From assembly GCF_902804475.1 (NCBI RefSeq), contig NZ_CADCSU010000099.1, forward strand, positions 1 through 64,000: a stretch of 64,000 nucleotides of DNA. Reading direction: 5' to 3'. This DNA is from Flavobacterium bizetiae (GTDB lineage Bacteria; Bacteroidota; Bacteroidia; Flavobacteriales; Flavobacteriaceae). The position numbers and the translations under genes were made by a program. The notes under the pieces were generated by a model. The model saw only the letters and a program-made list of their open reading frames with translations, ran no database searches and was not told the origin of the DNA. Shown piece by piece: positions 1-64,000 of the stretch; the first letter of the stretch is position 1, and the number at the start of each line of letters is the position of its first letter.

Positions 1-162
1 GGCTGATAAGGTTCTAACCCTGAAATAACGTTTTCTTTGCAGATTCAAATTAAGAAACAAAGACTTACTTCTATAAATAAAAAAAAGTCAAAAGATATGA
101 GAAAAGATAATCTTTTCAATAAGATAACGTAATTCAATAAACCAAACTATAATAACCAAATG

Positions 163-190
163 AGCATGACTTAAAAGTCATGCTTTTTTT
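163..190 (+). terminator. Rho-independent terminator of a gene left of the window
   Basis: A 9-bp stem (AGCATGACT / AGTCATGCT) with a TAAA loop is followed by a run of seven T on the plus strand. It would end plus-strand transcription coming from outside the left edge. No gene is visible in the 162 bases before it. Confidence 0.75.
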
Positions 191-261
191 GGTTACTACA
201 AACAATTTATTTTAACATTCAATCTATTTTAATGCGTTGAGAACAACGACAGAAATACAAT

Positions 262-1785
262 TTAATACATCACAGCACTTTTTAAAACCTTAGTTTTATG
301 GTGTTCGATAATAATCTTGGCAACCGTAAGCATATTCGTAAATTCGATTAGCTGGGTTGTTATTTTTTTCTTTTTGAAAAGCAATCCTACCGTTGCCATT
401 TTCATCGATTCGATTCTGTTTAATATCTTAACAAAATCAGAATCGTTACTTGCGTAAAAAAATGTCATCATGGTTTGAAGCTCTTTTTTAAACTTCATAA
501 AATAATTAGAATCCTTATCCATTAAAGGTTCGTCAAATTGCAACATCGCATCTTTTGGTGCAAAAGACAGATCATCAATATTTTTAGCAATATGCTCTGA
601 AGCCTGGTGTGCAAAAACCAAAGCTTCTAATAATGAGTTGGAAGCCAATCTGTTTTTACCATGCAAACCCGTTCTGGAGCACTCGCCTATCGCATAAAGA
701 TTCTTTATATTGGTTTGTGATTTTTTATTTACATTGATACCACCACATTGATAATGAGCAACTGGAACAATAGGAATTAAATCTTTTTCAGGATGCAAAC
801 CAATTGTCTTGCAATATTCTGTAATAGAAGGAAAATGACTGTAGAATTCCTCAAAATCAAGATGTCGGCAATCTAAGTACACATATGGGTTTCCGGACAT
901 TTCTATTTCTTTGCTTATCGCCTGAGATACAATATCTCTTGTTGCCAACTCGCCACGAATATCATCTTTAAATATAAAACGCTTTTGATCTTCATTAACG
1001 ATATGCGCCCCAAAACCTCTTACTGCTTCTGAAATTAAAAAAAACGGATTCTTGTTTTCTTCATACAAAGCCGTTGGATGAAACTGTATGTATTGCATAT
1101 CTTTTATTACTGCTCCGGCTCGCGAAGCAATTGCAATTCCGTCGCCCGTTGCAATCTCTGGGTTTGTTGTATTCTTAAAAATCTGACCACATCCTCCCGT
1201 ACTCAAAACAATGGTTTTAGCGCGTATATACTTTACTTTCTTATTGATTTTGTCGCAATAAAAAGCGCCCGTACAATTAATTCTTCCGTTATTTTTTTTA
1301 GTATCAACATCAATAACCAAGTGATCTTCGAGTAATGTGATATTAGATAACTGTTTTATTGTTTCAATTAGATTTTTTTCTATTTCTGCTCCGGATATAT
1401 CTTTATGATGCAAAATACGATGCTGAGAATGTCCGCCTTCGAGGCCCAAATTCCAAATTCCGGATTTGTTTTTATCGAAAGAAACTCCAATATCAATAAG
1501 TTCATTCAATCGTTCAGGCGCCTGATGTATCACCATTTTTACCACTTCTTCATCACACAAACCCCCACCCGATTTTAAAGTATCCTGGATATGTTGCTCA
1601 AAACTATCTTCTATGCAATCCGTAACAACTGCAATACCACCTTGAGCAAGTTGGGTATTAGAGTTTTTGACCTTGTCTTTGGTCATAATTGCAATAGACA
1701 AATCTGGTCGTTTTTTTCCAATTTTAATAGCACAAAATAAACCTGCTATTCCGGAACCAATTATAAGTATATCAGTTTTTTTCAT
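262..1785 (-). CDS. nadB: L-aspartate oxidase
   Basis: Oxidises L-aspartate to iminoaspartate, the first step of de novo NAD synthesis, in the cytoplasm with FAD. The 507-residue protein starts with the FAD-binding dinucleotide motif IIGSGIAG (residues 8-15), then AQGG (47-50) and the active-site stretch EGGHSQHRILH (116-126), followed by the flavin-binding RLASNSLLEAL segment near residue 380. These separate NadB from succinate dehydrogenase flavoproteins. The length is slightly below the E. coli enzyme but all core motifs are present. It lies 18 bp downstream of nadA on the same strand, so the two form an operon whose products hand iminoaspartate directly from one to the other. nadC is not in the window. 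Confidence 0.95.
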   Translation of the reverse strand: MKKTDILIIGSGIAGLFCAIKIGKKRPDLSIAIMTKDKVKNSNTQLAQGGIAVVTDCIEDSFEQHIQDTLKSGGGLCDEEVVKMVIHQAPERLNELIDIGVSFDKNKSGIWNLGLEGGHSQHRILHHKDISGAEIEKNLIETIKQLSNITLLEDHLVIDVDTKKNNGRINCTGAFYCDKINKKVKYIRAKTIVLSTGGCGQIFKNTTNPEIATGDGIAIASRAGAVIKDMQYIQFHPTALYEENKNPFFLISEAVRGFGAHIVNEDQKRFIFKDDIRGELATRDIVSQAISKEIEMSGNPYVYLDCRHLDFEEFYSHFPSITEYCKTIGLHPEKDLIPIVPVAHYQCGGINVNKKSQTNIKNLYAIGECSRTGLHGKNRLASNSLLEALVFAHQASEHIAKNIDDLSFAPKDAMLQFDEPLMDKDSNYFMKFKKELQTMMTFFYASNDSDFVKILNRIESMKMATVGLLFKKKKITTQLIEFTNMLTVAKIIIEHHKTKVLKSAVMY

Positions 1786-1803
1786 TTTGATTGACTTAGA
1801 TGT

Positions 1804-2736
1804 TTATGACAAATTGAGCATTCTGTTTATAGGTTTTATGGCTTCTAATCGTAATTCTTCTTTTATATGAATTTCCGGTCTTTCCTCTTTTAAACATAAA
1901 TAAAGCTTCTCTAAAGTATTTACTTTCATAAAAGCACATTCGCTGCACGCACATGTATTATCTTCATGTGAAGGCGCCGGAATAATTGTTTTTTGCGGAG
2001 CTTCTTTTGCTAGTTGATGCAGAATCCCCACTTCGGTTGCGACGATAAAAGTAGTAGCCGGATCGTTCTTGATAAAATTGATCATTCCGGATGTTGAACC
2101 GATATAATTTGCGGTCTCGAGAATATGGCGTTCTGATTCAGGATGCGCTACAATTTTAGCTTTTGGATTTGCATTGTAGATTTCGATAAGTTTATCTAAT
2201 GAAAAAGCTTCATGTACAATGCACGAACCATCCCAAAGCAATAATTCGCGGTTGACTTCTTTTTTTAGGTACATTCCTAAATTTTTATCAGGGGCAAAAA
2301 TTATTGGCTGTTCTGCCGGAATTGCTTCTATAATTTTTTTTGCGTTGGATGAAGTACAAACCCAATCGCTTAAGGCTTTTATCTGAGCCGAAGAATTAAT
2401 ATAAGTTACTACAACATGATTAGGGTGAAGTTCTTTTAGTTTCCTGAAATTATCGGGATCGCAGCCATCAGCAAGAGAACATCCGGCATTAATATCCGGC
2501 AAAAGCACTTTTTTATTTGGATTGATGATTTTTGCCGTTTCGGCCATAAAATAAACTCCGGCAAAAACAATAATATCGGCATTGGCAGAAGCTGCTTTTT
2601 TAGATAATTCAAGACTATCACCTACAAAATCGGCGATATCCTGTATGTCTTTATCCTGATAGTAATGAGCGAGGATAATTGCATTTTTTTCTTTTTTGAG
2701 TCGGTTTATTTCAGAAGTTAAGAATAACTTATCCAT
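1804..2736 (-). CDS. nadA: Quinolinate synthase
   Basis: Condenses iminoaspartate with dihydroxyacetone phosphate to quinolinate using a [4Fe-4S] cluster. The 310 residues match the compact NadA type, with the conserved HYYQ segment at 24-27 and cluster cysteines likely C86 (in [10 protein letters not shown]), C172 (DGSC) and one from the CACSEC segment at 262-267. It is the first gene of the nadA-nadB operon. The start at 2736 gives the family's usual N-terminus (helix, then AxLAHYYQ). On the minus strand a weak TATCTTTA box (2818-2825) could be the -7 element, but no good -33 box accompanies it. Confidence 0.95.
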
Positions 2737-3099
2737 ACGGTTAGTTTTATCGATATCCTTAAATTGAAGCTTTTAGAATATCTTGATTATTTTGTTTTTG
2801 AAAGCTGATTTACGTGGTAAAGATATTATGGCGCTAAATTTTATTTTATGATTAAAATCATGAAATATTACTTTTTATTTTAACATTTTATGGAGTGAAA
2901 TTGTATCACGTTTTGATTGGATTTGCCGATGACGATATGCATTGCTAAAAAGAGATCAATGCTAAATATTGTAGAGAAACACTAAAAGTTTTATATTCTC
3001 TATTTTTTTTTACCGCAGAGAACACAAAGTTTTTTTGTATTGATCCTGTATGTTATAATCTGTGGTAACTTAAAAAATTGTGATTTAAATTATAGGCAC

Positions 3100-3129
3100 A
3101 AAAAAAGCCTTGAATTTCTTCAAGGCTTT
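3100..3129 (-). terminator. Terminator of first tRNA-His
   Basis: On the minus strand AAAGCCTTGAA and TTCAAGGCTTT pair over a short loop and run into seven T. It lies 10 bases after the tRNA 3' end. It is almost identical to the terminator at 3653-3683. Confidence 0.85.
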
Positions 3130-3138
3130 AAATTTCTG

Positions 3139-3213
3139 GGTGGCTGACCGGGTTCGAACCGGCGACCCGCGGCACCACAAACCGCTACTCTAACCAGCTG
3201 AGCTACAACCACC
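3139..3213 (-). tRNA. tRNA-His (GTG)
   Basis: The minus strand folds into a full cloverleaf: acceptor GTGGTTG/CAGCCAC with the extra G at -1 facing C73 (the histidine identity pair), a GCTC-type D arm, anticodon stem GCGGT/GCCGC with loop TTGTGGT (anticodon GTG) and T arm CCGGGTTCGAACCCGG. CCA is not encoded. Confidence 0.95.
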
Positions 3214-3513
3214 ATTTTTGCTTAGCGAGTGCAAATATACAACAAAGGTTTACTTATGCAAAAAAAAAGGCTTCAAAACAGGAGATATCAGGCAAGAAAA
3301 TGGTTTTACGAAACAATACATTTCATAAACTAAACCGTAACAAACAATAAATCAATATTTAAACATTGATCTTTTTTTTGATTTATTTTTAAATTAAATA
3401 CTTGATTTAAGTTCGTTTTAGATAATGTAATAACGAAGATTACTTCTTTACAGTCATTCTTTGTTTCGAAAAACGACAAACCAGACGGAAATGTTATGAT
3501 GAAAATGATTGTC

Positions 3514-3592
3514 CTAGCCCCGATAGGAGTGGAAATCCTTTTGTGGCGGCGTTCGCCACAAAAGATTGGAACGGATAGCGGGATTAGCTCCT
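3514..3592. repeat. Dispersed hairpin repeat
   Basis: A GC-rich island in an AT-rich gap. It contains the hairpin CTTTTGTGGCG-GCGTT-CGCCACAAAAG (3538-3564) flanked by the imperfectly complementary arms GCCCCGATAG and CGGATAGCGGGATTAGC. No T-tract follows, so it is not a simple terminator. A related segment with CCCGATTCGCC appears near 44067. I take it for a member of a flavobacterial intergenic repeat family. Confidence 0.5.
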
Positions 3593-3652
3593 AAACAAAA
3601 AGATTTAGTTTTATCATAGATAGACAAAAAACGTTCAAAAAAATAAACGCAC

Positions 3653-3683
3653 AAAAAAAGCCTTGAATTTCTTCAAGGCTTTT
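3653..3683 (-). terminator. Terminator of second tRNA-His
   Basis: Same AAGCCTTGAA/TTCAAGGCTT stem with seven following T on the minus strand as the terminator at 3100-3129. It lies about 10 bases past the tRNA 3' end. Confidence 0.85.
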
Positions 3684-3692
3684 ACAATTCTG

Positions 3693-3767
3693 GGTGGCTG
3701 ACCGGGTTCGAACCGGCGACCCTCGGCACCACAAACCAATACTCTAACCAGCTGAGCTACAACCACC
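3693..3767 (-). tRNA. tRNA-His (GTG), second copy
   Basis: Same sequence as the copy at 3139-3213 except in the anticodon stem, which is TTGGT/GCCGA (one extra G-U pair) instead of GCGGT/GCCGC. The loop TTGTGGT, the G-1:C73 pair and the T arm are unchanged. The two genes sit about 550 bp apart in the same orientation and look like a local duplication. Confidence 0.93.
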
Positions 3768-3842
3768 ATTTTTCTTTGCGGTTGCAAATATACAACAAAG
3801 GTTCGCTTCTCCAAAGAAAAAAATGAAATTTTTATATCAAAA

Positions 3843-4559
3843 TTACATCAAATCTTCTAAGCTATTGACTGCCAAACATCTTTCGACAGTAAAACCTTCA
3901 GCAAAATCTTTACCAACTAACCTTCCTAAGTCCTGCGCACGATAATTTAAGCTTTCCATAAAGTTTTTACTTGTAATTGGCGTAGCAGGTTCTTTTGAAT
4001 TTGGATCATAAAATTGGGTTTTATACGCCATGACAGCTTCAATTTTCTTGTCTTCAAATCCTGTAATATCGACTACAAAGTCTGGTTCTATATTTTTCCA
4101 TTGAATGTAATGGTATACAACTTTTGGTCTCCATGCTTCTTGTGGTTCTCCATCTACCGAAGTTTCAATTTTCATTAATCCTGATAAAAAGCAGGCATCA
4201 GAAACTAATTTGCTTCCTTTTCCGTGGTCGATATGGCGATCGTCGATAGCGTTGCACAATACAATTTCCGGTTTGTATTTTCGGATCATCTTAATCACTT
4301 CTAACTGATGCTTTTCGTCGTTTACAAAAAAACCATCGCGCAAACCTAAGTTTTCACGAACCAAAACGCCTAAAATCTTTGCGGCATCTTTTGCTTCCTG
4401 ATCTCTGGTTTCGGCTGTACCGCGTGTTCCTAATTCACCACGCGTTAAATCTACAATACCAACTTTTTTTCCAAGTGATACTTCTTTTAAAATTGTTCCC
4501 GCGCAACCCAACTCTACATCATCGGGATGTGCACCAAAGGCTAATATGTCTAATTTCAT
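3843..4559 (-). CDS. bshB1: Bacillithiol biosynthesis deacetylase, BshB1/LmbE family
   Basis: Zn-dependent deacetylase of the LmbE/PIG-L fold. It most likely removes the acetyl group from N-acetylglucosaminyl-malate in bacillithiol synthesis. The 238-residue length is the BshB1 length. The metal motif AHPDD is at residues 10-14 and the second metal/catalytic motif DDRHIDH at 106-112. Many Bacteroidota make bacillithiol, which supports the assignment over other LmbE deacetylases. bshA and bshC are not nearby. It is followed on the minus strand by bases carrying an inverted CAGTTTACA/TGTAAACT repeat (4575-4645), and then comes the isochorismate synthase gene upstream. Confidence 0.88.
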   Translation of the reverse strand: MKLDILAFGAHPDDVELGCAGTILKEVSLGKKVGIVDLTRGELGTRGTAETRDQEAKDAAKILGVLVRENLGLRDGFFVNDEKHQLEVIKMIRKYKPEIVLCNAIDDRHIDHGKGSKLVSDACFLSGLMKIETSVDGEPQEAWRPKVVYHYIQWKNIEPDFVVDITGFEDKKIEAVMAYKTQFYDPNSKEPATPITSKNFMESLNYRAQDLGRLVGKDFAEGFTVERCLAVNSLEDLM

Positions 4560-4574
4560 TGTTTTTGTTTTTAA

Positions 4575-4645
4575 TCACAGTTTACAATCGCAGTATTCAG
4601 TCACAGCAAACCTGAAAACCGTGACTGCGACTGTAAACTTATTTT
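4575..4645. repeat. Inverted repeat of the 'cagtcacag' type
   Basis: The arms CACAGTTTACAATCGCAGT and GACTGCGACTGTAAACT are imperfectly complementary. Similar CTGAGACTGA-type strings occur at 37975-38060. It resembles a dispersed intergenic repeat rather than a terminator. Confidence 0.4.
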
Positions 4646-4646
4646 T

Positions 4647-5714
4647 TTAAGCTATTTTCAAAACTCTTTTCATCGTCATTGATTTATTCACGCTTTCCTC
4701 CCATTCTTTTTCAGGAATACTTTCTTTGGTGATTCCGCAGCCCATATATAAAATGGCTTTATTTTCCTGAATTTGCATGCTACGTAAATTTACAAATAAA
4801 TCAGAACTAATATCGTTGTTTGCAAAACTGCTGTTTAACTCGCCCAGAAAACCGGTATAAAAGGTTCTGTCGTAATTTTCGTTTTCTATTATAAATACTT
4901 TTGCTTTTTTCTTTGGTAAACCACAAACTGCGGGAGTTGGATGCAAAGTATCGATTACTTCTTCCAGGGTCGAATTATCATTCAAAACTCCCGAAATATC
5001 CGTTTTTATATGCCAGATCGATCCTGCTCTAAGACTGTAAGGTTCCGTAACATTCACCGAAGCGGCAACTTCACGCAATCTTTTTACAATAAAATCGGTT
5101 ACATATTGTTGTTCGTCTTTTTCTTTTTGCTCCCAAAGAATCTCTTTTTCAGAAGTTGCTTTTTGAGTTCCTGCCAAAGCGGTAGTTTCAAAAACATTTC
5201 CGTTGGCTTTAAGCAATTGTTCCGGCGTTGCGCCCATCCAAAATCCAACTTTTGGATGAAAAAAACAATACGATAAAGTTGTTGGGTATAATTCGATCAA
5301 ATGCTGAAAAGTCCCTACAAAATCAAATTCGGCAAGGTCAACTTTTTCGCTTCTGGATAAAACTACTTTCTTGAATTCATCGTTTTTGATGGCGCTAATC
5401 CCTTTTGCCACTAAATCTTCGTATTGATTTTTAGCAGCCGGATCAAAACTCACATCATCGATTTCGATGGTTTCAAAACCAATTTCTTCTTGTTCTGTAG
5501 TTATAATCTCAGCTTGATTTTCCGGAATTAAAATCAGTTGTTTTTCATCAAAAGAAGCAAAAACAAAACCTTTTTCTTTATAATTCGAGATGGTATGCAA
5601 AGTGTCATTTTGTTGCAAAAACCCAAAAATGTGTCTTGAATTGGGTTTAGAATACATTACAAAAGGTAAATGCTTTTCGTAATGTTTTTTTATTTTAGAA
5701 AAAAAGTCATTCAT
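4647..5714 (-). CDS. menF: Isochorismate synthase, menaquinone type
   Basis: Chorismate-binding enzyme converting chorismate to isochorismate. The C-terminal two thirds carry the family signatures: a lysine-rich helix around KKVVLSRSEKV, the GATPEQLL motif, ALAGT, the HPTPAVCGLPK motif and the terminal ENYDRTFYTGFLG segment. The 355-residue length is on the short side for MenF/EntC, as is usual in Bacteroidota. It is separated by a single base from the upstream hotdog thioesterase gene, so the two are translationally coupled. That pairing points to menaquinone rather than siderophore synthesis, because the thioesterase could release DHNA from DHNA-CoA. The other men genes are not in the window. 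Confidence 0.88.
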   Translation of the reverse strand: MNDFFSKIKKHYEKHLPFVMYSKPNSRHIFGFLQQNDTLHTISNYKEKGFVFASFDEKQLILIPENQAEIITTEQEEIGFETIEIDDVSFDPAAKNQYEDLVAKGISAIKNDEFKKVVLSRSEKVDLAEFDFVGTFQHLIELYPTTLSYCFFHPKVGFWMGATPEQLLKANGNVFETTALAGTQKATSEKEILWEQKEKDEQQYVTDFIVKRLREVAASVNVTEPYSLRAGSIWHIKTDISGVLNDNSTLEEVIDTLHPTPAVCGLPKKKAKVFIIENENYDRTFYTGFLGELNSSFANNDISSDLFVNLRSMQIQENKAILYMGCGITKESIPEKEWEESVNKSMTMKRVLKIA

Positions 5715-5715
5715 G

Positions 5716-6147
5716 CTATTCTGTTTTCTTTCTTTCTAAAACCATATTCGTCAGTTTGCAAAGCGAGATCAGATTCCCGGCATCGTCGGTAATTTTAATT
5801 TCCCAAAGATGAATGCTTCTGCCTTTATGAATAATTCTTGCCGTACCAAAAACCCAGCCTTCACGAATACTTTTTAAGTGATTGGCAGAAATTTCAATTC
5901 CGCGTACTTCTTGTTCTTTTGGATCAATGAAAAAAAACGATGCCGCACTTCCTACGCTTTCTGCCAAAGCTACAGAAGCACCTCCGTGCAAAAGTCCCAT
6001 TGGTTGGTGAACAGAAGGATTTACAGGCATTTTTGCTGTCAAAAAATCGTCGCCAGCATCTATATATTCTATTTTTAGCGTTTCCATTAGCGTGTTTTTA
6101 GAGAACTCATTGCAACGCGCTAAAATTTGCTCTTTTGTATACTTCAT
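5716..6147 (-). CDS. Hotdog-fold thioesterase, probable DHNA-CoA thioesterase
   Basis: A 143-residue PaaI/YbdB-type hotdog protein with the active-site segment HQPMGLLHGGASVALAES (residues about 47-64), where the HGG motif and the following glutamate position the thioester. Members hydrolyse acyl- or aroyl-CoA. In this setting 1,4-dihydroxy-2-naphthoyl-CoA is the likely substrate (MenI role), because the stop codon lies one base before the isochorismate synthase start. A general phenylacetyl- or hydroxybenzoyl-CoA thioesterase cannot be excluded. It is the first gene of the pair, so the promoter should lie in 6148-6240. Confidence 0.75.
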   Translation of the reverse strand: MKYTKEQILARCNEFSKNTLMETLKIEYIDAGDDFLTAKMPVNPSVHQPMGLLHGGASVALAESVGSAASFFFIDPKEQEVRGIEISANHLKSIREGWVFGTARIIHKGRSIHLWEIKITDDAGNLISLCKLTNMVLERKKTE

Positions 6148-6370
6148 TAAAGTGGAATTTAAAATCGTAAAATTAAAGAAAAGAAGAGATACAAACTCAA
6201 AAATGCAATTCTAAATTAAAATCAACTTCAAACATGTCAGTTTTTTGTTATTTTTACAAAAACAATCAATATTGATCTTTGGTTTAAAATTTATTTTTTT
6301 GCCACAGATTGCACCGATTTTTAAAGAATTATTTTATGCTTTTCGCAAAGAATCATTCTATTTTTTTTAT

Positions 6371-6386
6371 CCCGATAGCTATCGGG
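6371..6386. repeat. Palindromic repeat CCCGATAGCTATCGGG
   Basis: A perfect 16-bp palindrome. Identical copies occur at 37857-37872 and 37905-37920. Looser versions occur at 8094-8108 and 27423-27436. It sits 29 bases before the lipoprotein start at 6415. Confidence 0.7.
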
Positions 6387-6414
6387 AGTGGTAACAAAAA
6401 ACAAACCGATTCAA

Positions 6415-7932
6415 ATGCGTCAATACTTTATACTTTTTATTTTTGGATTATTGATAACGTTCAGTTCTTGCCGAACTGATTTTGATACTGTTGTCAGTTC
6501 CGGAAATTTAAAATTTTCAAGAGATACCGTTTATTTAGATACTGTTTTCAAAAATATTGGTTCCGGCACCTATCAATTGAAAGTTTACAACACAAGTAAA
6601 GACGATATTTCGATTCCTACAATTCAGCTCAAAAACGGTTTAAATTCAAAATACCGAATGACGGTTGACGGAATGAGCGGAAACAACGGCAAAATTTTCA
6701 AGGATGTTACGCTTTTGTCGAAAGACAGTTTGTACATTTTTATAGAAACTACGGCAGATATAACAGATGCAAATCCTACCGACTTTTTATATACTGACCA
6801 AATTCAGTTTGATAGTGGCGCTAATCTTCAGGAAGTGAATTTGATTACTTTAATTCAAGATGCTGTTTTTCTGTATCCACAACAAAAACCTGACGGAACT
6901 AAAGAAAAAATTATCATAGAAGGCAAACCGGTTGATGGTTTTTATTTGAATGAAAATGATGCTGTAAACGGAAATGAATTGCTTTTTACCAATCAGAAAC
7001 CTTATGTTATTTACGGTTTTGCTGGTGTTCCTGAAAATAAAACGGTGACTTTTCAAGCTGGAGCAAGAGTGTTTTTTCATGCTAATTCCGGACTTTATGT
7101 AGACAATAAAGCGTCTTTACAAATTAACGGAGCAGTATCAACTACCAATAAATTAGAAAACGAAGTTGTTTTTGAAGGAGACCGCCTGGAATCGCTTTAC
7201 GATAATATTCCCGGACAATGGAATTCGGTTATTTTTGCAAAAGGAAGCAAAAATCATTCGATAAATCACCTTACTTTAAAAAATGCGATTACAGGTTTAA
7301 ACATAAAAAGCCCTGATAACAGTAGTACAATCGAAATTAAAAACACACAGATTTACAATTGTGCCGAATATGGAATTTTAGCCCAAAACGCTTACATCAA
7401 CGGAGAAAATATCGTGATTAATTATGCCGGTTTCGCCAGTTTGTCCTGCGTTTATGGTGGAAATTACCTTTTTACACATTGTACTTTTAATAATAACTGG
7501 CAAGGCAGTTCGCAATTTGCAGTAAATTTAAGCAATAGTATGGCGGGTGCAACTCCCCCAACAAATCCGTTAATTCAGGCTACTTTTAACAATTGCATTA
7601 TTTACGGTTCAGGCACAAACGAATTCAATTTGAACAAAAATACCAATGCCGCATTTGTTTATCAGTTAAACAATTGTCTATTAAAATTTAATAGTTCAAG
7701 TACCAATCCGGATTATCAATTTAAAACGGATACGGAACATTATAATCAGATTATCTTAAACGAAAATCCTAAATTTTATAATGTGAATCAAAATAAACTG
7801 AACATCAATACTACTTCTCCCGCTTTCGCGAAAGGGAATCAGGCGTATATGATTCCGTTAGATATTATTGGAGCAAGCAGAACTTCTCCTCCGGATTTAG
7901 GTGCCTATCAAAGTGCGGCATTCCCGAAATAA
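6415..7932 (+). CDS. Beta-helix repeat lipoprotein
   Basis: A secreted lipoprotein of unknown function. I chose ATG 6415 rather than the upstream in-frame GTG 6388. It gives a clean lipoprotein signal (MRQYFILFIFGLLITFSSC), and the GTG overlaps the edge of a dispersed palindrome. The rest (about 485 residues) is rich in Asn, Thr and Ser with runs such as HLTLKNAITGLNIKSPDNSS typical of right-handed parallel beta-helix (pectate-lyase-like) proteins. A similar unnamed family is widespread in Flavobacterium. No catalytic motif is visible. It probably sits on the outer membrane and binds a polymer or ligand. Confidence 0.75.
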   Translation: MRQYFILFIFGLLITFSSCRTDFDTVVSSGNLKFSRDTVYLDTVFKNIGSGTYQLKVYNTSKDDISIPTIQLKNGLNSKYRMTVDGMSGNNGKIFKDVTLLSKDSLYIFIETTADITDANPTDFLYTDQIQFDSGANLQEVNLITLIQDAVFLYPQQKPDGTKEKIIIEGKPVDGFYLNENDAVNGNELLFTNQKPYVIYGFAGVPENKTVTFQAGARVFFHANSGLYVDNKASLQINGAVSTTNKLENEVVFEGDRLESLYDNIPGQWNSVIFAKGSKNHSINHLTLKNAITGLNIKSPDNSSTIEIKNTQIYNCAEYGILAQNAYINGENIVINYAGFASLSCVYGGNYLFTHCTFNNNWQGSSQFAVNLSNSMAGATPPTNPLIQATFNNCIIYGSGTNEFNLNKNTNAAFVYQLNNCLLKFNSSSTNPDYQFKTDTEHYNQIILNENPKFYNVNQNKLNINTTSPAFAKGNQAYMIPLDIIGASRTSPPDLGAYQSAAFPK

Positions 7933-8303
7933 TTTTGTTTTTATCATATAAGTGATATAAGAAAATTTAAGTTTTCTGCGTAAAATGTAGCCCACAGGTT
8001 TTACAGATTAAACTGATTATCGCTGATTATTTTCTAAAATGAACTTATCTCACTTATGTAGTGAAAAAGAAAAAAAACTTTGCGCCTTTGCTCCCGATAG
8101 CTTCGGGATTGCGAGATTATTTCAAATTTTCTAAAATGAACTTACATCACTTATAGGATTAAAATTCAAACAGTAAGAAATTTTTTCTAAAATTAAAGAT
8201 CACTTAACGTAGCGTATTTCAAAAAGTAGTAATTTTGATACAATTAATAAATTTAGGATACTCGTGTTCAATTTATTAGCAACCCAAATCTTAACCTATT
8301 TTC
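7933..8303. other. Intergenic region with dispersed repeats
   Basis: These 371 bases hold an inverted pair of the ATAAGTGATATAAG repeat (7947-7975 and 8131-8158), an imperfect CCCGATAGC-TTCGGG palindrome (8094-8108), and a TAATTTTG box (8230-8237) that could be the -7 element for the following nuclease gene. No gene was seen. Confidence 0.55.
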
Positions 8304-10151
8304 ATGAAAAAAAACTACTTTCTACTTTTATTGATGTTTACCGCCGTTGGCTTTGCCCAAATTCCTTCCGGATACTACAACACGGCAACCGGAACAGGCT
8401 ACACATTAAAAACTCAATTGTATAATATTATAAAAGGCCATACCGATAATGGATATGGTGGTTTATATACGACTTATGCAACATCGGATATCGATAATTT
8501 TTACGAAAACGACGGCTCTGTTTTAGACATGTATTCTGAAAATCCATCGGGAACAGATCCTTATAATTACAGCATTGCTACGACACAAAGATGCGGTAAT
8601 TATGTAAACGAAGGTGATTGTTATAATAGAGAACATATTATTCCGCAATCGGTTTTTAATGAGCAATCACCAATGGTTGCCGACGCGCATTTTATTACAC
8701 CAACTGACGGAAAAGTAAACGGAGTTCGTTCGAATTATCCTCATGGTGTTGTAGTATCCGCAACCGAAACAAGTCTTAACGGAAGTAAATTAGGCCCAAG
8801 TACCACTGCGGGTTATTCTGGTCTTGTTTTTGAACCTATTGACGAGTTTAAAGGTGATATTGCCCGAATGTATTTTTACTTCGCTACACGATATGAGAAT
8901 ACAGTTGCTGGATATTCGTACCCGATGTTCAACGGAACTTCTAACAAAGTATTTACACCGGCATTTTTAAGTCAATTGATTGCCTGGCACAATCAGGATC
9001 CTGTAAACGCGAGAGAAATTGCGAGAAATAATGCTATTTATGCACGCCAAAACAATCGTAACCCTTACATCGATCATCCTGAATATGTGGCAGCTGTCTG
9101 GACAACCGAAGCTGATGATACGACTCCTCCTTCGGCCGCATCAAATCTAGCTGTTACGGCAAGTACTTCAAATACCATTAGTTTAAGCTGGACTGCCGCT
9201 ACAGACAATGTTGGAATTGCCAGTTATGCTATTTATGTCAACAATATTTTCAAACAAAATGAAACGGGAACAACTGCTACTATTGCAGGTTTAACGCCGT
9301 CTACCACATACTCATTTTATGTAATTGCAAAAGATACTTCAAACAATTTATCACTGGCAACAAGTTCTGTTGACGGAAGTACGACTGCATCTACAGGCGG
9401 AGGAACAATTGCGAACGAAATTTTCTTTACAGAATATATCGAAGGATCTGGAAATAATAAATATTTAGAAATTTCAAATTTTACAGGAAGCACGGTAGAT
9501 TTAACAAAATATGCCATTAAAAAACAAATTAATGGTGCAGGTCCATGGACTTCTACGGCGGGATTACCACTTACGGGCACACTTGCACACGGAGCTTCGT
9601 ATGTAATCGCGTACAATCTGGGATTAACAACTTGTTTTAATCCGGCAAATGCGAATTTATCAAGTGGTGCTACAGAATTGCAATTTAACGGAAATGACCC
9701 TATCGGATTATTCAAAAATGATGTTTTAATTGACATTATAGGAACATTAGGCAATACCGCTAATTTTTCTATCGACGAAACTTTAAGAAGAAAACCAAGC
9801 ATTTCTGCTCCAAATACTACTTTCAATAAAACTGCAGAATGGGATGTTTACGCAAAAGACAAATGCGACGGATTAGGAACTCATTCACTTGCAAATTTAG
9901 CGGTTGGAGATTTTGATTTTGGTGATGTTTCACTTTATCCAAATCCTTCGAATGGGCAGTTTACCATTCAATTGAAAGATGCTAGTGAAAAATCAAATAT
10001 TGAGATTGTTTCGATATTAGGGCAAAAAGTATTTACAAAAACAAACAATGATGCTCTGCTTGTTACGATAAACAATATCCCAAAAGGAATTTACATTGTT
10101 CATATTACACAAGGTATAAAAACCAGCAGTAAAAAAATTATAATCAACTAA
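8304..10151 (+). CDS. T9SS-secreted endonuclease I with FN3 and lamin-tail domains
   Basis: A secreted nuclease that probably degrades environmental DNA or RNA. Domain order over 615 residues: signal peptide (1-18, cleavage after GFA), endonuclease I domain (about 25-255) with the His-Me motif NREHIIPQS (108-116) and DAHFITPTDGKVNG (127-140), fibronectin type III domain (about 275-355), lamin-tail domain (about 370-500), and a C-terminal type A T9SS sorting domain (about 540-615, PNPSNGQFTI through KKIIIN). This architecture is common in Flavobacterium exonucleolytic scavenging. The gene stands alone between a repeat-filled gap and a strong terminator. Confidence 0.92.
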   Translation: MKKNYFLLLLMFTAVGFAQIPSGYYNTATGTGYTLKTQLYNIIKGHTDNGYGGLYTTYATSDIDNFYENDGSVLDMYSENPSGTDPYNYSIATTQRCGNYVNEGDCYNREHIIPQSVFNEQSPMVADAHFITPTDGKVNGVRSNYPHGVVVSATETSLNGSKLGPSTTAGYSGLVFEPIDEFKGDIARMYFYFATRYENTVAGYSYPMFNGTSNKVFTPAFLSQLIAWHNQDPVNAREIARNNAIYARQNNRNPYIDHPEYVAAVWTTEADDTTPPSAASNLAVTASTSNTISLSWTAATDNVGIASYAIYVNNIFKQNETGTTATIAGLTPSTTYSFYVIAKDTSNNLSLATSSVDGSTTASTGGGTIANEIFFTEYIEGSGNNKYLEISNFTGSTVDLTKYAIKKQINGAGPWTSTAGLPLTGTLAHGASYVIAYNLGLTTCFNPANANLSSGATELQFNGNDPIGLFKNDVLIDIIGTLGNTANFSIDETLRRKPSISAPNTTFNKTAEWDVYAKDKCDGLGTHSLANLAVGDFDFGDVSLYPNPSNGQFTIQLKDASEKSNIEIVSILGQKVFTKTNNDALLVTINNIPKGIYIVHITQGIKTSSKKIIIN

Positions 10152-10175
10152 TTAAACGAGTGCTTACTAAATTTA

Positions 10176-10206
10176 AAAGCGGCAATATTTGCCGCTTTTT
10201 TTTGCT
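10176..10206 (+). terminator. Terminator after the secreted nuclease
   Basis: The stem AAAGCGGCAA/TTTGCCGCTTT with a 2-base loop is followed by a run of T on the plus strand, about 25 bases after the stop codon. Confidence 0.85.
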
Positions 10207-10508
10207 ATAAACTTTCATGCCTTTTTTTAACCATATAAGTAATATAAGAAAATTTAAGTTTTCTGTGTATTTACTAGTTGGCATTAAGTGAATTTAAGAA
10301 TTACAAATAAAAGCTTTACACCTTAGTGTCTGTGCGCGATTAAACCTTTTTACATATTATTTTATTCGTTCTTTTAAAATGAACTTATATAACTTATATG
10401 ATTAAAATTAGGCGCTAACTTTTTTTTCAAAAGAGTTTGTTTTCAAATTTGCGCTTGCTATTTATTTACACTAAATTTGCACCTCAATACAACAAACTAC
10501 ACAAAACA
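10207..10508. other. Intergenic region with ATAAGTAATATAAG repeats and the purL promoter
   Basis: Contains CCATATAAGTAATATAAG (10223-10240) and the inverted partner GAACTTATATAACTTATATG (10381-10400), a second inverted pair of the same dispersed family seen at 7947-8158. The purL promoter follows. Confidence 0.55.
10449..10479 (+). promoter_or_regulatory. purL promoter of Bacteroidota type
   Basis: TTG (10449-10451), 20 bases, then TAAATTTG (10472-10479), an exact TANNTTTG match. It predicts a transcript starting near 10485. This lies downstream of the ATG at 10437 and therefore decides the purL start. Confidence 0.7.
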
Positions 10509-13500
10509 ATGATCCATTTCTTTGAAAACCAAAGCAAAACTGTTTTTGCCGTACAAACGCAAAACGAAATTTCGGCTCAAGACATTTCAAAACTAAACTG
10601 GCTTTTTGCCAACTCTAATAAGATCGAAAAATCCGCCTTGACGGATTTTTTTGTTGGTCCTCGTGCCACTATGATCACACCTTGGAGTACAAATGCTGTA
10701 GAAATTACTCAAAATATGGGTATTCCGGGCATTATCAGAATTGAGGAATTTCATCCAGCAACGGAAGATTTCACTGATTTTGATCCGATGCTTTCACAAA
10801 AATTCAATCAATTAGATCAGGAGATTTTCACTATCAATGTTCAGCCGGAACCAATTCTGGAGATCGATGATATTGCGACTTATAATAAAGTTGAAGGTTT
10901 GGCTTTAAGCCAGGAAGAAGTAGATTATCTAGACAATCTTGCTTTAAAACTAGGAAGAAAGTTAACCGATTCTGAGATTTTTGCTTTCTCTCAAGCCAAT
11001 TCAGAGCACTGTCGTCACAAAATTTTCAACGGAACTTTTGTAATTGACGGTGAAGAAAAAGAAACTTCTCTTTTTAAATTAATCAAAAAGACATCACAGG
11101 AAAATCCTAACGATATCGTGTCTGCTTACAAAGACAACGTTGCTTTTGTAAAAGGACCAAAAGTGCAGCAGTTTGCACCAAAAACAGCTGACAAACCAGA
11201 TTATTACGAGATAAAAGAATTTGATTCGGTTTTATCTCTAAAAGCAGAAACACACAATTTCCCAACAACGGTTGAGCCTTTCAACGGAGCTGCAACAGGT
11301 TCAGGAGGAGAAATTCGTGACCGTTTAGCTGGTGGTCAAGGTTCTTTGCCATTGGCTGGAACAGCAGTTTACATGACTTCTTATTCTCGTTTGAATGACG
11401 ACAGAAAATGGGAAAATGCTGTTGAAGAAAGAAAATGGTTGTACCAAACTCCAATGGATATTTTGATCAAAGCTTCAAACGGAGCTTCTGATTTTGGAAA
11501 TAAATTCGGGCAACCGTTAATTACAGGTTCAGTTTTAACTTTCGAACATTCAGAAAACGACCGTAAAATTGGTTACGATAAAGTAATCATGCAAGCGGGC
11601 GGGATTGGTTACGGAAAATTAGATCAGGCAATCAAAAAGAAACCCCAAGAAGGAGATAAAATCGTAATTCTTGGTGGAGAAAATTACAGAATCGGAATGG
11701 GTGGAGCTGCGGTTTCATCTGCGGATACTGGAGCTTTTGGTTCAGGAATTGAATTAAATGCAATCCAACGTTCAAACCCGGAAATGCAAAAACGTGCTGC
11801 TAATGCCATTCGTGGTTTGGTAGAAAGCGACAATAACCCAATTGTTTCGATTCACGATCACGGAGCTGGAGGACACTTAAACTGTCTTTCGGAACTAGTA
11901 GAAGAAACTGGTGGTTTAATCGATTTAGATAAATTACCGGTTGGAGATCCTACTCTTTCTGCAAAAGAAATTATTGGTAACGAATCTCAGGAAAGAATGG
12001 GATTGGTTATTGGTCAAAAAGATATTGATACTTTACAAAGAATCGCTGACAGAGAGCGTTCGCCAATGTATCAGGTTGGAGATGTAACGGGAGATCACCG
12101 TTTTACATTCGAATCAAAATCAAATGGTTCTAAACCGATGGATTATGCTTTAGAAGATTTCTTCGGAAGTTCTCCTAAAACGGTTATGACAGATAAAACT
12201 ATCGATAGAAAATATGCTGATGTTGCTTACGACAAAGCAGATTTCGAAAAATACTTAAAAGACGTTTTACGTTTAGAAGCTGTTGCATCAAAAGACTGGT
12301 TGACTAATAAAGTGGATCGTTGTGTTGGTGGAAAAGTTGCTAAACAACAAAATGCAGGACCGCTTCAATTGCCTTTGAATAATGTTGGGGTTATGGCTCT
12401 GGATTATTTAGGAAAAGAAGGAATCGCGACTTCTATTGGTCACGCTCCTATCGCTGCTTTGATTGATCCGGTTGCAGGAAGTAGAAATGCTATTGCAGAA
12501 TCGTTATCAAACATTGTTTGGGCGCCAATTAAAGATGGTTTAAAAGGTATTTCATTATCTGCAAACTGGATGTGGGCTTGTAAAAACGAGGGTGAAGACG
12601 CTCGTTTATACGCTGCTGTTGAAGGTTGTTCAGATTTTGCAATCGAATTGGGAATCAATATTCCAACAGGAAAAGATTCACTTTCGATGAAACAAAAATA
12701 TACAAACGACGAAGTAATCGCACCGGGAACGGTTATTATTTCGGCTGGAGGAAACTGTACAGATATTAGAAAAGTCGTTGAACCAGTTTTACAGAAAAAC
12801 GGAGATTCTATCTATTATATCAATTTGTCACAAGATGATTTCAAATTAGGAGGTTCTTCTTTTGCACAAATCAGAAACACAATCGGAAACGAAACTTCTA
12901 CAATTAAAGACGCTTCTTTCTTCAAAAATGCTTTTAATACCGTTCAGGAATTAATCGGCGAAAGCCAAATTTTAGCCGGACACGATATCGGAAGCGGTGG
13001 TTTAATCACTACTTTATTAGAATTGTGTTTTGCTGATGTAAATCTTGGAGCAAAAATTGATTTCAGCGCTTTCGCGGAAAAAGACTTATTGAAAATCCTT
13101 TTCGCTGAAAACATCGGAATCGTTTTCCAGGCAAAATCTGATGCAGCGGTTGAAGCTAAATTAAATGCTAACAATATCGAATTCTTCAAAATTGGTTCAG
13201 TTCAGGAAACTGCAGCTTTAGAATTTGGAGATTATAAATTGGATATTCCAACTTACAGAGATATCTGGTTTGAAACTTCTTATTTATTAGATCAAAAACA
13301 ATCTAAAAACGGAAGAGCTCAGGCACGTTTCGAAAACTATAAAAATCAAGTTTTACAATATACTTTCCCAACGCACTTTACAGGAAAAAAACCAGTAATC
13401 GACGCTTCAAAACCAAGACCAAAAGCAGCTATTATTCGTGAAAAAGGAAGTAATTCTGAGCGTGAAATGGCAAATGCTATGTACTTAGCAGGTTTTGATG

Positions 13501-14162
13501 TAAAAGACGTTCACATGACCGATTTAATTTCTGGTCGTGAAACTCTTGAAGATATTCAGTTTATTGGTGCAGTTGGAGGATTCTCTAACTCAGATGTTTT
13601 AGGTTCTGCTAAAGGTTGGGCCGGAGCATTTTTATACAACGAAAAAGCAAAAACAGCTTTGGATAAATTCTTCAAAAGAGAGGACACTTTATCTGTTGGA
13701 ATCTGTAACGGATGTCAGTTGTTTATGGAATTGGAAGTTATTAATCCAGAGCATGAAGTTCACGGAAAAATGCTTCATAACGAAAGCCAGAAACACGAAA
13801 GTATCTTTACATCAGTAAAAGTTCAGGAAAACAATTCGGTTATGTTATCTACTTTGGCCGGAAGTACTTTAGGGGTTTGGGTTTCTCACGGAGAAGGAAA
13901 ATTCAATTTACCTTATGCAGAAGACCAATACAACATTGTTTCTAAATATGCTTACGAAGGTTATCCAGCAAACCCTAACGGTTCTGATTATAACACGGCA
14001 ATGATGTGTGATAAAACAGGAAGACATTTGGTTATGATGCCTCATATTGAGCGTTCGACTTTCCAATGGAACTGGGCTCATTATCCAAAAGACAGAAACG
14101 ACGAAGTTTCGCCTTGGCATGAAGCTTTTGTTAATGCAAGAAAATGGATTGAGAAAATCTAA
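10509..14162 (+). CDS. purL: Phosphoribosylformylglycinamidine synthase (single-chain PurL)
   Basis: Converts FGAR, glutamine and ATP to FGAM in purine synthesis. This is the large single-chain form with linker, two AIR-synthetase-like halves and a C-terminal class I glutaminase domain. Visible markers are the GGxGS/ATGSGGEIRDR segment, the IHDHGAGGHLN motif, and in the glutaminase part PKAAIIREKGSNSERE and the nucleophile segment GICNGCQLFMEL, with a histidine in MMPHIERS. I start it at ATG 10509 (MIHFFENQ), giving 1217 residues. The in-frame ATG at 10437 lies upstream of the predicted transcription start. It stands alone, with its own promoter and terminator. Confidence 0.97.
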   Translation: MIHFFENQSKTVFAVQTQNEISAQDISKLNWLFANSNKIEKSALTDFFVGPRATMITPWSTNAVEITQNMGIPGIIRIEEFHPATEDFTDFDPMLSQKFNQLDQEIFTINVQPEPILEIDDIATYNKVEGLALSQEEVDYLDNLALKLGRKLTDSEIFAFSQANSEHCRHKIFNGTFVIDGEEKETSLFKLIKKTSQENPNDIVSAYKDNVAFVKGPKVQQFAPKTADKPDYYEIKEFDSVLSLKAETHNFPTTVEPFNGAATGSGGEIRDRLAGGQGSLPLAGTAVYMTSYSRLNDDRKWENAVEERKWLYQTPMDILIKASNGASDFGNKFGQPLITGSVLTFEHSENDRKIGYDKVIMQAGGIGYGKLDQAIKKKPQEGDKIVILGGENYRIGMGGAAVSSADTGAFGSGIELNAIQRSNPEMQKRAANAIRGLVESDNNPIVSIHDHGAGGHLNCLSELVEETGGLIDLDKLPVGDPTLSAKEIIGNESQERMGLVIGQKDIDTLQRIADRERSPMYQVGDVTGDHRFTFESKSNGSKPMDYALEDFFGSSPKTVMTDKTIDRKYADVAYDKADFEKYLKDVLRLEAVASKDWLTNKVDRCVGGKVAKQQNAGPLQLPLNNVGVMALDYLGKEGIATSIGHAPIAALIDPVAGSRNAIAESLSNIVWAPIKDGLKGISLSANWMWACKNEGEDARLYAAVEGCSDFAIELGINIPTGKDSLSMKQKYTNDEVIAPGTVIISAGGNCTDIRKVVEPVLQKNGDSIYYINLSQDDFKLGGSSFAQIRNTIGNETSTIKDASFFKNAFNTVQELIGESQILAGHDIGSGGLITTLLELCFADVNLGAKIDFSAFAEKDLLKILFAENIGIVFQAKSDAAVEAKLNANNIEFFKIGSVQETAALEFGDYKLDIPTYRDIWFETSYLLDQKQSKNGRAQARFENYKNQVLQYTFPTHFTGKKPVIDASKPRPKAAIIREKGSNSEREMANAMYLAGFDVKDVHMTDLISGRETLEDIQFIGAVGGFSNSDVLGSAKGWAGAFLYNEKAKTALDKFFKREDTLSVGICNGCQLFMELEVINPEHEVHGKMLHNESQKHESIFTSVKVQENNSVMLSTLAGSTLGVWVSHGEGKFNLPYAEDQYNIVSKYAYEGYPANPNGSDYNTAMMCDKTGRHLVMMPHIERSTFQWNWAHYPKDRNDEVSPWHEAFVNARKWIEKI

Positions 14163-14181
14163 GAAATATATTTTACTAAAG

Positions 14182-14210
14182 ACGCCCGAATTGATCGGGC
14201 GTTTTTTTTT
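14182..14210 (+). terminator. purL terminator
   Basis: The stem ACGCCCGA/TCGGGCGT with an ATTGA loop (14182-14201) is followed by nine T. Confidence 0.9.
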
Positions 14211-14212
14211 CG

Positions 14213-14356
14213 CCACGAATTCCACGAATTTTCACGAATTAATTATTATAGCAACTGTTTATTAATTGCAAACAATTGAGCCGATTTTAAAATCATTTTA
14301 ATCTTTTAATCAGTGGCTATTTTTTAAATTAGTAATTCGTGGAATTCGTAGCAAAA
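14213..14356. repeat. Inverted repeat built from ACGAATTCCACGAATT
   Basis: ACGAATTCCACGAATT near the left end (from 14215) recurs in inverted orientation as AATTCGTGGAATTCGT (14337-14352), enclosing about 105 bases that also contain another CACGAATT. The whole unit sits exactly between purL's terminator and the 3' end of the hypE remnant. It may be a small mobile or REP-like element. Confidence 0.55.
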
Positions 14357-14372
14357 AACCTTTACAAGACAA

Positions 14373-15057
14373 TCAACAAATCCTTGGCAATTGTTCATCA
14401 ACTAAAGGATTCACCACCCTTTTTCCTCCAAAGGAACTTTCGATAATGATTTTTGATAGATATTCATCAGTAACAAAACCAATTGCTGAGGCATTTGAAT
14501 TTACTTTTTGTAAAATTGTCAGAACCTCATCTTTAATTTCAGGCGCGGCAACGTAAACAAAAATTCCTTCGTTTGATACATACAACGGATCTAGTCCTAA
14601 TACTTCGCAAGCGCTTTTTACCTGATTTTCTACTTTTATTTTATCTTCAAAAAGAAAAACTCCTAAATTGATTTCAGTTGCTATTTCATGCAAAACAGAA
14701 GTCAATCCACCACGTGTTGCGTCTCTTACAAAATGAATTTTATCTCCAAATTTTTCTATTAAATCTAAAACTATATGATTAAGATTGATTGTATCACTTA
14801 AAATATCACTTTCAAACTCCAATCCTTCACGCCCAGACATAATCGCCATTCCGTGTGACGCTATTGGTACGTTGATGATAATGACATCGTTTTCCTGAAT
14901 GTTTTGGATTTTGATATTAGCTTTTTCATGAACAATCCCAATTCCGGAAGTATTAATATAAATTTGATCTCCTTTTCCTCTTTCGACTACTTTAGTATCT
15001 CCGGTCACAATGTGAATATTTTGCTCTATCGGCTGCTTCTTTAATCGATTTTATAAT
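14373..15057 (-). pseudogene. hypE: Truncated, frameshifted hypE (hydrogenase maturation)
   Basis: HypE dehydrates the carbamoyl group on its C-terminal cysteine to supply cyanide ligands for [NiFe] hydrogenase. The surviving part covers roughly the last two thirds: VTGDTKVVERGKGD, HGMAIMSGREGL, VRDATRGGLTSVLHE and the hallmark C-terminal PRIC with its catalytic cysteine. Family members are about 330 residues; about 100-130 N-terminal residues are gone. Upstream of the ATG at 15008 the homology continues as IIKSIKEAADRA in another frame. Deleting one A from the four at 15019-15022 would restore KEAADRANIHIVTGDTK. The 5' truncation abuts an equally truncated hypD in the opposite orientation. 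Confidence 0.88.
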
Positions 15058-15058
15058 G

Positions 15059-15201
15059 ATCGCAGGACAAATCTTAACCGGAAACAAAAAGCCAAATCAA
15101 TGTCCTGAATTTGGTAAAAAAAATGCAAACCTTCTAATCCTCTTGGCGTGCCTATGGTTTCATCTGAAGGTGCTTGTGCGGCTTATTACAACTATTTATA
15201 A
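15059..15201 (+). pseudogene. hypD: 3' remnant of hypD (hydrogenase maturation)
   Basis: HypD carries an Fe-S cluster and helps build the Fe(CN)2CO group of [NiFe] hydrogenase. Only its C-terminal end remains. One frame reads IAGQILTGNKKPNQCPEFGK. After the run of eight A at 15116-15123 the next frame reads KCKPSNPLGVP and then MVSSEGACAAYYNYL followed by TAA (15199-15201). CPEFGKxC and MVSSEGACAAYY are the diagnostic HypD C-terminal motifs. A frameshift in the A-tract separates the two parts. About 85 percent of the gene is missing at the 5' side, where it meets the hypE remnant. Confidence 0.88.
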
Positions 15202-15202
15202 A

Positions 15203-15925
15203 ATTAAAATTATTGGATTATTCATTACAATTTATGCCGGATTAGAGCATACTTTTGAAGCAGATCATTTGTTGGCTGTAAACAATCTGGTTACAAATAG
15301 AAGTAAGATTAAAGATGCTCTAAAAGACGGAATGTTTTAGGGAATTGGACATACGGCTACCATTTTTATCGTAGGCGTTATTATGATTGGTTTTAAAATT
15401 TCGATAAACGAAAACGTCTTTAGTTATCTGGAAGCTATTGTGGGTTTAATGTTGATCATTTTAGGGGGCATTCGTTTATTTAAATTATTATACAAAAAAA
15501 GACACTCGCATACTTATTACCATAGTCATGAGCATACGCATCGTAATGGAGTTAGACATACGCACATGCACCCTCATACGTATTATCATTCGCACCCTAT
15601 TGCCTCTTTTAAACATGCTCATTTTGACGGATCAACCAATTACAAAACGGCATTTGGGGTTGGGCTTATTCATGGTCTGGCCGGAAGCGGATCTTTGGTG
15701 ATTCTGGTTATTTCGCAAATGAAAACCCCATTAGAAGGTCTTATGTATATTTTAATTTTTGGTATAGGATCCATCCTGGGTATGTTTATCGCATCTGGAT
15801 TATTTAGTATTCCTTTTACCAAGAGCATTCTTAAATCGCAAAAACTACAATATTCACTTATTATAATTTCTTCTGCAATTTGTATAGTTTTTGGATTTAA
15901 AATTATCTTTACTAATTTATTTTAA
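15203..15925 (+). pseudogene. Broken nickel permease gene (UreH/NicO-like, His-rich)
   Basis: An integral membrane metal transporter of the NicO/UreH-like type, presumably once supplying nickel to the hydrogenase. GLEHTFEADHLLAVNN carries the family's H-(A/T)-(F)-x-A-D-H signature in the first membrane helix. A histidine-rich loop (HSHTYYHSHEHTHRNG and following) and the later GLIHGLAGSGSLV helix complete the pattern. Two lesions are visible. A TAG at 15338-15340 lies in KDGMF-stop-GIGHT, where the family has tryptophan (TGG to TAG). There is also no ATG, GTG or TTG in frame between the hypD stop and the first conserved residues. The remaining 180 codons are intact. Confidence 0.82.
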
Positions 15926-16034
15926 AGGCTGAAAACTTATTTCCCCCTGATATTAAAAAGGCTCTAAGCCTAATTTAATGATATCTTAAGGTACTTTAAG
16001 AAGCTGTATTTAATGCGATAAATATCTTTGTCTC

Positions 16035-18437
16035 ATGAAAAAATACAGACAAAACCTATCGCTTTTAATTCTCTTATTTACATTAAGTCAATTCTCTTTT
16101 GGTCAAAACTCTTCTATAAAAGGAACTGTTTCTGACGGAAAACTTGCTATAGAATTTGTCGATGTTATTTTAAAAAACACCATCGATTCTACCAAAGTGG
16201 CCAATTATGCCGTAACAGATATCGCTGGAAATTTTGCTTTAGAAAATATTCCTTCTGGCGATTATCTATTACAGTTTAAATTAATAGGTTTTAAAACTTT
16301 TAGACAAAAAATAAAATTTACAGGCTCTCCTATTGCTATCGGAACTATAACCTTAGAAAGTGATACGAACTTATTGAACGCGGTTGTGGTTAATTCACAA
16401 AAAAAACAAATTCAGAAAACTGATGAAGGTTTTGTTTTTAATGCTGTTTCGAATATCTCGCAATCCGGAGGAACCGCCACGGATATGCTAAAAAGTATTC
16501 CCTCCGTTGCTGTTGATGCTGACGGAGGAATAACATTGAGAGGAAAGTCTCCAATGATTTTAATTAACGGAAAAAATTCTGCCATTACCAATATGGATCA
16601 GATTGCGGCAAGCAGTATTGAAAGTATTGAGGTAATTAGCAATCCTACCGCAAAATATGATGCCAATGCTGAAAGTGGTATTATCAATATTAAACTTAAA
16701 AAGAACAATCAGAGTGGTATTAATGGTGCCGTGGTTTTAGGAAGCGGCTTTGGTGCAAAAGGAAGATTGAATAGTTCTGTGCTTTTAAATCAGAAAACAG
16801 AAAAATGGAATTTTGGTTTAGGATATGACAATAGATTTGCGGGAAGAACGAAAAAAATAAAAGGCGACCGAACGAATAATTTTATTGATGATGAACATTT
16901 TATTTATCAAAACAGAAATGATGAAAGAACTGAAGGGTTACAAAATTTAAAACTGAATATTGATTTTTCGCCTAATGAAAGAAATAGTTTTTCGTTTGAA
17001 GCTTTAGGAAATATCGAAAGTCAGGATAATGATGAGACTTTGCATACTCAGGTAAATACAAGCGCTAATCAGTTTTTTTCGAATAACATACGACATTCAT
17101 TAGAATTAGAACGCTCAAAAGTAGGCGAACTGGCTTTTAGTTACGACAGAAAATTTGATGATGACCGAAAAGGCCTGAACGCGAGCATAACCTCTTCTTT
17201 TAATAAACATAGAGAAAATACCGATATTGATACTAATAATTACGATCAATATAATGCGCAAATTGCCGATGCTTTTTTACAAAGAACACACAATTATGAG
17301 CACGAAAATATCTCAAATGCGATTGTAAATTATTCGTTTCCGGTTTCTGAAAAATCAATTATAGAAACGGGGTATAAAGGAACGTTTCGTTTTTTTAATT
17401 CAGATTTTCAAAGTGCTGATATGACGAATGGCGAATATCTCGTAAATCCTCTGGCAAGCAATTCTTTTAAATTTAACGAACAAATAAATGCTGTTTACGG
17501 TCTCTTAAATTCATTTATTGGAGATAAAGAAAATCCGAAGTGGAAATACAATTTAGGTTTGCGTGCAGAAAACGTTTCGAACACCGGAGCTACAAAAAAT
17601 AATAGTGATCGCTTTAACAATGATTATTTAAAGCTTTTTCCGTCAGCATCATTGCAAATGAATCTAACGGCGGATGAATTTGTAAAAATTGATTACAGCA
17701 AACGTATCAACCGTCCGGATTTAGACGATTTGAATCCGTTTGTAGATATTACAGATGCTTTGAATCCTCATGGTGGAAATCCGTATTTGAAACCTGAAAT
17801 CATTCACATTGCCGAAATGAGTTATAATAAAGAATGGTCTAAATATTCGTTTTCGACCAATGCCTTTTACAGAAATGCAACTGACGCTATAAGACAATAT
17901 GCAGAATTACAAGACAATGGCGTGATTCTTTTACAGCCACGAAATATAGGCAGTACCATAACTTATGGTTTAGAAACTATTTTTAGTCTAAAACCAATTG
18001 GCTTTTATGACGCGAATATTAGCATCACAGCTTTTGAACAAAAAATAAATGGTTCAAATCTGGCGCAAGATGTGGTAAATAGTGCTTTTAGCTGGTACGG
18101 AAAAATCATTAATAATTTTGTTCCCTGGAAAGGTGGAAAACTTCAGATTATCGGAAATTATAATTCCTCATTAGCAACTCCGCAAGGAAAAAGAATTCCT
18201 ATTTATAATGTCGACATGGGTTTTCAGCAAAAATTAGGAAAAGGAAATGCCCGTTTAGGATTGGTGGTTACAGACATGTTTAATACTCTTGAAAGCGGTT
18301 ATAAAAACAATACCTTTCTTTTTAGTAATAATAGAACCTCAAAATCAGATACACGCGCTTTGATGCTGACTTTTGCCTATACTTTTAAATCTGATTTTAA
18401 AGAAAAATTACTGGAAAATCAGTTTTCGACAGAGTAA
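16035..18437 (+). CDS. Outer-membrane TonB-dependent receptor-like protein
   Basis: An 800-residue outer-membrane beta-barrel receptor. Order: signal peptide (about 1-23, FSFGQ), CarboxypepD_reg-like domain (about 26-115, SIKGTVSDGKL through GTITLESD), plug domain (about 125-225, with GGTATDMLKSIPSVAVDADGG and IESIEVISNPTAKYDANAESGIINI), then a long OMP_b-brl_3-type barrel ending in an aromatic strand. The ligand is not evident. It follows the nickel-permease relic by 109 bases in the same direction, so a past link with nickel uptake is possible, but this receptor itself looks intact. Confidence 0.88.
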   Translation: MKKYRQNLSLLILLFTLSQFSFGQNSSIKGTVSDGKLAIEFVDVILKNTIDSTKVANYAVTDIAGNFALENIPSGDYLLQFKLIGFKTFRQKIKFTGSPIAIGTITLESDTNLLNAVVVNSQKKQIQKTDEGFVFNAVSNISQSGGTATDMLKSIPSVAVDADGGITLRGKSPMILINGKNSAITNMDQIAASSIESIEVISNPTAKYDANAESGIINIKLKKNNQSGINGAVVLGSGFGAKGRLNSSVLLNQKTEKWNFGLGYDNRFAGRTKKIKGDRTNNFIDDEHFIYQNRNDERTEGLQNLKLNIDFSPNERNSFSFEALGNIESQDNDETLHTQVNTSANQFFSNNIRHSLELERSKVGELAFSYDRKFDDDRKGLNASITSSFNKHRENTDIDTNNYDQYNAQIADAFLQRTHNYEHENISNAIVNYSFPVSEKSIIETGYKGTFRFFNSDFQSADMTNGEYLVNPLASNSFKFNEQINAVYGLLNSFIGDKENPKWKYNLGLRAENVSNTGATKNNSDRFNNDYLKLFPSASLQMNLTADEFVKIDYSKRINRPDLDDLNPFVDITDALNPHGGNPYLKPEIIHIAEMSYNKEWSKYSFSTNAFYRNATDAIRQYAELQDNGVILLQPRNIGSTITYGLETIFSLKPIGFYDANISITAFEQKINGSNLAQDVVNSAFSWYGKIINNFVPWKGGKLQIIGNYNSSLATPQGKRIPIYNVDMGFQQKLGKGNARLGLVVTDMFNTLESGYKNNTFLFSNNRTSKSDTRALMLTFAYTFKSDFKEKLLENQFSTE

Positions 18438-18581
18438 TATTTCGGCAGCAATAAAATGTTAAAAAATAAATTCATTCTTATAATTGTGATTCATTTTTCT
18501 ATAAAAATTTAAAGTATATTCGCCAAAAAAATTATGCCACTGATTTTTTTTGCCTCCAAAAACAATTAAACCTACTATAGA

Positions 18582-19013
18582 ATGAAATCTTTACATTTAT
18601 TACTTATTACGTTATTTTTTGTTGCTGCATCTTCTCATGCTCAGGTTCACGTAGATCAAATTACCTACAATGGTCGTGATCATTATATTACAACTACGAT
18701 TGGTTATCCTGTTCCCGGAACTTATATCCCAACGGGACAAAAAGCGCCAAGTACAATTTTAAATCCTGATGGTACAGGAGTTATTCAGGCAGATGATTTA
18801 AGCAAAACTAAAATCAACTGGGGAATAGAATGTACAGACGAAGGAATTCCGGTTTTTAAAGAAGGTTTTAATAGTGCTTCTTATACATTTTGGTACAGAA
18901 CCAATGATAGCGAAGCCTGGATCTATTCTCAGTTTTCTATTCACTTTGCTAAGAAAAAAATGTTTTTGATGGGCGAAAGAGTAAAAGAATATGTTGATTA
19001 CAACGTTCAGTAA
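18582..19013 (+). CDS. Small secreted protein of unknown function
   Basis: 143 residues with a clear signal peptide (MKSLHLLLITLFFVAASSHAQ, cleavage after SHA). The mature part has no motif I recognise and is rich in Thr, Tyr and Ile, probably beta-structured. It lies alone between the TonB receptor and an acyl-CoA synthetase. Periplasmic or exported. Confidence 0.7.
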   Translation: MKSLHLLLITLFFVAASSHAQVHVDQITYNGRDHYITTTIGYPVPGTYIPTGQKAPSTILNPDGTGVIQADDLSKTKINWGIECTDEGIPVFKEGFNSASYTFWYRTNDSEAWIYSQFSIHFAKKKMFLMGERVKEYVDYNVQ

Positions 19014-19191
19014 TTTCACAAAATATACGGTCTGAAATAAACATTTCTCGTTATTTCAAAAAATTACTACAAAAAAGAAAACGTTTTCGTAGATTTTCTA
19101 TTATACCTATAATTTTTCCCATAAAATTTTATAAAATTAAAAATCATACCTAATTTTTATTTAATTTGCGGTAAAATTCAATATATTAAAC

Positions 19192-20970
19192 ATGGTTTCA
19201 ATCACACGCCTTTTTGATTTTCCCTATTATCAACAAGAAACTTACAACCTTCCAGTTGCCTTAGCAACCAAAAAAAATGGAGTCTGGGAAAAAACATCTA
19301 GCCAGGAATATATTGCAAAAGCTAATGCTGTTTCAAGAGCATTATTACGTATAGGCGTTCAGAAAGATGATAAAATTGCTTTAATCACTTCTAATAATCG
19401 TACAGAATGGAATATCATGGATATTGGTATTTTGCAAACCGGTGCGCAAAACGTTCCTATCTACCCTACAATTGCCGAAGAGGATTACGAATATATATTA
19501 AACCACAGCGGAAGTATTTACTGTTTTGTATCAGATCAGGAAGTACTTGACAAAGTAAATGCTATAAAAGCAAATGTACCAACATTAAAAGAGGTATACT
19601 CATTTAATGAAATTGCAGGATGCAAACACTGGACAGAGTTATTGACTCTTGGCGAAGACGAAAGCAATCAAAGCGAAGTCGAAGCAAGAAAAGACAGTAT
19701 TCATACCGATGATTTAGCGACTATTATTTATACTTCAGGAACTACAGGAAGACCTAAAGGTGTGATGCTTTCGCACAAAAACATTGTTTCGAATGTTTTA
19801 GACAGCGCACCAAGAATTCCGTTTGATCCGGGAAAAAGTACTGCATTAAGCTTCTTGCCTATTTGCCATATTTTTGAAAGAATGATTTTGTACATCTATC
19901 AGTTTTATGGTGTATCTGTTTATTTTGGAGAATCTATTGATAAAATTAGTGATAACTTAAAAGAAGTTCGTCCTACGGTTATTACAGCTGTACCAAGACT
20001 TTTGGAGAAAGTTTACGATAAAATTTATGCAAAAGGTGGTGAATTAACTGGTATTAAGAGAAAATTATTTTTCTGGGCTATCGATTTAGGTTTAAAATAC
20101 GAGCCATACGGAGCAAATGGTTTTTGGTATGAATTTCAGTTAAAAATCGCGAGAAAACTTATTTTCAGTAAATGGAAAGAAGGCTTGGGAGGAAATTTAG
20201 AATTAATGGTTTCCGGAAGTGCTGCCTTACAGCCACGCTTGACAAGAGTTTTTGCCGCTGCCGAAATTCCGGTAATGGAAGGTTACGGTTTATCTGAAAC
20301 TTCTCCGGTAATTGCCGTAAACGACCAAAGAAATAAAGGTTTCAAGATTGGAACCGTAGGTAAAGTAATTCGTAACGTTGAAGTAAAAATTGCTCCCGAC
20401 GGAGAAATTCTTTGCAAAGGACCAAACGTAATGTTAGGTTACTTTAAAGATCCGGAAAAAACTGCCGAAGCTTTAATAGATGGATATTTCCATACGGGAG
20501 ATATTGGTGAAATTGACAGCGAAGGTTTCCTTAAAATTACAGACCGTAAGAAAGAGATGTTCAAAACTTCTGGCGGAAAATATATTGCACCTCAACTAAT
20601 TGAAAATGCGATGAAACAATCTCGTTTTATTGAGCAAATCATGGTAATTGGTGACGGAGAGAAAATGCCTGCTGCTTTTATTCAGCCTAATTTTGAATTT
20701 GTAAAAGAATGGGCAAAACTGCATAAAGTAACTTTAGGAAATACTGATGCGGCTATCAGCGCCAATGCTGATGTCATTAAACGTATTGATGAAGAAGTAG
20801 AAAAAATTAATGAGAAATTTGGTCACTGGGAAAAAATCAAACGTTTTGAATTAACTCCGGATGTCTGGTCTATCGATGGCGGACAATTGACTCCTACTTT
20901 AAAACTGAAACGTAAAATTATCAAGGAAATCTACAAAGATCTTTACGCTAAAATTTATGATCATAATTAA
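19192..20970 (+). CDS. Long-chain acyl-CoA synthetase (AMP-forming)
   Basis: Activates fatty acids to acyl-CoA via an acyl-adenylate. The 592-residue ANL enzyme has the P-loop YTSGTTGRPKG at 180-190, the adenylate motif GYGLSETSPV near residue 365, the hinge DRKKEMFKTSGGKYIAP near 450, and the C-terminal catalytic lysine in TLKLKRK. The pattern and length are those of the FAA1/FadD15-like bacterial group. A TTAATTTG box (19161-19168) lies 24 bases before the start, one mismatch from TANNTTTG. It likely feeds the beta-oxidation operon at 45.3-51.8 kb. Confidence 0.9.
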   Translation: MVSITRLFDFPYYQQETYNLPVALATKKNGVWEKTSSQEYIAKANAVSRALLRIGVQKDDKIALITSNNRTEWNIMDIGILQTGAQNVPIYPTIAEEDYEYILNHSGSIYCFVSDQEVLDKVNAIKANVPTLKEVYSFNEIAGCKHWTELLTLGEDESNQSEVEARKDSIHTDDLATIIYTSGTTGRPKGVMLSHKNIVSNVLDSAPRIPFDPGKSTALSFLPICHIFERMILYIYQFYGVSVYFGESIDKISDNLKEVRPTVITAVPRLLEKVYDKIYAKGGELTGIKRKLFFWAIDLGLKYEPYGANGFWYEFQLKIARKLIFSKWKEGLGGNLELMVSGSAALQPRLTRVFAAAEIPVMEGYGLSETSPVIAVNDQRNKGFKIGTVGKVIRNVEVKIAPDGEILCKGPNVMLGYFKDPEKTAEALIDGYFHTGDIGEIDSEGFLKITDRKKEMFKTSGGKYIAPQLIENAMKQSRFIEQIMVIGDGEKMPAAFIQPNFEFVKEWAKLHKVTLGNTDAAISANADVIKRIDEEVEKINEKFGHWEKIKRFELTPDVWSIDGGQLTPTLKLKRKIIKEIYKDLYAKIYDHN

Positions 20971-20994
20971 ATCAAAATAATATAACCAAACGAA

Positions 20995-21024
20995 AACGGC
21001 TGTCTACAAAGACGGCCGTTTTTA
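20995..21024. terminator. Bidirectional terminator between convergent genes
   Basis: The 10-bp stem AACGGCTGTC/GACGGCCGTT with a TACAAA loop has A and T runs on either side. It separates the acyl-CoA synthetase gene from the convergent exonuclease gene, overlapping the latter's stop codon. Confidence 0.85.
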
Positions 21025-21567
21025 ATTGCGCAAACACCATTTCAGGATTTTCGCGATATTCTTTGCATCATCAATTCCGCGGTGATGCGTTCCTTCTAAT
21101 GGAATATTTAATAGATGCAAAGCACCATTCATTCCGGTAGGTTTTTGTAAATCTAATTTTTCAGCAACAAGTGTTTTCACATTAATATGCTGATCCCCCA
21201 TTGGGTATTGCATACCAAATGACCTACATTGCCTTCGAATCATGTTGAGATCGTACTGACCGTAACTTGCCCAGGTATATAAATCAGGCTGATATTCATC
21301 TACCAGCTTTTCGATTGCTTCCTCAAAAGTTACTCCGTTTTTATCGAGTAAATCCTGCGTAATAGTGGTTAGTTTTGTACAAAAAGGACTTACACTCGAA
21401 CGTTGGGGTTTTATTAAGATGCCCTGATTCTGAGTAATTTCACCCGTTTGCAAATCTAAAACCGCCAAGCCAATTTCGATAATTTCATTTTCCTGACCTT
21501 CAGGAACTGCGCTTTGCCAACACGTGGCTTCTAAATCGATAATAATAATTTTATCTGTAGTTTTCAT
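21022..21567 (-). CDS. DEDDh 3'-5' exonuclease, ERI-1/KapD-like
   Basis: A 181-residue exonuclease of the DnaQ fold. The ExoI motif is DLEATC with D11 and E13, ExoII is YGQYDLNMI with D106, and ExoIII is HHRGIDDAKN with H162 and D167, so all DEDDh residues are present. The ATCW and TKLTTITQ segments resemble ERI-1/3'hExo proteins, which trim RNA 3' ends, rather than the DNA polymerase epsilon subunit. It lies 22 bp downstream of the slipin gene on the same strand, so it probably belongs to the same transcript. An RNA 3'-trimming role would fit the neighbouring repair genes, but that is inference. Confidence 0.82.
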   Translation of the reverse strand: MKTTDKIIIIDLEATCWQSAVPEGQENEIIEIGLAVLDLQTGEITQNQGILIKPQRSSVSPFCTKLTTITQDLLDKNGVTFEEAIEKLVDEYQPDLYTWASYGQYDLNMIRRQCRSFGMQYPMGDQHINVKTLVAEKLDLQKPTGMNGALHLLNIPLEGTHHRGIDDAKNIAKILKWCLRN

Positions 21568-21589
21568 TTTTCTAATTTTTAATTTGTTT

Positions 21590-22687
21590 TTACTTCACGA
21601 ATATTTCCTTCAATTGACCAATGACGTTTCCGCCTCCTGAAATTGTGATTTCTCCAATTTTATCAGCGATTTTCTCAACGTATTCCATCTCTTTCAATTT
21701 CCACAACATTTCGTTCTCTTCCATCAGCTTTGCTGTGTTTAACAAACTTCTTGTTGCAGCGGTTTCTTCTCTTCTCATAATACTGTTGGCCTGCGCTTTT
21801 TTCTCGGCAACCAAAACCTGATTCATGATTTCTTTCATATCTCCCGGCAAGATTACATCCCGAATTCCAGCATCAGAAATTGTTAAACCTAAGTCTTCTA
21901 TTTTAGTAGTTACTTCTCCTAAAATCGCTTCGGCAATTGTATCTTTTCTGGCCAATAATTCATCCAGAGTCAACCGGCCAACAAAAGCTCTTAAAGCCAA
22001 TTGCATGGAGACATACAATTGTTTTTCAAAATCTTTATTGTCCAGCAAAGCCTTCATAATATCTACAACCTGATATCTCACAAAAAAGTTGATTCTTAAT
22101 CCTGCTTTGTCTTTAGTCAACAATTCCTGACCGGAAATTTCTACTTGTTGCTGTCTGATATCGATTGTTTTAACCTCGATTGTAATCGCGTTATTCCAAA
22201 AGTAATGCGTTCCTGATTTCAATTCTTTAACAAAAGTTCCGTTTACAAACAACAACGCTTTGTCGTTGCTTGCTACAATAAACTTTCTGGTAAAGTATCT
22301 CATTTTTGCATGTTCCAATAAATTCACTTGAATGTTTTCAGTGATTTCAATCTTAGATAAATCGGCTCTGGTAAATTCATTTTTCACAATTCCTTTCCAG
22401 AATGCATATCTTCCAGGAACCAAAATCTCTTTAAAGTTTCCGTTTACAAATTGCATTACGATCTCATTATCGGCAACCTCAACCACTTCCAGCATTGCAG
22501 CCAAATCTTGATTCTGCAATAAAATATTCAACTCAAATGGAGCCTGAAATGCTGAATTCATATCGTAAACGAACAAATTCTTGTTTCCAAAAGTCCAGTG
22601 TAAACCTTCTTGTAATACTGCAACTAATTTTCTGTTTTCAAAAAGCAAACCTAATTGGTACGCTTCGATTTTAATTCTCTTTATCAT
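21590..22687 (-). CDS. Slipin (SPFH/band 7 protein)
   Basis: A 365-residue SPFH protein of the slipin type. It has an N-terminal beta-rich part with two repeats of the KxVAVLQEGLHWTFGN / NDKALLFVNGTFVKELKSGTHYFWN type, the band 7 domain (about 120-310, with GLRINFFVRYQV and GLTISDAGIRDVILPGDM), then a helical coiled tail ending in ITISGGGNVIGQLKEIFVK. There is no obvious transmembrane helix, so it is likely cytosolic or peripherally membrane-bound. Slipins accompany RtcB in many bacterial RNA-repair clusters. Upstream on the same strand lies a Y-RNA-like element and a regulated promoter, and downstream an ERI-1-like exonuclease. A relic of the same tail occurs at 26142-26199. Confidence 0.88.
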   Translation of the reverse strand: MIKRIKIEAYQLGLLFENRKLVAVLQEGLHWTFGNKNLFVYDMNSAFQAPFELNILLQNQDLAAMLEVVEVADNEIVMQFVNGNFKEILVPGRYAFWKGIVKNEFTRADLSKIEITENIQVNLLEHAKMRYFTRKFIVASNDKALLFVNGTFVKELKSGTHYFWNNAITIEVKTIDIRQQQVEISGQELLTKDKAGLRINFFVRYQVVDIMKALLDNKDFEKQLYVSMQLALRAFVGRLTLDELLARKDTIAEAILGEVTTKIEDLGLTISDAGIRDVILPGDMKEIMNQVLVAEKKAQANSIMRREETAATRSLLNTAKLMEENEMLWKLKEMEYVEKIADKIGEITISGGGNVIGQLKEIFVK

Positions 22688-23063
22688 AATTATATTTTTT
22701 TGTTTTAGGTTTTCTTTGTTTCAAGTTATAAACCCATAAAAACCTCTATTCTATTTTCTTTACTCTATTATCTTATTATTCTAAATAAAAAACTTCATTG
22801 CCTTTCTCCTCAGAGAAAAACGGACGAAGAGTTTGCGATCTGTTTACTCAAATTGTTTGCGATTGTTTTTTGTATATATGATCCTAAAATCATCTGTACA
22901 ATCAAATCGAAAAGAAAAAGAGTATTTCAAAAAACATAACTTTTCGCACTGGTTTTATCATGAGTGTGAAATTTCAGATGTTAAAAATCTTAGTTTCACT
23001 GACAAAGACAAATCAGTTTTTTTCTAATGGTCATCTTTTTAAGAGTGATAGTCTCTCTTCAAC

Positions 23064-23185
23064 AGGTTTTTGAGACCCGAAAAATCTATTGCTCTACCGG
23101 ATTAAGCTATCGCATTACTGCGAATGGGATTCGAACCCATAACACATAGAGTTGGTGATAGTTTTTTGGAAAACCATCAAAACCT
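23064..23185 (-). ncRNA. Y-RNA-like, circularly permuted tRNA mimic
   Basis: On the minus strand all tRNA parts occur in permuted order: 3' anticodon strand TCTAT, 5-nt variable loop GTGTT, T arm ATGGG-TTCGAAT-CCCAT, acceptor TCGCA closed by a GTAA tetraloop onto TGCGA, TA, D arm GCTT-AATCCGGTA-GAGC with the GG of the D loop, A, then ATAGA pairing with TCTAT. The 66-nt core (23085-23150) is flanked by AGGTTTTGA and TCAAAAACCT, which pair with one bulged A, like the closing stem of Y RNAs that binds Ro60. Between stem and core lies a 9-bp hairpin. YrlA-type bacterial Y RNAs are known tRNA mimics with a capped acceptor and are linked to RNA-repair operons. No TROVE/Ro60 gene is in this window. 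Confidence 0.78.
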
Positions 23186-23344
23186 CCAAATCAAGTTGCA
23201 TAGAAAAACATAATACGCTTTCGCGAAAAGTCCCCTACAATGGTGCTATACAGAAACACGCAACAGGACTTGTTTGATATTGCTAATCAAAGCCTTCACT
23301 TTGATGTATTTCAGTTTATAAAAGAACTTGTTTTATTTCCTGAG

Positions 23345-23383
23345 CAAATATTCAAATGGTACTGCGCAGTTATTCTGCGCAGT
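23345..23383 (-). promoter_or_regulatory. Regulon promoter P1 (slipin/Y-RNA unit)
   Basis: The inverted repeat ACTGCGCAG-N5-CTGCGCAGT (23361-23383, perfect 9-bp arms) lies 8 bases past the ATP-grasp stop. On the minus strand 16 bases separate it from the end of AATATTTG (23345-23352), followed by CTCAGGAAATAAAAC. The same layout recurs at three other places in the island. Confidence 0.75.
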
Positions 23384-23391
23384 ATAAAAAT

Positions 23392-24177
23392 TTAATTAAT
23401 CCAATCTATGACAGTAGATAAATAAACTTGCCTAACCTCCTCAAATCGGGTTATGTTAGGGATATGATTTACTTCTAATAAATATTTAGAACCATCCTTT
23501 GCCACGATATAATCATTACCAATCATATCCATTTGCAAAATGTTTTTAATATGTAAAGTATCAGCAAGCAATTCAGAATCAACATCCATAAATCCCGCAT
23601 TATCAGGGTGAATTGATTTTAGCCACGAATCACCTTCCAATTTTATTTGCCAATAAACATTACCTATAATCATAATTCTAACAGCCTCTCCTTCATAATA
23701 AGGTTCAGTTGTTGCTGTAAATTCACTTTCCCATTCTCCTGTAAAACGATGTTTATTTTCACCACAATGCCAATTTCCCCATTTAGCAACGGTATCATTA
23801 CCAACATTTACTGAAGTACCTGCGCTTATAAATCCTCGTGGCGCACTAAATTTCGAATGTGCTAAAGCTTTTACCAAACACGGAATCTTAAAGCGACAAT
23901 CAAGCATTGCAGCTGCATTAGGATAACAAGCTCCTCCCCAAATTGCCAATCCAGAAATAAAATCAAAATCATTGTCATAAATTCCATAATAAACTACTTT
24001 GTCTACAGGCAACATTCCGATTCCGTTTGATTTTTCCATATAAAGAACCTCATCTTTAACAACAATTTTCGGAATTGATTGATGCCAAATAATATGTCCA
24101 GAATATTGTGCTTTTATAATGTCGTATTCTTCCTGTTCAATTCCTACCAAAGCAATTCGGTTATAATCTTGTTTCAT
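23392..24177 (-). CDS. ATP-grasp domain protein
   Basis: 261 residues from the ATG at 24177 (MKQDYNRIAL). The longer in-frame start at 24240 would overlap the RNA ligase gene and add a basic, low-complexity leader. The protein resembles ATP-grasp ligases: a beta-rich N-terminal part, a central nucleotide-binding lysine region (VAKWGNWHCGENKH), and a C-terminal metal-binding end with DMIGNDYIVAKDGSKYLLEVNHIPN, where the E and N of LLEVNxxPN would hold magnesium. Such enzymes form amide or ester bonds through acyl phosphates. The substrate is unknown. It starts 28 bases after the RNA ligase stop, so the two are co-transcribed. Confidence 0.75.
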   Translation of the reverse strand: MKQDYNRIALVGIEQEEYDIIKAQYSGHIIWHQSIPKIVVKDEVLYMEKSNGIGMLPVDKVVYYGIYDNDFDFISGLAIWGGACYPNAAAMLDCRFKIPCLVKALAHSKFSAPRGFISAGTSVNVGNDTVAKWGNWHCGENKHRFTGEWESEFTATTEPYYEGEAVRIMIIGNVYWQIKLEGDSWLKSIHPDNAGFMDVDSELLADTLHIKNILQMDMIGNDYIVAKDGSKYLLEVNHIPNITRFEEVRQVYLSTVIDWIN

Positions 24178-24205
24178 GACTTTTATTTTAATTTTTATTA
24201 TTACT

Positions 24206-24775
24206 TTAAACTTCTTCCAAATCCAATCGTTTAATTCCAAAATCGGACTTTCTTAATTTGCACATCCTTTCATCTGAAATATGATGAAATACAATTCCCT
24301 CTATATCATTTTCTGATAAGAATTTTTCTAAATCATCAAAATCAAAACTTAAAAAATCAAATACTTCACATCCGTGTTTTACCAAAGTGTGCTTTTCTAA
24401 TTTTTCAGGGTTTCCCTGTACTTTAGGTCCGCATAATTCGAATGTTCCGTCTGTGATAATTTCTAAATTATCAAAACCTTCAAAGAAAAATTGGTCTTCT
24501 TTTTTTGTGCGATCGCATTTTAACCAATGTGGGTGATGCCCGCTCACTACATCTGCTTCCTGGCACGGAATTGCATTCGCCGGAATCGTACGTCCTTTTT
24601 TGGCATCAAATCGTTTGAATAACTCTCCGTTAATAATAGCTGCAGATGTACCATCAAACTTTCTGGTTGCAATTGCCTGACCATTCATTACCCAGGCATT
24701 TTCTGTATTTAACTTATTTACAACTCTTGCAAGGTTGTTTGGATCTTTAACAAATAATGTACTTATCTTTTTCAT
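24206..24775 (-). CDS. RNA ligase, RLIG1/C12orf29-like
   Basis: 189 residues from the ATG at 24775; the longer in-frame start at 24880 reads into dispersed repeat sequence. Nucleotidyltransferase-ligase motifs are in order: motif I KFDGT with nucleophile K39, RFDAKKGR (55-62), FELCGPKVQGN (112-122, motif IIIa-like), EGIVFHH (159-165, motif IV) and K173 in CKLRKSDFG (motif V). The pattern, including GPKVQGN and the PHW segment, matches the human RLIG1 (C12orf29, DUF5565) family, which seals 5'-phosphate to 3'-hydroxyl RNA ends. This chemistry complements RtcB, which joins cyclic phosphate/3'-phosphate and 5'-hydroxyl ends. Three divergent tRNA genes lie directly upstream on the same strand. 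Confidence 0.82.
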   Translation of the reverse strand: MKKISTLFVKDPNNLARVVNKLNTENAWVMNGQAIATRKFDGTSAAIINGELFKRFDAKKGRTIPANAIPCQEADVVSGHHPHWLKCDRTKKEDQFFFEGFDNLEIITDGTFELCGPKVQGNPEKLEKHTLVKHGCEVFDFLSFDFDDLEKFLSENDIEGIVFHHISDERMCKLRKSDFGIKRLDLEEV

Positions 24776-24995
24776 TGTATATTTTTTTAACTGAATATTA
24801 AATTTGCCACGAAGGCGTAAAGAAACAAAGCTTAGTTTTTTATTTTCCTTTGCGACTCTGCGACTTTGCGCGGAAATCATTCCTTATTATAATCTTTAAA
24901 AGCACTTTGTCCATCTCGCGCAAAGACGCAAAGACGCAAAGTTTTAAAACCTTTGCAACTTTGTAACTTTGTAACTTTGTACCTAAAAAAATTGT
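24776..24995. repeat. Leader of the RNA ligase gene with CGCAAAG-type repeats
   Basis: Contains the dispersed flavobacterial strings TTGCGACTCTGCGACTTTGCG (written here only in part: TTGCGACTCTGCGAC, 24850-24864) and CGCAAAGACGCAAAGACGC (24917-24935), plus three TTTGTAACT units (24960-24979). No gene was seen. Confidence 0.5.
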
Positions 24996-25065
24996 CTGGG
25001 AAACAGGATTCGAACCTGCGACCTCCCGCGTCCAAGGCGGGTAAACAACCACCGTTATCTTCCCA
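24996..25065 (-). tRNA. Divergent tRNA-Pro (TGG)-like gene
   Basis: Acceptor TGGGAAG/TTTCCCA, anticodon stem CCCGC/GCGGG with loop CTTGGAC (anticodon TGG), variable AGGTC and T arm GCAGG-TTCGAAT-CCTGT are clear. The D arm is abnormally small (AAC-GGTGGTT-GTT), giving a 70-nt molecule. The gene is close to the RNA ligase start and on its strand. It could be a real but specialised tRNA or a tRNA-like decoy. Confidence 0.7.
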
Positions 25066-25167
25066 GTTGTTTTCTTTTTTAAGGTTCTGAGCTACTGGGG
25101 TACTAAGTTTTTTTAACCTTTGTCGCTTTGGACCTTTGAACCGTTGAACCTTCAAAAAGAAAAAAAG

Positions 25168-25240
25168 CGGCTCATACGGGAGTCGAACCCGTTTCTCCCG
25201 AGAGACAGTCGGGAAGGTTAGCCAGTAACCCCAATGAGCC
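25168..25240 (-). tRNA. Divergent tRNA-Asp (GTC)-like gene
   Basis: Full cloverleaf: acceptor GGCTCAT/ATGAGCC, D arm GGTT-ACTGGCT-AACC, anticodon stem CCCGA/TCGGG with loop CTGTCTC (anticodon GTC), T arm ACGGG-TTCGACT-CCCGT. Position 37 is T, where nearly all tRNAs have a purine. This suggests it is not a standard decoding tRNA-Asp. Confidence 0.72.
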
Positions 25241-25261
25241 AGTTCCTTCTAGAGAACATTG

Positions 25262-25334
25262 CGATTTCGGAAGGAATCGAACCTTCAACCTATTGATTAA
25301 CAGTCAAGCGCTCTGCCAATTGAGCTACGAAATC
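25262..25334 (-). tRNA. tRNA-Asn (GTT)-like gene
   Basis: Acceptor GATTTCG/CGAAATC, D arm with TTGG, anticodon loop CTGTTAA (anticodon GTT) on stem CTTGA/TCAAT with a C-T mismatch at the outer pair, T arm GAAGG-TTCGATT-CCTTC. It lies 21 bases upstream of the tRNA-Asp-like gene in the same orientation. Confidence 0.78.
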
Positions 25335-25351
25335 ATTTTATTTTTAGGCAT

Positions 25352-25378
25352 AAAAAAAACACCCGATTAAAGGTGCTT
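25352..25378 (-). terminator. Terminator after small protein B, copy 1
   Basis: On the minus strand AAGCACCTTTAATCGGGTG forms an imperfect stem followed by eight T. Equivalent to 26898-26926. Confidence 0.75.
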
Positions 25379-25405
25379 AATGAGATTTGATAAGATATAG
25401 TGATC

Positions 25406-25501
25406 TTATTGCCTGTATTCATGCACCTGTATTGCTAAACGTCCCAAATAAAAACTCGGGTTTAGTATTTCTGCGTTGTATGTATTTTTATCGAAATTCA
25501 T
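25406..25501 (-). CDS. Small conserved protein B, copy 1 (31 aa)
   Basis: Begins MNFDKNTYNAEI and ends AIQVHEYRQ. The paralog at 26953-27051 shares M-(N/D)-F, the (T/S)Y(N/S)(A/S)E core, P-x-F-x-LG and IQVHE. Shared residues often differ only at third codon positions (TTC/TTT, AAT/AAC, TAC/TAT, CCG/CCA), which argues for coding. I start at 25501 and not at the in-frame ATG 25531, because copy 2 has a stop codon right after its equivalent of that ATG. Own promoter (25570-25601) and terminator. Function unknown; no membrane segment. Confidence 0.68.
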   Translation of the reverse strand: MNFDKNTYNAEILNPSFYLGRLAIQVHEYRQ

Positions 25502-25569
25502 TTTCTGTATTGTATTATATATCGAAATCATTATTGTTATGCGAAATTCTTTTTTCAGATTTTCTTCGG

Positions 25570-25601
25570 CAAAGATAAAGTCTAAAAAATCAATTATCCA
25601 A
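25570..25601 (-). promoter_or_regulatory. Promoter of small protein B, copy 1
   Basis: On the minus strand TTG (25599-25601), 21 bases, TATCTTTG (25570-25577), an exact TANNTTTG match. Identical in sequence and spacing to copy 2 at 27129-27160. Confidence 0.75.
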
Positions 25602-25902
25602 ATCATTTTTAAAATTATCTTACTGATAATCAAATAGTTAAACCTAAATAAAAAGCATAGAAATTCCTGTCCGCTTACTTGTGCAGATCCTTAATTGTAT
25701 CAAATGACTGTCTCTCATCAGATTACTTTTCAAATTATATTTCGCTATTTAGTTTTATCATCAAACATTTGGTGCATTATTTTTTTAATTATTTTTAGTT
25801 AAAAGTTATTCCTTTGTCCTACTGAGCGAAGTCGAAGTATATTTTTAGTCATAAAAAGCAAACTTAATTACCCAAATTCGACTTCTAACATTGTCCTGGA
25901 AA

Positions 25903-25931
25903 CAAAAAAAGCGCCCCAATAAGGACGCTTT
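25903..25931 (-). terminator. Terminator after small protein A, copy 1
   Basis: The minus-strand stem AAAAGCGTCC/GGGGCGCTTTT is followed by a T run, 25 bases after the stop codon of the 41-aa ORF. Confidence 0.85.
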
Positions 25932-25955
25932 TATATATTTGTATAGAGAATGTGA

Positions 25956-26081
25956 CTACAATTTACACTTCAATTCATTACAATACATACTGCATCCTAA
26001 GCTGTTAGCCGGAAGAAATCCTGCTAAACGATCGCTATATTGTCGTAGAGACGGATTGATATGTATGTTTTTCATTTTCAT
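25956..26081 (-). CDS. Small conserved protein A, copy 1 (41 aa)
   Basis: Begins MKMKNIHINPS and ends NELKCKL. It is the same length as its paralog at 27516-27641 and identical at 26 of 41 positions, including the block RQYSDRLAGF and the end ELKCKL. Within the RQYSDRLAGF block all three nucleotide differences are synonymous (CGA/AGA, AGC/AGT, GCA/GCG). A TACATTTG box (26090-26097) ends only 8 bases before the ATG, so the mRNA would be nearly leaderless. It has three cysteines near the C-terminus (GCSMYC, KCKL). Function unknown; soluble by composition. Confidence 0.75.
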   Translation of the reverse strand: MKMKNIHINPSLRQYSDRLAGFLPANSLGCSMYCNELKCKL

Positions 26082-26089
26082 TTCGGGAA

Positions 26090-26097
26090 CAAATGTA
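26090..26097 (-). promoter_or_regulatory. -7 box of small protein A, copy 1
   Basis: TACATTTG on the minus strand matches TANNTTTG and is conserved at copy 2 (27650-27657). No clear -33 TTG is present at the usual distance. Confidence 0.55.
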
Positions 26098-26141
26098 AGT
26101 GTTTTGTTTTATAATTTAATATTCTCTATCAAAGAGATTTA

Positions 26142-26199
26142 CTTCACGAAGACTTGCTTCAATTGACCAATGATAACCTAGCCACTCGAAAAGGTAATC
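26142..26199 (-). pseudogene. 3' relic of a slipin gene
   Basis: On the minus strand, in frame with the upstream hypothetical gene and across its TAG stop, the sequence reads ITFSSG-stop-VIIGQLKQVFVK-stop. The slipin at 21590-22687 ends ITISGGG-NVIGQLKEIFVK-stop. The match shows that the end of a slipin paralog once lay here. Confidence 0.7.
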
Positions 26200-26762
26200 G
26201 GATTTCCCGGATATCTCTTCTGAGCGCCTTTTTTAGAAAACAAAGTTGTCAAATTTGAAAAAAGACTTCTTTGTTTACGATATTCTCCAGATTTTTCATT
26301 TCTGTTTTCAACAAAAACTTCTACATCTCTCCTATTTTTCTCTGCTTCAACAACTGCCGTAGCTTTGTAGTTGCTTTCCAGTTGTTTTGCATCTTCCATT
26401 CTACACATTTTATTAAAGTTCTTAAAAGGACGTGGATGAAAATCGACCATAATTGCTGCCAAATTTATTGCATCAATATTCGTTGGGTCTGTTTCACCTT
26501 TAAAAAAGGTTTCGATAGGTCTAAACTTATCTTTTTGTTCTTTAAATTTATTCTTTTTGGTATGATCAAAATCTATAGAAAATAAATTTCTAAAAACATT
26601 TAAGTCATCCTGAGTTGCGTTATTTTCGAAAATAAGCCAGCAGAAATCACGTAGTTTTCCACGAGAAGGACTGTACAAATAATCAAAGTATTCACCTTCT
26701 TTTTCGATCTCATATTTATTTCTAATCGCTTTTTTATACTGGTTTAATGTATTGTTGTTCAT
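26178..26762 (-). CDS. Hypothetical protein with slipin-derived C-terminal end
   Basis: 194 residues, not recognised. The N-terminal 150 residues are charged and helical (QYKKAIRNKYEIEKEGEYFDYLYSPSRGK; NNATQDDLNVFRNLFSIDFDHT) with no signal peptide or membrane segment. The last residues NPITFSSG align with the ITISGGG tail of slipin, and the slipin tail continues in frame behind the TAG stop. The gene is thus probably a truncated or chimeric survivor of a recombination with a slipin paralog. It sits between the two small-protein cassettes and is on their strand. It may be a pseudogene. Confidence 0.55.
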   Translation of the reverse strand: MNNNTLNQYKKAIRNKYEIEKEGEYFDYLYSPSRGKLRDFCWLIFENNATQDDLNVFRNLFSIDFDHTKKNKFKEQKDKFRPIETFFKGETDPTNIDAINLAAIMVDFHPRPFKNFNKMCRMEDAKQLESNYKATAVVEAEKNRRDVEVFVENRNEKSGEYRKQRSLFSNLTTLFSKKGAQKRYPGNPITFSSG

Positions 26763-26897
26763 AATATATTTATTTAATTGGTTAGTTATTTTTTAATCTT
26801 AGGTAATTTGCCACTAAGGCACCTGAACACTAAGCTTTTATATTTTTATTTACTGTTTTTAATTTGTTACTCACAAGTTTCCAGCCATTTATAGGCA

Positions 26898-26926
26898 TAA
26901 AAAAAGCACCCGACTAAAGGTGCTTC
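26898..26926 (-). terminator. Terminator after small protein B, copy 2
   Basis: The minus-strand stem AAGCACC/GGGTGCTT with a short loop (TTTAGTC) is followed by seven T. It is a better stem than copy 1. Confidence 0.8.
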
Positions 26927-26952
26927 ATGAGATTGCATAAGATATGTGTATC

Positions 26953-27051
26953 CTACTGCCATTCATGCACCTGTATTTGTATTGTAAAACATCCCAAAAC
27001 GAATTCTGGGGCGTGTAATTCTGAACTATATGAGTTATATTTAAAATCCAT
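26953..27051 (-). CDS. Small conserved protein B, copy 2 (32 aa)
   Basis: Begins MDFKYNSYSSEL and ends IQVHEWQ. Compared with copy 1 it keeps MxF, the N-(T/S)-Y core, E, P-x-F, LG and IQVHE, with many synonymous differences. It has a two-residue insertion (IQ) before IQVHE. The larger overlapping minus-strand frame at 26925-27131 is not conserved between copies and is rejected. Own promoter at 27129-27160. Function unknown. Confidence 0.68.
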   Translation of the reverse strand: MDFKYNSYSSELHAPEFVLGCFTIQIQVHEWQ

Positions 27052-27128
27052 TTTATTTGTTGTATTGTGTTTGTTGTATTGTTGTTTAAATCATTATTGT
27101 TTGAAATTCTATCTTCAAATTTCTTCGG

Positions 27129-27160
27129 CAAAGATAAAGTCTAAAAAATCAATTATCCAA
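27129..27160 (-). promoter_or_regulatory. Promoter of small protein B, copy 2
   Basis: TTG (27158-27160), 21 bases, TATCTTTG (27129-27136) on the minus strand. The stretch between the two boxes is identical to copy 1. Confidence 0.75.
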
Positions 27161-27462
27161 ATCATTTTTAATATTTATTTTTCTGATAATCAGATACTTA
27201 AACTCAATTAAAAGCATAAAAATACCTGTCCGCATACTTGTGCAGATTTCAATTTATATCAAATGACTGTCTATCATCAGATTAGTTTTCAAGATCATAA
27301 TTCATTACTTACTTCTATTATATACTATTTGATCCATTATTTTTTTTCATTTTTTTACAGTTCAAAGTTGTTTCTACCATTTTGTGTTCTATTAAGTAAT
27401 CTAAATTATCCTCTTGAGCAATCCCGATACTACGGGAAAATTGTTTTTTCAATCCTCAAAAA

Positions 27463-27490
27463 CAAAAAAAGCGTCCCGAAAAGGACGCTC
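27463..27490 (-). terminator. Terminator after small protein A, copy 2
   Basis: The stem AGCGTCC/GGGACGCT on the minus strand is followed by seven T. The G-T pair of copy 1 is here a Watson-Crick pair, so the stem is conserved by compensation. Confidence 0.85.
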
Positions 27491-27515
27491 TTATATATTT
27501 ATGTTGAGTGTGTAA

Positions 27516-27641
27516 TTACAATTTACACTTCAATTCACTAAAATACACATCACATCCAGATCTTTTAACGAGAACAAATCCCGCTAAACGATCACTATAT
27601 TGTCTTTCCGACAGATTGATATTTATGTTTTTCTTTTCCAT
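27516..27641 (-). CDS. Small conserved protein A, copy 2 (41 aa)
   Basis: Begins MEKKNININLSE and ends SELKCKL. Same length as copy 1 with 26 of 41 residues identical; RQYSDRLAGF and ELKCKL are fully conserved. Two cysteines (GC, KCKL). TACATTTG (27650-27657) sits 8 bases before the ATG. The plus-strand frame 27508-27816 covering this stretch is antisense to it and is not conserved in copy 1. Confidence 0.75.
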   Translation of the reverse strand: MEKKNININLSERQYSDRLAGFVLVKRSGCDVYFSELKCKL

Positions 27642-27649
27642 TTCAAGAC

Positions 27650-27657
27650 CAAATGTA
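27650..27657 (-). promoter_or_regulatory. -7 box of small protein A, copy 2
   Basis: TACATTTG on the minus strand, identical to 26090-26097 and at the same distance from the ATG. Confidence 0.55.
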
Positions 27658-27766
27658 CAATATATTTTAACATTTATACACTATTATGTTAAAAATATTT
27701 ATCAGACAGCATACAATTTTAACCTAAATTTTCTTTTAAAAAAGCCTATAAACTCTAATAATTTTA

Positions 27767-27774
27767 TATTTTTG
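27767..27774 (+). promoter_or_regulatory. -7 box of the WGR gene
   Basis: TATTTTTG matches TANNTTTG and lies 48 bases before the ATG at 27823. No clear -33 TTG is visible. Confidence 0.4.
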
Positions 27775-27822
27775 AGAATATACGCACACTTTATTTTTTA
27801 TCAATTCAGTCCTTAAAATAGC

Positions 27823-30800
27823 ATGAAAAAATACCTTAAATACATCGACGGAAACTCTGATAAGTTTTGGCAAATTGAAGTTACAGGATTAGAATATACT
27901 GTGACTTACGGAAAAAACGGAACATCAGGCACGTCTCAAACCAAATCATTTTCTACAGACGAAGAATGTCTGAAATCAGCAGAAAAAATACTAGCCGAAA
28001 AAGTAAAAAAAGGATATTCAGAAACGGGTGAAGTTGCTGTGGCTTCAAAGCCCAAAACAGCCAAAAGCGCAAAATCTGATGAAGTTCTTGAAGAATACGA
28101 TGCTATTGTAAAAGCTAAAAATATAGATTTATTATTGCCTTTTTTAAAAGAAAAATCAAAAGGGAATATTGAAGCTATCAAAAAGCTCATCAAAAAAAGT
28201 AAACGTTATTTTATGACCTACACTGATCTTACAAAAGATCCGGGTTATGTAAAAAAAGACAAACACGATTACGGCTGGGGAACCCGCGGCGATAAAAAGC
28301 AAAGCGATATCATTACTCTTAGTGCCATTGCTTTGTTTGATAAAACCGAAATCAATTCGTGGGATGAAGCTTTGAGTTTATTAAACGAAATAGACGAGAA
28401 AAGTCAGGTTCTGGAGGTTTTATTGTGGGCAAAACCCAACTGGCTAGATACTTTTATTTTAGACAAAGTAAAAAGACAGGATTGGGTTGGGTTTAATTAC
28501 CACACGCTGCGCGAATTAGAAGAACAGAATTTAATGTCCTTCAAACCAGAACTATATGCTTTGACACTGGCGGCAACAAACGAGTGGCGCGCAAAAATGA
28601 AGACCAGAAGATTTATTAATACATCCTTAAGCGACAAAATAACCTATCAAAGGGATATTCCGGAATTGTTTAATTACGAAACGATTCTGCACAATAGTTT
28701 CTTTAGAGACAATGACAAACAAAAACACGATGAGTTTCAGACCTGGGCGATTATTTATAAGTCATTATTAGACGAAAATAAAATGGATCGCGCGTTTTTT
28801 ATCGAAAATGCCATTCAGATTCAAACCAAAGAATGGAATAATAATCTGAAATCGTTCTTTAGAAAAAGAATCGAAGAATTTAATGTTACTCCCGATGAGT
28901 TTATCGTGCATCAGGAAAATATATTCTCGTATTTACACCATCCCTATCCGCCCATTACGAGTTACGGAATTGAGTTGATCAAGAAAATATACGATCATCC
29001 AAAATTCAAAACCAAATCATTTCTCGAGTGGCTGGAGCCTTTAATGATGCGCAGCGATTGCAAAGCCGCGATTAAAAACGTGTTGCCAATTCTGGAAAAA
29101 ATAACCAAATCGAATCCTAAACTAAGCGCAAACATTGCATCAATTATTGCCGATGTGTATGTTATTGCGGATCTGGCATTGCAGGAACGCGCGACAAAAA
29201 TTATAACCAAAATTGCCAACGCAAAAGATAAAGTACTGAAAGAAAAACTTTCGTCGTATGTAACCCTGATGCAGGGAAATATAAAATCAGGATTGACGCA
29301 GTTTTTAGATGAAGATGCTTTAACTATTGATGATACTGCTCTCGAGGAATATACATTCGAACCTCAGCAAGAATTATTACTTACAGAAGAAGTTGTGTTA
29401 CCAAAGGATTGGAATGATATTGTTTTTCAGTTTGGAAATTTTATTGGATCGGAAGAAATTCTGGATACCGAAATTTTGATGAATGTCTATATTCAACAGC
29501 GCGATTTGTTTCCCGCAGATTATACAGCACAATTAGAGCCGTATAATAAACAGTTGCAAAAACATTATTTTGAAGCTGTTCATAAAAATTACCTGAAGTC
29601 GTTTTTACAGCAGAAAATTCCAAATATTAATGGCAAATTCGACAGTACCTACAAGCATTATGCAAAAATAAATACGCTTACTTTAATGAAACCTTTGCTG
29701 GAAAAAGTACAGCAAAAGATCGTTTCAGATTCTGTTTTACCGTTACTCTCCTTCCCTAGCCATAAACCGTATTGGGTCGCTCCAAAAGTTTTATTAGAAA
29801 GGATTATTGCGTATCAAAACACAAAAGAAGAAATTGATTATGCCGATTTAGCTATTGCAATTGCGCGTATGCCGAGAGAAAATATCGATGAAGCATTGCC
29901 TTTACTTGATCAACTTGAAGGCGAACTCAAACCGCTTTTAACATTCTGCCTTGGTATTGATGAAAAACTAAACTTAGATTCGACTTCTATCTTCTCGAAA
30001 CTATTGGCAACAATGGGTAAAACCACCAAAGAAACCGGAAACTTATCACTTTGGGCTGTTGCAGCAAGAACATTTTATCCAAACGATACTTTTCCTGAAT
30101 TCGAAAATACCTATCTAAAAGATGTTCCGTTTGTAGTTGCTCCTTTTAAACCGGTAGTTCAGTTTAAAGAAAAATGGAACGAATGGACGAATTATCAAAC
30201 CAAACAAAAAGAAAGAACGCCATCGTGGTATGAGCTTCGATTCGACGTGCCTAATTATGCTAAAATACCGAATTACTTGTTGTACAGTCAGGATATTTAC
30301 AACAGACCAAACAGTTGGGATTATAATATAAATTATGCCGGAAACACCTATTTCTGGCACAGTATTATGCCGCAAAACTCAGACGCGCTCGCTTTGACTT
30401 TGCTACATAATTGCGGAATTGCCGATGGCGCAAAACCGGAACTAAAAGGTTTTCTGGATGTTATAAACCGACCTGAATTTCGTTTCTCAGATATTAGCTT
30501 GCTTTTATACGCTTGTTTTTTCTTCCAGGAAAAGAAAGATTTGCGATTACTGACCTCTGAAGTTTTAATCAATTTAATCGAAAAACAAGCCATTGACGTT
30601 AAAGTATTAGCAGAGAAAATAGCCTATCTGACCACCGAAAAATATGGCGTATTTTTAAGATTAGTCGACGGATTAATTGCCCTGAAAGATGTTTCGCCTT
30701 TACATAATAATGCTTTACTGCAATTGTTAAACTCATTCTTTGCGCATCTTGATTTAAAGGAAAAATTGCCAACCAACTTCAAGAAAATCATCGAAAACTA

Positions 30801-30915
30801 TCTTGATATTTTAACCAAAACCAATCAGAAACCATCAGCTGAAGCCCTTGTTTTCTTTGAGCAATGGAAAGATAATGCATCGCTTAAATCATTGATTAAG
30901 CAAATTTTAAAATAA
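27823..30915 (+). CDS. WGR-domain protein with large helical-repeat region (MolR/DUF6493-like)
   Basis: 1030 residues. The N-terminal 80 residues form a WGR domain ([29 protein letters not shown]), a nucleic-acid-associated module also found in PARPs and E. coli MolR. The rest (about 110-1030) is long alpha-helical repeat sequence. It is cytoplasmic, with no enzyme motif. Five bases separate its stop from the SWIM gene. In other Bacteroidota this pair often travels with a MoxR AAA ATPase and a VWA protein, which are not present here. Role unknown; a nucleic-acid scaffold is plausible given the neighbourhood. Confidence 0.72.
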
Positions 30916-30920
30916 AGAAA

Positions 30921-32249
30921 ATGACAGATCTCGAATATAATTATAAAGGAATTTCAACTTACAGTAAAACCAAAGGCATCAACAATCTCGTTCTGGCGCA
31001 CCAAACCGAAATTGAAGAAGTCAATAACATTCCGTGTTTTTTCTGGGGAAGTTTGACAGATCCTTATGTTACCGCAAAATGCTGGACTACGATTGCCAAA
31101 GTGGTTCGTTCCAGTTTTGGACCAATTCCGCCAAGTCTTCGCGATCCTATTGTTTCGGCAGGATCTGAACGATTGCGTTTCGAAGGTTTTTCGTCCTGCA
31201 ATGGCGTTTATGTTCGCCTGGACATGAAAGCCGAAGCCATAGACGGAGAATTTATCGCGAACGGAACTACGAATGTCGATTTTAACGACCCAATGCTGAA
31301 TGCCTTAAATGCGATTCAGAAAAACGAAAAAGTAACTCTTGCCGTTGGTCAGCAGGATGTTCAGGTGATTACCAGCAAAGCAAAAGTAACGGAGAAAAAA
31401 GTAACCTTGCCCATGCGCTGGATAAAAGGTTTAACGAGCGTACAGCTTTACTTAGCCGATATGGATCTTAAGTTTGAATTAAATAAAATTCAGACAATTC
31501 AGTTGTTTCAAAGTTTACCAAAAGGAACCGTAAAAGGTGATTTTTTCATAACCAAAAGAGCCGGAAAATTTATGTTTTCGACTTTGGCAACGGCCGACAG
31601 TGTGAGAATTGGCGGTGTGCAACGATTACGATTATTAGAAGGAATTCTGGCCATTGTAAATAAAATTTTCATTTACGAATCGTCAGACAAACAAACTTGC
31701 GCAATCGTGGCTGAATTTGGAAAAATGCAGCTTCTTATGGCTTTTTCTCCAGATTCGTACCGTGGTTTTTCGGGTGAAGGAAATGTGCTGGAAACCATGA
31801 CCGAAAACTTACCTATAGAATGGGTTTACGGTTTAAACAGTTTATTAAAATCAAACGAAACTTTTGACCCAACGATGCTTTCTATCGAAAATGATATCGA
31901 TTTTGGCACTATGGACAATCTGACTTCGAACTTATCGTCGATGGGATTATTGGGTTATGATTTAAGCGAAGAAGCACATTTTTACCGCCGACTTCCGTTT
32001 AAAACCGAACGTATTTTATCGCTGAATCCGAGGTTGAAAAATGCAAAAAAACTAATCGATAACGAAGACATCGAAATCGTCGAGCGCAGGGCAGATTATA
32101 TCGAAGCCAAAGTAAAAGGTTCGGGCGTTTTACACAAAGTAATTATCGACAATACTTCGCAAAGATGTACCTGCGACTGGTTTACGGCTTATCAGGGCAA
32201 AAGAGGAATTTGCAAGCATATTTTGGGAGTTAAGATGATGATTTCATGA
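30921..32249 (+). CDS. SWIM zinc-finger protein
   Basis: 442 residues ending in a SWIM motif CTCDW-x8-GICKHIL (CxCxnCxH), a zinc module thought to bind nucleic acid or protein. The bulk upstream is mixed alpha/beta without recognisable motif. It resembles the E. coli YehQ-type SWIM proteins encoded next to MolR/WGR proteins. It is co-transcribed with the WGR gene (5-base gap) and followed by a terminator. Confidence 0.82.
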   Translation: MTDLEYNYKGISTYSKTKGINNLVLAHQTEIEEVNNIPCFFWGSLTDPYVTAKCWTTIAKVVRSSFGPIPPSLRDPIVSAGSERLRFEGFSSCNGVYVRLDMKAEAIDGEFIANGTTNVDFNDPMLNALNAIQKNEKVTLAVGQQDVQVITSKAKVTEKKVTLPMRWIKGLTSVQLYLADMDLKFELNKIQTIQLFQSLPKGTVKGDFFITKRAGKFMFSTLATADSVRIGGVQRLRLLEGILAIVNKIFIYESSDKQTCAIVAEFGKMQLLMAFSPDSYRGFSGEGNVLETMTENLPIEWVYGLNSLLKSNETFDPTMLSIENDIDFGTMDNLTSNLSSMGLLGYDLSEEAHFYRRLPFKTERILSLNPRLKNAKKLIDNEDIEIVERRADYIEAKVKGSGVLHKVIIDNTSQRCTCDWFTAYQGKRGICKHILGVKMMIS

Positions 32250-32270
32250 GATTAGTTTTTGATATAAAAG

Positions 32271-32298
32271 AAAATCGCCCTGATATTGGGGCGATTTT
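32271..32298 (+). terminator. Terminator of the WGR-SWIM operon
   Basis: The stem AAAATCGCCC/GGGGCGATTTT with a TGATATT loop lies 22 bases past the SWIM stop. Confidence 0.8.
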
Positions 32299-32368
32299 AA
32301 ACGCAGATTATACGGATTCACTTTCGCTAAAACGCTGATTTATACCGATTTTTTTAAGTCTAAATAAT

Positions 32369-33010
32369 TTAAGGTTTATAAAAGTCTTCTGTAAGATAGA
32401 AAACGGTGTCGATAAATTTTAAAATTCCATCTTGTGTTAGAACATTTTCGTCATGTAAATCTTCTAAAATTATACCAATCTCAGGATGAAAATAATCGTT
32501 ATTTTTTTTATTGATAAATCCTGAGTTTTCAAGAAATATTTTCACGTTTGTTAGTTCTGTTTTTTCAGTTGCTAAAACAAAAATTTGTTGAACAACTGCG
32601 TATAAAGCTGTATCATTTCTATAAAAACCGAGAAGCTCATAAGCTGTATCAGGAAAAAAATAATTGTTTAGAAGTAAATTATTAAAGTAATCTTCCCATG
32701 AAGAATAATATATGGTATCGTTTATTTTGAGAACGTCTCGGTCATCTTTTAGATAAACCATTTGTTCAGCACCACTCGAAACAAAATTTTCAATTTCTAA
32801 ATCAGTAATCCAAAGAGTATTTATTGTTGCAAATTGCTCAATTAAGACTTCTTCTTGTTTTTTGATGTTGATTCCTTTTTCAGCCAAAGTGCCTGCTCTC
32901 TTGCCATTTTTAAGGTAATTGGTGGCTGCTTGGATATTTGCTCCATGCTTAACTTGGCTCTTTCCTGCAATGATATTTTGTAGTTCATGTTTCATCATTT
33001 TATAATGCAA
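32369..33010 (-). CDS. Putative polyvalent protein kinase
   Basis: 213 residues with a minimal kinase-like fold: GAEQMVYL (80-87, glycine-loop position), a lysine in DVLKIND (K95), the catalytic loop EDLHDENVL (183-191, with H186, D187 and N189) and the metal motif FID (199-201). This is the pattern of the 'polyvalent kinase' family found in mobile elements and toxin-antitoxin-like loci. The first 60 residues are a charged helical extension. It is divergent from an XRE repressor gene 154 bases away, an arrangement recalling HipA/HipB. Met5 or Met6 may be the true start. Substrate unknown. Confidence 0.7.
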   Translation of the reverse strand: MHYKMMKHELQNIIAGKSQVKHGANIQAATNYLKNGKRAGTLAEKGINIKKQEEVLIEQFATINTLWITDLEIENFVSSGAEQMVYLKDDRDVLKINDTIYYSSWEDYFNNLLLNNYFFPDTAYELLGFYRNDTALYAVVQQIFVLATEKTELTNVKIFLENSGFINKKNNDYFHPEIGIILEDLHDENVLTQDGILKFIDTVFYLTEDFYKP

Positions 33011-33164
33011 ATATAAAAATTTAAAGTTACTATTTACTTCGCTCTTTACAAAGTAAGAAAAAGAGTATATTTACTTCGTGAAACAACAAATTTGTATTTT
33101 ATCAAATTGATCATGTTTTTTACCGATCAGTATTTTTTTAAAGAATTTTAAATACCTTTGAATT
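33011..33164. promoter_or_regulatory. Divergent control region between kinase and XRE genes
   Basis: TTTACTTCG occurs twice (33029 and 33071 regions), the first as part of the inverted repeat TTACTT-N11-AAGTAA. TACCTTTG (33152-33159) lies 5 bases before the XRE ATG, so that mRNA should be almost leaderless. The repeats are good candidates for autoregulatory operators. Confidence 0.5.
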
Positions 33165-33569
33165 ATGAGCACAGCAACTAAACCAAAACATATTGGCAGA
33201 AATATTAGCCGAATAAGAGAGCTTCGCGGAATGAAACAAGAAGCGCTTGCACAAGCAATTGGTACAAACCAGCAATCTATTTCCGGAATTGAAGGCAGCG
33301 AAGAAGTTGATGCTAAAAAACTGCTAGAAATTGCAAAAGCACTTGGCGTTACTGTTGAAGCTATTGAAAACTTTTCGGAAGAATCTGTTTTTAATTTCTT
33401 TAATAACTTTTACGATAATAGCGCTAATAATGGTCAGGGAAATGGAAATACAAATCATAATGCTTGCACTTTCAATCCTCTTGATAAAGTTGTCGAGCTT
33501 TACGAACGTTTGGTTCAGGCTGAAAAAGATAAGGTTGAGTATTTAGAGAAGTTGATGAAATTGAAATAA
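33165..33569 (+). CDS. XRE-family HTH transcriptional regulator
   Basis: 134 residues. The N-terminal HTH_3 domain (about 10-68) reads IGRNISRIRELRGMKQEALAQAIGTNQQSISGIE, a classical Cro/CI helix-turn-helix. The C-terminal half is Asn-rich (SANNGQGNGNTNHN) and ends in a coiled-coil-like helix LVQAEKDKVEYLEKLMKL that may dimerise. It is divergent from the kinase-like gene and probably represses both. Terminator follows. Confidence 0.88.
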   Translation: MSTATKPKHIGRNISRIRELRGMKQEALAQAIGTNQQSISGIEGSEEVDAKKLLEIAKALGVTVEAIENFSEESVFNFFNNFYDNSANNGQGNGNTNHNACTFNPLDKVVELYERLVQAEKDKVEYLEKLMKLK

Positions 33570-33595
33570 GAGATTTTTCTTTTTATATAAAATTG

Positions 33596-33638
33596 AAAAA
33601 AGCGCAAAACTTTTTAAAGGGTTTGCGCTTTTTTTATT
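33596..33638. terminator. Bidirectional terminator
   Basis: AAAGCGCAAA and TTTGCGCTTT pair around a loop of about 11 bases with A/T runs on both sides, between the XRE gene and the convergent nucleotidyltransferase gene. Confidence 0.85.
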
Positions 33639-34692
33639 GGTATAATTCTTCTCTAATCTTAATTAAAGTTTGAATGACTTTTTCCTCATCCGGTTTTTCC
33701 GGAAGATTTGAAGTAATGTAATGACTTTCAATTGATGCAATTAAATTATCAGCCATTTCAAGCAAATCGTCGTATTCTTTGTTTCCAGCTTTTATATCTA
33801 ATAATTCATCACGATTAGGAACTCTAATATTTAATCTTCCGGTTGAAAGAATCTGCTCTGCAGTTTGTAAAAGACGAATCGTATGCATCATGTTTTTGCT
33901 GTCGTAATTTTTTCCGTGTTGCTGATTTGTATTGTAACGATCTTCGTTTCGTTTATCGATCCAATTCCAATATTCCGTGTATTCTTTGCAATATTTAGAA
34001 TATCCGTCTTGATTGCAGGATAAATAACCAATTACCTTTTCATTTTTAGGAATTGATGAAAGCGAAACTTCATTAGAGCTTTCCTTTTGAATAATTCCTT
34101 TGTAACCTAAACTATTATTATCGTCATAAAACAAAGCAAACATTCCTCTAGAATTAGGTAGATTCACCAAACCACATTGTTCTTGTTTCAAATTATTTTC
34201 TGCTAAAAAACTATTCGCTAAAACAGTTTCATAACCTTTTAAAACATAACAAAAATCCAAAAGGCTTTTCTTTTCCTTTGGCATTGGATTTACAATTTTC
34301 TTATTTAAACCTCTTGCCTTCTTGATCTGCGTTACGGCATAACCAGCAAAAGAATCTTTGCAGAGTTTTGAAAGAAAATCTTCTAGTTGCAAATGCTCCA
34401 TTAACGGATGTTTGTACAAAATACAATCTTCCGGCGAAGCCAAAATCTCTAATATATTCGGATTATTCTTAAGCAACAATTCTACAAAACGACCAATTTC
34501 ATAATACACCTCATCATTCGTCTCATTACTAATCTGCGGAATGTAATCTAACCCAAAGAATTTTTCTTTTGGCAGATAATAAACGCCTTTTATATCAGTA
34601 TCTGAAGTTGGCGTATTTAACCCAAAAGATTTACTTCCCGAAATAACTTCGAAAAGAATTAGGTTTTGAAATTTTAAATCTTGGATAGTCAT
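33634..34692 (-). CDS. RlaP-type nucleotidyltransferase (Pol beta fold), copy 1
   Basis: 352 residues. The Pol beta nucleotidyltransferase signature is GSKSFGLNTPTSDTDIKG, with GS (19-20) and the metal-binding D31-x-D33, followed by a helical region. The SPEDCILYKHP segment and the overall length fit the PF10127 (RlaP, 'RNA repair pathway DNA polymerase beta') family, which is recurrently linked with RNA ligases and RtcB. It probably adds nucleotides to RNA 3' ends. Its ATG overlaps the stop codon of the next RlaP gene (TAATG), so the two are translationally coupled. Confidence 0.8.
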   Translation of the reverse strand: MTIQDLKFQNLILFEVISGSKSFGLNTPTSDTDIKGVYYLPKEKFFGLDYIPQISNETNDEVYYEIGRFVELLLKNNPNILEILASPEDCILYKHPLMEHLQLEDFLSKLCKDSFAGYAVTQIKKARGLNKKIVNPMPKEKKSLLDFCYVLKGYETVLANSFLAENNLKQEQCGLVNLPNSRGMFALFYDDNNSLGYKGIIQKESSNEVSLSSIPKNEKVIGYLSCNQDGYSKYCKEYTEYWNWIDKRNEDRYNTNQQHGKNYDSKNMMHTIRLLQTAEQILSTGRLNIRVPNRDELLDIKAGNKEYDDLLEMADNLIASIESHYITSNLPEKPDEEKVIQTLIKIREELYQ

Positions 34693-35453
34693 TATTTTAT
34701 TATCATTTTTCTAAAAAACAAATCTAACTCTTCACTCAACTTCTTCCCGCTTCCTAGTTTACTCGCATTTTCCTGATTAAACTGTATCGTTTCCAATAAA
34801 AAATCAGTTATTAAAACTTGTTTTGGATGTAAATATTTTTCGTCTTGATTTGCTTTTATATTTTGTAACTCTATTATTTTCTCTTGTATGTTATGTGGCG
34901 CAATTGACAATAAATCAGCAAAAGCAACGGGTGGGAAAGTATTTCTTTCTATAATCCATTTTCCTGCTAATGCGGTGCGTAAAGCGTAGAAATAACTTTT
35001 TTGTTTTACTTCTTCCATTTCGCAAACTTCCATGAAATTTTTAGTTGTTCCTAAATAGTGGTGTAAAACTGCTATAGGCGAAAAACATTCTACAGCTAAC
35101 TCCTGCATTTGTTTTACAAAATCATCATTTGCATAATATACCACAGGCGAAAACAACCATTCGATCAAAGGTGCGTTAGATTTTGCTAATAATTTTACGG
35201 CTTTCCGTAAGTCCCAACCTGAACCGTCAAGATCGTCTTCCGTCATGAATTCGATTACATCTGGTTTTTCCCAAAGCGAGAAATAATACTCTGGTTTGTG
35301 TTTGTATATAAAACGAATATCATAATCGCTATCTGGAGAAGCAAATCCCCAGGCACGGCTTCCTGATTCTACAGCAAAAAGTATTTCTACATCTTTTTTC
35401 TGTTCTATTTGTTTTAATTTCTCAAGTATTTTTTCTTTCATGATTGGTTTCAA
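34692..35453 (-). CDS. RlaP-type nucleotidyltransferase (Pol beta fold), copy 2
   Basis: 253 residues, a shorter paralog of the downstream gene. The signature GSRAWGFASPDSDYDIR carries GS (31-32) and D43-x-D45, and SPVVYY marks the same secondary-structure position as in copy 1. Two coupled RlaP-type enzymes of different size suggest a division of labour or a heterodimer. First gene of the pair; Met5 (35441) is an alternative start. Proposed role: RNA 3'-end nucleotide addition before ligation. Confidence 0.8.
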   Translation of the reverse strand: MKPIMKEKILEKLKQIEQKKDVEILFAVESGSRAWGFASPDSDYDIRFIYKHKPEYYFSLWEKPDVIEFMTEDDLDGSGWDLRKAVKLLAKSNAPLIEWLFSPVVYYANDDFVKQMQELAVECFSPIAVLHHYLGTTKNFMEVCEMEEVKQKSYFYALRTALAGKWIIERNTFPPVAFADLLSIAPHNIQEKIIELQNIKANQDEKYLHPKQVLITDFLLETIQFNQENASKLGSGKKLSEELDLFFRKMIIK

Positions 35454-35580
35454 ATATATATAAACAAAAAGCCTTTAAGCTCAGTAAAAATACCTGAATT
35501 AAAAGCCTATTTTTTTTGCCGCTAAGGCGCTAAGATGCAAAGTTTTTTACTTTCAACTTTGTGTCTTTGCCCGTAAATAA

Positions 35581-36732
35581 TCAATAATCTTCATTATCAG
35601 GCAGAGCAGTTTTATTGCGTGTCGTTATTTCCCAATTCTCTTTTTGATATGGATTATCTATTTTATCAATTTGAACTAAAAACCTCAATTGCCCTTTGCG
35701 GTCGTCATCTTTATCAATTAAAACTCTAAATCCGTATCCTTTTATCTTTTCGATATATTCGTTGTCTAAAGGATTGTCCTGATAATAGCTTATTGCAACA
35801 TTAATTTCTTTTGAAAACTGAGTATTCTTAGCTAAAAATTCTAATAATTGTAAAGCAGTTTCTTTTTTAAATTCAGTATCATTTATTTTATCCGGTTCTA
35901 CTTTATAAAAAGTATTAAACTCTAATATTAAATTATCACAGCCACCTACACTTGCATTGATTAGAGTATCATTCTTTTCATATATCTCTTCGATAGTTTC
36001 GGTATAATTATGCATTTCGATACTTCTGGTACGTTTTTCTACTCCGGGAATATCATTAAAAATAGTTTTAGATTTCAATTTTGCCAATTTACATTTTGAC
36101 AAATATGATTCTTCGTATAGATTTCCATTCTTGTATATAAATGATAATGAAGCCGATTTTAAATTTTCTACCGAACTTGAATACGTTCTGAAATTTTGTG
36201 TAACCTTAATTTTAAATTTATTACCAACAAAATTTGCTTCGTCAATTATATTGTATGAAAAAGGAGCATATCCCAGAATACTATGGGATTCTTTTTCCTT
36301 AATTTCATCTTTCATGATGTAAAAAATAAAGTCATTGTTGGTGTTTGCATTTCCACCCAGCATTCCTTCAGATGATCTGAGAATTACATAATCTATGATT
36401 CCGTCATTATTAAAATCAGCTTTTTCATAAATCGAAAAAGAAACGGTATAAGGATCGCCATCATTTGCAAACGAAACGTAATAAGGAGATTCGGATATTT
36501 GCATTTCCTTATACTTTTGTTTGCCAATCTCTTCGTTTAAAAGTCTTTTCAAAAAATTGCCTTCAATTTCTGTAGGAATTATTTTTTCCTCTTCTGGTTC
36601 TACAGTAGAAACGGTGTCTTTGCTAGTCTTTTCATGAACTGCTTTTACTTCTTTTTTGCATGAAAATGCTAAGAGAATAAAGGCGAGAAAAATTATTTTT
36701 TTACTTTGAAAGCATATTGATTTACAAGTCAT
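35581..36732 (-). CDS. Lipoprotein with calcium-binding-like loop
   Basis: 383 residues with a lipoprotein signal ending FLAFILLAFSC, lipidated Cys at about residue 25. A DFNNDGIIDYVIL segment (near residue 108) resembles the D-x-D-x-D calcium loops of FG-GAP/dockerin-like modules. The rest is not recognised. Probably anchored to the inner or outer membrane facing the periplasm. It does not look related to the neighbouring RNA-repair genes. Confidence 0.7.
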   Translation of the reverse strand: MTCKSICFQSKKIIFLAFILLAFSCKKEVKAVHEKTSKDTVSTVEPEEEKIIPTEIEGNFLKRLLNEEIGKQKYKEMQISESPYYVSFANDGDPYTVSFSIYEKADFNNDGIIDYVILRSSEGMLGGNANTNNDFIFYIMKDEIKEKESHSILGYAPFSYNIIDEANFVGNKFKIKVTQNFRTYSSSVENLKSASLSFIYKNGNLYEESYLSKCKLAKLKSKTIFNDIPGVEKRTRSIEMHNYTETIEEIYEKNDTLINASVGGCDNLILEFNTFYKVEPDKINDTEFKKETALQLLEFLAKNTQFSKEINVAISYYQDNPLDNEYIEKIKGYGFRVLIDKDDDRKGQLRFLVQIDKIDNPYQKENWEITTRNKTALPDNEDY

Positions 36733-36885
36733 TAATCAATCTTATTTTGGGTTAAACTGCTAAAAATTAATTGGTTTTTCGGTATGTATTTTAGTTGTAA
36801 TATGACTTCAAATTAACAAATAAAAAACCACAAACTCACAAGATAAAATTGCAAATTTGTGGCAAAAACTAATTAAATTATAATT

Positions 36886-37683
36886 CTAAATCCCAAAAAA
36901 GCTTTTAGAATTTTGAGTAGTTTCTTCCGCAACTCTCTCTAGAGTAATTCCTTTAAACTGTGCAATTGTTCCGGCAACAAAAGGCAAAAAAGCGGGTTTG
37001 CAACGGCGTTCGTGATATTTCTTCAAAAGGCTGTTCGGGACATTTTTAGGAAGCATAAACGGCGCATCGGTTTCAATCATCATTAGGTCGAGCGGTGCGT
37101 ACTGAATGACTTCTTTTAAATGGCTGAAACGTTTAACATCTGAAATCGCTCCCGTAAAACCCAGATAAAATCCGTTATCGAGATAGGTTTTGGCTTCCTG
37201 CAAAGTTCCCGTAAAACAATGCACAACGGCTTTGGGTAATTGCGGTAAATAGTCTTTGGCGATATTCATAAAAGAATTAAAAGCGCTTCTTTCGTGCAAA
37301 AACAAAGGTTTCTGAAGTTCGATCGCCAATTCTAATTGGGCTTTATAGCATTCTTCCTGTTTGTTTCGGGGCGAAAAATCACGATCAAAATCGAGTCCGC
37401 ATTCGCCAATCGAAACGATTTGTTTCTGCTTTAGTAAATTTCGCAGTTTCGAAATGCTCTGCGCATCAAAACTCTTCGCATCATGCGGATGTATTCCTGC
37501 CGTTGCATACAGCACGCCCGGATATTGTTTTGCGATTTCTAATGACGCTTCGCTGTTTCGCACGCTTGTTCCCGTTAGGATCATTTGCGATACATCGGCG
37601 TCGATCGCGTCTTGTACGACATCGTCTATGTCGTTTTGGAATTGTTTATTTGTTAGGTTAATTCCTATGTCTATATATGTCAT
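36886..37683 (-). CDS. tatD: TatD-family metal-dependent hydrolase/DNase
   Basis: 265 residues. The sequence follows E. coli TatD closely: IDIGINLTNKQF at the N-terminus, TAGIHPHDA, GECGLDFDR, VHCFTGT and IETDAPFMLP, giving the full set of TIM-barrel metal ligands. TatD enzymes are Mg-dependent 3'-5' exonucleases acting on DNA and RNA. Located between the RlaP genes and rtcB on the same strand but separated from both by intergenic repeats. Confidence 0.92.
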   Translation of the reverse strand: MTYIDIGINLTNKQFQNDIDDVVQDAIDADVSQMILTGTSVRNSEASLEIAKQYPGVLYATAGIHPHDAKSFDAQSISKLRNLLKQKQIVSIGECGLDFDRDFSPRNKQEECYKAQLELAIELQKPLFLHERSAFNSFMNIAKDYLPQLPKAVVHCFTGTLQEAKTYLDNGFYLGFTGAISDVKRFSHLKEVIQYAPLDLMMIETDAPFMLPKNVPNSLLKKYHERRCKPAFLPFVAGTIAQFKGITLERVAEETTQNSKSFFGI

Positions 37684-38061
37684 TTTTTTTTAAGTTGCTA
37701 AGGTTCTGAGAGGCTAAGGGGCTAAGTTTTTTTCTCTTTGGAACCTAATTATAATTTATTTTTAATCTCGCAAAGTCGCAGAGTCGCAAAGTTTTTATTT
37801 TAGCCACAGATTAATAAGATTAATAGGATTATTTAAAAATCTGCTGAATCTGTAATCCCGATAGCTATCGGGAGCGTGAAAAAAATCTTTGCGACCTTCG
37901 CGTATCCCGATAGCTATCGGGATTGCGCTCTTTGCGGTTAAAATTACCACAAAACGTTAGACGCATTGCAGTGCGCCTCTATACTGAAAACCGCGACTGA
38001 GACTGATCACTAAAAACACCCCTCTATACTGAAAAACTGAGACTGAGACTGAAAACTAAAC
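37684..38061. repeat. Intergenic region made of dispersed repeats
   Basis: Holds two perfect CCCGATAGCTATCGGG palindromes (37857-37872, 37905-37920), a CGCAAAGTCGCAGAGTCGC string (37770-37788), a CGCATTGCAGTGCGCCTCT string (37963-37981), and CTGAGACTGA units up to the rtcB stop. No gene was seen. Confidence 0.65.
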
Positions 38062-39483
38062 TCAGTCCTCACGGCTCCCATCATCTGCCATTCTAACCAA
38101 TTTCGGGGTAAACTTCGCTACAACATCAACTAAATCCTGTTGCGCTTCCATTACCTGATTGATATCTTTATACGCCATTGGGGCTTCGTCCAGACCCGCA
38201 CCGATAAGCGTAACGCCATGATCTCTCAGGATCGATTTCATGTCGGTTGGTGTGATGTTTTTTATTGCTTGAGTTCTGCTCATTTGTCTTCCTGCTCCAT
38301 GCGAAGCCGAATTAATGGCGTTCTCCTCACCTTTTCCTCTCACCAAAAATCCCGGCGCGGTCATACTTCCCGGAATGATTCCCATAACGCCTTTTCCGGC
38401 TGGGGTTGCTCCTTTTCTATGCACGATCACTTCTTCGCCGTTCCAGATTTCTTTCCAGGCAAAATTATGGTGGTTTTCGACTTTGGCTAAAATCGTCGCA
38501 CCCAGAGCACGTTCCATTTTGTTATGGATAATCTCGTGACAAGCCGAAGCATAATCTCCAGCCAAATTCATCGCAAGCCAATATTCTTGTCCCATTTGTG
38601 AATTCATATCCAGATAGGCTAAGTTTTTGGCCACTTCCGGAAGTTTACAAACGTCTTTGGCAATTTTAGTATAATGTCCGGCAATGGTGGCTCCCATTCC
38701 GCGTGAACCAGAATGCGTTAACAAAGCGACGTATTTTCCTTTCGGGATATTCAAAACCGAATCGTCTTTTGCAAATTCCATGATTCCGAATTCCACAAAG
38801 TGATTTCCACCACCTGAAGATCCTAATTGCGACCAGGCCTTATCTTTCAAGTTCTTCACAAACGGATTCATATTAAAAGCATCGTTCTCCAAAACCGCAT
38901 GATCTGATTTGTATTGTCCATGAAATCCGTGACCTGCTCCAAAAATCGAATTGGCAATTAATTCTTTTTTGAAATTGGCTTCGTTTTCAAAGTAAAAATC
39001 TTCTGCAATATCATAAACTGACAATGCCATTCTACACCCAATATCAACTCCAACTCCATACGGAATAATGGCATTTTTTGTGGCTAAAACTCCGCCAATT
39101 GGTAATCCGTAACCTTGGTGCGCGTCTGGCATTAAAGCTCCCGCAACCGTAACAGGTAATTTCATGGCCACTTCCATTTGTTTTCTGGCTCCGTCTTCGA
39201 TATGATCTAATCCGTAAGCTGAATATGCATTCGGATTCTGATTTAAAGCGATGAAATCTTCTGGTTTTTCATTCGATTTTTCGATTAAAGCAATTGCCAG
39301 TTTGCTGAAGATTTTATCGTCGATATAATTCTCCGGAGTTTCTAAGACGTTTTTGAAATTTGTTATCATTTCGTCTCTTGTGAATCCGTGTCTTTTGCTG
39401 TTTATTCTTAAGGCAATCCCAATTGTTTTTCCTTCTGGGAGTCCTAATTCTAATATATCTGTACCGTTTATTTGTGTTTTCAT
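38062..39483 (-). CDS. rtcB: RNA-splicing ligase RtcB
   Basis: Joins RNA ends carrying 3'-phosphate or 2',3'-cyclic phosphate to 5'-hydroxyl, using GTP and Mn. The 473 residues contain the metal motifs MPDAHQGYGLPIGGV and GVGVDIGCRM, the HSGSRGMG segment, the NHHNFAWKE histidine, RKGATPAGKG, and SASHGAGRQMSR, whose histidine takes the GMP. The regulon box P2 (39506-39543) ends about 22 bases before the ATG, so the gene has its own promoter and a short leader. The RING/TerD gene lies 266 bases upstream on the same strand. There is no rtcA or archease gene. Confidence 0.96.
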   Translation of the reverse strand: MKTQINGTDILELGLPEGKTIGIALRINSKRHGFTRDEMITNFKNVLETPENYIDDKIFSKLAIALIEKSNEKPEDFIALNQNPNAYSAYGLDHIEDGARKQMEVAMKLPVTVAGALMPDAHQGYGLPIGGVLATKNAIIPYGVGVDIGCRMALSVYDIAEDFYFENEANFKKELIANSIFGAGHGFHGQYKSDHAVLENDAFNMNPFVKNLKDKAWSQLGSSGGGNHFVEFGIMEFAKDDSVLNIPKGKYVALLTHSGSRGMGATIAGHYTKIAKDVCKLPEVAKNLAYLDMNSQMGQEYWLAMNLAGDYASACHEIIHNKMERALGATILAKVENHHNFAWKEIWNGEEVIVHRKGATPAGKGVMGIIPGSMTAPGFLVRGKGEENAINSASHGAGRQMSRTQAIKNITPTDMKSILRDHGVTLIGAGLDEAPMAYKDINQVMEAQQDLVDVVAKFTPKLVRMADDGSRED

Positions 39484-39505
39484 TTGTTTTTGCTTTTTGA
39501 TAGTA

Positions 39506-39543
39506 CAAAGGTTGTTTTATACTGCGCAGTTATTTTGCGTAGG
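39506..39543 (-). promoter_or_regulatory. Regulon promoter P2 (rtcB)
   Basis: ACTGCGCAG-N5-TTGCGTAGG (39521-39543, a slightly degenerate copy of the inverted repeat) with AACCTTTG (39506-39513) ending 15 bases away on the minus strand. It lies directly in front of rtcB. Confidence 0.72.
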
Positions 39544-39549
39544 TTTTTT

Positions 39550-39749
39550 ATTTCTCGCAAAGTCGCAGAGTCGCAAAGTTTTTATTTTTTTTTAGCCACA
39601 GATTATGAGGATTAAAATGATTTCTTTTTCATTTTATGTCATCCTGAACGAAGGATCACATCCAATATTCCTTCAAAGAGAATCACCAAAGCAGTGCGCC
39701 TCTACAAAAACCTTAGAACCTCAGAAACTTAGTCCCTCAGAACCTTTCC
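39550..39749. repeat. Intergenic repeats between rtcB and the RING/TerD gene
   Basis: Contains a CGCAAAGTCGCAGAGTCGC string (39556-39574), TCATCCTGAACGAAGGATCAC (written in part: CCTGAACGAAGGATCA) and GCAGTGCGCCTCTAC (39692-39706), all dispersed repeat types. No terminator was seen. Confidence 0.5.
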
Positions 39750-41990
39750 TTAATCAATTAATAATTGCGTAACTGCCACGGCATTTATCGCCCATTTTGC
39801 ATCGTAAACCTCATCAGCATTTTGATCTTCGGTGATGGTTAAACCTTGAGCTTCCGCTTTAAGTTGTAACAAACTACCAATATTCAATTTGCTGCTTAAT
39901 TTTGCTAATAATGCCTGAACTCCTTTAAAATCCAAACCACCTACAACCTGACCTCCGAAAGTCATCTCTAACCAAACGATTTCTCTTTTGGCTACATTCA
40001 ACACTCCAAAAACCAAACCTTTGGCAACATTTTGCGTTACACGAACCTGATGATCTACACACGACGGATCGTATGCAACTCCAGATTTTTCCGAAATTTT
40101 CATCGGGTGTTTGCTGTTCATCCAACCTACAACAAGATTTGGCGTAATACTTCCGTTGCTATATGCATTGCAAGTAAAAGTTACAAATTTTGCTTTGGCT
40201 TTCGCTAATTCATCAATGTTGATGTTGATATATTCAGCCGTCCCCACTTTACTCGGAATGCTTCGGATATCACCGCTATGCTGACAACCTGTTGTGGTTA
40301 ATCGGCTGAAAGAACAAACATCAGCTTTATCTTCATAAGCGATATGACAGCTCAAATCCATATCTAAATGCTGTGCCGGCAAATCTTTACCCCATTGCAT
40401 AAACAATCGCACTTCGTTTCCTTCAATCGGGAAACGTGTTCCCATTAAAGCAACTGGCAAATCCTGAACGGTTTCGCTTCGATCTCCTATAGAAACTGGA
40501 ATGTTAAACAATTGCGGATCGATATAGATTGTTTTGTTGGTATTAGCAACTGCAGCAAATCGTTTTTTCATCGCCAAAAGACACAACGCTTCGATTTGAT
40601 TTTTCATCACCTCTAGTTGATCTTCATCGTACAAATTCAATAATGCATTTGGAGCAATTCGTTTGTTGGTTCCGCCTAAAGGTTTCACACTTCTTTGCAT
40701 GTTTTTATCAAAATAATTTTGAGCATACATATTCAATGTAAATACCAATCTTGCCGGAACTTTATCTATTATTTCTGTAAAATGTGCCACAGTTTCGTCT
40801 GCACCAAACCATAGCATGTTTGAGAATAACGAACGTGCAAACAATCCTGGACGTTGTTTTAATAAGGCGAATGTTTTATCGGCATCAAATTTTAATCTTG
40901 ACTTGTTTACTTTGCTTTGCCAAACATCATAGACTTGGTTGTAGAATACATCCATTAAAAAATTCAATTTCTCAAATCCTTTTCTTTTACTGTATTCTGC
41001 CAAACGCAACGCTCGGATAAAACGAACCCACATTCCTCTTTTTGGATGCATGGTTTCGCACATTGCTTCAACTTCCATATCCATATTGTTCAACCAGTTT
41101 GCCACCATTAAACATTCTTTTCGGGAATATTTTAGTTTCAAATCATTTGTTGATGCAATTCTGGCCTGAACGCTTGTATCTAAAACATTGTATAAATGCT
41201 GAGCATTTTTTGATGTTCTTTTGATAATTGTTTTTGGCTCGATAATCTGAAGCATTCCTGTGTTTTTATACCATAAATATCGTAAGATATCGGTTGGTGT
41301 TTTCAAAAACTGAGACGCTTCGGCTTCTTTACCGTTTTCGATCAAAAGATCAATTACAAGCATTAAAGTTTCCTTCATTGCAACATCCGTTTTTGGTAAA
41401 GGCAAATTTTTCATCACCATTTTCAAACTATCTACTTGCGTAGCGTCTAAAGCGGTTTTAGATTGCAATAACGATATATAGAAATCATTTAAATCTTTTT
41501 CTGACCACAATTCAAGAACTTTCAATTTACCTCTTTGTCCGAATTTTTCGATTTTCCAGAATTCAAAAGGAGTTCCGCAGAATGGACAACCATTGTATCT
41601 TTCTAACGGAAAAGTATTATCTGGGATAATATGTCCGCATTGCAAAGTCGTTCCGCTTTTTATATTCAAAACATTCCAAAAATACGTGACAACATGATCT
41701 AAAACAGATTCTCCTGTTGGTACATTCCATTCTTTTACCAATGGTGTCCAATTTTTATCTGTTCCTAAAACTTCTCTCAAAACTTCTAAAACTTCAACTT
41801 TATAATTTGGGTTCACATTGTTTAAAGCATGTAATAATGATTCAGAAAATGTAAATCCAAGTTTTGAAACATTGGCTAACAAAACTGAAGTTGTTCCTGA
41901 TAAATTTTTAACGTCATTCGTAATCATTTCTGATGGAATGAAAATAGCATTTTGACGTAAACTGATTTTTAATAATTCTTTTGTTTTCAT
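39750..41990 (-). CDS. RING-finger/TerD-like protein linked to RtcB (MXAN_6230/SCO0854-like)
   Basis: 746 residues. A RING-like zinc site is seen in LQCGHIIP (C118, H120) and NGCPFCGTPF (C135, C138). A long alpha-helical part (about 155-500) follows. A TerD-like beta domain (about 505-670) contains LDMDLSCHI and the TerD hallmark HSGD (571-574). I believe this is the 'MXAN_6230/SCO0854 family RING domain' group (from memory, not searched). The helical part recalls HEAT/TROVE-type RNA-binding scaffolds, but I see no TROVE-specific motif or VWA MIDAS. Its leader contains the tRNA-like array and two regulon promoters, which ties it to RNA repair. Confidence 0.7.
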   Translation of the reverse strand: MKTKELLKISLRQNAIFIPSEMITNDVKNLSGTTSVLLANVSKLGFTFSESLLHALNNVNPNYKVEVLEVLREVLGTDKNWTPLVKEWNVPTGESVLDHVVTYFWNVLNIKSGTTLQCGHIIPDNTFPLERYNGCPFCGTPFEFWKIEKFGQRGKLKVLELWSEKDLNDFYISLLQSKTALDATQVDSLKMVMKNLPLPKTDVAMKETLMLVIDLLIENGKEAEASQFLKTPTDILRYLWYKNTGMLQIIEPKTIIKRTSKNAQHLYNVLDTSVQARIASTNDLKLKYSRKECLMVANWLNNMDMEVEAMCETMHPKRGMWVRFIRALRLAEYSKRKGFEKLNFLMDVFYNQVYDVWQSKVNKSRLKFDADKTFALLKQRPGLFARSLFSNMLWFGADETVAHFTEIIDKVPARLVFTLNMYAQNYFDKNMQRSVKPLGGTNKRIAPNALLNLYDEDQLEVMKNQIEALCLLAMKKRFAAVANTNKTIYIDPQLFNIPVSIGDRSETVQDLPVALMGTRFPIEGNEVRLFMQWGKDLPAQHLDMDLSCHIAYEDKADVCSFSRLTTTGCQHSGDIRSIPSKVGTAEYININIDELAKAKAKFVTFTCNAYSNGSITPNLVVGWMNSKHPMKISEKSGVAYDPSCVDHQVRVTQNVAKGLVFGVLNVAKREIVWLEMTFGGQVVGGLDFKGVQALLAKLSSKLNIGSLLQLKAEAQGLTITEDQNADEVYDAKWAINAVAVTQLLID

Positions 41991-42019
41991 TTTTTTTAAT
42001 TTTTAAAATTTAGATAATT
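41991..42019. other. Short AT-rich spacer before the RING/TerD start
   Basis: About 30 bases of T/A-rich sequence separate the tRNA-like array from the ATG at 41990, so the array is in the leader of that gene. Confidence 0.5.
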
Positions 42020-42063
42020 GCGTTTCTGAGTTCTACCTAAAAGATTTTTGAAGTAAGAAACAC
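42020..42063 (-). ncRNA. tRNA-array element 5: stem-loop RNA
   Basis: On the minus strand GTGTTTCT pairs with AGAAACGC (8 bp, one G-T) around TACTTC and a 22-nt loop. The 5' arm is the variable N7 of repeat copy 42050-42069. No T arm. Confidence 0.5.
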
Positions 42064-42087
42064 TTGACCTTAAATTTGAGTGTAATG

Positions 42088-42142
42088 AATTAGCTGTTTC
42101 AAAGTGACAGTTTGGTGGGTTCCCCCAAGAAGTAAGCTAATT
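42088..42142 (-). ncRNA. tRNA-array element 4: three-way stem RNA
   Basis: On the minus strand AATTAG(CT) pairs with (AG)CTAATT and encloses TACTTC, the hairpin TTGG-GGG-AA-CCCA-CCAA, and the hairpin CTGT-CACTTTGAA-ACAG. The layout resembles an acceptor stem with two arms and no anticodon arm. Confidence 0.5.
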
Positions 42143-42170
42143 TTGACCCTCTTTTTTATTAATGATGATT

Positions 42171-42225
42171 TTAAAACTTGCCGGACTCGAACCGGAGTTA
42201 CCAATTGTCTTGAAGTAAGTTTTAA
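42171..42225 (-). ncRNA. tRNA-array element 3: mini tRNA-like RNA with T arm
   Basis: On the minus strand the 9-bp stem TTAAAACTT/AAGTTTTAA encloses ACTTC, a D-loop-like ATTGGTAACT and a genuine T arm CCGG-TTCGAGT-CCGG. It looks like a tRNA lacking an anticodon arm. Confidence 0.6.
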
Positions 42226-42239
42226 TTGACCATTAATAG

Positions 42240-42357
42240 TGAAGCAGATGGGATTCGAACCCACGACCCGGACATTAAAAGTGTACGAAGTAAGTTTGGA
42301 TTGACCTTTTAAGGATAATTTCAAAACTACCTGCTCTAACCGCTGAGCTACTGCCTC
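42240..42357 (-). tRNA. tRNA-Lys (TTT)-like gene interrupted by 45 nt
   Basis: Acceptor GAGGCAG/CTGCTTC, D arm GCTC-AGCGGTTA-GAGC, anticodon loop CTTTTAA (anticodon TTT), variable GGGTC and T arm GTGGG-TTCGAAT-CCCAT are all regular. The anticodon stem reads GG, then a 45-nt insert (42285-42329), then ACA, opposite TGTCC. Removing the insert restores a perfect GGACA/TGTCC stem. The insert carries one copy of the GAAGTAA-N7-TTGACC repeat. It may be a spliceable intron or a disrupting insertion. Confidence 0.75.
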
Positions 42358-42480
42358 ATGATAATTGAATAAAAAGGTAATGATGTAAGTGTGTACGTGG
42401 AAAGTTTTCGAAGTAACTCAAACTTGACCTGTTTTATTCTTTATTTTTATTTCTATGAACGTTTGTTTTTATTTCCTGAA

Positions 42481-42519
42481 CAAAGATTTCTAAACTAGTG
42501 CGCAGTTATTTTGCGCAGT
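42481..42519 (-). promoter_or_regulatory. Regulon promoter P3 (tRNA-like array, RING/TerD)
   Basis: The inverted repeat AGTGCGCAG-N5-TTGCGCAGT (42497-42519), 16 bases to the end of AATCTTTG (42481-42488) on the minus strand, then TTCAGGAAATAAAA. It lies about 50 bases upstream of the first array repeat. Confidence 0.75.
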
Positions 42520-42568
42520 TAAATTTTGTTTCATTTTTTTAGAAATACTATTTGTTTTATTTCCTGAA

Positions 42569-42607
42569 CAAAGATTTCGACACTACTACGCAATTATTTT
42601 GCGCAGT
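42569..42607 (-). promoter_or_regulatory. Regulon promoter P4 (tRNA-like array, RING/TerD)
   Basis: ACTACGCAA-N5-TTGCGCAGT (42585-42607), 16 bases to the end of AATCTTTG (42569-42576), then TTCAGGAAATAAAAC as in P3. It is a tandem duplicate of P3, 88 bases further upstream. Confidence 0.75.
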
Positions 42608-42679
42608 AAAAAAAGAATTCTATATTTGAGTAAATATTGATTTAATAAAATTGCGTAAATCCCTTTATCGACGGCATAT

Positions 42680-42975
42680 TTTTAGCGTTTTAAATAAAGT
42701 AAATAAAATTCTAGAGGGATAGACATATTTATAGTTTTAGATAGAAACAAGAAAGTCCCAGAGGGACGACATATTTATAGCCATTTTCAATAATGCATTA
42801 TTAAGAGCCCCAGCGGGGTGACATATTTATTGGCCAACGTAAAAACCGAAGTGTCGCTCCGCTGGAGCTTTTGATTCTTTTTCTAATAAATTGCTATAGA
42901 TATTCCGCTCCGCTGGAGCTTGATACTGAATAATGTAAAATTGGTTATAAATATTACGCCCTTTTGGAGCTTTCA
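42680..42975. repeat. Dispersed repeat cluster with GACATATTTATAG units
   Basis: Units of about 60-65 bases: GATAGACATATTTATAG (from 42718), GACGACATATTTATAG (from 42765), GGGGTGACATATTTATTGG (from 42815), then inverted-sense units with CGCTCCGCTGGAGCTT at about 42855 and 42905 and a degenerate one at 42955. AGCCCCAGCGGGG and CGCTCCGCTGGAGC are complementary in part. This is a recurrent flavobacterial intergenic repeat type. No coding role is seen. Confidence 0.6.
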
Positions 42976-42996
42976 TCAGATTTAAATAAAAACAAC

Positions 42997-43611
42997 ATGA
43001 ATTTAAACCAAATTTATTCTGAATTACTTTCGAATATTGGCTTTTCAGCAAATGATATTCAACAAAACTGGCTGGAATTAGAAAAGGCATATTCTGGTAA
43101 ATCAAGACATTATCATAATTTGACGCATATTGCAGCAATGATTGAGAGTTTTGAAACGTATCGTGATAAACTTAATAAGCCAAACGAAATATTGTTTTCT
43201 ATTTTTTATCACGACTACATCTATAAAAGTTCTAAAAAAGACAACGAACTCAAAAGCGCTGAATTTGCTTTGTCGATTTTACCTGAAAATATCTCATTTG
43301 ATCGCCAATTGGTTTTTGATGCGATTTGTGCTACACAACAACATCAGCATAATATATTAGAAGATATTAATTGGTTAATTGATTTTGATTTGAAGATTCT
43401 CGCCCGGGATTGGGAAGATTATAAAATCTATTTCGAACAAATTAGAAAAGAATACGGCATTTATCCTGATTTTCTATACAAACCCGGAAGAGCGAAAGCT
43501 TTAAAACATTTTCTTGAGAATGAATTTATTTTTCAAACCGAGGAGTTTAGAAATTTATATGAAGAGAAAGCCCGGGTTAATATTGAAAAAGAGATTTTAT
43601 TGTTGACGTAG
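42997..43611 (+). CDS. HD-like predicted metal-dependent phosphohydrolase
   Basis: 204 residues from ATG 42997 (MNLNQIYSE); the in-frame start at 42964 lies in repeat DNA. The motifs RHYHNLTHIAAM (H near residue 36) and FYHDYIY form an HD-type metal site, and the fold is all-helical. Homologs are often annotated as predicted metal-dependent HD hydrolases of unknown substrate. They could act on nucleotides or cyclic phosphates. It is on the plus strand, divergent from the tRNA-like array, with no visible partner gene. Confidence 0.75.
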   Translation: MNLNQIYSELLSNIGFSANDIQQNWLELEKAYSGKSRHYHNLTHIAAMIESFETYRDKLNKPNEILFSIFYHDYIYKSSKKDNELKSAEFALSILPENISFDRQLVFDAICATQQHQHNILEDINWLIDFDLKILARDWEDYKIYFEQIRKEYGIYPDFLYKPGRAKALKHFLENEFIFQTEEFRNLYEEKARVNIEKEILLLT

Positions 43612-44103
43612 ATATTAATGGCGTAAAGGCGCGAAATTTTTATTTCTCGCAGATTGAGCAGATTGAGCAGATTTTTTACGATTTAATCTGCGCAAATTTT
43701 AACGATGTTAAACCCGACAGGTTTTAAAAACCTGTCGGGTTTGTCAAAGATGCCAAAAAACAGATTTTCTATTGACATTTGTATATTGTAGAGACACAGC
43801 AGTGCGTCTACGCAACGAATGTCCGTAACTATTGGTTCATCTAAATTTGAATAAATTGGGGTTACGTGGTGTTAGACGCACTGCTGTGCGTCTCTACGGA
43901 AAATTGGAATGGAAAATTGAAATGGGAAATTAGAACGGAAAATTGAAATCAAAAAATCATTTTTTAATATTATAAAAACGAGATATCATTATTAGCGGTA
44001 TGCGTGAGGGATAGAGGCGATATGCTTTTGTGAAGTGGAACGAAACAAAAGATAAAGCCGAAAGCCCGATTCGCCGCGGCGAACACGCCCAAAAACATAA
44101 ACT
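43612..44103. repeat. Intergenic region with hairpin and MITE-like element
   Basis: Contains AGATTGAGCAGATTGAGC (43650-43667), the near-perfect palindrome AACCCGACAGGTTTT-A-AAAACC... (43711-43741, 15-bp stem), and a 110-bp element with terminal inverted repeats (43788-43810 and 43873-43897, based on TAGACGCACTGC). No gene was seen. Confidence 0.65.
43788..43897. mobile_element. MITE-like element with 23-25 bp inverted ends
   Basis: GTAGAGAC(GC)ACAGCAGTGCGTCTA at the left is the inverse of the right end, apart from a 2-base gap. Related single arms occur at 37961-37982, 39690-39706 and 51892-51915, which indicates a dispersed family. It encodes nothing. Confidence 0.55.
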
Positions 44104-45141
44104 ATGTCACAAAACAAAAATGCCTTAATACGGTACAAAACCATTGACAAATGCTTGCAGAATAAATACAGGCAATGGACGCTGGAGGATTTAATCGAAT
44201 GTTGTTCTGATGCTTTGTTTGAATATGAAGGTCGTGAAAACCCGATTAGTAAACGAACGATTCAGATGGATATTCAGCTGATGCGAAGTGAAAAACTAGG
44301 TTATAATGCGCCAATTGTCGTGTATGATAAAAAATATTATAAATATGAAGATGATGAGTTTTCCATAACGGATATTCCGCTGACGGAAACGGATATGAAT
44401 GTTTTGACCGAAACGGTTTCGATGTTGAAACAGTTTAAGGATTTCTCTTTATTTAATGATGTATCAGATATTTTGCAGCGACTGGAGGATAAAATCTACG
44501 CGGAGAAATCGCATACCAAACCGGTTATTTATCTGGATAAAAATGAAGGATTAAAGGGTTTGCATTATCTGGATGAAGTGTATCAGGCGATTATTAAGAA
44601 GATTGTTTTGGTGATTACTTACAAATCATTTAAATCGAGAGAAGAGGCTAAGTTTCATTTTCATCCTTTTATATTGAAGGAGTTTAATAACAGATGGTTT
44701 TTGGTAGGAAAGAAAAAGGGCTCTGCTCCTATTACCAATTTGGCTTTGGATCGAATTATTAGTATTGATTATGATTTTAATCTGCCTTATTTAGAGGAAG
44801 ATTTTGATGCTGAGTTATTTTATAAAAATGTAATTGGTGTTACGGTGAATTCCGGTTTACAGCCCAGAAAAATCGAATTGTGGATTGATGCCGTAAATGC
44901 GCCTTACGTTATTACCAAACCTTTGCATCATACACAAAGACTAATTAAGGAAAATGAGGACAAAAGTATTATCGTGCATTTGTTTATTTCGCCCAATTAT
45001 GAAATGGAACGCATACTGTTAGGTTTTGGTGATGGTATTGAAGTTATCAAACCGGAAAATCTACGAAATCGTATGAAAAAAATCCTTGAGAAGGCTATTT
45101 CGCGCTATGAAGCCGAAGACAAGACTGAATTAAACGCATAA
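44104..45141 (+). CDS. WYL-domain transcriptional regulator
   Basis: 345 residues. An N-terminal winged helix (about 1-70, RYKTIDKCLQNKYRQWTLEDLIECC, SKRTIQMDIQLM) precedes a WYL domain (about 155-240, with the strand pattern KIVLVITYKSFKSREEAKFHFHPFILKEFNNRWFLVG) and a C-terminal WCX-like region. WYL proteins sense nucleic-acid-derived ligands and regulate phage-defence and RNA-repair genes in other bacteria. It is about 1.5 kb from the four-copy inverted-repeat promoters' nearest members and is the only plausible dedicated regulator in the island. A link to those boxes is inference. Confidence 0.85.
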   Translation: MSQNKNALIRYKTIDKCLQNKYRQWTLEDLIECCSDALFEYEGRENPISKRTIQMDIQLMRSEKLGYNAPIVVYDKKYYKYEDDEFSITDIPLTETDMNVLTETVSMLKQFKDFSLFNDVSDILQRLEDKIYAEKSHTKPVIYLDKNEGLKGLHYLDEVYQAIIKKIVLVITYKSFKSREEAKFHFHPFILKEFNNRWFLVGKKKGSAPITNLALDRIISIDYDFNLPYLEEDFDAELFYKNVIGVTVNSGLQPRKIELWIDAVNAPYVITKPLHHTQRLIKENEDKSIIVHLFISPNYEMERILLGFGDGIEVIKPENLRNRMKKILEKAISRYEAEDKTELNA

Positions 45142-45312
45142 TTTTTTACAAAATATAGGATTTTATCTTAAATTAAAACCATAAAACGATTTTTACAGCA
45201 TCAATTTTGTTAAAATCTCAAAAAAGAATAGTATATTTCAATTAAAATTAAACCATAAACCACTCTAAATCAGAGATATTTTTTTACTAACCAAAAATTT
45301 ATCATAAATTAA

Positions 45313-45344
45313 TATGCATGCATAGTATTTTTTGATTATATTTG
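45313..45344 (+). promoter_or_regulatory. Promoter and probable MarR operator of the beta-oxidation operon
   Basis: The perfect palindrome TATGCATGCATA (45313-45324) sits about where the -33 box should be, followed by TATATTTG (45337-45344), an exact TANNTTTG box, 18 bases before the marR ATG. Binding of the MarR protein here would block transcription. Confidence 0.6.
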
Positions 45345-45362
45345 AAATCGATATAGTTACAT

Positions 45363-45821
45363 ATGAAAGAGAAAACAATAGATTATATTTTGCGAGCTAC
45401 CTGGCAAGCTGTATCAAGAATGTACAATGAAGAAGCTGCTAAATACGATGCTACAATGGCGACGGGATTTGCACTTTTGAGTATTGACAAGGAAGACGGA
45501 ACTCCGTCTACCGCATTAGGGCCAAGAATGGGAATGGAAGCTACGAGCCTGACGAGAACATTGAAATCGATGGAAGACAAAGGTTTGATTGTTCGAAAGA
45601 AAAACCCAACGGATGGTCGCGGTGTTTTGATATACCTAACCGATTTTGGGAAAGAAAAAAGAGAGTTATCTAAAAATACGGTTCTGAAATTTAATGAAAC
45701 GATCAGAAAACATGTTTCGGATGAAAAATTAAACCATTTCATAGAAGTTTCTGAAATCATCAACGAATTAATTCAGGACAAGAATATATTTAATCAAACA
45801 GAAAAAATAGAAAATGAATAA
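45363..45821 (+). CDS. MarR-family regulator of beta-oxidation
   Basis: 152-residue winged-helix protein. The MarR DNA-binding region is seen in LGPRMGMEATSLTRTLKSMEDKGLIVRKKNPTDGRGVLIYLTDFGK (about 55-100; recognition helix around TSLTRTLKSM, wing DGRG). It is the first gene of the operon with the fused hydratase/dehydrogenase, thiolase and acyl-CoA dehydrogenase, so acyl-CoA or fatty acid is the likely inducer. A palindrome in its own promoter suggests autoregulation. Confidence 0.9.
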   Translation: MKEKTIDYILRATWQAVSRMYNEEAAKYDATMATGFALLSIDKEDGTPSTALGPRMGMEATSLTRTLKSMEDKGLIVRKKNPTDGRGVLIYLTDFGKEKRELSKNTVLKFNETIRKHVSDEKLNHFIEVSEIINELIQDKNIFNQTEKIENE

Positions 45822-45889
45822 TATCACTTCATAGTAATGAAACGGTTTATTTCAAATTCAAAAAAAACAAAAACAAATATTAACGACTT

Positions 45890-48280
45890 ATGAAACGCAC
45901 AATTAAAAAAGTTGCTGTAATTGGATCCGGAATTATGGGTTCAGGAATAGCTTGTCATTTTGCCAATATTGGTGTTGAAGTTTTACTGCTTGACATCGTA
46001 CCCCGCGAGTTGACAGAAGCTGAAACTAAAAAAGGATTAACGCTTGAAAGTAAAGTTGTTCGCAACCGTGTAGTAAACGAGCACTTGGCGAATTCATTAA
46101 AATCGAAACCGTCTCCTATTTACAGTCAAAAATTTGCCAGCAGAATTACAACTGGAAATACAACTGATGATATGGCAAAAATTGCCAATGTTGATTGGAT
46201 TATCGAGGTTGTTGTAGAGCGTTTGGATATCAAAAAATTAGTTTTTGAGCAAATCGAGAAATTCCGTAAACCGGGAACTTTGGTTACTTCAAACACTTCT
46301 GGTATTCCAATTCATTTTATGAGCGAAGGAAGAAGCGAAGATTTTCAACAACACTTCTGCGGAACTCACTTTTTTAACCCTGCGCGTTACTTAAAGTTGT
46401 TTGAAATTATTCCTGGTCCAAAAACTTCAACTGAAGTATTGGATTTCTTAAACGAATACGGTTCTAAATTTTTAGGAAAAACATCTGTTGTTGCTAAAGA
46501 TACTCCGGCGTTTATTGGAAACAGAATTGGTATCTACGGAATCCAAAGTTTATTCCACTTGGTAAAAGAAATGGGATTAACAATTGAAGAAGTTGATAAA
46601 TTGACTGGTCCGGTAATTGGTCGTCCAAAATCGGCTACTTTCCGTACGGTTGACGTGGTTGGTTTAGATACTTTGGTACACGTTGCCAATGGTATTTATG
46701 AAAACTGCCCTACTGACGAACAACACGAATTGTTTAAACTTCCTGATTTCATCACAAAAATGATGGAAAACAATTGGCTAGGAAGCAAAACTGGACAAGG
46801 TTTTTATAAAAAAGTAGATAAAGATATTCTTTCTTTAGACTTAGATACATTAGAATACCGCGCTGCTAAAAAAGCAAATTTTGCTACGCTTGAATTGACT
46901 AAAACTATCGATAAACCTATCAACCGTTTTAAAGTTTTGGTGAAAGGAAAAGATAAAGCGGGAGAATTCTACCGTAAAAGTTTCGCCGGAATGTTTGCTT
47001 ATGTGTCAAACAGAATTCCTGAAATCTCAGACGAATTATTCAAAATTGATGATGCGATGAAAGCTGGTTTTGGATGGGAAAATGGTCCATTCGAAATTTG
47101 GGACGCGATTGGTGTTGCCAATGGAATCGAAATCATGAAAGCAGAAGGTCTTGAACCAGCTGCGTGGGTTACTGAAATGTTGGCTTCTGGAAGCGAAAGT
47201 TTCTATTCTGTAAAAGAAGGAGCAACTTATTTCTATAACATTCCAACAAAATCACAAGTTAAAGTTCCTGGACAAGATTCATTTATTATCCTAAACAACA
47301 TTCGCGAAAGCAAAAAAGTTTGGAGCAATAGTGGTGCAATCATTGAAGATCTAGGAGACGGAATCTTGAATTTAGAATTCCAATCTAAAATGAATACAAT
47401 TGGTGGCGACGTTCTACAAGCTATCAATAAAGCAATCGACTTATCTGAAAAAGAATATCAAGGTTTAGTTATTGGTAATCAGGCAGCGAATTTCTCTGTT
47501 GGTGCTAATATCGGAATGATCTTTATGATGGCGGTTGAGCAGGAATATGATGAATTGAACATGGCAATCAAAATGTTCCAGGACACTATGATGCGCGTTC
47601 GTTATTCTTCGATTCCAGTTGTTGTTGCCCCTCACGGAATGACTTTTGGTGGTGGATGCGAAATGAGCTTACATGCTGATAAAGTGGTTGCTGCTGCTGA
47701 AACTTATATGGGATTAGTTGAGTTTGGTGTTGGTGTACTTCCTGGTGGTGGTGGATCTAAAGAAATGGCTTTGAGAGCTTCAGATTTATTCCGCAAAAAC
47801 GATGTGGAATTGAACGTTCTTCAAGAGTATTTCTTAACAATCGCAATGGCAAAAGTTTCGACTTCTGGTTATGAAGCTTTTGATACTGGACTTCTTCAAC
47901 ATGGAAAAGACGTTATTGTGGTAAACAAAGATCGTCAGATCGCTGAAGCTAAAAAACATGCTTTGTTAATGGCTGAAGCTGGTTATACGCAACCGATCAG
48001 AAGAACTGATGTGAAAGTATTAGGAAAACAAGCTCTTGGAATGTTCTTAGTTGGAACGGATCAAATGGAAGCTGGAAAATACATTTCTGAGCACGATAAA
48101 AAAATCGCTAACAAACTTGCTTACGTAATGGCTGGTGGTGATTTATCTGAAGCAACTTTAGTATCTGAACAATATTTATTAGATATCGAACGTGAAGCTT
48201 TCTTATCTCTTTGTACGGAGAGAAAAACTTTAGAAAGAATTCAATACATGTTAACCAAAGGGAAACCTCTTAGAAACTAA
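45890..48280 (+). CDS. 3-hydroxyacyl-CoA dehydrogenase/enoyl-CoA hydratase fusion
   Basis: A 796-residue bifunctional beta-oxidation enzyme with domains in the order dehydrogenase then hydratase, the reverse of E. coli FadB. The NAD-binding motif VIGSGIMGSGIA is at residues 9-20. The dehydrogenase catalytic segment HFFNPARYLKLFEIIPG is near 160-176. A second HAD C-terminal domain contains GFGWENGPFEIWDAIG near 395. The crotonase-type domain lies at about 480-700 with ANFSVGANIGM and the oxyanion-hole and GGGCEM segments. It sits 68 bases after marR and 4 bases before the thiolase gene. Confidence 0.92.
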   Translation: MKRTIKKVAVIGSGIMGSGIACHFANIGVEVLLLDIVPRELTEAETKKGLTLESKVVRNRVVNEHLANSLKSKPSPIYSQKFASRITTGNTTDDMAKIANVDWIIEVVVERLDIKKLVFEQIEKFRKPGTLVTSNTSGIPIHFMSEGRSEDFQQHFCGTHFFNPARYLKLFEIIPGPKTSTEVLDFLNEYGSKFLGKTSVVAKDTPAFIGNRIGIYGIQSLFHLVKEMGLTIEEVDKLTGPVIGRPKSATFRTVDVVGLDTLVHVANGIYENCPTDEQHELFKLPDFITKMMENNWLGSKTGQGFYKKVDKDILSLDLDTLEYRAAKKANFATLELTKTIDKPINRFKVLVKGKDKAGEFYRKSFAGMFAYVSNRIPEISDELFKIDDAMKAGFGWENGPFEIWDAIGVANGIEIMKAEGLEPAAWVTEMLASGSESFYSVKEGATYFYNIPTKSQVKVPGQDSFIILNNIRESKKVWSNSGAIIEDLGDGILNLEFQSKMNTIGGDVLQAINKAIDLSEKEYQGLVIGNQAANFSVGANIGMIFMMAVEQEYDELNMAIKMFQDTMMRVRYSSIPVVVAPHGMTFGGGCEMSLHADKVVAAAETYMGLVEFGVGVLPGGGGSKEMALRASDLFRKNDVELNVLQEYFLTIAMAKVSTSGYEAFDTGLLQHGKDVIVVNKDRQIAEAKKHALLMAEAGYTQPIRRTDVKVLGKQALGMFLVGTDQMEAGKYISEHDKKIANKLAYVMAGGDLSEATLVSEQYLLDIEREAFLSLCTERKTLERIQYMLTKGKPLRN

Positions 48281-48284
48281 GAAA

Positions 48285-49466
48285 ATGAAAACAGCATATA
48301 TAGTAAAAGCATATAGAACAGCAGTTGGAAAAGCTCCAAAAGGTGTTTTTAGATTTAAAAGACCTGATGAATTAGCTGCAGAAACCATTCAGTTTATGAT
48401 GGATGAGTTGCCTGATTTTGACAAAAAACGTATCGATGACGTTATGGTAGGAAATGCCATGCCGGAAGCTGAACAAGGTCTTAACGTTGGACGTTTGATC
48501 TCTCTTATGGGATTAAAAGTGGAAGATGTTCCTGGTGTAACAGTTAACCGTTATTGCGCATCTGGATTAGAAACTATCGGAATGGCAACTGCGAAAATCC
48601 AATCAGGAATGGCAGATTGTATCATTGCCGGTGGTGCAGAAAGTATGAGTTTTATTCCGATGGGGGGTTACAAACCAACTCCGGACTATAAAGTTGCTGC
48701 TGCAGGTCATGAAGATTATTATTGGGGAATGGGTTTAACTGCGGAAGCGGTTGCTAATCAATATAAAATTTCAAGAGAAGATCAGGATGAGTTTGCTTAC
48801 AATTCTCATATGAAAGCCCTGAAAGCTCAAGCTGAGGGAAAATTCGACAAACAAATCGTTCCGATTACTGTTGAGCAGACTTTCATCAATGAAAATGGTA
48901 AAAAAGAAACTAAATCTTATGTTGTAAAACAAGACGAAGGTCCAAGAGCCGGAACTTCTGTTGCTGCTTTAGCTGGTTTAAGACCTGTTTTTGCTGCTGA
49001 CGGAAGTGTAACTGCCGGTAACTCTTCTCAAATGAGTGATGGTGCTGCTTTTGTTTTAATCATGAGCGAGGATATGGTGAAAGAATTAAACCTTGAGCCA
49101 ATTGCAAGATTGGTAAACTTTGCTTCTTCTGGTGTTGAGCCAAGAATAATGGGTATTGGTCCTGTAAAAGCAATTCCGAAAGCCTTGAAACAAGCTGGTT
49201 TAGAATTAAAAAATATTGACTTGGTTGAATTAAACGAGGCTTTTGCTTCTCAGTCTTTGGCTGTAATTCGCGAGTTAGGTTTAAATCCAGATATCGTAAA
49301 CGTAAATGGTGGAGCGATCGCTTTAGGACACCCTCTAGGTTGTACTGGTGCTAAACTTTCTGTTCAGTTATTCGACGAAATGAAACGCAGAGGTAATAAA
49401 TACGGAATCGTTTCAATGTGTGTGGGAACTGGGCAAGGTTCTGCGGGAATTTACGAGGTATTGTAG
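48285..49466 (+). CDS. fadA: Acetyl-CoA acyltransferase (thiolase)
   Basis: Cleaves 3-ketoacyl-CoA with CoA in the last beta-oxidation step. 393 residues with the nucleophile C91 in [10 protein letters not shown], the GGAESMS segment, the [17 protein letters not shown] motif (His and backbone) and the C-terminal MCVGTGQG with the second cysteine. It starts 4 bases after the hydratase/dehydrogenase gene. The degradative (type I, FadA-like) role follows from the operon. Confidence 0.93.
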
Positions 49467-49475
49467 ACTGCTTTT

Positions 49476-49979
49476 GAGAGGAAAGAAGCAAGAAGCAAGA
49501 CTTAATTTTGGAATGAATATGTTATGAAAACAAAATTTTAAAAAGTAGTAAAAAACTTACTTTTAATTTTTCTTCTTATCTTGCCTCAAAAAAACATGAG
49601 ACACAATTTTAAGAATTTGAAAATTTGGATTTTAGCTATGGAAATTACTAATAATATCTATAAATTAACTGCCACTTTTCCAAAATCAGAAACGTATAGC
49701 TTGACTAATCAAATGAATCGATGTTCTGTTTCAATGCCTTCTAATATTGCTGAAGGCTCAAACAGAGGAAATAAACATTTTCAGCATTATCTGAATATTA
49801 GTTTAGGTTCTTCATTTGAATTACAAACACAATTATTGATAGCTTGTCAAAACGACTATTTATCAAAAGAAAAAACAGAAGAAATAGAAAACAAAATAAT
49901 TGAATTTCAAAAGATGACCACAGGTTTCATCAACAAGTTAGACTACAATCTTTCTTCTTGACTCTTGCATCTTAATTTA
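49476..49979. mobile_element. Inserted 23S-IVS-type unit inside the beta-oxidation operon
   Basis: A four-helix-bundle gene lies between thiolase and acyl-CoA dehydrogenase. It is flanked by AGAAGCAAGAAGCAAGACTT (49485-49504) and by the roughly inverse TCTTCTTGACTCTTGC (49951-49966). Such S23 genes with GAAGCAAGA-like borders look mobile. The exact ends cannot be fixed by eye. Confidence 0.45.
49596..49961 (+). CDS. Four-helix bundle protein, 23S rRNA IVS (S23) family
   Basis: 121 residues from ATG 49596; an in-frame TTG at 49581 gives five extra residues and is less likely. The sequence follows the S23 family: NFKNLKIWILAMEITNNIYKL, FPKSETYSLTNQMNRCSVSMPSNIAEGSNR, FQHYLNISLGSSFELQTQLLIA. 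Members occur inside intervening sequences of 23S rRNA genes and also as isolated genes. Function uncertain, possibly RNA-binding. Its place inside a fatty-acid operon is accidental by appearance. Confidence 0.88.
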   Translation: MRHNFKNLKIWILAMEITNNIYKLTATFPKSETYSLTNQMNRCSVSMPSNIAEGSNRGNKHFQHYLNISLGSSFELQTQLLIACQNDYLSKEKTEEIENKIIEFQKMTTGFINKLDYNLSS

Positions 49980-50001
49980 AAAACATACAAAAACAAAAGC
50001 A

Positions 50002-51807
50002 ATGGCAGATACAATCGAAAAAAACGTAACCCGTGGTGGTCAGTTTTTAGTTAAAGAAACAAAGTGCGAAGATATCTTTACACCTGAAGATTTTTCGGAA
50101 GAGCAGTTAATGATGCGTGACTCTGTAAAAGAGTTCGTTGACAAAGAATTATGGGCACACAAAGATCGTTTTGAGAAAAAAGATTATGCTTATACTGAAT
50201 CATCTATGCGTAAAGCTGGTGAACTTGGACTTCTGGGAGTTGCGGTTCCTGAGGAATACGGCGGATTAGGAATGGGATTCGTATCTACAATGCTGGTTTG
50301 TGATTACATTTCTGGTGCTACAGGATCGTTCTCAACTGCTTTTGGTGCTCATACAGGTATTGGAACTATGCCAATTACGCTTTATGGTACTGAAGAACAA
50401 AAGAAAAAATACGTTCCTAAATTGGCTTCTGGAGAATGGTTTGGAGCTTATTGCTTAACTGAACCAGGCGCAGGATCTGATGCTAACTCAGGAAAAACTA
50501 AAGCAGTTTTATCTGAAGATGGAACACACTACTCTATTACAGGACAAAAAATGTGGATTTCGAATGCAGGTTTCTGTAGCGTTTTCATCGTTTTTGCTCG
50601 TATTGGAGATGACAAAAATATTACTGGTTTCATCGTAGAAAATGATCCGTCTAACGGAATTTCTATGAATGAAGAAGAGCATAAATTAGGAATCCGTGCT
50701 TCATCTACTCGTCAGGTTTTCTTCAACGATACTAAAGTTCCTGTTGAAAACATGTTGTCTGAAAGAGGAAACGGTTTCAAAATTGCAATGAACGCTTTGA
50801 ACGTTGGTCGTATTAAATTGGCTGCAGCTTGTTTAGATGCGCAACGTAGAGTTACTACAAATGCAGTTAAATATGCTAACGAAAGAATCCAATTTAACAC
50901 TGCAATTTCATCTTTTGGAGCAATTCGTTCTAAATTAGCTGAAATGGCAACTAATGCATACGCGGGAGAAAGTGCTTCTTACCGTGCTGCAAAAGATATC
51001 GAAGACAGAATTGCTGCTCGTGAAGCAGAAGGAACTTCTCACCAGGAAGCTGAATTGAAAGGTGTTGAAGAATATGCTATCGAATGTTCTATTCTTAAAG
51101 TAGCAGTTTCTGAAGATGTTCAGGCTTGTGCTGACGAAGGAATTCAGATTTTTGGTGGAATGGGATTCTCTGAAGACACTCCAATGGAAAGTGCGTGGAG
51201 AGATGCTCGTATCGCTAGAATCTACGAAGGAACAAACGAAATCAACAGAATGCTTTCTGTAGGTATGTTGATCAAAAAAGCTATGAAAGGTCATGTTGAT
51301 TTACTTGGACCGGCAATGAAAGTTTCTGAAGAATTAATGGGAATTCCATCTTTTGATACTCCAGATTTCTCTGAATTATTTGCTGAAGAAAAAGGAATTA
51401 TCGCTAACCTTAAGAAAGTTTTCTTAATGGTTGCCGGAAGTGCTGTTCAAAAATACGGTCCCGATTTAGATGCTCACCAACAGTTATTAATGGCTGCTTC
51501 TGATATCTTAATCGAAATCTACATGGCTGAAAGTACAATCCTTAGAACTGAAAAATTAGCCAAAAATCAAGGTGAAGATAAAGTACAAGAGCAAATTGCT
51601 ATGGCAAAATTATACTTGTATAAAGCAGTAGATATTGTAAACTCAAGAGGTAAAGAAGGAATTATTTCTTTTGCTGAAGGAGATGAACAACGTATGATGT
51701 TAATGGGTCTTAAACGTTTTACAAAATACACCAACAATCCAAATGTTGTAGCTTTGAGAGAGGTTATTACATCTAAATTAGTTGCAGAAAACGAATACTG
51801 CTTCTAA
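50002..51807 (+). CDS. Acyl-CoA dehydrogenase
   Basis: A 601-residue FAD enzyme introducing the 2,3-double bond in acyl-CoA. The N-terminal ACAD motifs are GAYCLTEPGAGSDANS and KMWISNAGFCSVF. The helical domain has QIFGGMGFSEDTPME and ARIARIYEGTNEINRM, with the catalytic glutamate in YEGTNE. It has an extra C-terminal helical domain of about 170 residues, like the very-long-chain type. It is the last gene of the marR operon, followed by a terminator. Confidence 0.93.
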   Translation: MADTIEKNVTRGGQFLVKETKCEDIFTPEDFSEEQLMMRDSVKEFVDKELWAHKDRFEKKDYAYTESSMRKAGELGLLGVAVPEEYGGLGMGFVSTMLVCDYISGATGSFSTAFGAHTGIGTMPITLYGTEEQKKKYVPKLASGEWFGAYCLTEPGAGSDANSGKTKAVLSEDGTHYSITGQKMWISNAGFCSVFIVFARIGDDKNITGFIVENDPSNGISMNEEEHKLGIRASSTRQVFFNDTKVPVENMLSERGNGFKIAMNALNVGRIKLAAACLDAQRRVTTNAVKYANERIQFNTAISSFGAIRSKLAEMATNAYAGESASYRAAKDIEDRIAAREAEGTSHQEAELKGVEEYAIECSILKVAVSEDVQACADEGIQIFGGMGFSEDTPMESAWRDARIARIYEGTNEINRMLSVGMLIKKAMKGHVDLLGPAMKVSEELMGIPSFDTPDFSELFAEEKGIIANLKKVFLMVAGSAVQKYGPDLDAHQQLLMAASDILIEIYMAESTILRTEKLAKNQGEDKVQEQIAMAKLYLYKAVDIVNSRGKEGIISFAEGDEQRMMLMGLKRFTKYTNNPNVVALREVITSKLVAENEYCF

Positions 51808-51840
51808 TATAAAAATAGTTTTTAGCTTTTAATTTGTTTA

Positions 51841-51879
51841 AACCCGCACTTATCCGAAACAGTGCGGGTTTATTTTTTT
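51841..51879 (+). terminator. Terminator of the beta-oxidation operon
   Basis: The 10-bp stem AACCCGCACT/AGTGCGGGTT with a 10-base loop is followed by a T-rich tail. Confidence 0.88.
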
Positions 51880-52021
51880 CTACCATCTGTAGGGAGACAG
51901 CATTGCGTCTTATGCAAACCGTTTTTTCACCATATAAGTGATATAAGTTCATTTAAACATACCGCTTAAATTTAAACTCATACAGCATTTACTTTAATAA
52001 TTAACCATTTACATTTAATAA

Positions 52022-54034
52022 TTAATTATTTGGTTTCATAATCAAATCGTGATCTCCCTCAGAACTTAGGTTTAAAAAACGCTCATATTCCCTCAAAACA
52101 TCTGAAATAATTCCGTCTTTACTCAAATATTGAATATCATATCCTTTACGATGATCTCCAAAATAAGTAACGGGTTGAAAAATAAATTCCAAGTCAATGT
52201 CGGGAGTATTTTTTTCGTTTAGTAAGGTTTCAGAAACCGTTTGTTTCTGAGCCATTACACCATATTTAAAGTTGCGCAACTGATCGTATTTTATTTCTAA
52301 CTCAACGGCTTGTTGGGGCGTAGAAAAAGAATTGATGTGTGCCTCAATATTATTTTTAGCCAATTCGACTACTAATTCTTCAAAAGCTTTTTTCACCGTT
52401 TGATTCAAAAATTTATGAATATCTTTCTTTTTAGAAACAGTTACGATCTTTTCTAAATGCTCTTTCCAGTTATTGTTGTTCCAATTCAGACTTCCGTGCG
52501 AATATTTTTTGGCACTATATTCACTGTCTACAACCAATGCTTTCCATAAGTTATAACACAAAAGCGCCATAATAATCCCGAAAGGCAAAGCAGTAATTAA
52601 TGTCATCGTTTGAAGAGAGGCCAAACCACCCGAATGCAATAAACTTAATGCTAAAAGAGACAATAGAATACCCCAAAACACACTTTGCCATTTTGGAGAA
52701 CTCACTGCTCCTTTTGATGCTATACCATTCATTATAAAAATTCCCGAATCTGCTGATGTGATAAAAAACACGCAAATAATAAGGATAGATAAAACATTTA
52801 AGAACGTAGTAAAAGGGAAATAAGTAAAGAAATTAAACAATAATGTATCCGGGTTTTTAGCAAATTCGCTTAAAGCTCCGTGTGCGATATGTTCATCAAT
52901 CCAGACGGCGCTGCTCCCAAAAACTGTCATCCACAAAAAATTAAAAAACGCAGGAATAAATAATACCGCCAGGATAAATTCTCTTATAGTTCTTCCTTTA
53001 GAAATTTTTGCAATAAATAATCCGACATAAGGCGCCCATGAAATCCACCATGCCCAATATAAAATAGTCCACTTAGAGAACCATTCCTGGCTTCCCTGTT
53101 CATAAGCATATGTATTAAAAGTAAGTGAAATGAAATGACTGATATAATGACCCAGACCTTCTGTAAAAGTACTTAAAATGTAGATTGTTGGTCCAAAAAC
53201 TAAAATAAACAACATTAATAAAACGGCCATAATAATGTTCAGCTCACTTAATTTTTTAACCCCCTTCCCTAAACCTGATATGGCCGAAAGAACAGCAATT
53301 ATCATAACTACCAAAACAATAATAATTTGATAACTAAAACTGGATTCCGAGATTAAATGAAGACTTACTAATCCAGCACTTAATTGCACTACTCCAAAAC
53401 CAAGTGTTGTAGCAATTCCGAAAAAAGTACTGCACAAACCAAAAACATCCACAATATTGCCAAACCTTCCGTGAATTCTATTTTTTAAAATTGGATAAAA
53501 TCCACTTCGAATTGCAAGTGGTAAATTGTGTCTGTAGGCAAAATAAGCTAATGAGAGTCCTACTACACCATAAATCGACCAGGCATGAAAACCCCAATGA
53601 AAAAAAGTATACAATTGCGCTTCTTTTGCACGTAAATTATCCGCCAAATTAGCATTTGCCGGCGTTGCATAATGCGACATGGTTTCTCCTACTCCAAAAT
53701 ACATCAAACCAATTCCCATTCCGGCGGCAAAAAGCATTGCTATCCAGGAAAAAAAAGAATATTCAGGCTCAGAATCATCTGCACCCAATTTTATTTTTCC
53801 AAATTTACTAATTGCCAGTGTTATCAGAAACAAAACGAAAACAGTCACTAACAATACGTAAAGCCAGCTTAAATTTTTAAATATTATTTCTTTTACAATA
53901 TTAAGTGCCTGCTCCGTGTCCTTCGAAAAAAAAACGCAAAACAATGAAATTGCAATAATTATAGCTAAACTTGGTAATGCAACTGATTTTGTAAAATTGG
54001 TTTTAAAGACACTTGAGCTTTTAGATTTATTCAT
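52022..54034 (-). CDS. BCCT-family transporter (betaine/choline/carnitine)
   Basis: 670 residues from ATG 54034; the frame extends to 54061 but MNKSKSSS is a better N-terminus. About 12 membrane helices with the BCCT signature YWAWWISWAPYVGLFIAKISKGRTIREF (central part quoted: WAWWISWAPYVGLF). A C-terminal cytoplasmic tail of about 150 residues ends in EFIFQPVTYFG and YERFLNL, as in BetT-type proteins where the tail regulates activity. Probably Na- or H-driven uptake of a quaternary amine for osmoprotection. Stands alone. Confidence 0.9.
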   Translation of the reverse strand: MNKSKSSSVFKTNFTKSVALPSLAIIIAISLFCVFFSKDTEQALNIVKEIIFKNLSWLYVLLVTVFVLFLITLAISKFGKIKLGADDSEPEYSFFSWIAMLFAAGMGIGLMYFGVGETMSHYATPANANLADNLRAKEAQLYTFFHWGFHAWSIYGVVGLSLAYFAYRHNLPLAIRSGFYPILKNRIHGRFGNIVDVFGLCSTFFGIATTLGFGVVQLSAGLVSLHLISESSFSYQIIIVLVVMIIAVLSAISGLGKGVKKLSELNIIMAVLLMLFILVFGPTIYILSTFTEGLGHYISHFISLTFNTYAYEQGSQEWFSKWTILYWAWWISWAPYVGLFIAKISKGRTIREFILAVLFIPAFFNFLWMTVFGSSAVWIDEHIAHGALSEFAKNPDTLLFNFFTYFPFTTFLNVLSILIICVFFITSADSGIFIMNGIASKGAVSSPKWQSVFWGILLSLLALSLLHSGGLASLQTMTLITALPFGIIMALLCYNLWKALVVDSEYSAKKYSHGSLNWNNNNWKEHLEKIVTVSKKKDIHKFLNQTVKKAFEELVVELAKNNIEAHINSFSTPQQAVELEIKYDQLRNFKYGVMAQKQTVSETLLNEKNTPDIDLEFIFQPVTYFGDHRKGYDIQYLSKDGIISDVLREYERFLNLSSEGDHDLIMKPNN

Positions 54035-54304
54035 GATGAAATAGTTTGTCACTATTATCAAAGCAGATTCTGAACCTTAGATTAAGATTAAGAAGTTTTT
54101 GATAACAAATACAGTTTTGATAATTTATGTAGAGATGTATCGTAAATTTAATCAAAAAGAAAAAAAAATCCTATTTAAACGCAATGAAATTGATTTTTAA
54201 AAGAAAAAACCTAACAAATGAGGTGGATACTGTTTAGCTATTTAACTAGTATTTTATTCTAAAAGCTCTATATTTAACATTCTAAAAACTTTAAAAAACG
54301 TAAA

Positions 54305-55399
54305 ATGAAACAAATTAACCTGATTGCTTTGCTTTTATTTTGCATTGGTACCACAAATACCTTTGCTCAAAAAAACAAAAAGATGGACATCATTGCTTAT
54401 TATACCGGCGATGATAAATTAATTAATGAGTATGAGGTAAACAAACTCAACCAGATTATCTTTAGCTTTTGCCATTTAAAAGATGGAAAACTAAGCGTTG
54501 ATTCTCCTAAAGATTCTACTACAATTAAGTATTTGGTTTCTTTAAAAGCATCAAATCCGCAACTTAAAATTATTCTTTCACTTGGTGGCTGGGGAGGTTG
54601 TGAGCCTTGTTCTGCTGCATTTTCTACGGCTGAAGGAAGATTAACTTTTGCTAAATCGGTAAAAGAAGTGAGTGACTACTTTAAAGTAGATGGTTTAGAT
54701 TTAGATTGGGAATATCCGGCAATTGAGGGACTGCCTGGACATTTATTTCAAGCTGCTGACAAACCAAATTTCACAGAATTAATTAAAATTTTACGTTCTA
54801 CTTTAGGCAAAAAGTACGAATTAAGCTTTGCTGCAGGAGGTTTTCAAAAATGTTTAGATGAATCTATCGATTGGAAAGGAGTTGCTCCATTTGTAAACCG
54901 CATCAACATTATGAGTTATGATTTAGTAAACGGTTATTCGACAGTTACAGGACATCATACTCCTTTATACAGCACAAATCCAAAAGAAGAATCTACCGAC
55001 AGAGCTGTAGAGTTTTTACTAAAACAAGGAATTCCTGCTGAAAAATTAGTCATTGGAGGCGCTTTTTATACAAGAACATGGAAAAATGTAGCCAATGTAA
55101 ATAATGGTTTATACCAATCAGGCGAGCACATTCAGGGTGTTCCCTTCAAAAGTTACGCAGATACGTATACAGAAGCAAATGGCTGGAAATATTTTTGGGA
55201 TGACAAAGCAAAAGCGGCTTACTGGTACAATGAAAAGGAAAAAACTTTTGCAACGGGAGATAATCTAACTTCTATTAAAGCGAAAGCAGAATATGCAAAA
55301 TCTAAAAAATTAGGCGGAATCATGTTCTGGGAACTTCCATTGGATAGTCCTCGTGACGGAATGGTAAATACTATTTATCAAGTTAAAATAGCGAAGTAA
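54305..55399 (+). CDS. Secreted GH18 chitinase
   Basis: 364 residues with a signal peptide (MKQINLIALLLFCIGTTNTFAQ). The GH18 catalytic motif DGLDLDWEY (129-137) has the DxxDxDxE pattern with E136 as the acid. LSLGGWGG (92-99), MSYDLVNG and a final FWELPLD strand complete the TIM barrel. There is no T9SS tail, so it is likely periplasmic or surface-retained, acting on chitin oligomers or similar GlcNAc polymers (an endoglycosidase role is possible). Confidence 0.92.
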   Translation: MKQINLIALLLFCIGTTNTFAQKNKKMDIIAYYTGDDKLINEYEVNKLNQIIFSFCHLKDGKLSVDSPKDSTTIKYLVSLKASNPQLKIILSLGGWGGCEPCSAAFSTAEGRLTFAKSVKEVSDYFKVDGLDLDWEYPAIEGLPGHLFQAADKPNFTELIKILRSTLGKKYELSFAAGGFQKCLDESIDWKGVAPFVNRINIMSYDLVNGYSTVTGHHTPLYSTNPKEESTDRAVEFLLKQGIPAEKLVIGGAFYTRTWKNVANVNNGLYQSGEHIQGVPFKSYADTYTEANGWKYFWDDKAKAAYWYNEKEKTFATGDNLTSIKAKAEYAKSKKLGGIMFWELPLDSPRDGMVNTIYQVKIAK

Positions 55400-55423
55400 C
55401 CCAATTGGTTTCTTAAAAATAAA

Positions 55424-55457
55424 AAACGGCAGTTATATGAGGTAACTGCCGTTTTCT
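55424..55457. terminator. Bidirectional terminator after chitinase
   Basis: AACGGCAGTTA and TAACTGCCGTT pair around a short loop with A/T runs on both sides, between convergent genes. Confidence 0.88.
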
Positions 55458-55478
55458 ATTTATATATAAGAATGTCTT

Positions 55479-55961
55479 TTACAATTTTGATTTATCCAAT
55501 TCGCCAATAAAAGGAATTGATTCTAAAATCTCTGCTCTTATTATGGTTTGCAGATAAACTTCTAACTGAAGAAATTTTGCCGCATTTATTGCTCCCACAG
55601 CTTTTTTAGCCTGATTATAAGTTTTAGAATATAATTTCTCGTAAGCCAAATGATTTTTCAGGGTTCCTTTTGCTAATTCATCTGCTTTGGCATCTGTCAG
55701 TGTTGCATAATTAGCCGCATAATCATTAATTAACTGAAACTTGGTTTGCCCCAGAGCTTTACGTTCTGTTTCATAATTATCGTAAACTTTGGTAAATGCA
55801 GCAGACTGAGTATCTGATAAATTCATGTATTGTTTTACAAGATCACTTTTCGATTTACCATAAATGCTTTGCAACACATCTATATCTTCTTTAAACGAAG
55901 ATTGAGCATAAGATGAAAACGAGGCAATTGCCATAATAAGAATAAGACTAATTTTTTTCAT
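55479..55961 (-). CDS. Secreted helical protein of unknown function
   Basis: 160 residues with a signal peptide (MKKISLILIMAIASFSSYAQ). The mature part is almost entirely helical with LSDTQSAAFTKVYDNYETERKAL, loosely resembling periplasmic Spy/CpxP-type LTxxQ proteins. No enzyme motif. Monocistronic by its spacing. Confidence 0.7.
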   Translation of the reverse strand: MKKISLILIMAIASFSSYAQSSFKEDIDVLQSIYGKSKSDLVKQYMNLSDTQSAAFTKVYDNYETERKALGQTKFQLINDYAANYATLTDAKADELAKGTLKNHLAYEKLYSKTYNQAKKAVGAINAAKFLQLEVYLQTIIRAEILESIPFIGELDKSKL

Positions 55962-56057
55962 AGTATTGATTTTTAATTGTTTGTAAAAAATAAGAGATTA
56001 CCAAATATACTGATTTTTAACGCATTAAAAATAAAATCATAAAAACATTCTTACACA

Positions 56058-56978
56058 TTAAAAAAATGAATATTGATAAGATGCGGATAAAGCATAATAA
56101 TTTAATCCGTTGTTTGTGTAAGCCCCTACATGGTATTGAAACCTTATAGACTGCCCTTTTGCAATAGGTGTAGAAAAAGTTCCTCCTACCCTCCAGTTGT
56201 CTATTTCACTGTCACCTGAAACTCCGTCTGTAATGGTTCTTCCTCCAAAAAACCAATTGGTATTAAAACCTACCCACATATTATTTTTAAAATAATAACT
56301 CGCATGTCCCTGTAAACTATAAGTTGGTTTCTGTTCTAATTTTTTGCCTAGAAAATCGTTATTATCAGTATAAAAGCAAATTCCGCCATATGCTTCGGCA
56401 TACAAATGAGCAAATCGTTTCGAGACTCCAATTTCAGGTTTAAATGCCCAACGGTTTGTACCTATATTAATTTGTTTATCATCGTAATATCTTCCCGTAG
56501 GAATTGAGGTTACGAGACTTACTCCTAAAATTGTTTTTTGTTCAAAATTTTTAAATTCAGATCTATCAAGAGCCGGCGAACCTAACAGATTAATTCCAAG
56601 GCGAATTTTTGTATCGGCAAAACCAGTTCTGGATCCTGTTATCACTTCTCCGCTTGTACGCGTTTGTGAGCCATCCATAAAAGTATAAGGAACTGCGACC
56701 TGAACACGGGCAAGTTTATTAAAAAGTCCAAAAGTTCTAATATAATTTAAAGCTACATTATGACTTCGAAGTGTAAAATCAGTAATAGGCAATGACGGAT
56801 CTGTCAACACATTACCATCGGTAAAAAGATAGCCAAGAGAGGCTACATTCAAATTTTTAGCCACATTCGCATACACTCGTGGTTCCAGATCCTGACTGAA
56901 AACCGGCATTACAAATAAAAGAAACACCATTACAAAATGACATTTCTTCAAAACCAGACTAAACGTTTTTTCCGGCAT
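56058..56978 (-). CDS. Outer-membrane beta-barrel transporter-like protein
   Basis: 306 residues from ATG 56978 (MPEKTFSLVLKKC followed by a hydrophobic signal ending VFSQ). The frame is open up to 57059 but would overlap the upstream gene. Alternating beta-strand pattern with aromatic ends (AYTFMDGSQTR, FADTKIRLGINLLG, SATYQYSFF-type terminus YSFF). It resembles the MetA-pathway-of-phenol-degradation family of outer-membrane proteins. Follows the DUF4251 gene on the same strand, so probably co-expressed. Substrate unknown. Confidence 0.72.
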   Translation of the reverse strand: MPEKTFSLVLKKCHFVMVFLLFVMPVFSQDLEPRVYANVAKNLNVASLGYLFTDGNVLTDPSLPITDFTLRSHNVALNYIRTFGLFNKLARVQVAVPYTFMDGSQTRTSGEVITGSRTGFADTKIRLGINLLGSPALDRSEFKNFEQKTILGVSLVTSIPTGRYYDDKQINIGTNRWAFKPEIGVSKRFAHLYAEAYGGICFYTDNNDFLGKKLEQKPTYSLQGHASYYFKNNMWVGFNTNWFFGGRTITDGVSGDSEIDNWRVGGTFSTPIAKGQSIRFQYHVGAYTNNGLNYYALSASYQYSFF

Positions 56979-57015
56979 AAAGTAAAGAATTAGTGATTGG
57001 TAAAATCTAAAAACT

Positions 57016-57537
57016 CTATTTAATACTTTGCTCTGTTTTTGGAGCTTCAATCTCTCCATTATAAAAAATGGATGCTCTGTTATTACTATTTACAGAAAGC
57101 GTAGCACCTCCATCAAAAAAGATAGTAAACATAAGGGTATATACATCATCTCTTCCTTTAACGGTAGCTCTCAGAATGTAGTTTTTCTTCTTTTTTTCAA
57201 CGGTTATTTTTTCAGGAATTCCTTCAAATTTTATTCCGCCATCGCCACCATACGGCACATTAAAAGCACGTCCGAAAAAAGGTAAGTCGCAAGTTGTTTT
57301 TTCTGTATTGAATTTTAAGAAATAGGTATTATAATCTAAAATAATAACCCTGCCTCCTTGAGGATTGACTTTTTGCGCTTCAAAAACAAAATTTTTAGAA
57401 TCAATAAGTGCTTCTACTTCTTTTTGTTTCTGTAAAGCTCTTTCTGTTTTTAGTTCTTTTTTAGTTTTTTCCTGTGCAAAAACCGGAGCAATTAAAAAGC
57501 TCAATAATACCAATAAAATTGACAATTTAGTTTTCAT
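57016..57537 (-). CDS. DUF4251-type exported protein
   Basis: 173 residues with a signal peptide (MKTKLSILLVLLSFLIAPVFAQ), then a charged helix (KKELKTERALQKQKEVEALI) and a beta-rich domain with FVFEAQKVNPQGGRV and LPFFGRAFNVPYGGDGGIKFEG, typical of the Bacteroidota DUF4251 family. Function unknown; periplasmic or envelope-associated. Confidence 0.82.
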   Translation of the reverse strand: MKTKLSILLVLLSFLIAPVFAQEKTKKELKTERALQKQKEVEALIDSKNFVFEAQKVNPQGGRVIILDYNTYFLKFNTEKTTCDLPFFGRAFNVPYGGDGGIKFEGIPEKITVEKKKKNYILRATVKGRDDVYTLMFTIFFDGGATLSVNSNNRASIFYNGEIEAPKTEQSIK

Positions 57538-57569
57538 AGCTTTATTTTTATTGCGTTAAAAAGGTAATT

Positions 57570-58007
57570 CTATTTTTTGGTAAATCGCATCATGGCGATA
57601 TCACCAGAAATAAAATTGAGCGTTTTGCCACCATCAGTTATATCATAGGAAGTTATTTTTTGTAACGTACTCATAAAAACCTGCTCTCCCTGACTGTTGT
57701 TCATACACATCATTTTTGTTACCGCCATTGGTTGCGTAAAATCGATTTTATTACCTGTTACGCTCAATTTTCCGTTAAATGAATTACAGCTATTGTTCCC
57801 TGAAACACGATTTTCTTTTAAATCAAAATTGATCGTTGGTTTTTTATTTGGATACAACCCATCAAAAGCAATTCTGGGTCCGGTTATATAGTCAAGCTCC
57901 CAGGTTCCTTCGAGTGTAGCAACCGAATCATTTTTTTGTGCTTTAGAAGCATTACAAGAAATTAAAATCACTCCTAAAAAAGCTAAAATCAAAACATTCT
58001 TTATCAT
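57570..58007 (-). CDS. META-domain lipoprotein (HslJ-like)
   Basis: 145 residues with a lipoprotein signal ending GVILISC (lipid Cys18). The META domain shows LEGTWELDYITG, GNNSCNSFNG and a second segment MAVTKMMCMN. HslJ-like META proteins are envelope proteins linked to stress or antibiotic tolerance. It is 32 bases upstream of the DUF4251 gene on the same strand, so the three genes 58007-56058 could form one unit. Confidence 0.88.
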   Translation of the reverse strand: MIKNVLILAFLGVILISCNASKAQKNDSVATLEGTWELDYITGPRIAFDGLYPNKKPTINFDLKENRVSGNNSCNSFNGKLSVTGNKIDFTQPMAVTKMMCMNNSQGEQVFMSTLQKITSYDITDGGKTLNFISGDIAMMRFTKK

Positions 58008-58216
58008 AATTTTTATAGATTAAATTAAAAATAAAACACTGATTTTTGAAAATTTTAAATTCGGGGTTCTACGAATTTACGCAATATTATGCTCTTCTAC
58101 GCTTAAAGTAACATTAAATTACAACCAATAGTTTTAGATTTTTTTAACTATTAGCGTCAATCAATGTCGGAATTTTATGTTAAATTTACTTAATCTTTAA
58201 TTTAAAAGCCTCTTAC

Positions 58217-58744
58217 ATGAAAAAAATAATTGTTTCTTTCGCTATAATTACAGCTTTAATCATTGGCTGTAAGACTAATACAAAATCAAATGATGCCAAA
58301 ACTCTAACTATTGCTTTAGAGCCAAAAAGTAATAGCACTGTTGCCGGAACTGCTACTTTTACAGAGAAAAACGGTAAAGTAACTTTTGTTGCAAAAATGA
58401 CTGGTTTGGCTCCCGGAGTTCACGCAATACACATTCATGAAAAAGCGGATTGTAGTTCTGCCGATGGAAGTTCTGCTGGAGGACACTGGAATCCAACATT
58501 TAAAAAACACGGAAAATGGGGTGTTGCAGAATACCACAAAGGTGATATTGGAAACTTTACTGCTGATGCAAAAGGTAACGGAACTATCACATTAACTACT
58601 GACGAATGGTGTATTGGTTGCGGAGATGCAAACAAAGATATTCTTGGAAAAGGGTTAATTGTACATCAGGGAACAGATGATTTTACAACACAGCCTACCG
58701 GAAATGCAGGCGGAAGAGTTGCTTGTGCCGGAATTATCAAATAA
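58217..58744 (+). CDS. sodC: Cu/Zn superoxide dismutase, lipoprotein
   Basis: Removes superoxide in the periplasm. 175 residues with a lipoprotein signal (MKKIIVSFAIITALIIGC). Metal ligands are visible in GVHAIHIHEKADCSS (two copper histidines), GGHWNP and KHGKWGVAEYHKGDIGN (bridging and zinc His/Asp), and a later VHQGTDDF. The closing GGRVACAGI gives the disulfide cysteine. Monocistronic. Confidence 0.93.
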   Translation: MKKIIVSFAIITALIIGCKTNTKSNDAKTLTIALEPKSNSTVAGTATFTEKNGKVTFVAKMTGLAPGVHAIHIHEKADCSSADGSSAGGHWNPTFKKHGKWGVAEYHKGDIGNFTADAKGNGTITLTTDEWCIGCGDANKDILGKGLIVHQGTDDFTTQPTGNAGGRVACAGIIK

Positions 58745-58851
58745 AAAAAACAAATAACCACTACATTTTCACAAAATCTAGTGGTTATTTCATTTAAAAT
58801 TTATCCTAAAACAAGAAAAAGATATAGCTTTGCAGCTATAAATTAAAGTTA

Positions 58852-60054
58852 ATGATTAACCCATCAGCATCAGGTTGGATAGATAAGTTTTTTAGTGAAC
58901 AAAAGTTTTCAGAGGCCATTCCTTTTGAGAATGCAGAATCGTTTTACTATAAAGTCAGAGAAACTGGTTTTATCTATGGTCATATCATAGCTATTGATTC
59001 TCAGGTTCCGGTTCCTATAAAAGGCTGGTTCAAGACCGAAATTTCTAAGGTTGCCTTATTAAATACTTTATATCACGTTTTTTGCTTAGAAAAAAGAAGC
59101 TCAGAACCGAGTAATTTTATTGCCGAAGTTTTAAAGTTTTATAAAGAAATGAGTCCGGAAGGATTTAACTTGTTTAAAATTTTACTTCCAAAAGACACTC
59201 CTTCCCTTTCATTAGAAAATATAATCGATCAGCGCGTTCAGACTAATGACAGTATCATTAGTAAAAACTTTTCGCATTTGGTTACCAATGCGCTTTTGTT
59301 TATTGATGTGCTGGCTTTCAGACAATATTTAGAACACGGCTCAATTCCGGATAAATATCTTAAACGAATTGAAGAAACTGTTTTGGGCATTGTAGGCCTG
59401 GCTTTAAAAACCAAAACCGTAAAATCGCAACATGACGATTTATTAATCAAACTTTTTGAGGCTTCTATTCGATATTCTAAATTTTCAAAAGTTACTGTAG
59501 ATACTTTAGAAACATTGCAACTGGATTATTTCAAGAATAAACTGGAGCATTACTATTTAATCGATATGGCCGGAATGGCTTTATGGAGCGATGGTGTAGT
59601 CGAAAATGAAGAAGCTTACTTTTTATACTCATTAGGATCCATGATGGGAGTTTCGGATGATTTTGTAACCAAAAGCATCGATACTACTAATGATTTTATC
59701 ACGACACATAAAAAGAAGATTCCGTATTTTAATTATTCCAACCCGGTCAAACATTTCTACGATCAGATGACACACAGCGTTGTAAAACTGATTGTAAGAA
59801 ACAAAAACAGACTGGTGAAGGAAATTATTCAGAGTAAGGAATTAATGGTTCTATTGGCTTATTCTACAACAAGAGATCTGGATGCCAAAGAAAAGAAAAA
59901 AGTAAAAAAACAACTTTTGGATATTTGCAAAACGATTCCGTCACTAACCATATTTTTACTTCCCGGCGGAAGTTTGTTATTACCGATTCTGATAAAGTTT
60001 ATTCCAACTTTATTACCATCGGCTTTCAATGAAAATCTAGACGAAAACGAATAA
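58852..60054 (+). CDS. LETM1-related biofilm-associated protein
   Basis: 400 residues. Mostly helical, with a central acidic segment (WSDGVVENEEAYFLYSLGSMMGV) resembling a TerB-like fold, and a C-terminal hydrophobic LETM1-like helix LTIFLLPGGSLLLPILIKFIPTLLPSAF followed by an acidic tail. Flavobacterial homologs are annotated as LETM1-related and linked to biofilm formation. Probably membrane-associated; function not established here. Confidence 0.8.
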   Translation: MINPSASGWIDKFFSEQKFSEAIPFENAESFYYKVRETGFIYGHIIAIDSQVPVPIKGWFKTEISKVALLNTLYHVFCLEKRSSEPSNFIAEVLKFYKEMSPEGFNLFKILLPKDTPSLSLENIIDQRVQTNDSIISKNFSHLVTNALLFIDVLAFRQYLEHGSIPDKYLKRIEETVLGIVGLALKTKTVKSQHDDLLIKLFEASIRYSKFSKVTVDTLETLQLDYFKNKLEHYYLIDMAGMALWSDGVVENEEAYFLYSLGSMMGVSDDFVTKSIDTTNDFITTHKKKIPYFNYSNPVKHFYDQMTHSVVKLIVRNKNRLVKEIIQSKELMVLLAYSTTRDLDAKEKKKVKKQLLDICKTIPSLTIFLLPGGSLLLPILIKFIPTLLPSAFNENLDENE

Positions 60055-60083
60055 AAAAAATCGCCCTTTTGAGGCGATTTTTT
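60053..60083. terminator. Bidirectional terminator
   Basis: AAAATCGCC and GGCGATTTT pair around CTTTTGA with A/T runs outside, between convergent genes. Confidence 0.88.
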
Positions 60084-60089
60084 ATTTTC

Positions 60090-60728
60090 TTATAGATTAC
60101 TTAGTTGGTAAACCTCATCTAATTCTTCATTTGATGCGATATTTACATTCAAATCAGTTACAAAACCTGAATTTAAACCGTAAACCCATCCGTGAAGCAT
60201 TAAATCCTGACCGTTTTTCCAGGCTCCTTGTACGATTGAAGTTTTTGCTAAATTGTATACTTGTTCTTTAGCATTAATTTCAACAAAAGCATTAAAACGT
60301 TCTGTTTCATCTTCAATTGAGTTAAGATACTTATCGTGTAAACGATATTCATCTTTAATGTGACGAATCCAGTTGTCAATAATTCCAACAGACATATTTC
60401 CCATTGCTGCTTTTACACCACCACAACCGTAATGTCCGCACACGATAACGTGTTTTACTTTAAGAACATTTACTGCATAATCCAGAACACTCAACATATT
60501 CATATCTGAGTGTACTACCATATTTGCAATATTACGGTGTACAAAAACTTCTCCAGGTTTAGCTCCAATAATCTCATTTGCAGGAACACGGCTATCAGAA
60601 CATCCAATCCATAATAATGGCGGAGTTTGTCCTTTGGCTAAATCTGCAAAAAAGTTAGGGTCTAATGCTAATGATTTTTCAACCCATTCTTTATTATTCT
60701 CTAATAACTGCTCATAAAACTTTCTCAT
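60090..60728 (-). CDS. can: Beta-carbonic anhydrase
   Basis: Interconverts CO2 and bicarbonate with zinc. 212 residues with WIGCSDSRVPANEI (zinc Cys and the Asp-Arg dyad) and GHYGCGGVKAAM (zinc His and Cys), as in E. coli Can. It follows the SulP transporter gene on the same strand by 124 bases. The pair suggests bicarbonate uptake coupled to conversion. Confidence 0.94.
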   Translation of the reverse strand: MRKFYEQLLENNKEWVEKSLALDPNFFADLAKGQTPPLLWIGCSDSRVPANEIIGAKPGEVFVHRNIANMVVHSDMNMLSVLDYAVNVLKVKHVIVCGHYGCGGVKAAMGNMSVGIIDNWIRHIKDEYRLHDKYLNSIEDETERFNAFVEINAKEQVYNLAKTSIVQGAWKNGQDLMLHGWVYGLNSGFVTDLNVNIASNEELDEVYQLSNL

Positions 60729-60852
60729 TGTATTTTTGTTTTTTTGAATGGTATTTCTACATGTTTAAACATATTAAAAATAACTATTGTAAAGTTATCT
60801 AATTTTTCATATTTCTCACAATGAAGAAATACCTTTAATTAATTTAATTTGT

Positions 60853-62502
60853 TTAAAAATCTTCTTTTATGGTTTCTTTTTTAACCAACGCTCTCTTTGC
60901 AACATCATAATAATGCTCAATTGATACGTGATTACTAAGATCCGGTGAATTTTCAAGCTCATAAGCTTCTTTAAATCCTTTTAGTTTTACTTTGATGTTG
61001 TCATCTACAGCGCGGGTTTCTTTAAACTCACGAATTAAATCCAGAACATCATGAGCAATATACTCTGTATCCTGTGCATTGATGATTACCTTAGAGTTTT
61101 CCGGAATTTCATTCAATGTTAATTTAATCGCTGCTTTGTTCAGGAATGAAACTTCCTGAGCCAAATCGATATGAATAACATCTCCGTCTTCGTATTCTTC
61201 TTTTTTGAAGCTGTAAGCTCTTTTTAAGTTTCCTCTCAATACAAAAATTACACTAATGATAATTCCTAACGCCACTCCTTTAAGTAAATCCGTAGCTACA
61301 ACAAATACTAATGTTGCAACGAAAGGGATGAATTGGTATTTTCCTTTCTCCCAGAAATGTTTGAAAGTGGCAGGTTTAGCTAATTTGTATCCTACTAGAA
61401 TTAATACAGTTGCCAAAGTTGCCAACGGAATTTTATTTAAAAGTGCCGGAATAGACAAAACACTTAATAGCAACAATACACCATGAATAATAGATGACAT
61501 CTTAGATTTTGCACCTGCATTATTGTTGGCAGATGATCTTACTACAACTGATGTCATTGGTAAACCACCTAAAAGTGAACTCACCATATTACCGATACCT
61601 TGTGCTTTTAACTCAACATTGGTGTTGGTATAACGTTTTTGAACATCCATTCTATCAGAAGCTTCAATACAAAGCAATGTTTCTATAGAAGCTACAATGG
61701 CAATTGTAATAGCAACTACCCAAACTTGTGGATTGGTAACCGCAGCAAAATTTGGTGTAATTAGAATAGATTTAAATTCATCAAAAGACTTTGGAACTGG
61801 CAATGAAACCAAATGTTCTTTTGCAATCGCCAATGAGCTTCCTGTAGATATAAAAAATTCATTTAAAGCTATACCTATAAGAACGGCAACAAGTGCTCCC
61901 GGAATTAATTTTAATTTCTTTAAAAAAGATACTTTATCCCACGAGATCAATATCACCAGTGAAACCAGCGAAATAACAACTGCACCTAAGTGAATATGGT
62001 TTAAAACATCAAATAAAAATGAAAAAGAGTTGCTTCCATCGTTTTGAATAAAAGCCTGATCACCCTCAAAATCTGCATCATAACCAAAAGCATGAGGCAA
62101 TTGTTTTAAAATAATAATGATCCCGATACCTGCCAACATTCCTTCAATAACATTTGTTGGAAAATAGTTTGAGATACTTCCGGCTCTTAAAAACCCTAAT
62201 GCTAACTGAATTAGTCCCGCAATAAAAACAGACATTAAAAACACATCGAAAGCACCAAAATCAGTAATAGCAGTTAAAACAATAGCTGTTAATCCAGCTG
62301 CTGGCCCCGAAACACTAATGTGTGACTGGCTTAAATAGCCTACCACAATACCACCAATAACACCCGAGATAATACCAGAAAACAACGGCGCTCCAGAAGC
62401 CATTGCAATACCTAAACACAATGGAAGAGCCACCAGGAAAACCACTAAACCTGAAGCAAAATCAGATTTAAGGTTGGCAAAAAGATTGATTTTTTTTGTC
62501 AT
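60853..62502 (-). CDS. SulP-family anion transporter (probable bicarbonate)
   Basis: 549 residues with about 11-14 membrane helices: the N-terminal SulP segment ASGLVVFLVALPLCLGIAMASGAP, SGPAAGLTAI, and the conserved region QGIGNMVSSLLGGLPMTSVVVRSSAN. A C-terminal cytoplasmic STAS-like domain (about 440-549) has LNKAAIKLTLNEIPENSKVIINA. Members move sulfate, bicarbonate or dicarboxylates. The carbonic anhydrase gene immediately downstream points to bicarbonate (Na-dependent BicA-like). Confidence 0.88.
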   Translation of the reverse strand: MTKKINLFANLKSDFASGLVVFLVALPLCLGIAMASGAPLFSGIISGVIGGIVVGYLSQSHISVSGPAAGLTAIVLTAITDFGAFDVFLMSVFIAGLIQLALGFLRAGSISNYFPTNVIEGMLAGIGIIIILKQLPHAFGYDADFEGDQAFIQNDGSNSFSFLFDVLNHIHLGAVVISLVSLVILISWDKVSFLKKLKLIPGALVAVLIGIALNEFFISTGSSLAIAKEHLVSLPVPKSFDEFKSILITPNFAAVTNPQVWVVAITIAIVASIETLLCIEASDRMDVQKRYTNTNVELKAQGIGNMVSSLLGGLPMTSVVVRSSANNNAGAKSKMSSIIHGVLLLLSVLSIPALLNKIPLATLATVLILVGYKLAKPATFKHFWEKGKYQFIPFVATLVFVVATDLLKGVALGIIISVIFVLRGNLKRAYSFKKEEYEDGDVIHIDLAQEVSFLNKAAIKLTLNEIPENSKVIINAQDTEYIAHDVLDLIREFKETRAVDDNIKVKLKGFKEAYELENSPDLSNHVSIEHYYDVAKRALVKKETIKEDF

Positions 62503-62587
62503 AATAATACAATACTAAAAAAATTATTCATTAAAGATTTACCACATTTACTAAAAAATGCAGCGTAGTTCAAAATAATCGGAAGTA

Positions 62588-62869
62588 TTATACCAAGTTG
62601 GGAGGTGGAGCAAATATGCTCGGAGAAATATTATCTAATTTTACGATGTTTTCAGAAACAATCGTTTTCTTTTGAATATAAACGGGTAATAAAACCTCGT
62701 GTTCTAATATTACAGGATGTACAATAGATTTTAGTTCTTTATGAACTTCCTCTTCTGCACAATTGAAAGATATAGCCGTATTTGTCCCTTTCTTTATCGC
62801 CTGAACAATTGTTGGGGTCGATAAGAAGGCAATAAATATGAATAATAATATGCGGGCTAGTATTTTCAT
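62588..62869 (-). CDS. Small hypothetical membrane or exported protein
   Basis: 93 residues from ATG 62869 (MKILARILLFIFIAFLSTPT); the frame extends to 62893 but this start gives a proper signal or anchor. A single hydrophobic segment is followed by a polar region and the proline-rich end SPSIFAPPPNLV. It resembles short flavobacterial proteins seen next to cation or anion transporters. Function unknown. Confidence 0.5.
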   Translation of the reverse strand: MKILARILLFIFIAFLSTPTIVQAIKKGTNTAISFNCAEEEVHKELKSIVHPVILEHEVLLPVYIQKKTIVSENIVKLDNISPSIFAPPPNLV

Positions 62870-62942
62870 CGAAGCAAAAATAGTGTTAAACAAATAAAAT
62901 CAAAGCGCGAGGGCAAAATTTTTATACAAATTTAACAATAAC

Positions 62943-62981
62943 AAAAAAGCAGAATTATCAAATTTGATAATTCTGCTTTTA
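62943..62981. terminator. Strong bidirectional hairpin terminator
   Basis: A 16-bp stem, AAAAGCAGAATTATCA mirrored on the other side, with a 4-base AATT core. It serves the dps gene on the minus strand. Confidence 0.85.
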
Positions 62982-63001
62982 ATTATTTCACAAACAAGGC
63001 T

Positions 63002-63481
63002 TTACAATTCTTCTTCTAACCAGGCTCTCATCATCCAGATTGTTTTTTCCTGCTCTGCAATGAAGTCGCTCATCAAAGAATTTGTCCCTTCGTCATTAAT
63101 TTCGTCAGATTGTTTTAAAATTTCTCTTTCGATTTTTAATAAATCAGATAGAGAGTTTATAATTAGGTGAACTGCTTTCTCATCGTTTGAGATATTTTTT
63201 CCAACCGCTAATTTGTTATTTTTAATATAATCTTCAAATGTATGTAATGGAGTTCCTCCTATCGTTAAAACTCTTTCTGCAATCATATCGATTTTTAACT
63301 GGGCATCTGTATACAATTCTTCGAACTTAACATGTAAGTCAAAAAAACGTTTACCACGAATGTTCCAGTGGATTCCTCTTAAGTTTTGGTAATAAACCTG
63401 AAAATTTGATAACAGAATATTTAATTCCTTTACTAACAATTCTGACTCTTTTACAGGTAATCCTAAAATATTTGTTTTCAT
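63002..63481 (-). CDS. dps: Dps/ferritin-like DNA-binding protein
   Basis: Stores iron and protects DNA by using peroxide at its ferroxidase site. 159 residues. The inter-subunit ferroxidase residues lie in GIHWNIRGKRFFDLHVKFEELYTD (the His, then Asp and Glu) followed by the IAERVLTIGG helix. The N-terminus lacks a long basic tail. A TAAATTTG box (63510-63517, minus strand) lies 28 bases before the ATG. It is divergent from an oxyR-type gene, so peroxide control is likely. Confidence 0.93.
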   Translation of the reverse strand: MKTNILGLPVKESELLVKELNILLSNFQVYYQNLRGIHWNIRGKRFFDLHVKFEELYTDAQLKIDMIAERVLTIGGTPLHTFEDYIKNNKLAVGKNISNDEKAVHLIINSLSDLLKIEREILKQSDEINDEGTNSLMSDFIAEQEKTIWMMRAWLEEEL

Positions 63482-63509
63482 AGCTTTTCGTTTTATAATA
63501 AGTTTACTA

Positions 63510-63517
63510 CAAATTTA
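63510..63517 (-). promoter_or_regulatory. -7 box of dps
   Basis: TAAATTTG on the minus strand, an exact TANNTTTG match, located in the 108-bp dps-oxyR intergenic region. Confidence 0.5.
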
Positions 63518-63561
63518 ATATAAGTTCTTTAAAAATATTATAAAAAAAAATTATATTTTCT

Positions 63562-63569
63562 TATTTTTG
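63562..63569 (+). promoter_or_regulatory. -7 box of oxyR
   Basis: TATTTTTG on the plus strand, 20 bases before the oxyR ATG. It matches TANNTTTG. Confidence 0.45.
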
Positions 63570-63589
63570 CATCAAAAAATACTATCAAG

Positions 63590-64000
63590 ATGACTATAAC
63601 TCAATTACAATATGTATTAGCCGTTGCCGAGCATAAAAATTTTACACTAGCTGCCGAAAAATGTTTTGTTACACAACCTACATTAAGTATGCAGATTCAA
63701 AAAATCGAAGAAGAACTTAATATTTTAATTTTTGACAGAAGTAAGAAACCAATCCAGCTTACAGATATTGGTCAGAAAATTGTCAATCAGGCCAAGAACA
63801 TTGTAAACGAAGCAGATAGAATCAAAGATATTGTAGAACAGCAAAAAGGTTTTATTGGTGGAGAATTTCGTTTAGGAATTATCCCAACCATCATGCCTAC
63901 CCTATTGCCAATGTTTTTGAATAACTTCATCAAAAAGTATCCTAAAGTAAAGCTTTTAATCGAAGAGCTGAATACAGATGAAATTATTGTAAAATTAAAA
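63590..64000 (+). CDS. oxyR: LysR-type regulator, OxyR-like (cut by the window end)
   Basis: The first 137 codons are present. The N-terminal LysR helix-turn-helix is clear: TQLQYVLAVAEHKNFTLAAEKCFVTQPTLSMQIQKIEEEL, then FDRSKKPIQLTDIG and the start of the effector domain (FRLGIIPTIMPTLLPMFL). The wording of the HTH and the IIPTIxPYLLP-type segment is that of OxyR. The regulatory cysteines would lie beyond the window. Divergence from dps supports a peroxide sensor. Confidence 0.88.
   Translation, partial: MTITQLQYVLAVAEHKNFTLAAEKCFVTQPTLSMQIQKIEEELNILIFDRSKKPIQLTDIGQKIVNQAKNIVNEADRIKDIVEQQKGFIGGEFRLGIIPTIMPTLLPMFLNNFIKKYPKVKLLIEELNTDEIIVKLK

Follow-up and report, generated by a model that had tools for sequence, protein, structure and literature searches.

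To what kind of RNA does a tRNA belong whose parts are encoded in permuted order? The question is raised by a locus of Flavobacterium bizetiae, within a window of 64,000 nt (the whole stretch of contig NZ_CADCSU010000099.1 that was analysed), where the original prediction placed a circularly permuted tRNA mimic at 23064-23185 and likened it to a bacterial Y RNA. No strand was given in that prediction; read from the minus strand, the interval contains every tRNA element claimed, in the order claimed.

A permuted tRNA module with a sealed acceptor

The permuted tRNA, which we call module 1, spans 23085-23150 on the minus strand. It begins with the anticodon 3' strand UCUAU (23146-23150) and a variable loop of 5 nt (23141-23145), continues through the T arm AUGGG-UUCGAAU-CCCAU with its loop UUCGAAU (23124-23140), an acceptor stem of 5 bp closed by a GUAA tetraloop (23110-23123), the dinucleotide UA (23108-23109) and a D arm with GG (23091-23107), and ends with the anticodon 5' strand AUAGA (23085-23089). 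Both sequence and covariation support the T arm, the acceptor and the D arm, and a descriptor of these three elements matched once in 1200 nt, compared with a mean of 0.0 matches in 20 base shuffles of that stretch. ARAGORN called no tRNA gene at 23064-23185, and the Rfam tRNA model reached only 18.3 bits (E = 0.61) at 23116-23183. Single-sequence folding gave a weak signal (z = -1.19, with 25 of 200 shuffles equal or better); the support for this fold is the covariation among relatives described below.

An acceptor of 5 bp with a GNAA loop is found in all 18 close copies, and elsewhere the commonest loops are 3-4 nt long. With a short loop sealing the acceptor ends, the tRNA mimics of this RNA should not be chargeable, and they appear not to be. 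A working tRNA might still arise if the locus were a permuted tRNA gene, with the acceptor-joining loop excised and the anticodon joined by the RNA ligases encoded next door; algal permuted tRNA genes have the same permuted order. We consider this most improbable, as the 5-bp acceptor, short of the ~7 bp expected of a processable one, and the 3-4 nt loops leave little room for RNase P/Z processing or for CCA, and as the position of the module 1 anticodon loop is occupied, in the window and its close relatives, by the rest of the RNA.

Module 1 is part of a conserved RNA of about 500 nt

The interval first proposed omits the remainder of a larger RNA. A conserved region at 22783-23283 on the minus strand (ends approximate) emerges from the alignment and consensus folding of 18 close relatives; it is composed of a 5' domain, a hairpin, module 1, a remnant of a second module and a 3' domain. 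Near its 5' end lies a conserved block (AATATCAAACAAGTCC...GTGTTTCTGTATAGCAC, 23243-23281, minus strand), many columns of which reach at least 85% identity over 75 rows. The hairpin GATGGTTTTCCAAAAAACTATC (23157-23178, minus strand) has 92.2% of its cells paired and two-sided changes in seven of its nine pairs. The 3' domain, ~240 nt, has a long closing helix (AAAAAACTGATTTGTCTTTG with CAATGAAGTTTTTT, 22787-23022, minus strand) and 71 predicted pairs, 15 of which show two-sided changes among the 18 sequences; in the window, this helix ends in a U-run ~100 nt before the ATG of a slipin gene. Given that module 1, the hairpin and the 5' and 3' domains are all conserved, we assign the RNA a length of ~500 nt in the window; in close relatives with two full modules it measures about 525-580 nt.

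In an alignment of 79 sequences (A4), which was fitted to the model's structure and thus favours that structure, 95.7% of cells were paired, compared with 77.5% in shuffles that were uncorrected for relatedness and 42-53% in slid controls, and 41 of 50 pairs showed two-sided changes. Every one of the nine helices had such changes, namely four in the 5' domain, the hairpin at 23157-23178 and the anticodon, T, acceptor and D helices of module 1, the latter four being paired in 97.5-100% of cells in the 79 sequences. A parser-independent count gave a similar picture for the module 1 anticodon stem, where 84% of cells pair in register compared with 23-48% when slid; all five pairs of this stem are present in 54 of 73 copies. 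The tRNA helices are thus conserved across 79 sequences, which answers the doubt attached to the original prediction, namely that the paired positions might not be conserved in relatives. That the locus is merely the remnant of a tRNA cluster, made up of pseudogenes or of a tandem tRNA artefact, is hardly credible: tRNA genes do lie upstream, and the Rfam model of the Y RNA YrlA also matches apparent tandem tRNA arrays, but two-sided changes occur in all helices, the acceptor strands are only 4 nt apart and the RNA is conserved across several Bacteroidota families. We regard the fold and the family of this slipin-linked RNA as firm on comparative grounds, but not its function.

Likeness to YrlA, mostly without Ro60

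The Y RNA reading survives in its permuted plan, which is that of the tRNA-like domain of bacterial Y RNAs, and finds no support in the Ro60-type stem or a Ro60 partner. As in YrlA (RF02553; structure 6CU1), a permuted T arm, a sealed acceptor and a D arm are closed by a stem that stands where a tRNA has its anticodon stem (PMC8394870, PMC11472068). A covariance search with the YrlA model, which had been proposed as a check, matched 23081-23153 on the minus strand with 41.5 bits (E = 9.9e-8 in 721 nt), which is below the cut-off of 69; this match, the sole meaningful Rfam similarity, spans model positions 18-91 of 114 and hence lacks the outer stem.

The outer stem of 9 bp that was predicted to bind Ro60 exists as a complementarity between GGUUUUGA (23177-23184) and UCAAAAACC (23065-23073) with one bulge, but it does not covary. 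A test without gaps was blind to such a bulged stem even in the window, and a bulge-tolerant test was used instead: it found the complement in 7 of 14 close relatives (the window included) and in 7 of 39 others. Arms paired no better with their own partners than with foreign ones (7.50 compared with 7.52 pairs, and 6.51 compared with 6.58). The stem overlaps the covarying hairpin at 23157-23178 by two bases and uses the remnant anticodon arm of module 2 at 23063-23079, part of which it pairs with a conserved 5' GGUUUU segment.

A genome-wide search for TROVE, the domain of the supposed Ro60 partner, gave no match in this genome, which is 99.95% complete. Within the genus, TROVE was found in 35 of 398 genomes at E ≤ 0.001, 34 of them above the cut-off and the 35th (G342) weak and with stops, and it is absent from 78 of the 96 genomes that bear the RNA. 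The two occur together in 18 genus genomes, which is above chance (Fisher odds 3.9, P = 2.6e-4, uncorrected for kinship), and 3 of 80 loci (best 80 of 435) have TROVE within 6 kb of slipin. Permuted RNAs adjacent to TROVE do exist in three genus genomes (G024, G130 and G382), with an outer stem of the type GGTGCCGTA...TTACTTCGT. They share the permuted module with the slipin-linked RNA but differ from it in that outer stem (AACAGGTGCCGTA...TTACTTCGT / CCTGTT), lie ~0.7 kb from the TROVE match and have no slipin within the 20-kb regions examined. Since these TROVE-adjacent RNAs (L050-L052) have no YrlA match at the 69-bit cut-off either, the cut-off may be blind to the phylum Bacteroidota.

The slipin-linked RNA further departs from YrlA in that its permuted module is set within ~500 nt of conserved RNA, in that two modules are as a rule chained, with a full anticodon arm of variable identity on the second, and in its slipin neighbour, in addition to the sub-cut-off score, the lack of a covarying Rsr-type basal stem and a genome without a TROVE match. 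Bacterial Y RNAs are 90-150 nt long (PMC8394870); the ~500 nt here is the span of conserved structure. A strict bacterial Y RNA would be a tether of the YrlA type, its basal stem bound to the Ro60/Rsr ring and its tRNA-like domain to a nuclease. Such an RNA would also be expected to be modified by DusA and TruB and to bind PNPase. The YrlA module plan, the sub-threshold YrlA match, the co-occurrence with TROVE in 18 genomes (with kinship uncorrected) and the outer-stem complement in half of the close copies speak for such a tether; the lack of TROVE in this and most RNA-bearing genomes, an outer stem that does not covary and is rare in distant copies, the few loci with TROVE near slipin and the different outer stem of the TROVE-adjacent RNAs make it very unlikely. 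Module 1 thus resembles the YrlA tRNA domain in construction, but we do not file the RNA as a member of YrlA.

A family linked to slipin in Bacteroidota

The Rfam YrlA model was rejected as a finder of relatives, as at E ≤ 1 it matched 97 of 101 genus genomes and 11 of 14 controls, and at E ≤ 10 it matched 13 of 14 controls, in each case with none above the cut-off. Overlapping YrlA matches ~110-150 nt apart look like tandem tRNA arrays; used as a finder, RF02553 needs a spacing filter. Because the model also matches controls, we turned to a gap-limited pattern and then to a covariance model of our own, R1. The pattern matched in 15 of 398 genus genomes, the window's own included; the match in G074 is by eye a true tandem tRNA array. 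Twenty regions of up to 20 kb around pattern matches and other candidates were examined, and slipin lies beside the RNA in 14 of them, often with RtcB, exonuclease and tRNA genes near. The other six comprise the three TROVE-adjacent regions (L050-L052), one region that ends at the contig end (L060), one different match (L068) and one tRNA-Gly array (L069).

Eighty named Bacteroidota loci (best 80 of 435), from genera that include Flavobacterium, Chryseobacterium, Aquimarina, Proteiniphilum and Chryseolinea, were then found from an alignment of nine slipins, and their slipin linkage is therefore partly by design. R1 was built from 18 close Flavobacterium copies, and its match to the window (23084-23259, 206.3 bits) is thus a match to one of its own seeds. 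At E ≤ 1e-10, R1 found the RNA in 78 of the 80 slipin loci (best 80 of 435), always upstream of slipin and on the same strand; the two misses are L160, which has only 223 nt of upstream sequence, and L164. In whole genomes, R1 matched 96 of 398 in the genus Flavobacterium and 14 of 326 genomes, from 5 of 150 genera, in a phylum sample that includes the genus. An independent check of the linkage comes from loci found through R1, namely the five best genus matches and all 14 phylum-sample matches: slipin stands beside the RNA in 19 of 19 (one of them, L175, being the window). Phages, plasmids and viral contigs gave no match, the viral scan being for a single exact pattern. A literature search found no published description of the slipin-linked RNA, with the proviso that works cited by others may mention related loci.

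In the window, slipin (Band_7/SPFH; Pfam PF01145, E = 1e-25) lies downstream of the RNA at 21590-22687 on the minus strand. In three loci (L141, L144 and L154) the slipin match is ~200 nt longer than in other loci, as if by an insertion, and at L056 (8439-9533, minus strand) the slipin reading frame has one stop codon. A cis-regulatory leader of slipin, in which the mimics bind a tRNA-binding protein of the neighbourhood (RtcB, ligase or nuclease) and so tune slipin much as the tRNA-like thrS operator does for its own enzyme, would account for the same-strand position upstream of slipin both in the 78 slipin-found and in the 19 R1-found loci, and a terminator scan found none between the RNA and slipin. 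Nevertheless, the long helix of the 3' domain with its U-run ~100 nt before the ATG looks like the end of the RNA, the T loops lie at varying distances from the slipin ATG (about -350 to -850), and the RNA exceeds in size and elaborateness the protein-operator mimics known to us; we therefore think a leader possible but improbable. A scan for sigma-70 promoters found two, compared with a shuffled mean of 3.5.

A second module with a changing anticodon

Most relatives have, after module 1, a module 2 that consists of a T arm, a sealed acceptor, a D arm and, as a rule, an entire anticodon arm, a plan as if a tRNA had been opened in its variable loop. In 74 of 80 loci (best 80 of 435), a pair of T loops separated by 50-110 nt precedes slipin at the distance expected. 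Six loci without a T-loop pair in the parser (L111, L143, L152, L160, L164 and L165) were left out of the 75-row core, in which module 1 was parsed in 73 rows and module 2 scanned in 74. In G338, a near relative, and in the window, module 2 has no T, acceptor or D arm and is reduced to its anticodon arm, in the window CGGGU-CUCAAAA-ACCUG (23063-23079, minus strand), with the anticodon CAA. An arm identical to this remnant stands at the end of a full module 2 in L094 and L100, and a near-identical one in L095, among the matches listed.

A strict module 2 anticodon arm, with 5 bp and a 7-nt loop, is present in 56 of 74 copies; the other 18 have no perfect arm by this parse. Although the parser made no use of the loop sequence, U33 is found in 55 of 56 loops, a pyrimidine at position 32 in 56 of 56 and a purine at position 37 in 55 of 56, so that the grammar of tRNA loops is kept. 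The anticodons themselves are of 16 kinds in 56 arms, UUU and CAA being the commonest. On a slipin tree (FastTree) we count at least 37 anticodon changes over 65 rows, for which the parser demanded U33 and a purine at 37, and in which the slipins of L141 and L144 were trimmed to a fixed length, with tails that may be out of frame. The mimic anticodon is shared with the local tRNA set in 17 of 34 loci, compared with a shuffled mean of 15.7, which indicates neither matching nor avoidance.

The RNA lies in an RNA-repair island

The RNA and slipin belong to a set of genes on the same strand, which comprises tRNA-Asn, -Asp and -Pro, an RLIG1-like ligase, a weakly RimK-like ATP-grasp protein, the RNA, slipin and a DEDD exonuclease. 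Upstream of the RNA on the minus strand lie the ATP-grasp gene (23392-24240; RimK E = 0.018 and rimK_fam E = 0.0018, weak and below the cut-off), the RLIG1-like RNA ligase gene (24206-24880; PF17720, 27.6 bits, cut-off 25) and the genes for tRNA-Pro(UGG), tRNA-Asp(GUC) and tRNA-Asn(GUU) (24994-25334; ARAGORN, Rfam). The DEDD 3'-5' exonuclease (RNase_T by profile match) is encoded at 21022-21567, also on the minus strand. Farther upstream, on the same strand, are two RlaP-type RNA-repair nucleotidyltransferases (33634-35453; PF10127, E = 1.1e-23 and 1.7e-76), the RNA ligase RtcB (38062-39483; PF01139, E = 2e-82) and a RING protein of the MXAN_6230/SCO0854 type (39750-41990; NF041916, 129 bits, cut-off 600; Prok-RING_4 below the cut-off), with a putative TerD-like part named in the original prediction and read by eye. 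A divergent WYL-domain regulator (44104-45141, plus strand; PF13280, PF25583) stands at the far end of the island. Six of 80 loci (L112, L116, L149, L157, L165 and L168; best 80 of 435) have a WYL homolog upstream of slipin on the opposite strand and RtcB downstream. No anticodon nuclease was identified among the island genes. Two further features of the window may be recorded: a gene pair of the WGR/DUF6493-DUF7824-DUF7825 and SWIM-domain types inside the island (27823-32249, plus strand), also present in L057 and L068, and a Flavo-1 RNA at 3512-3589 (plus strand, 78.3 bits) flanked by two tRNA-His genes.

Transfer RNA genes accompany the RNA widely. Upstream of slipin, 268 tRNAs on the same strand compare with 2 on the opposite strand, in 51 of 80 loci (best 80 of 435); six of the 268 were called by ARAGORN within the RNA, and 49 loci remain when these are excluded. 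Asp, Asn, Leu-UAG, Phe, Tyr, His and Pro are common (L090-L169), and Gly, Ala, Val and Thr are nearly missing (3 of 268), so that the identity of these tRNAs is seemingly non-random. Anticodons for Gly, Ala, Val and Thr occur in 0 of 56 mimics by the strict parse and in 1 of 64 by a second count.

An RtcB like that of the window (E ≤ 1e-100) was found in 72 of 80 RNA-bearing genomes (the first 80 of the 96 positive ones) compared with 23 of 80 RNA-free genomes, taken at random from the others, and in 69 of 76 compared with 21 of 66 when only nearly complete genomes are counted; like the other gene associations, these are confounded by kinship and genome size. Counted from the listed rows, RtcB of the close type (at least 69% identity) occurs in 50 RNA-bearing and 14 RNA-free genomes, and 8 of the 80 RNA-bearing genomes have no RtcB match. 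Only 17 of 80 loci (best 80 of 435) have RtcB close to slipin, within 6 kb.

The RNA might also work like YrlA without being one, as a Y-like tether in which the part of Ro60 is played by slipin, the exonuclease or the RING protein. The constant slipin neighbour is in keeping with this, as are the exonuclease homolog that 30 of 80 slipin loci (best 80 of 435) have within ±6 kb and the Y-like stem array that the RING gene has of its own in 25 of 25 loci; we know, however, of no RNA binding by SPFH proteins. The RING/TerD protein, proposed as a partner in the original prediction, stands beside that array and not beside the slipin-linked RNA, and just 1 of 80 loci (best 80 of 435) has a RING homolog within 6 kb of slipin. 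Equivalence of the RING protein to Ro60 is not supported: hhalign gave it a 3% probability of similarity to TROVE; a sequence search of the PDB, in which the TROVE profile does recover Ro60, returned only two marginal ABC transporter matches (E ~0.06); and its low-confidence AlphaFold model (mean pLDDT 58) found no fold match at E ≤ 0.001. On balance we judge such a tether unlikely.

The array before the RING gene is made up, in the window, of five GGTCAA...TTACTTC elements 75-123 nt apart (~42050-42430, minus strand), and of 2-7 such elements in the 25 loci, the window's included. At L213 the elements have a stem, a GGTCAA/ATTACC internal loop, a second stem and TTACTTC, and resemble the stems of the TROVE-adjacent permuted RNAs. 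The 25 RING genomes and the 35 TROVE genomes do not overlap, a weak signal given that ~2 shared genomes would be expected. At 42240-42357 (minus strand), as also at L190, a tRNA in normal order (45.5 bits) has its anticodon region interrupted by a Y-like element, forming a tRNA/Y-stem chimera.

A candidate tRNA decoy

Taking the fold, the family, the place before slipin and the RNA-repair setting with tRNA genes as established by comparison of sequences, we infer a function in trans and lean, with slightly less than even confidence, towards a decoy in the form of an uncharged tRNA, or a bait, directed at anticodon nucleases, or a docking site for repair enzymes. Cutting of tRNAs would switch the island on, and the mimics would then present a tRNA elbow together with anticodon stems and loops that obey tRNA grammar. 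They may act as decoy or bait in trans; alternatively, RtcB, the RLIG1-like ligase, the RlaP enzymes or the exonuclease may dock on them. The tRNA genes of the island could replace lost tRNAs, the ligases could mend the remaining ones, and slipin possibly holds the complex at the membrane. In favour of this reading are the covarying fold, the spread of the family, the tRNA-like loop of the module 2 arm with its changing anticodon, the same-strand tRNA genes that nearly lack the same four isotypes as the mimics, and the greater frequency of RtcB in RNA-bearing genomes. Against it weigh an island in which no anticodon nuclease was identified, an anticodon indifferent to the local tRNAs, the copies without a perfect module 2 arm, the reduced module 2 of the window, the few loci with RtcB near slipin, the RNA-bearing genomes without an RtcB match, and a position that would also suit a leader. 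For YrlA, the tRNA-like domain has been suggested by the authors of one study as a possible competitive inhibitor of an anticodon nuclease, and Salmonella YrlA was not cut by a RecA-dependent nuclease (PMC7790460), which fits an inhibitor and not a sacrificial substrate.

Comparable settings are known. YrlA lies within an RNA-repair operon in some species, and the Salmonella rsr-yrlBA-rtcBA operon brings together RtcB, a tRNA mimic and tRNA damage (PMC7790460); here, by contrast, slipin, RLIG1-like, RlaP-type, exonuclease and tRNA genes and a WYL regulator are nearby, with no Rsr match. In Anabaena, TrcR represses a 26-gene tRNA operon, rtcB, slipin and rimK, and antibiotics that stress translation relieve this repression (PMC10272220). 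In Anabaena the trn operon sits on a megaplasmid, whereas rtcB, slipin and rimK are carried by the chromosome; no tRNA mimic appears in the account on which we draw (PMC10272220). Transfer RNA mimicry within a larger RNA is also found in tmRNA and the thrS operator (PMC8394870), but tmRNA is charged with alanine whereas the acceptor of the slipin-linked RNA is sealed.

More tentatively, we speculate that this large RNA family of Bacteroidota, which appears undescribed, is a modular uncharged tRNA decoy, with chained permuted bodies and anticodon arms exchanged in an arms race with anticodon nucleases, with co-encoded replacement tRNAs and ligases, anchored by slipin and free of Ro60.

These findings extend tRNA mimicry by permuted RNAs from the world of Ro60 and Y RNAs to a setting that is mostly free of TROVE, and show permuted modules strung together in a chain and joined to anticodon arms that change. 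They place a defined, testable RNA within a tRNA-repair island, and the covariance model R1, together with the conserved slipin neighbour, provides a means to find more such RNAs. If the decoy reading is true, the family would counter anticodon nucleases by means of an RNA, and the anticodon displayed in each species would hint at the tRNAs that are attacked there.
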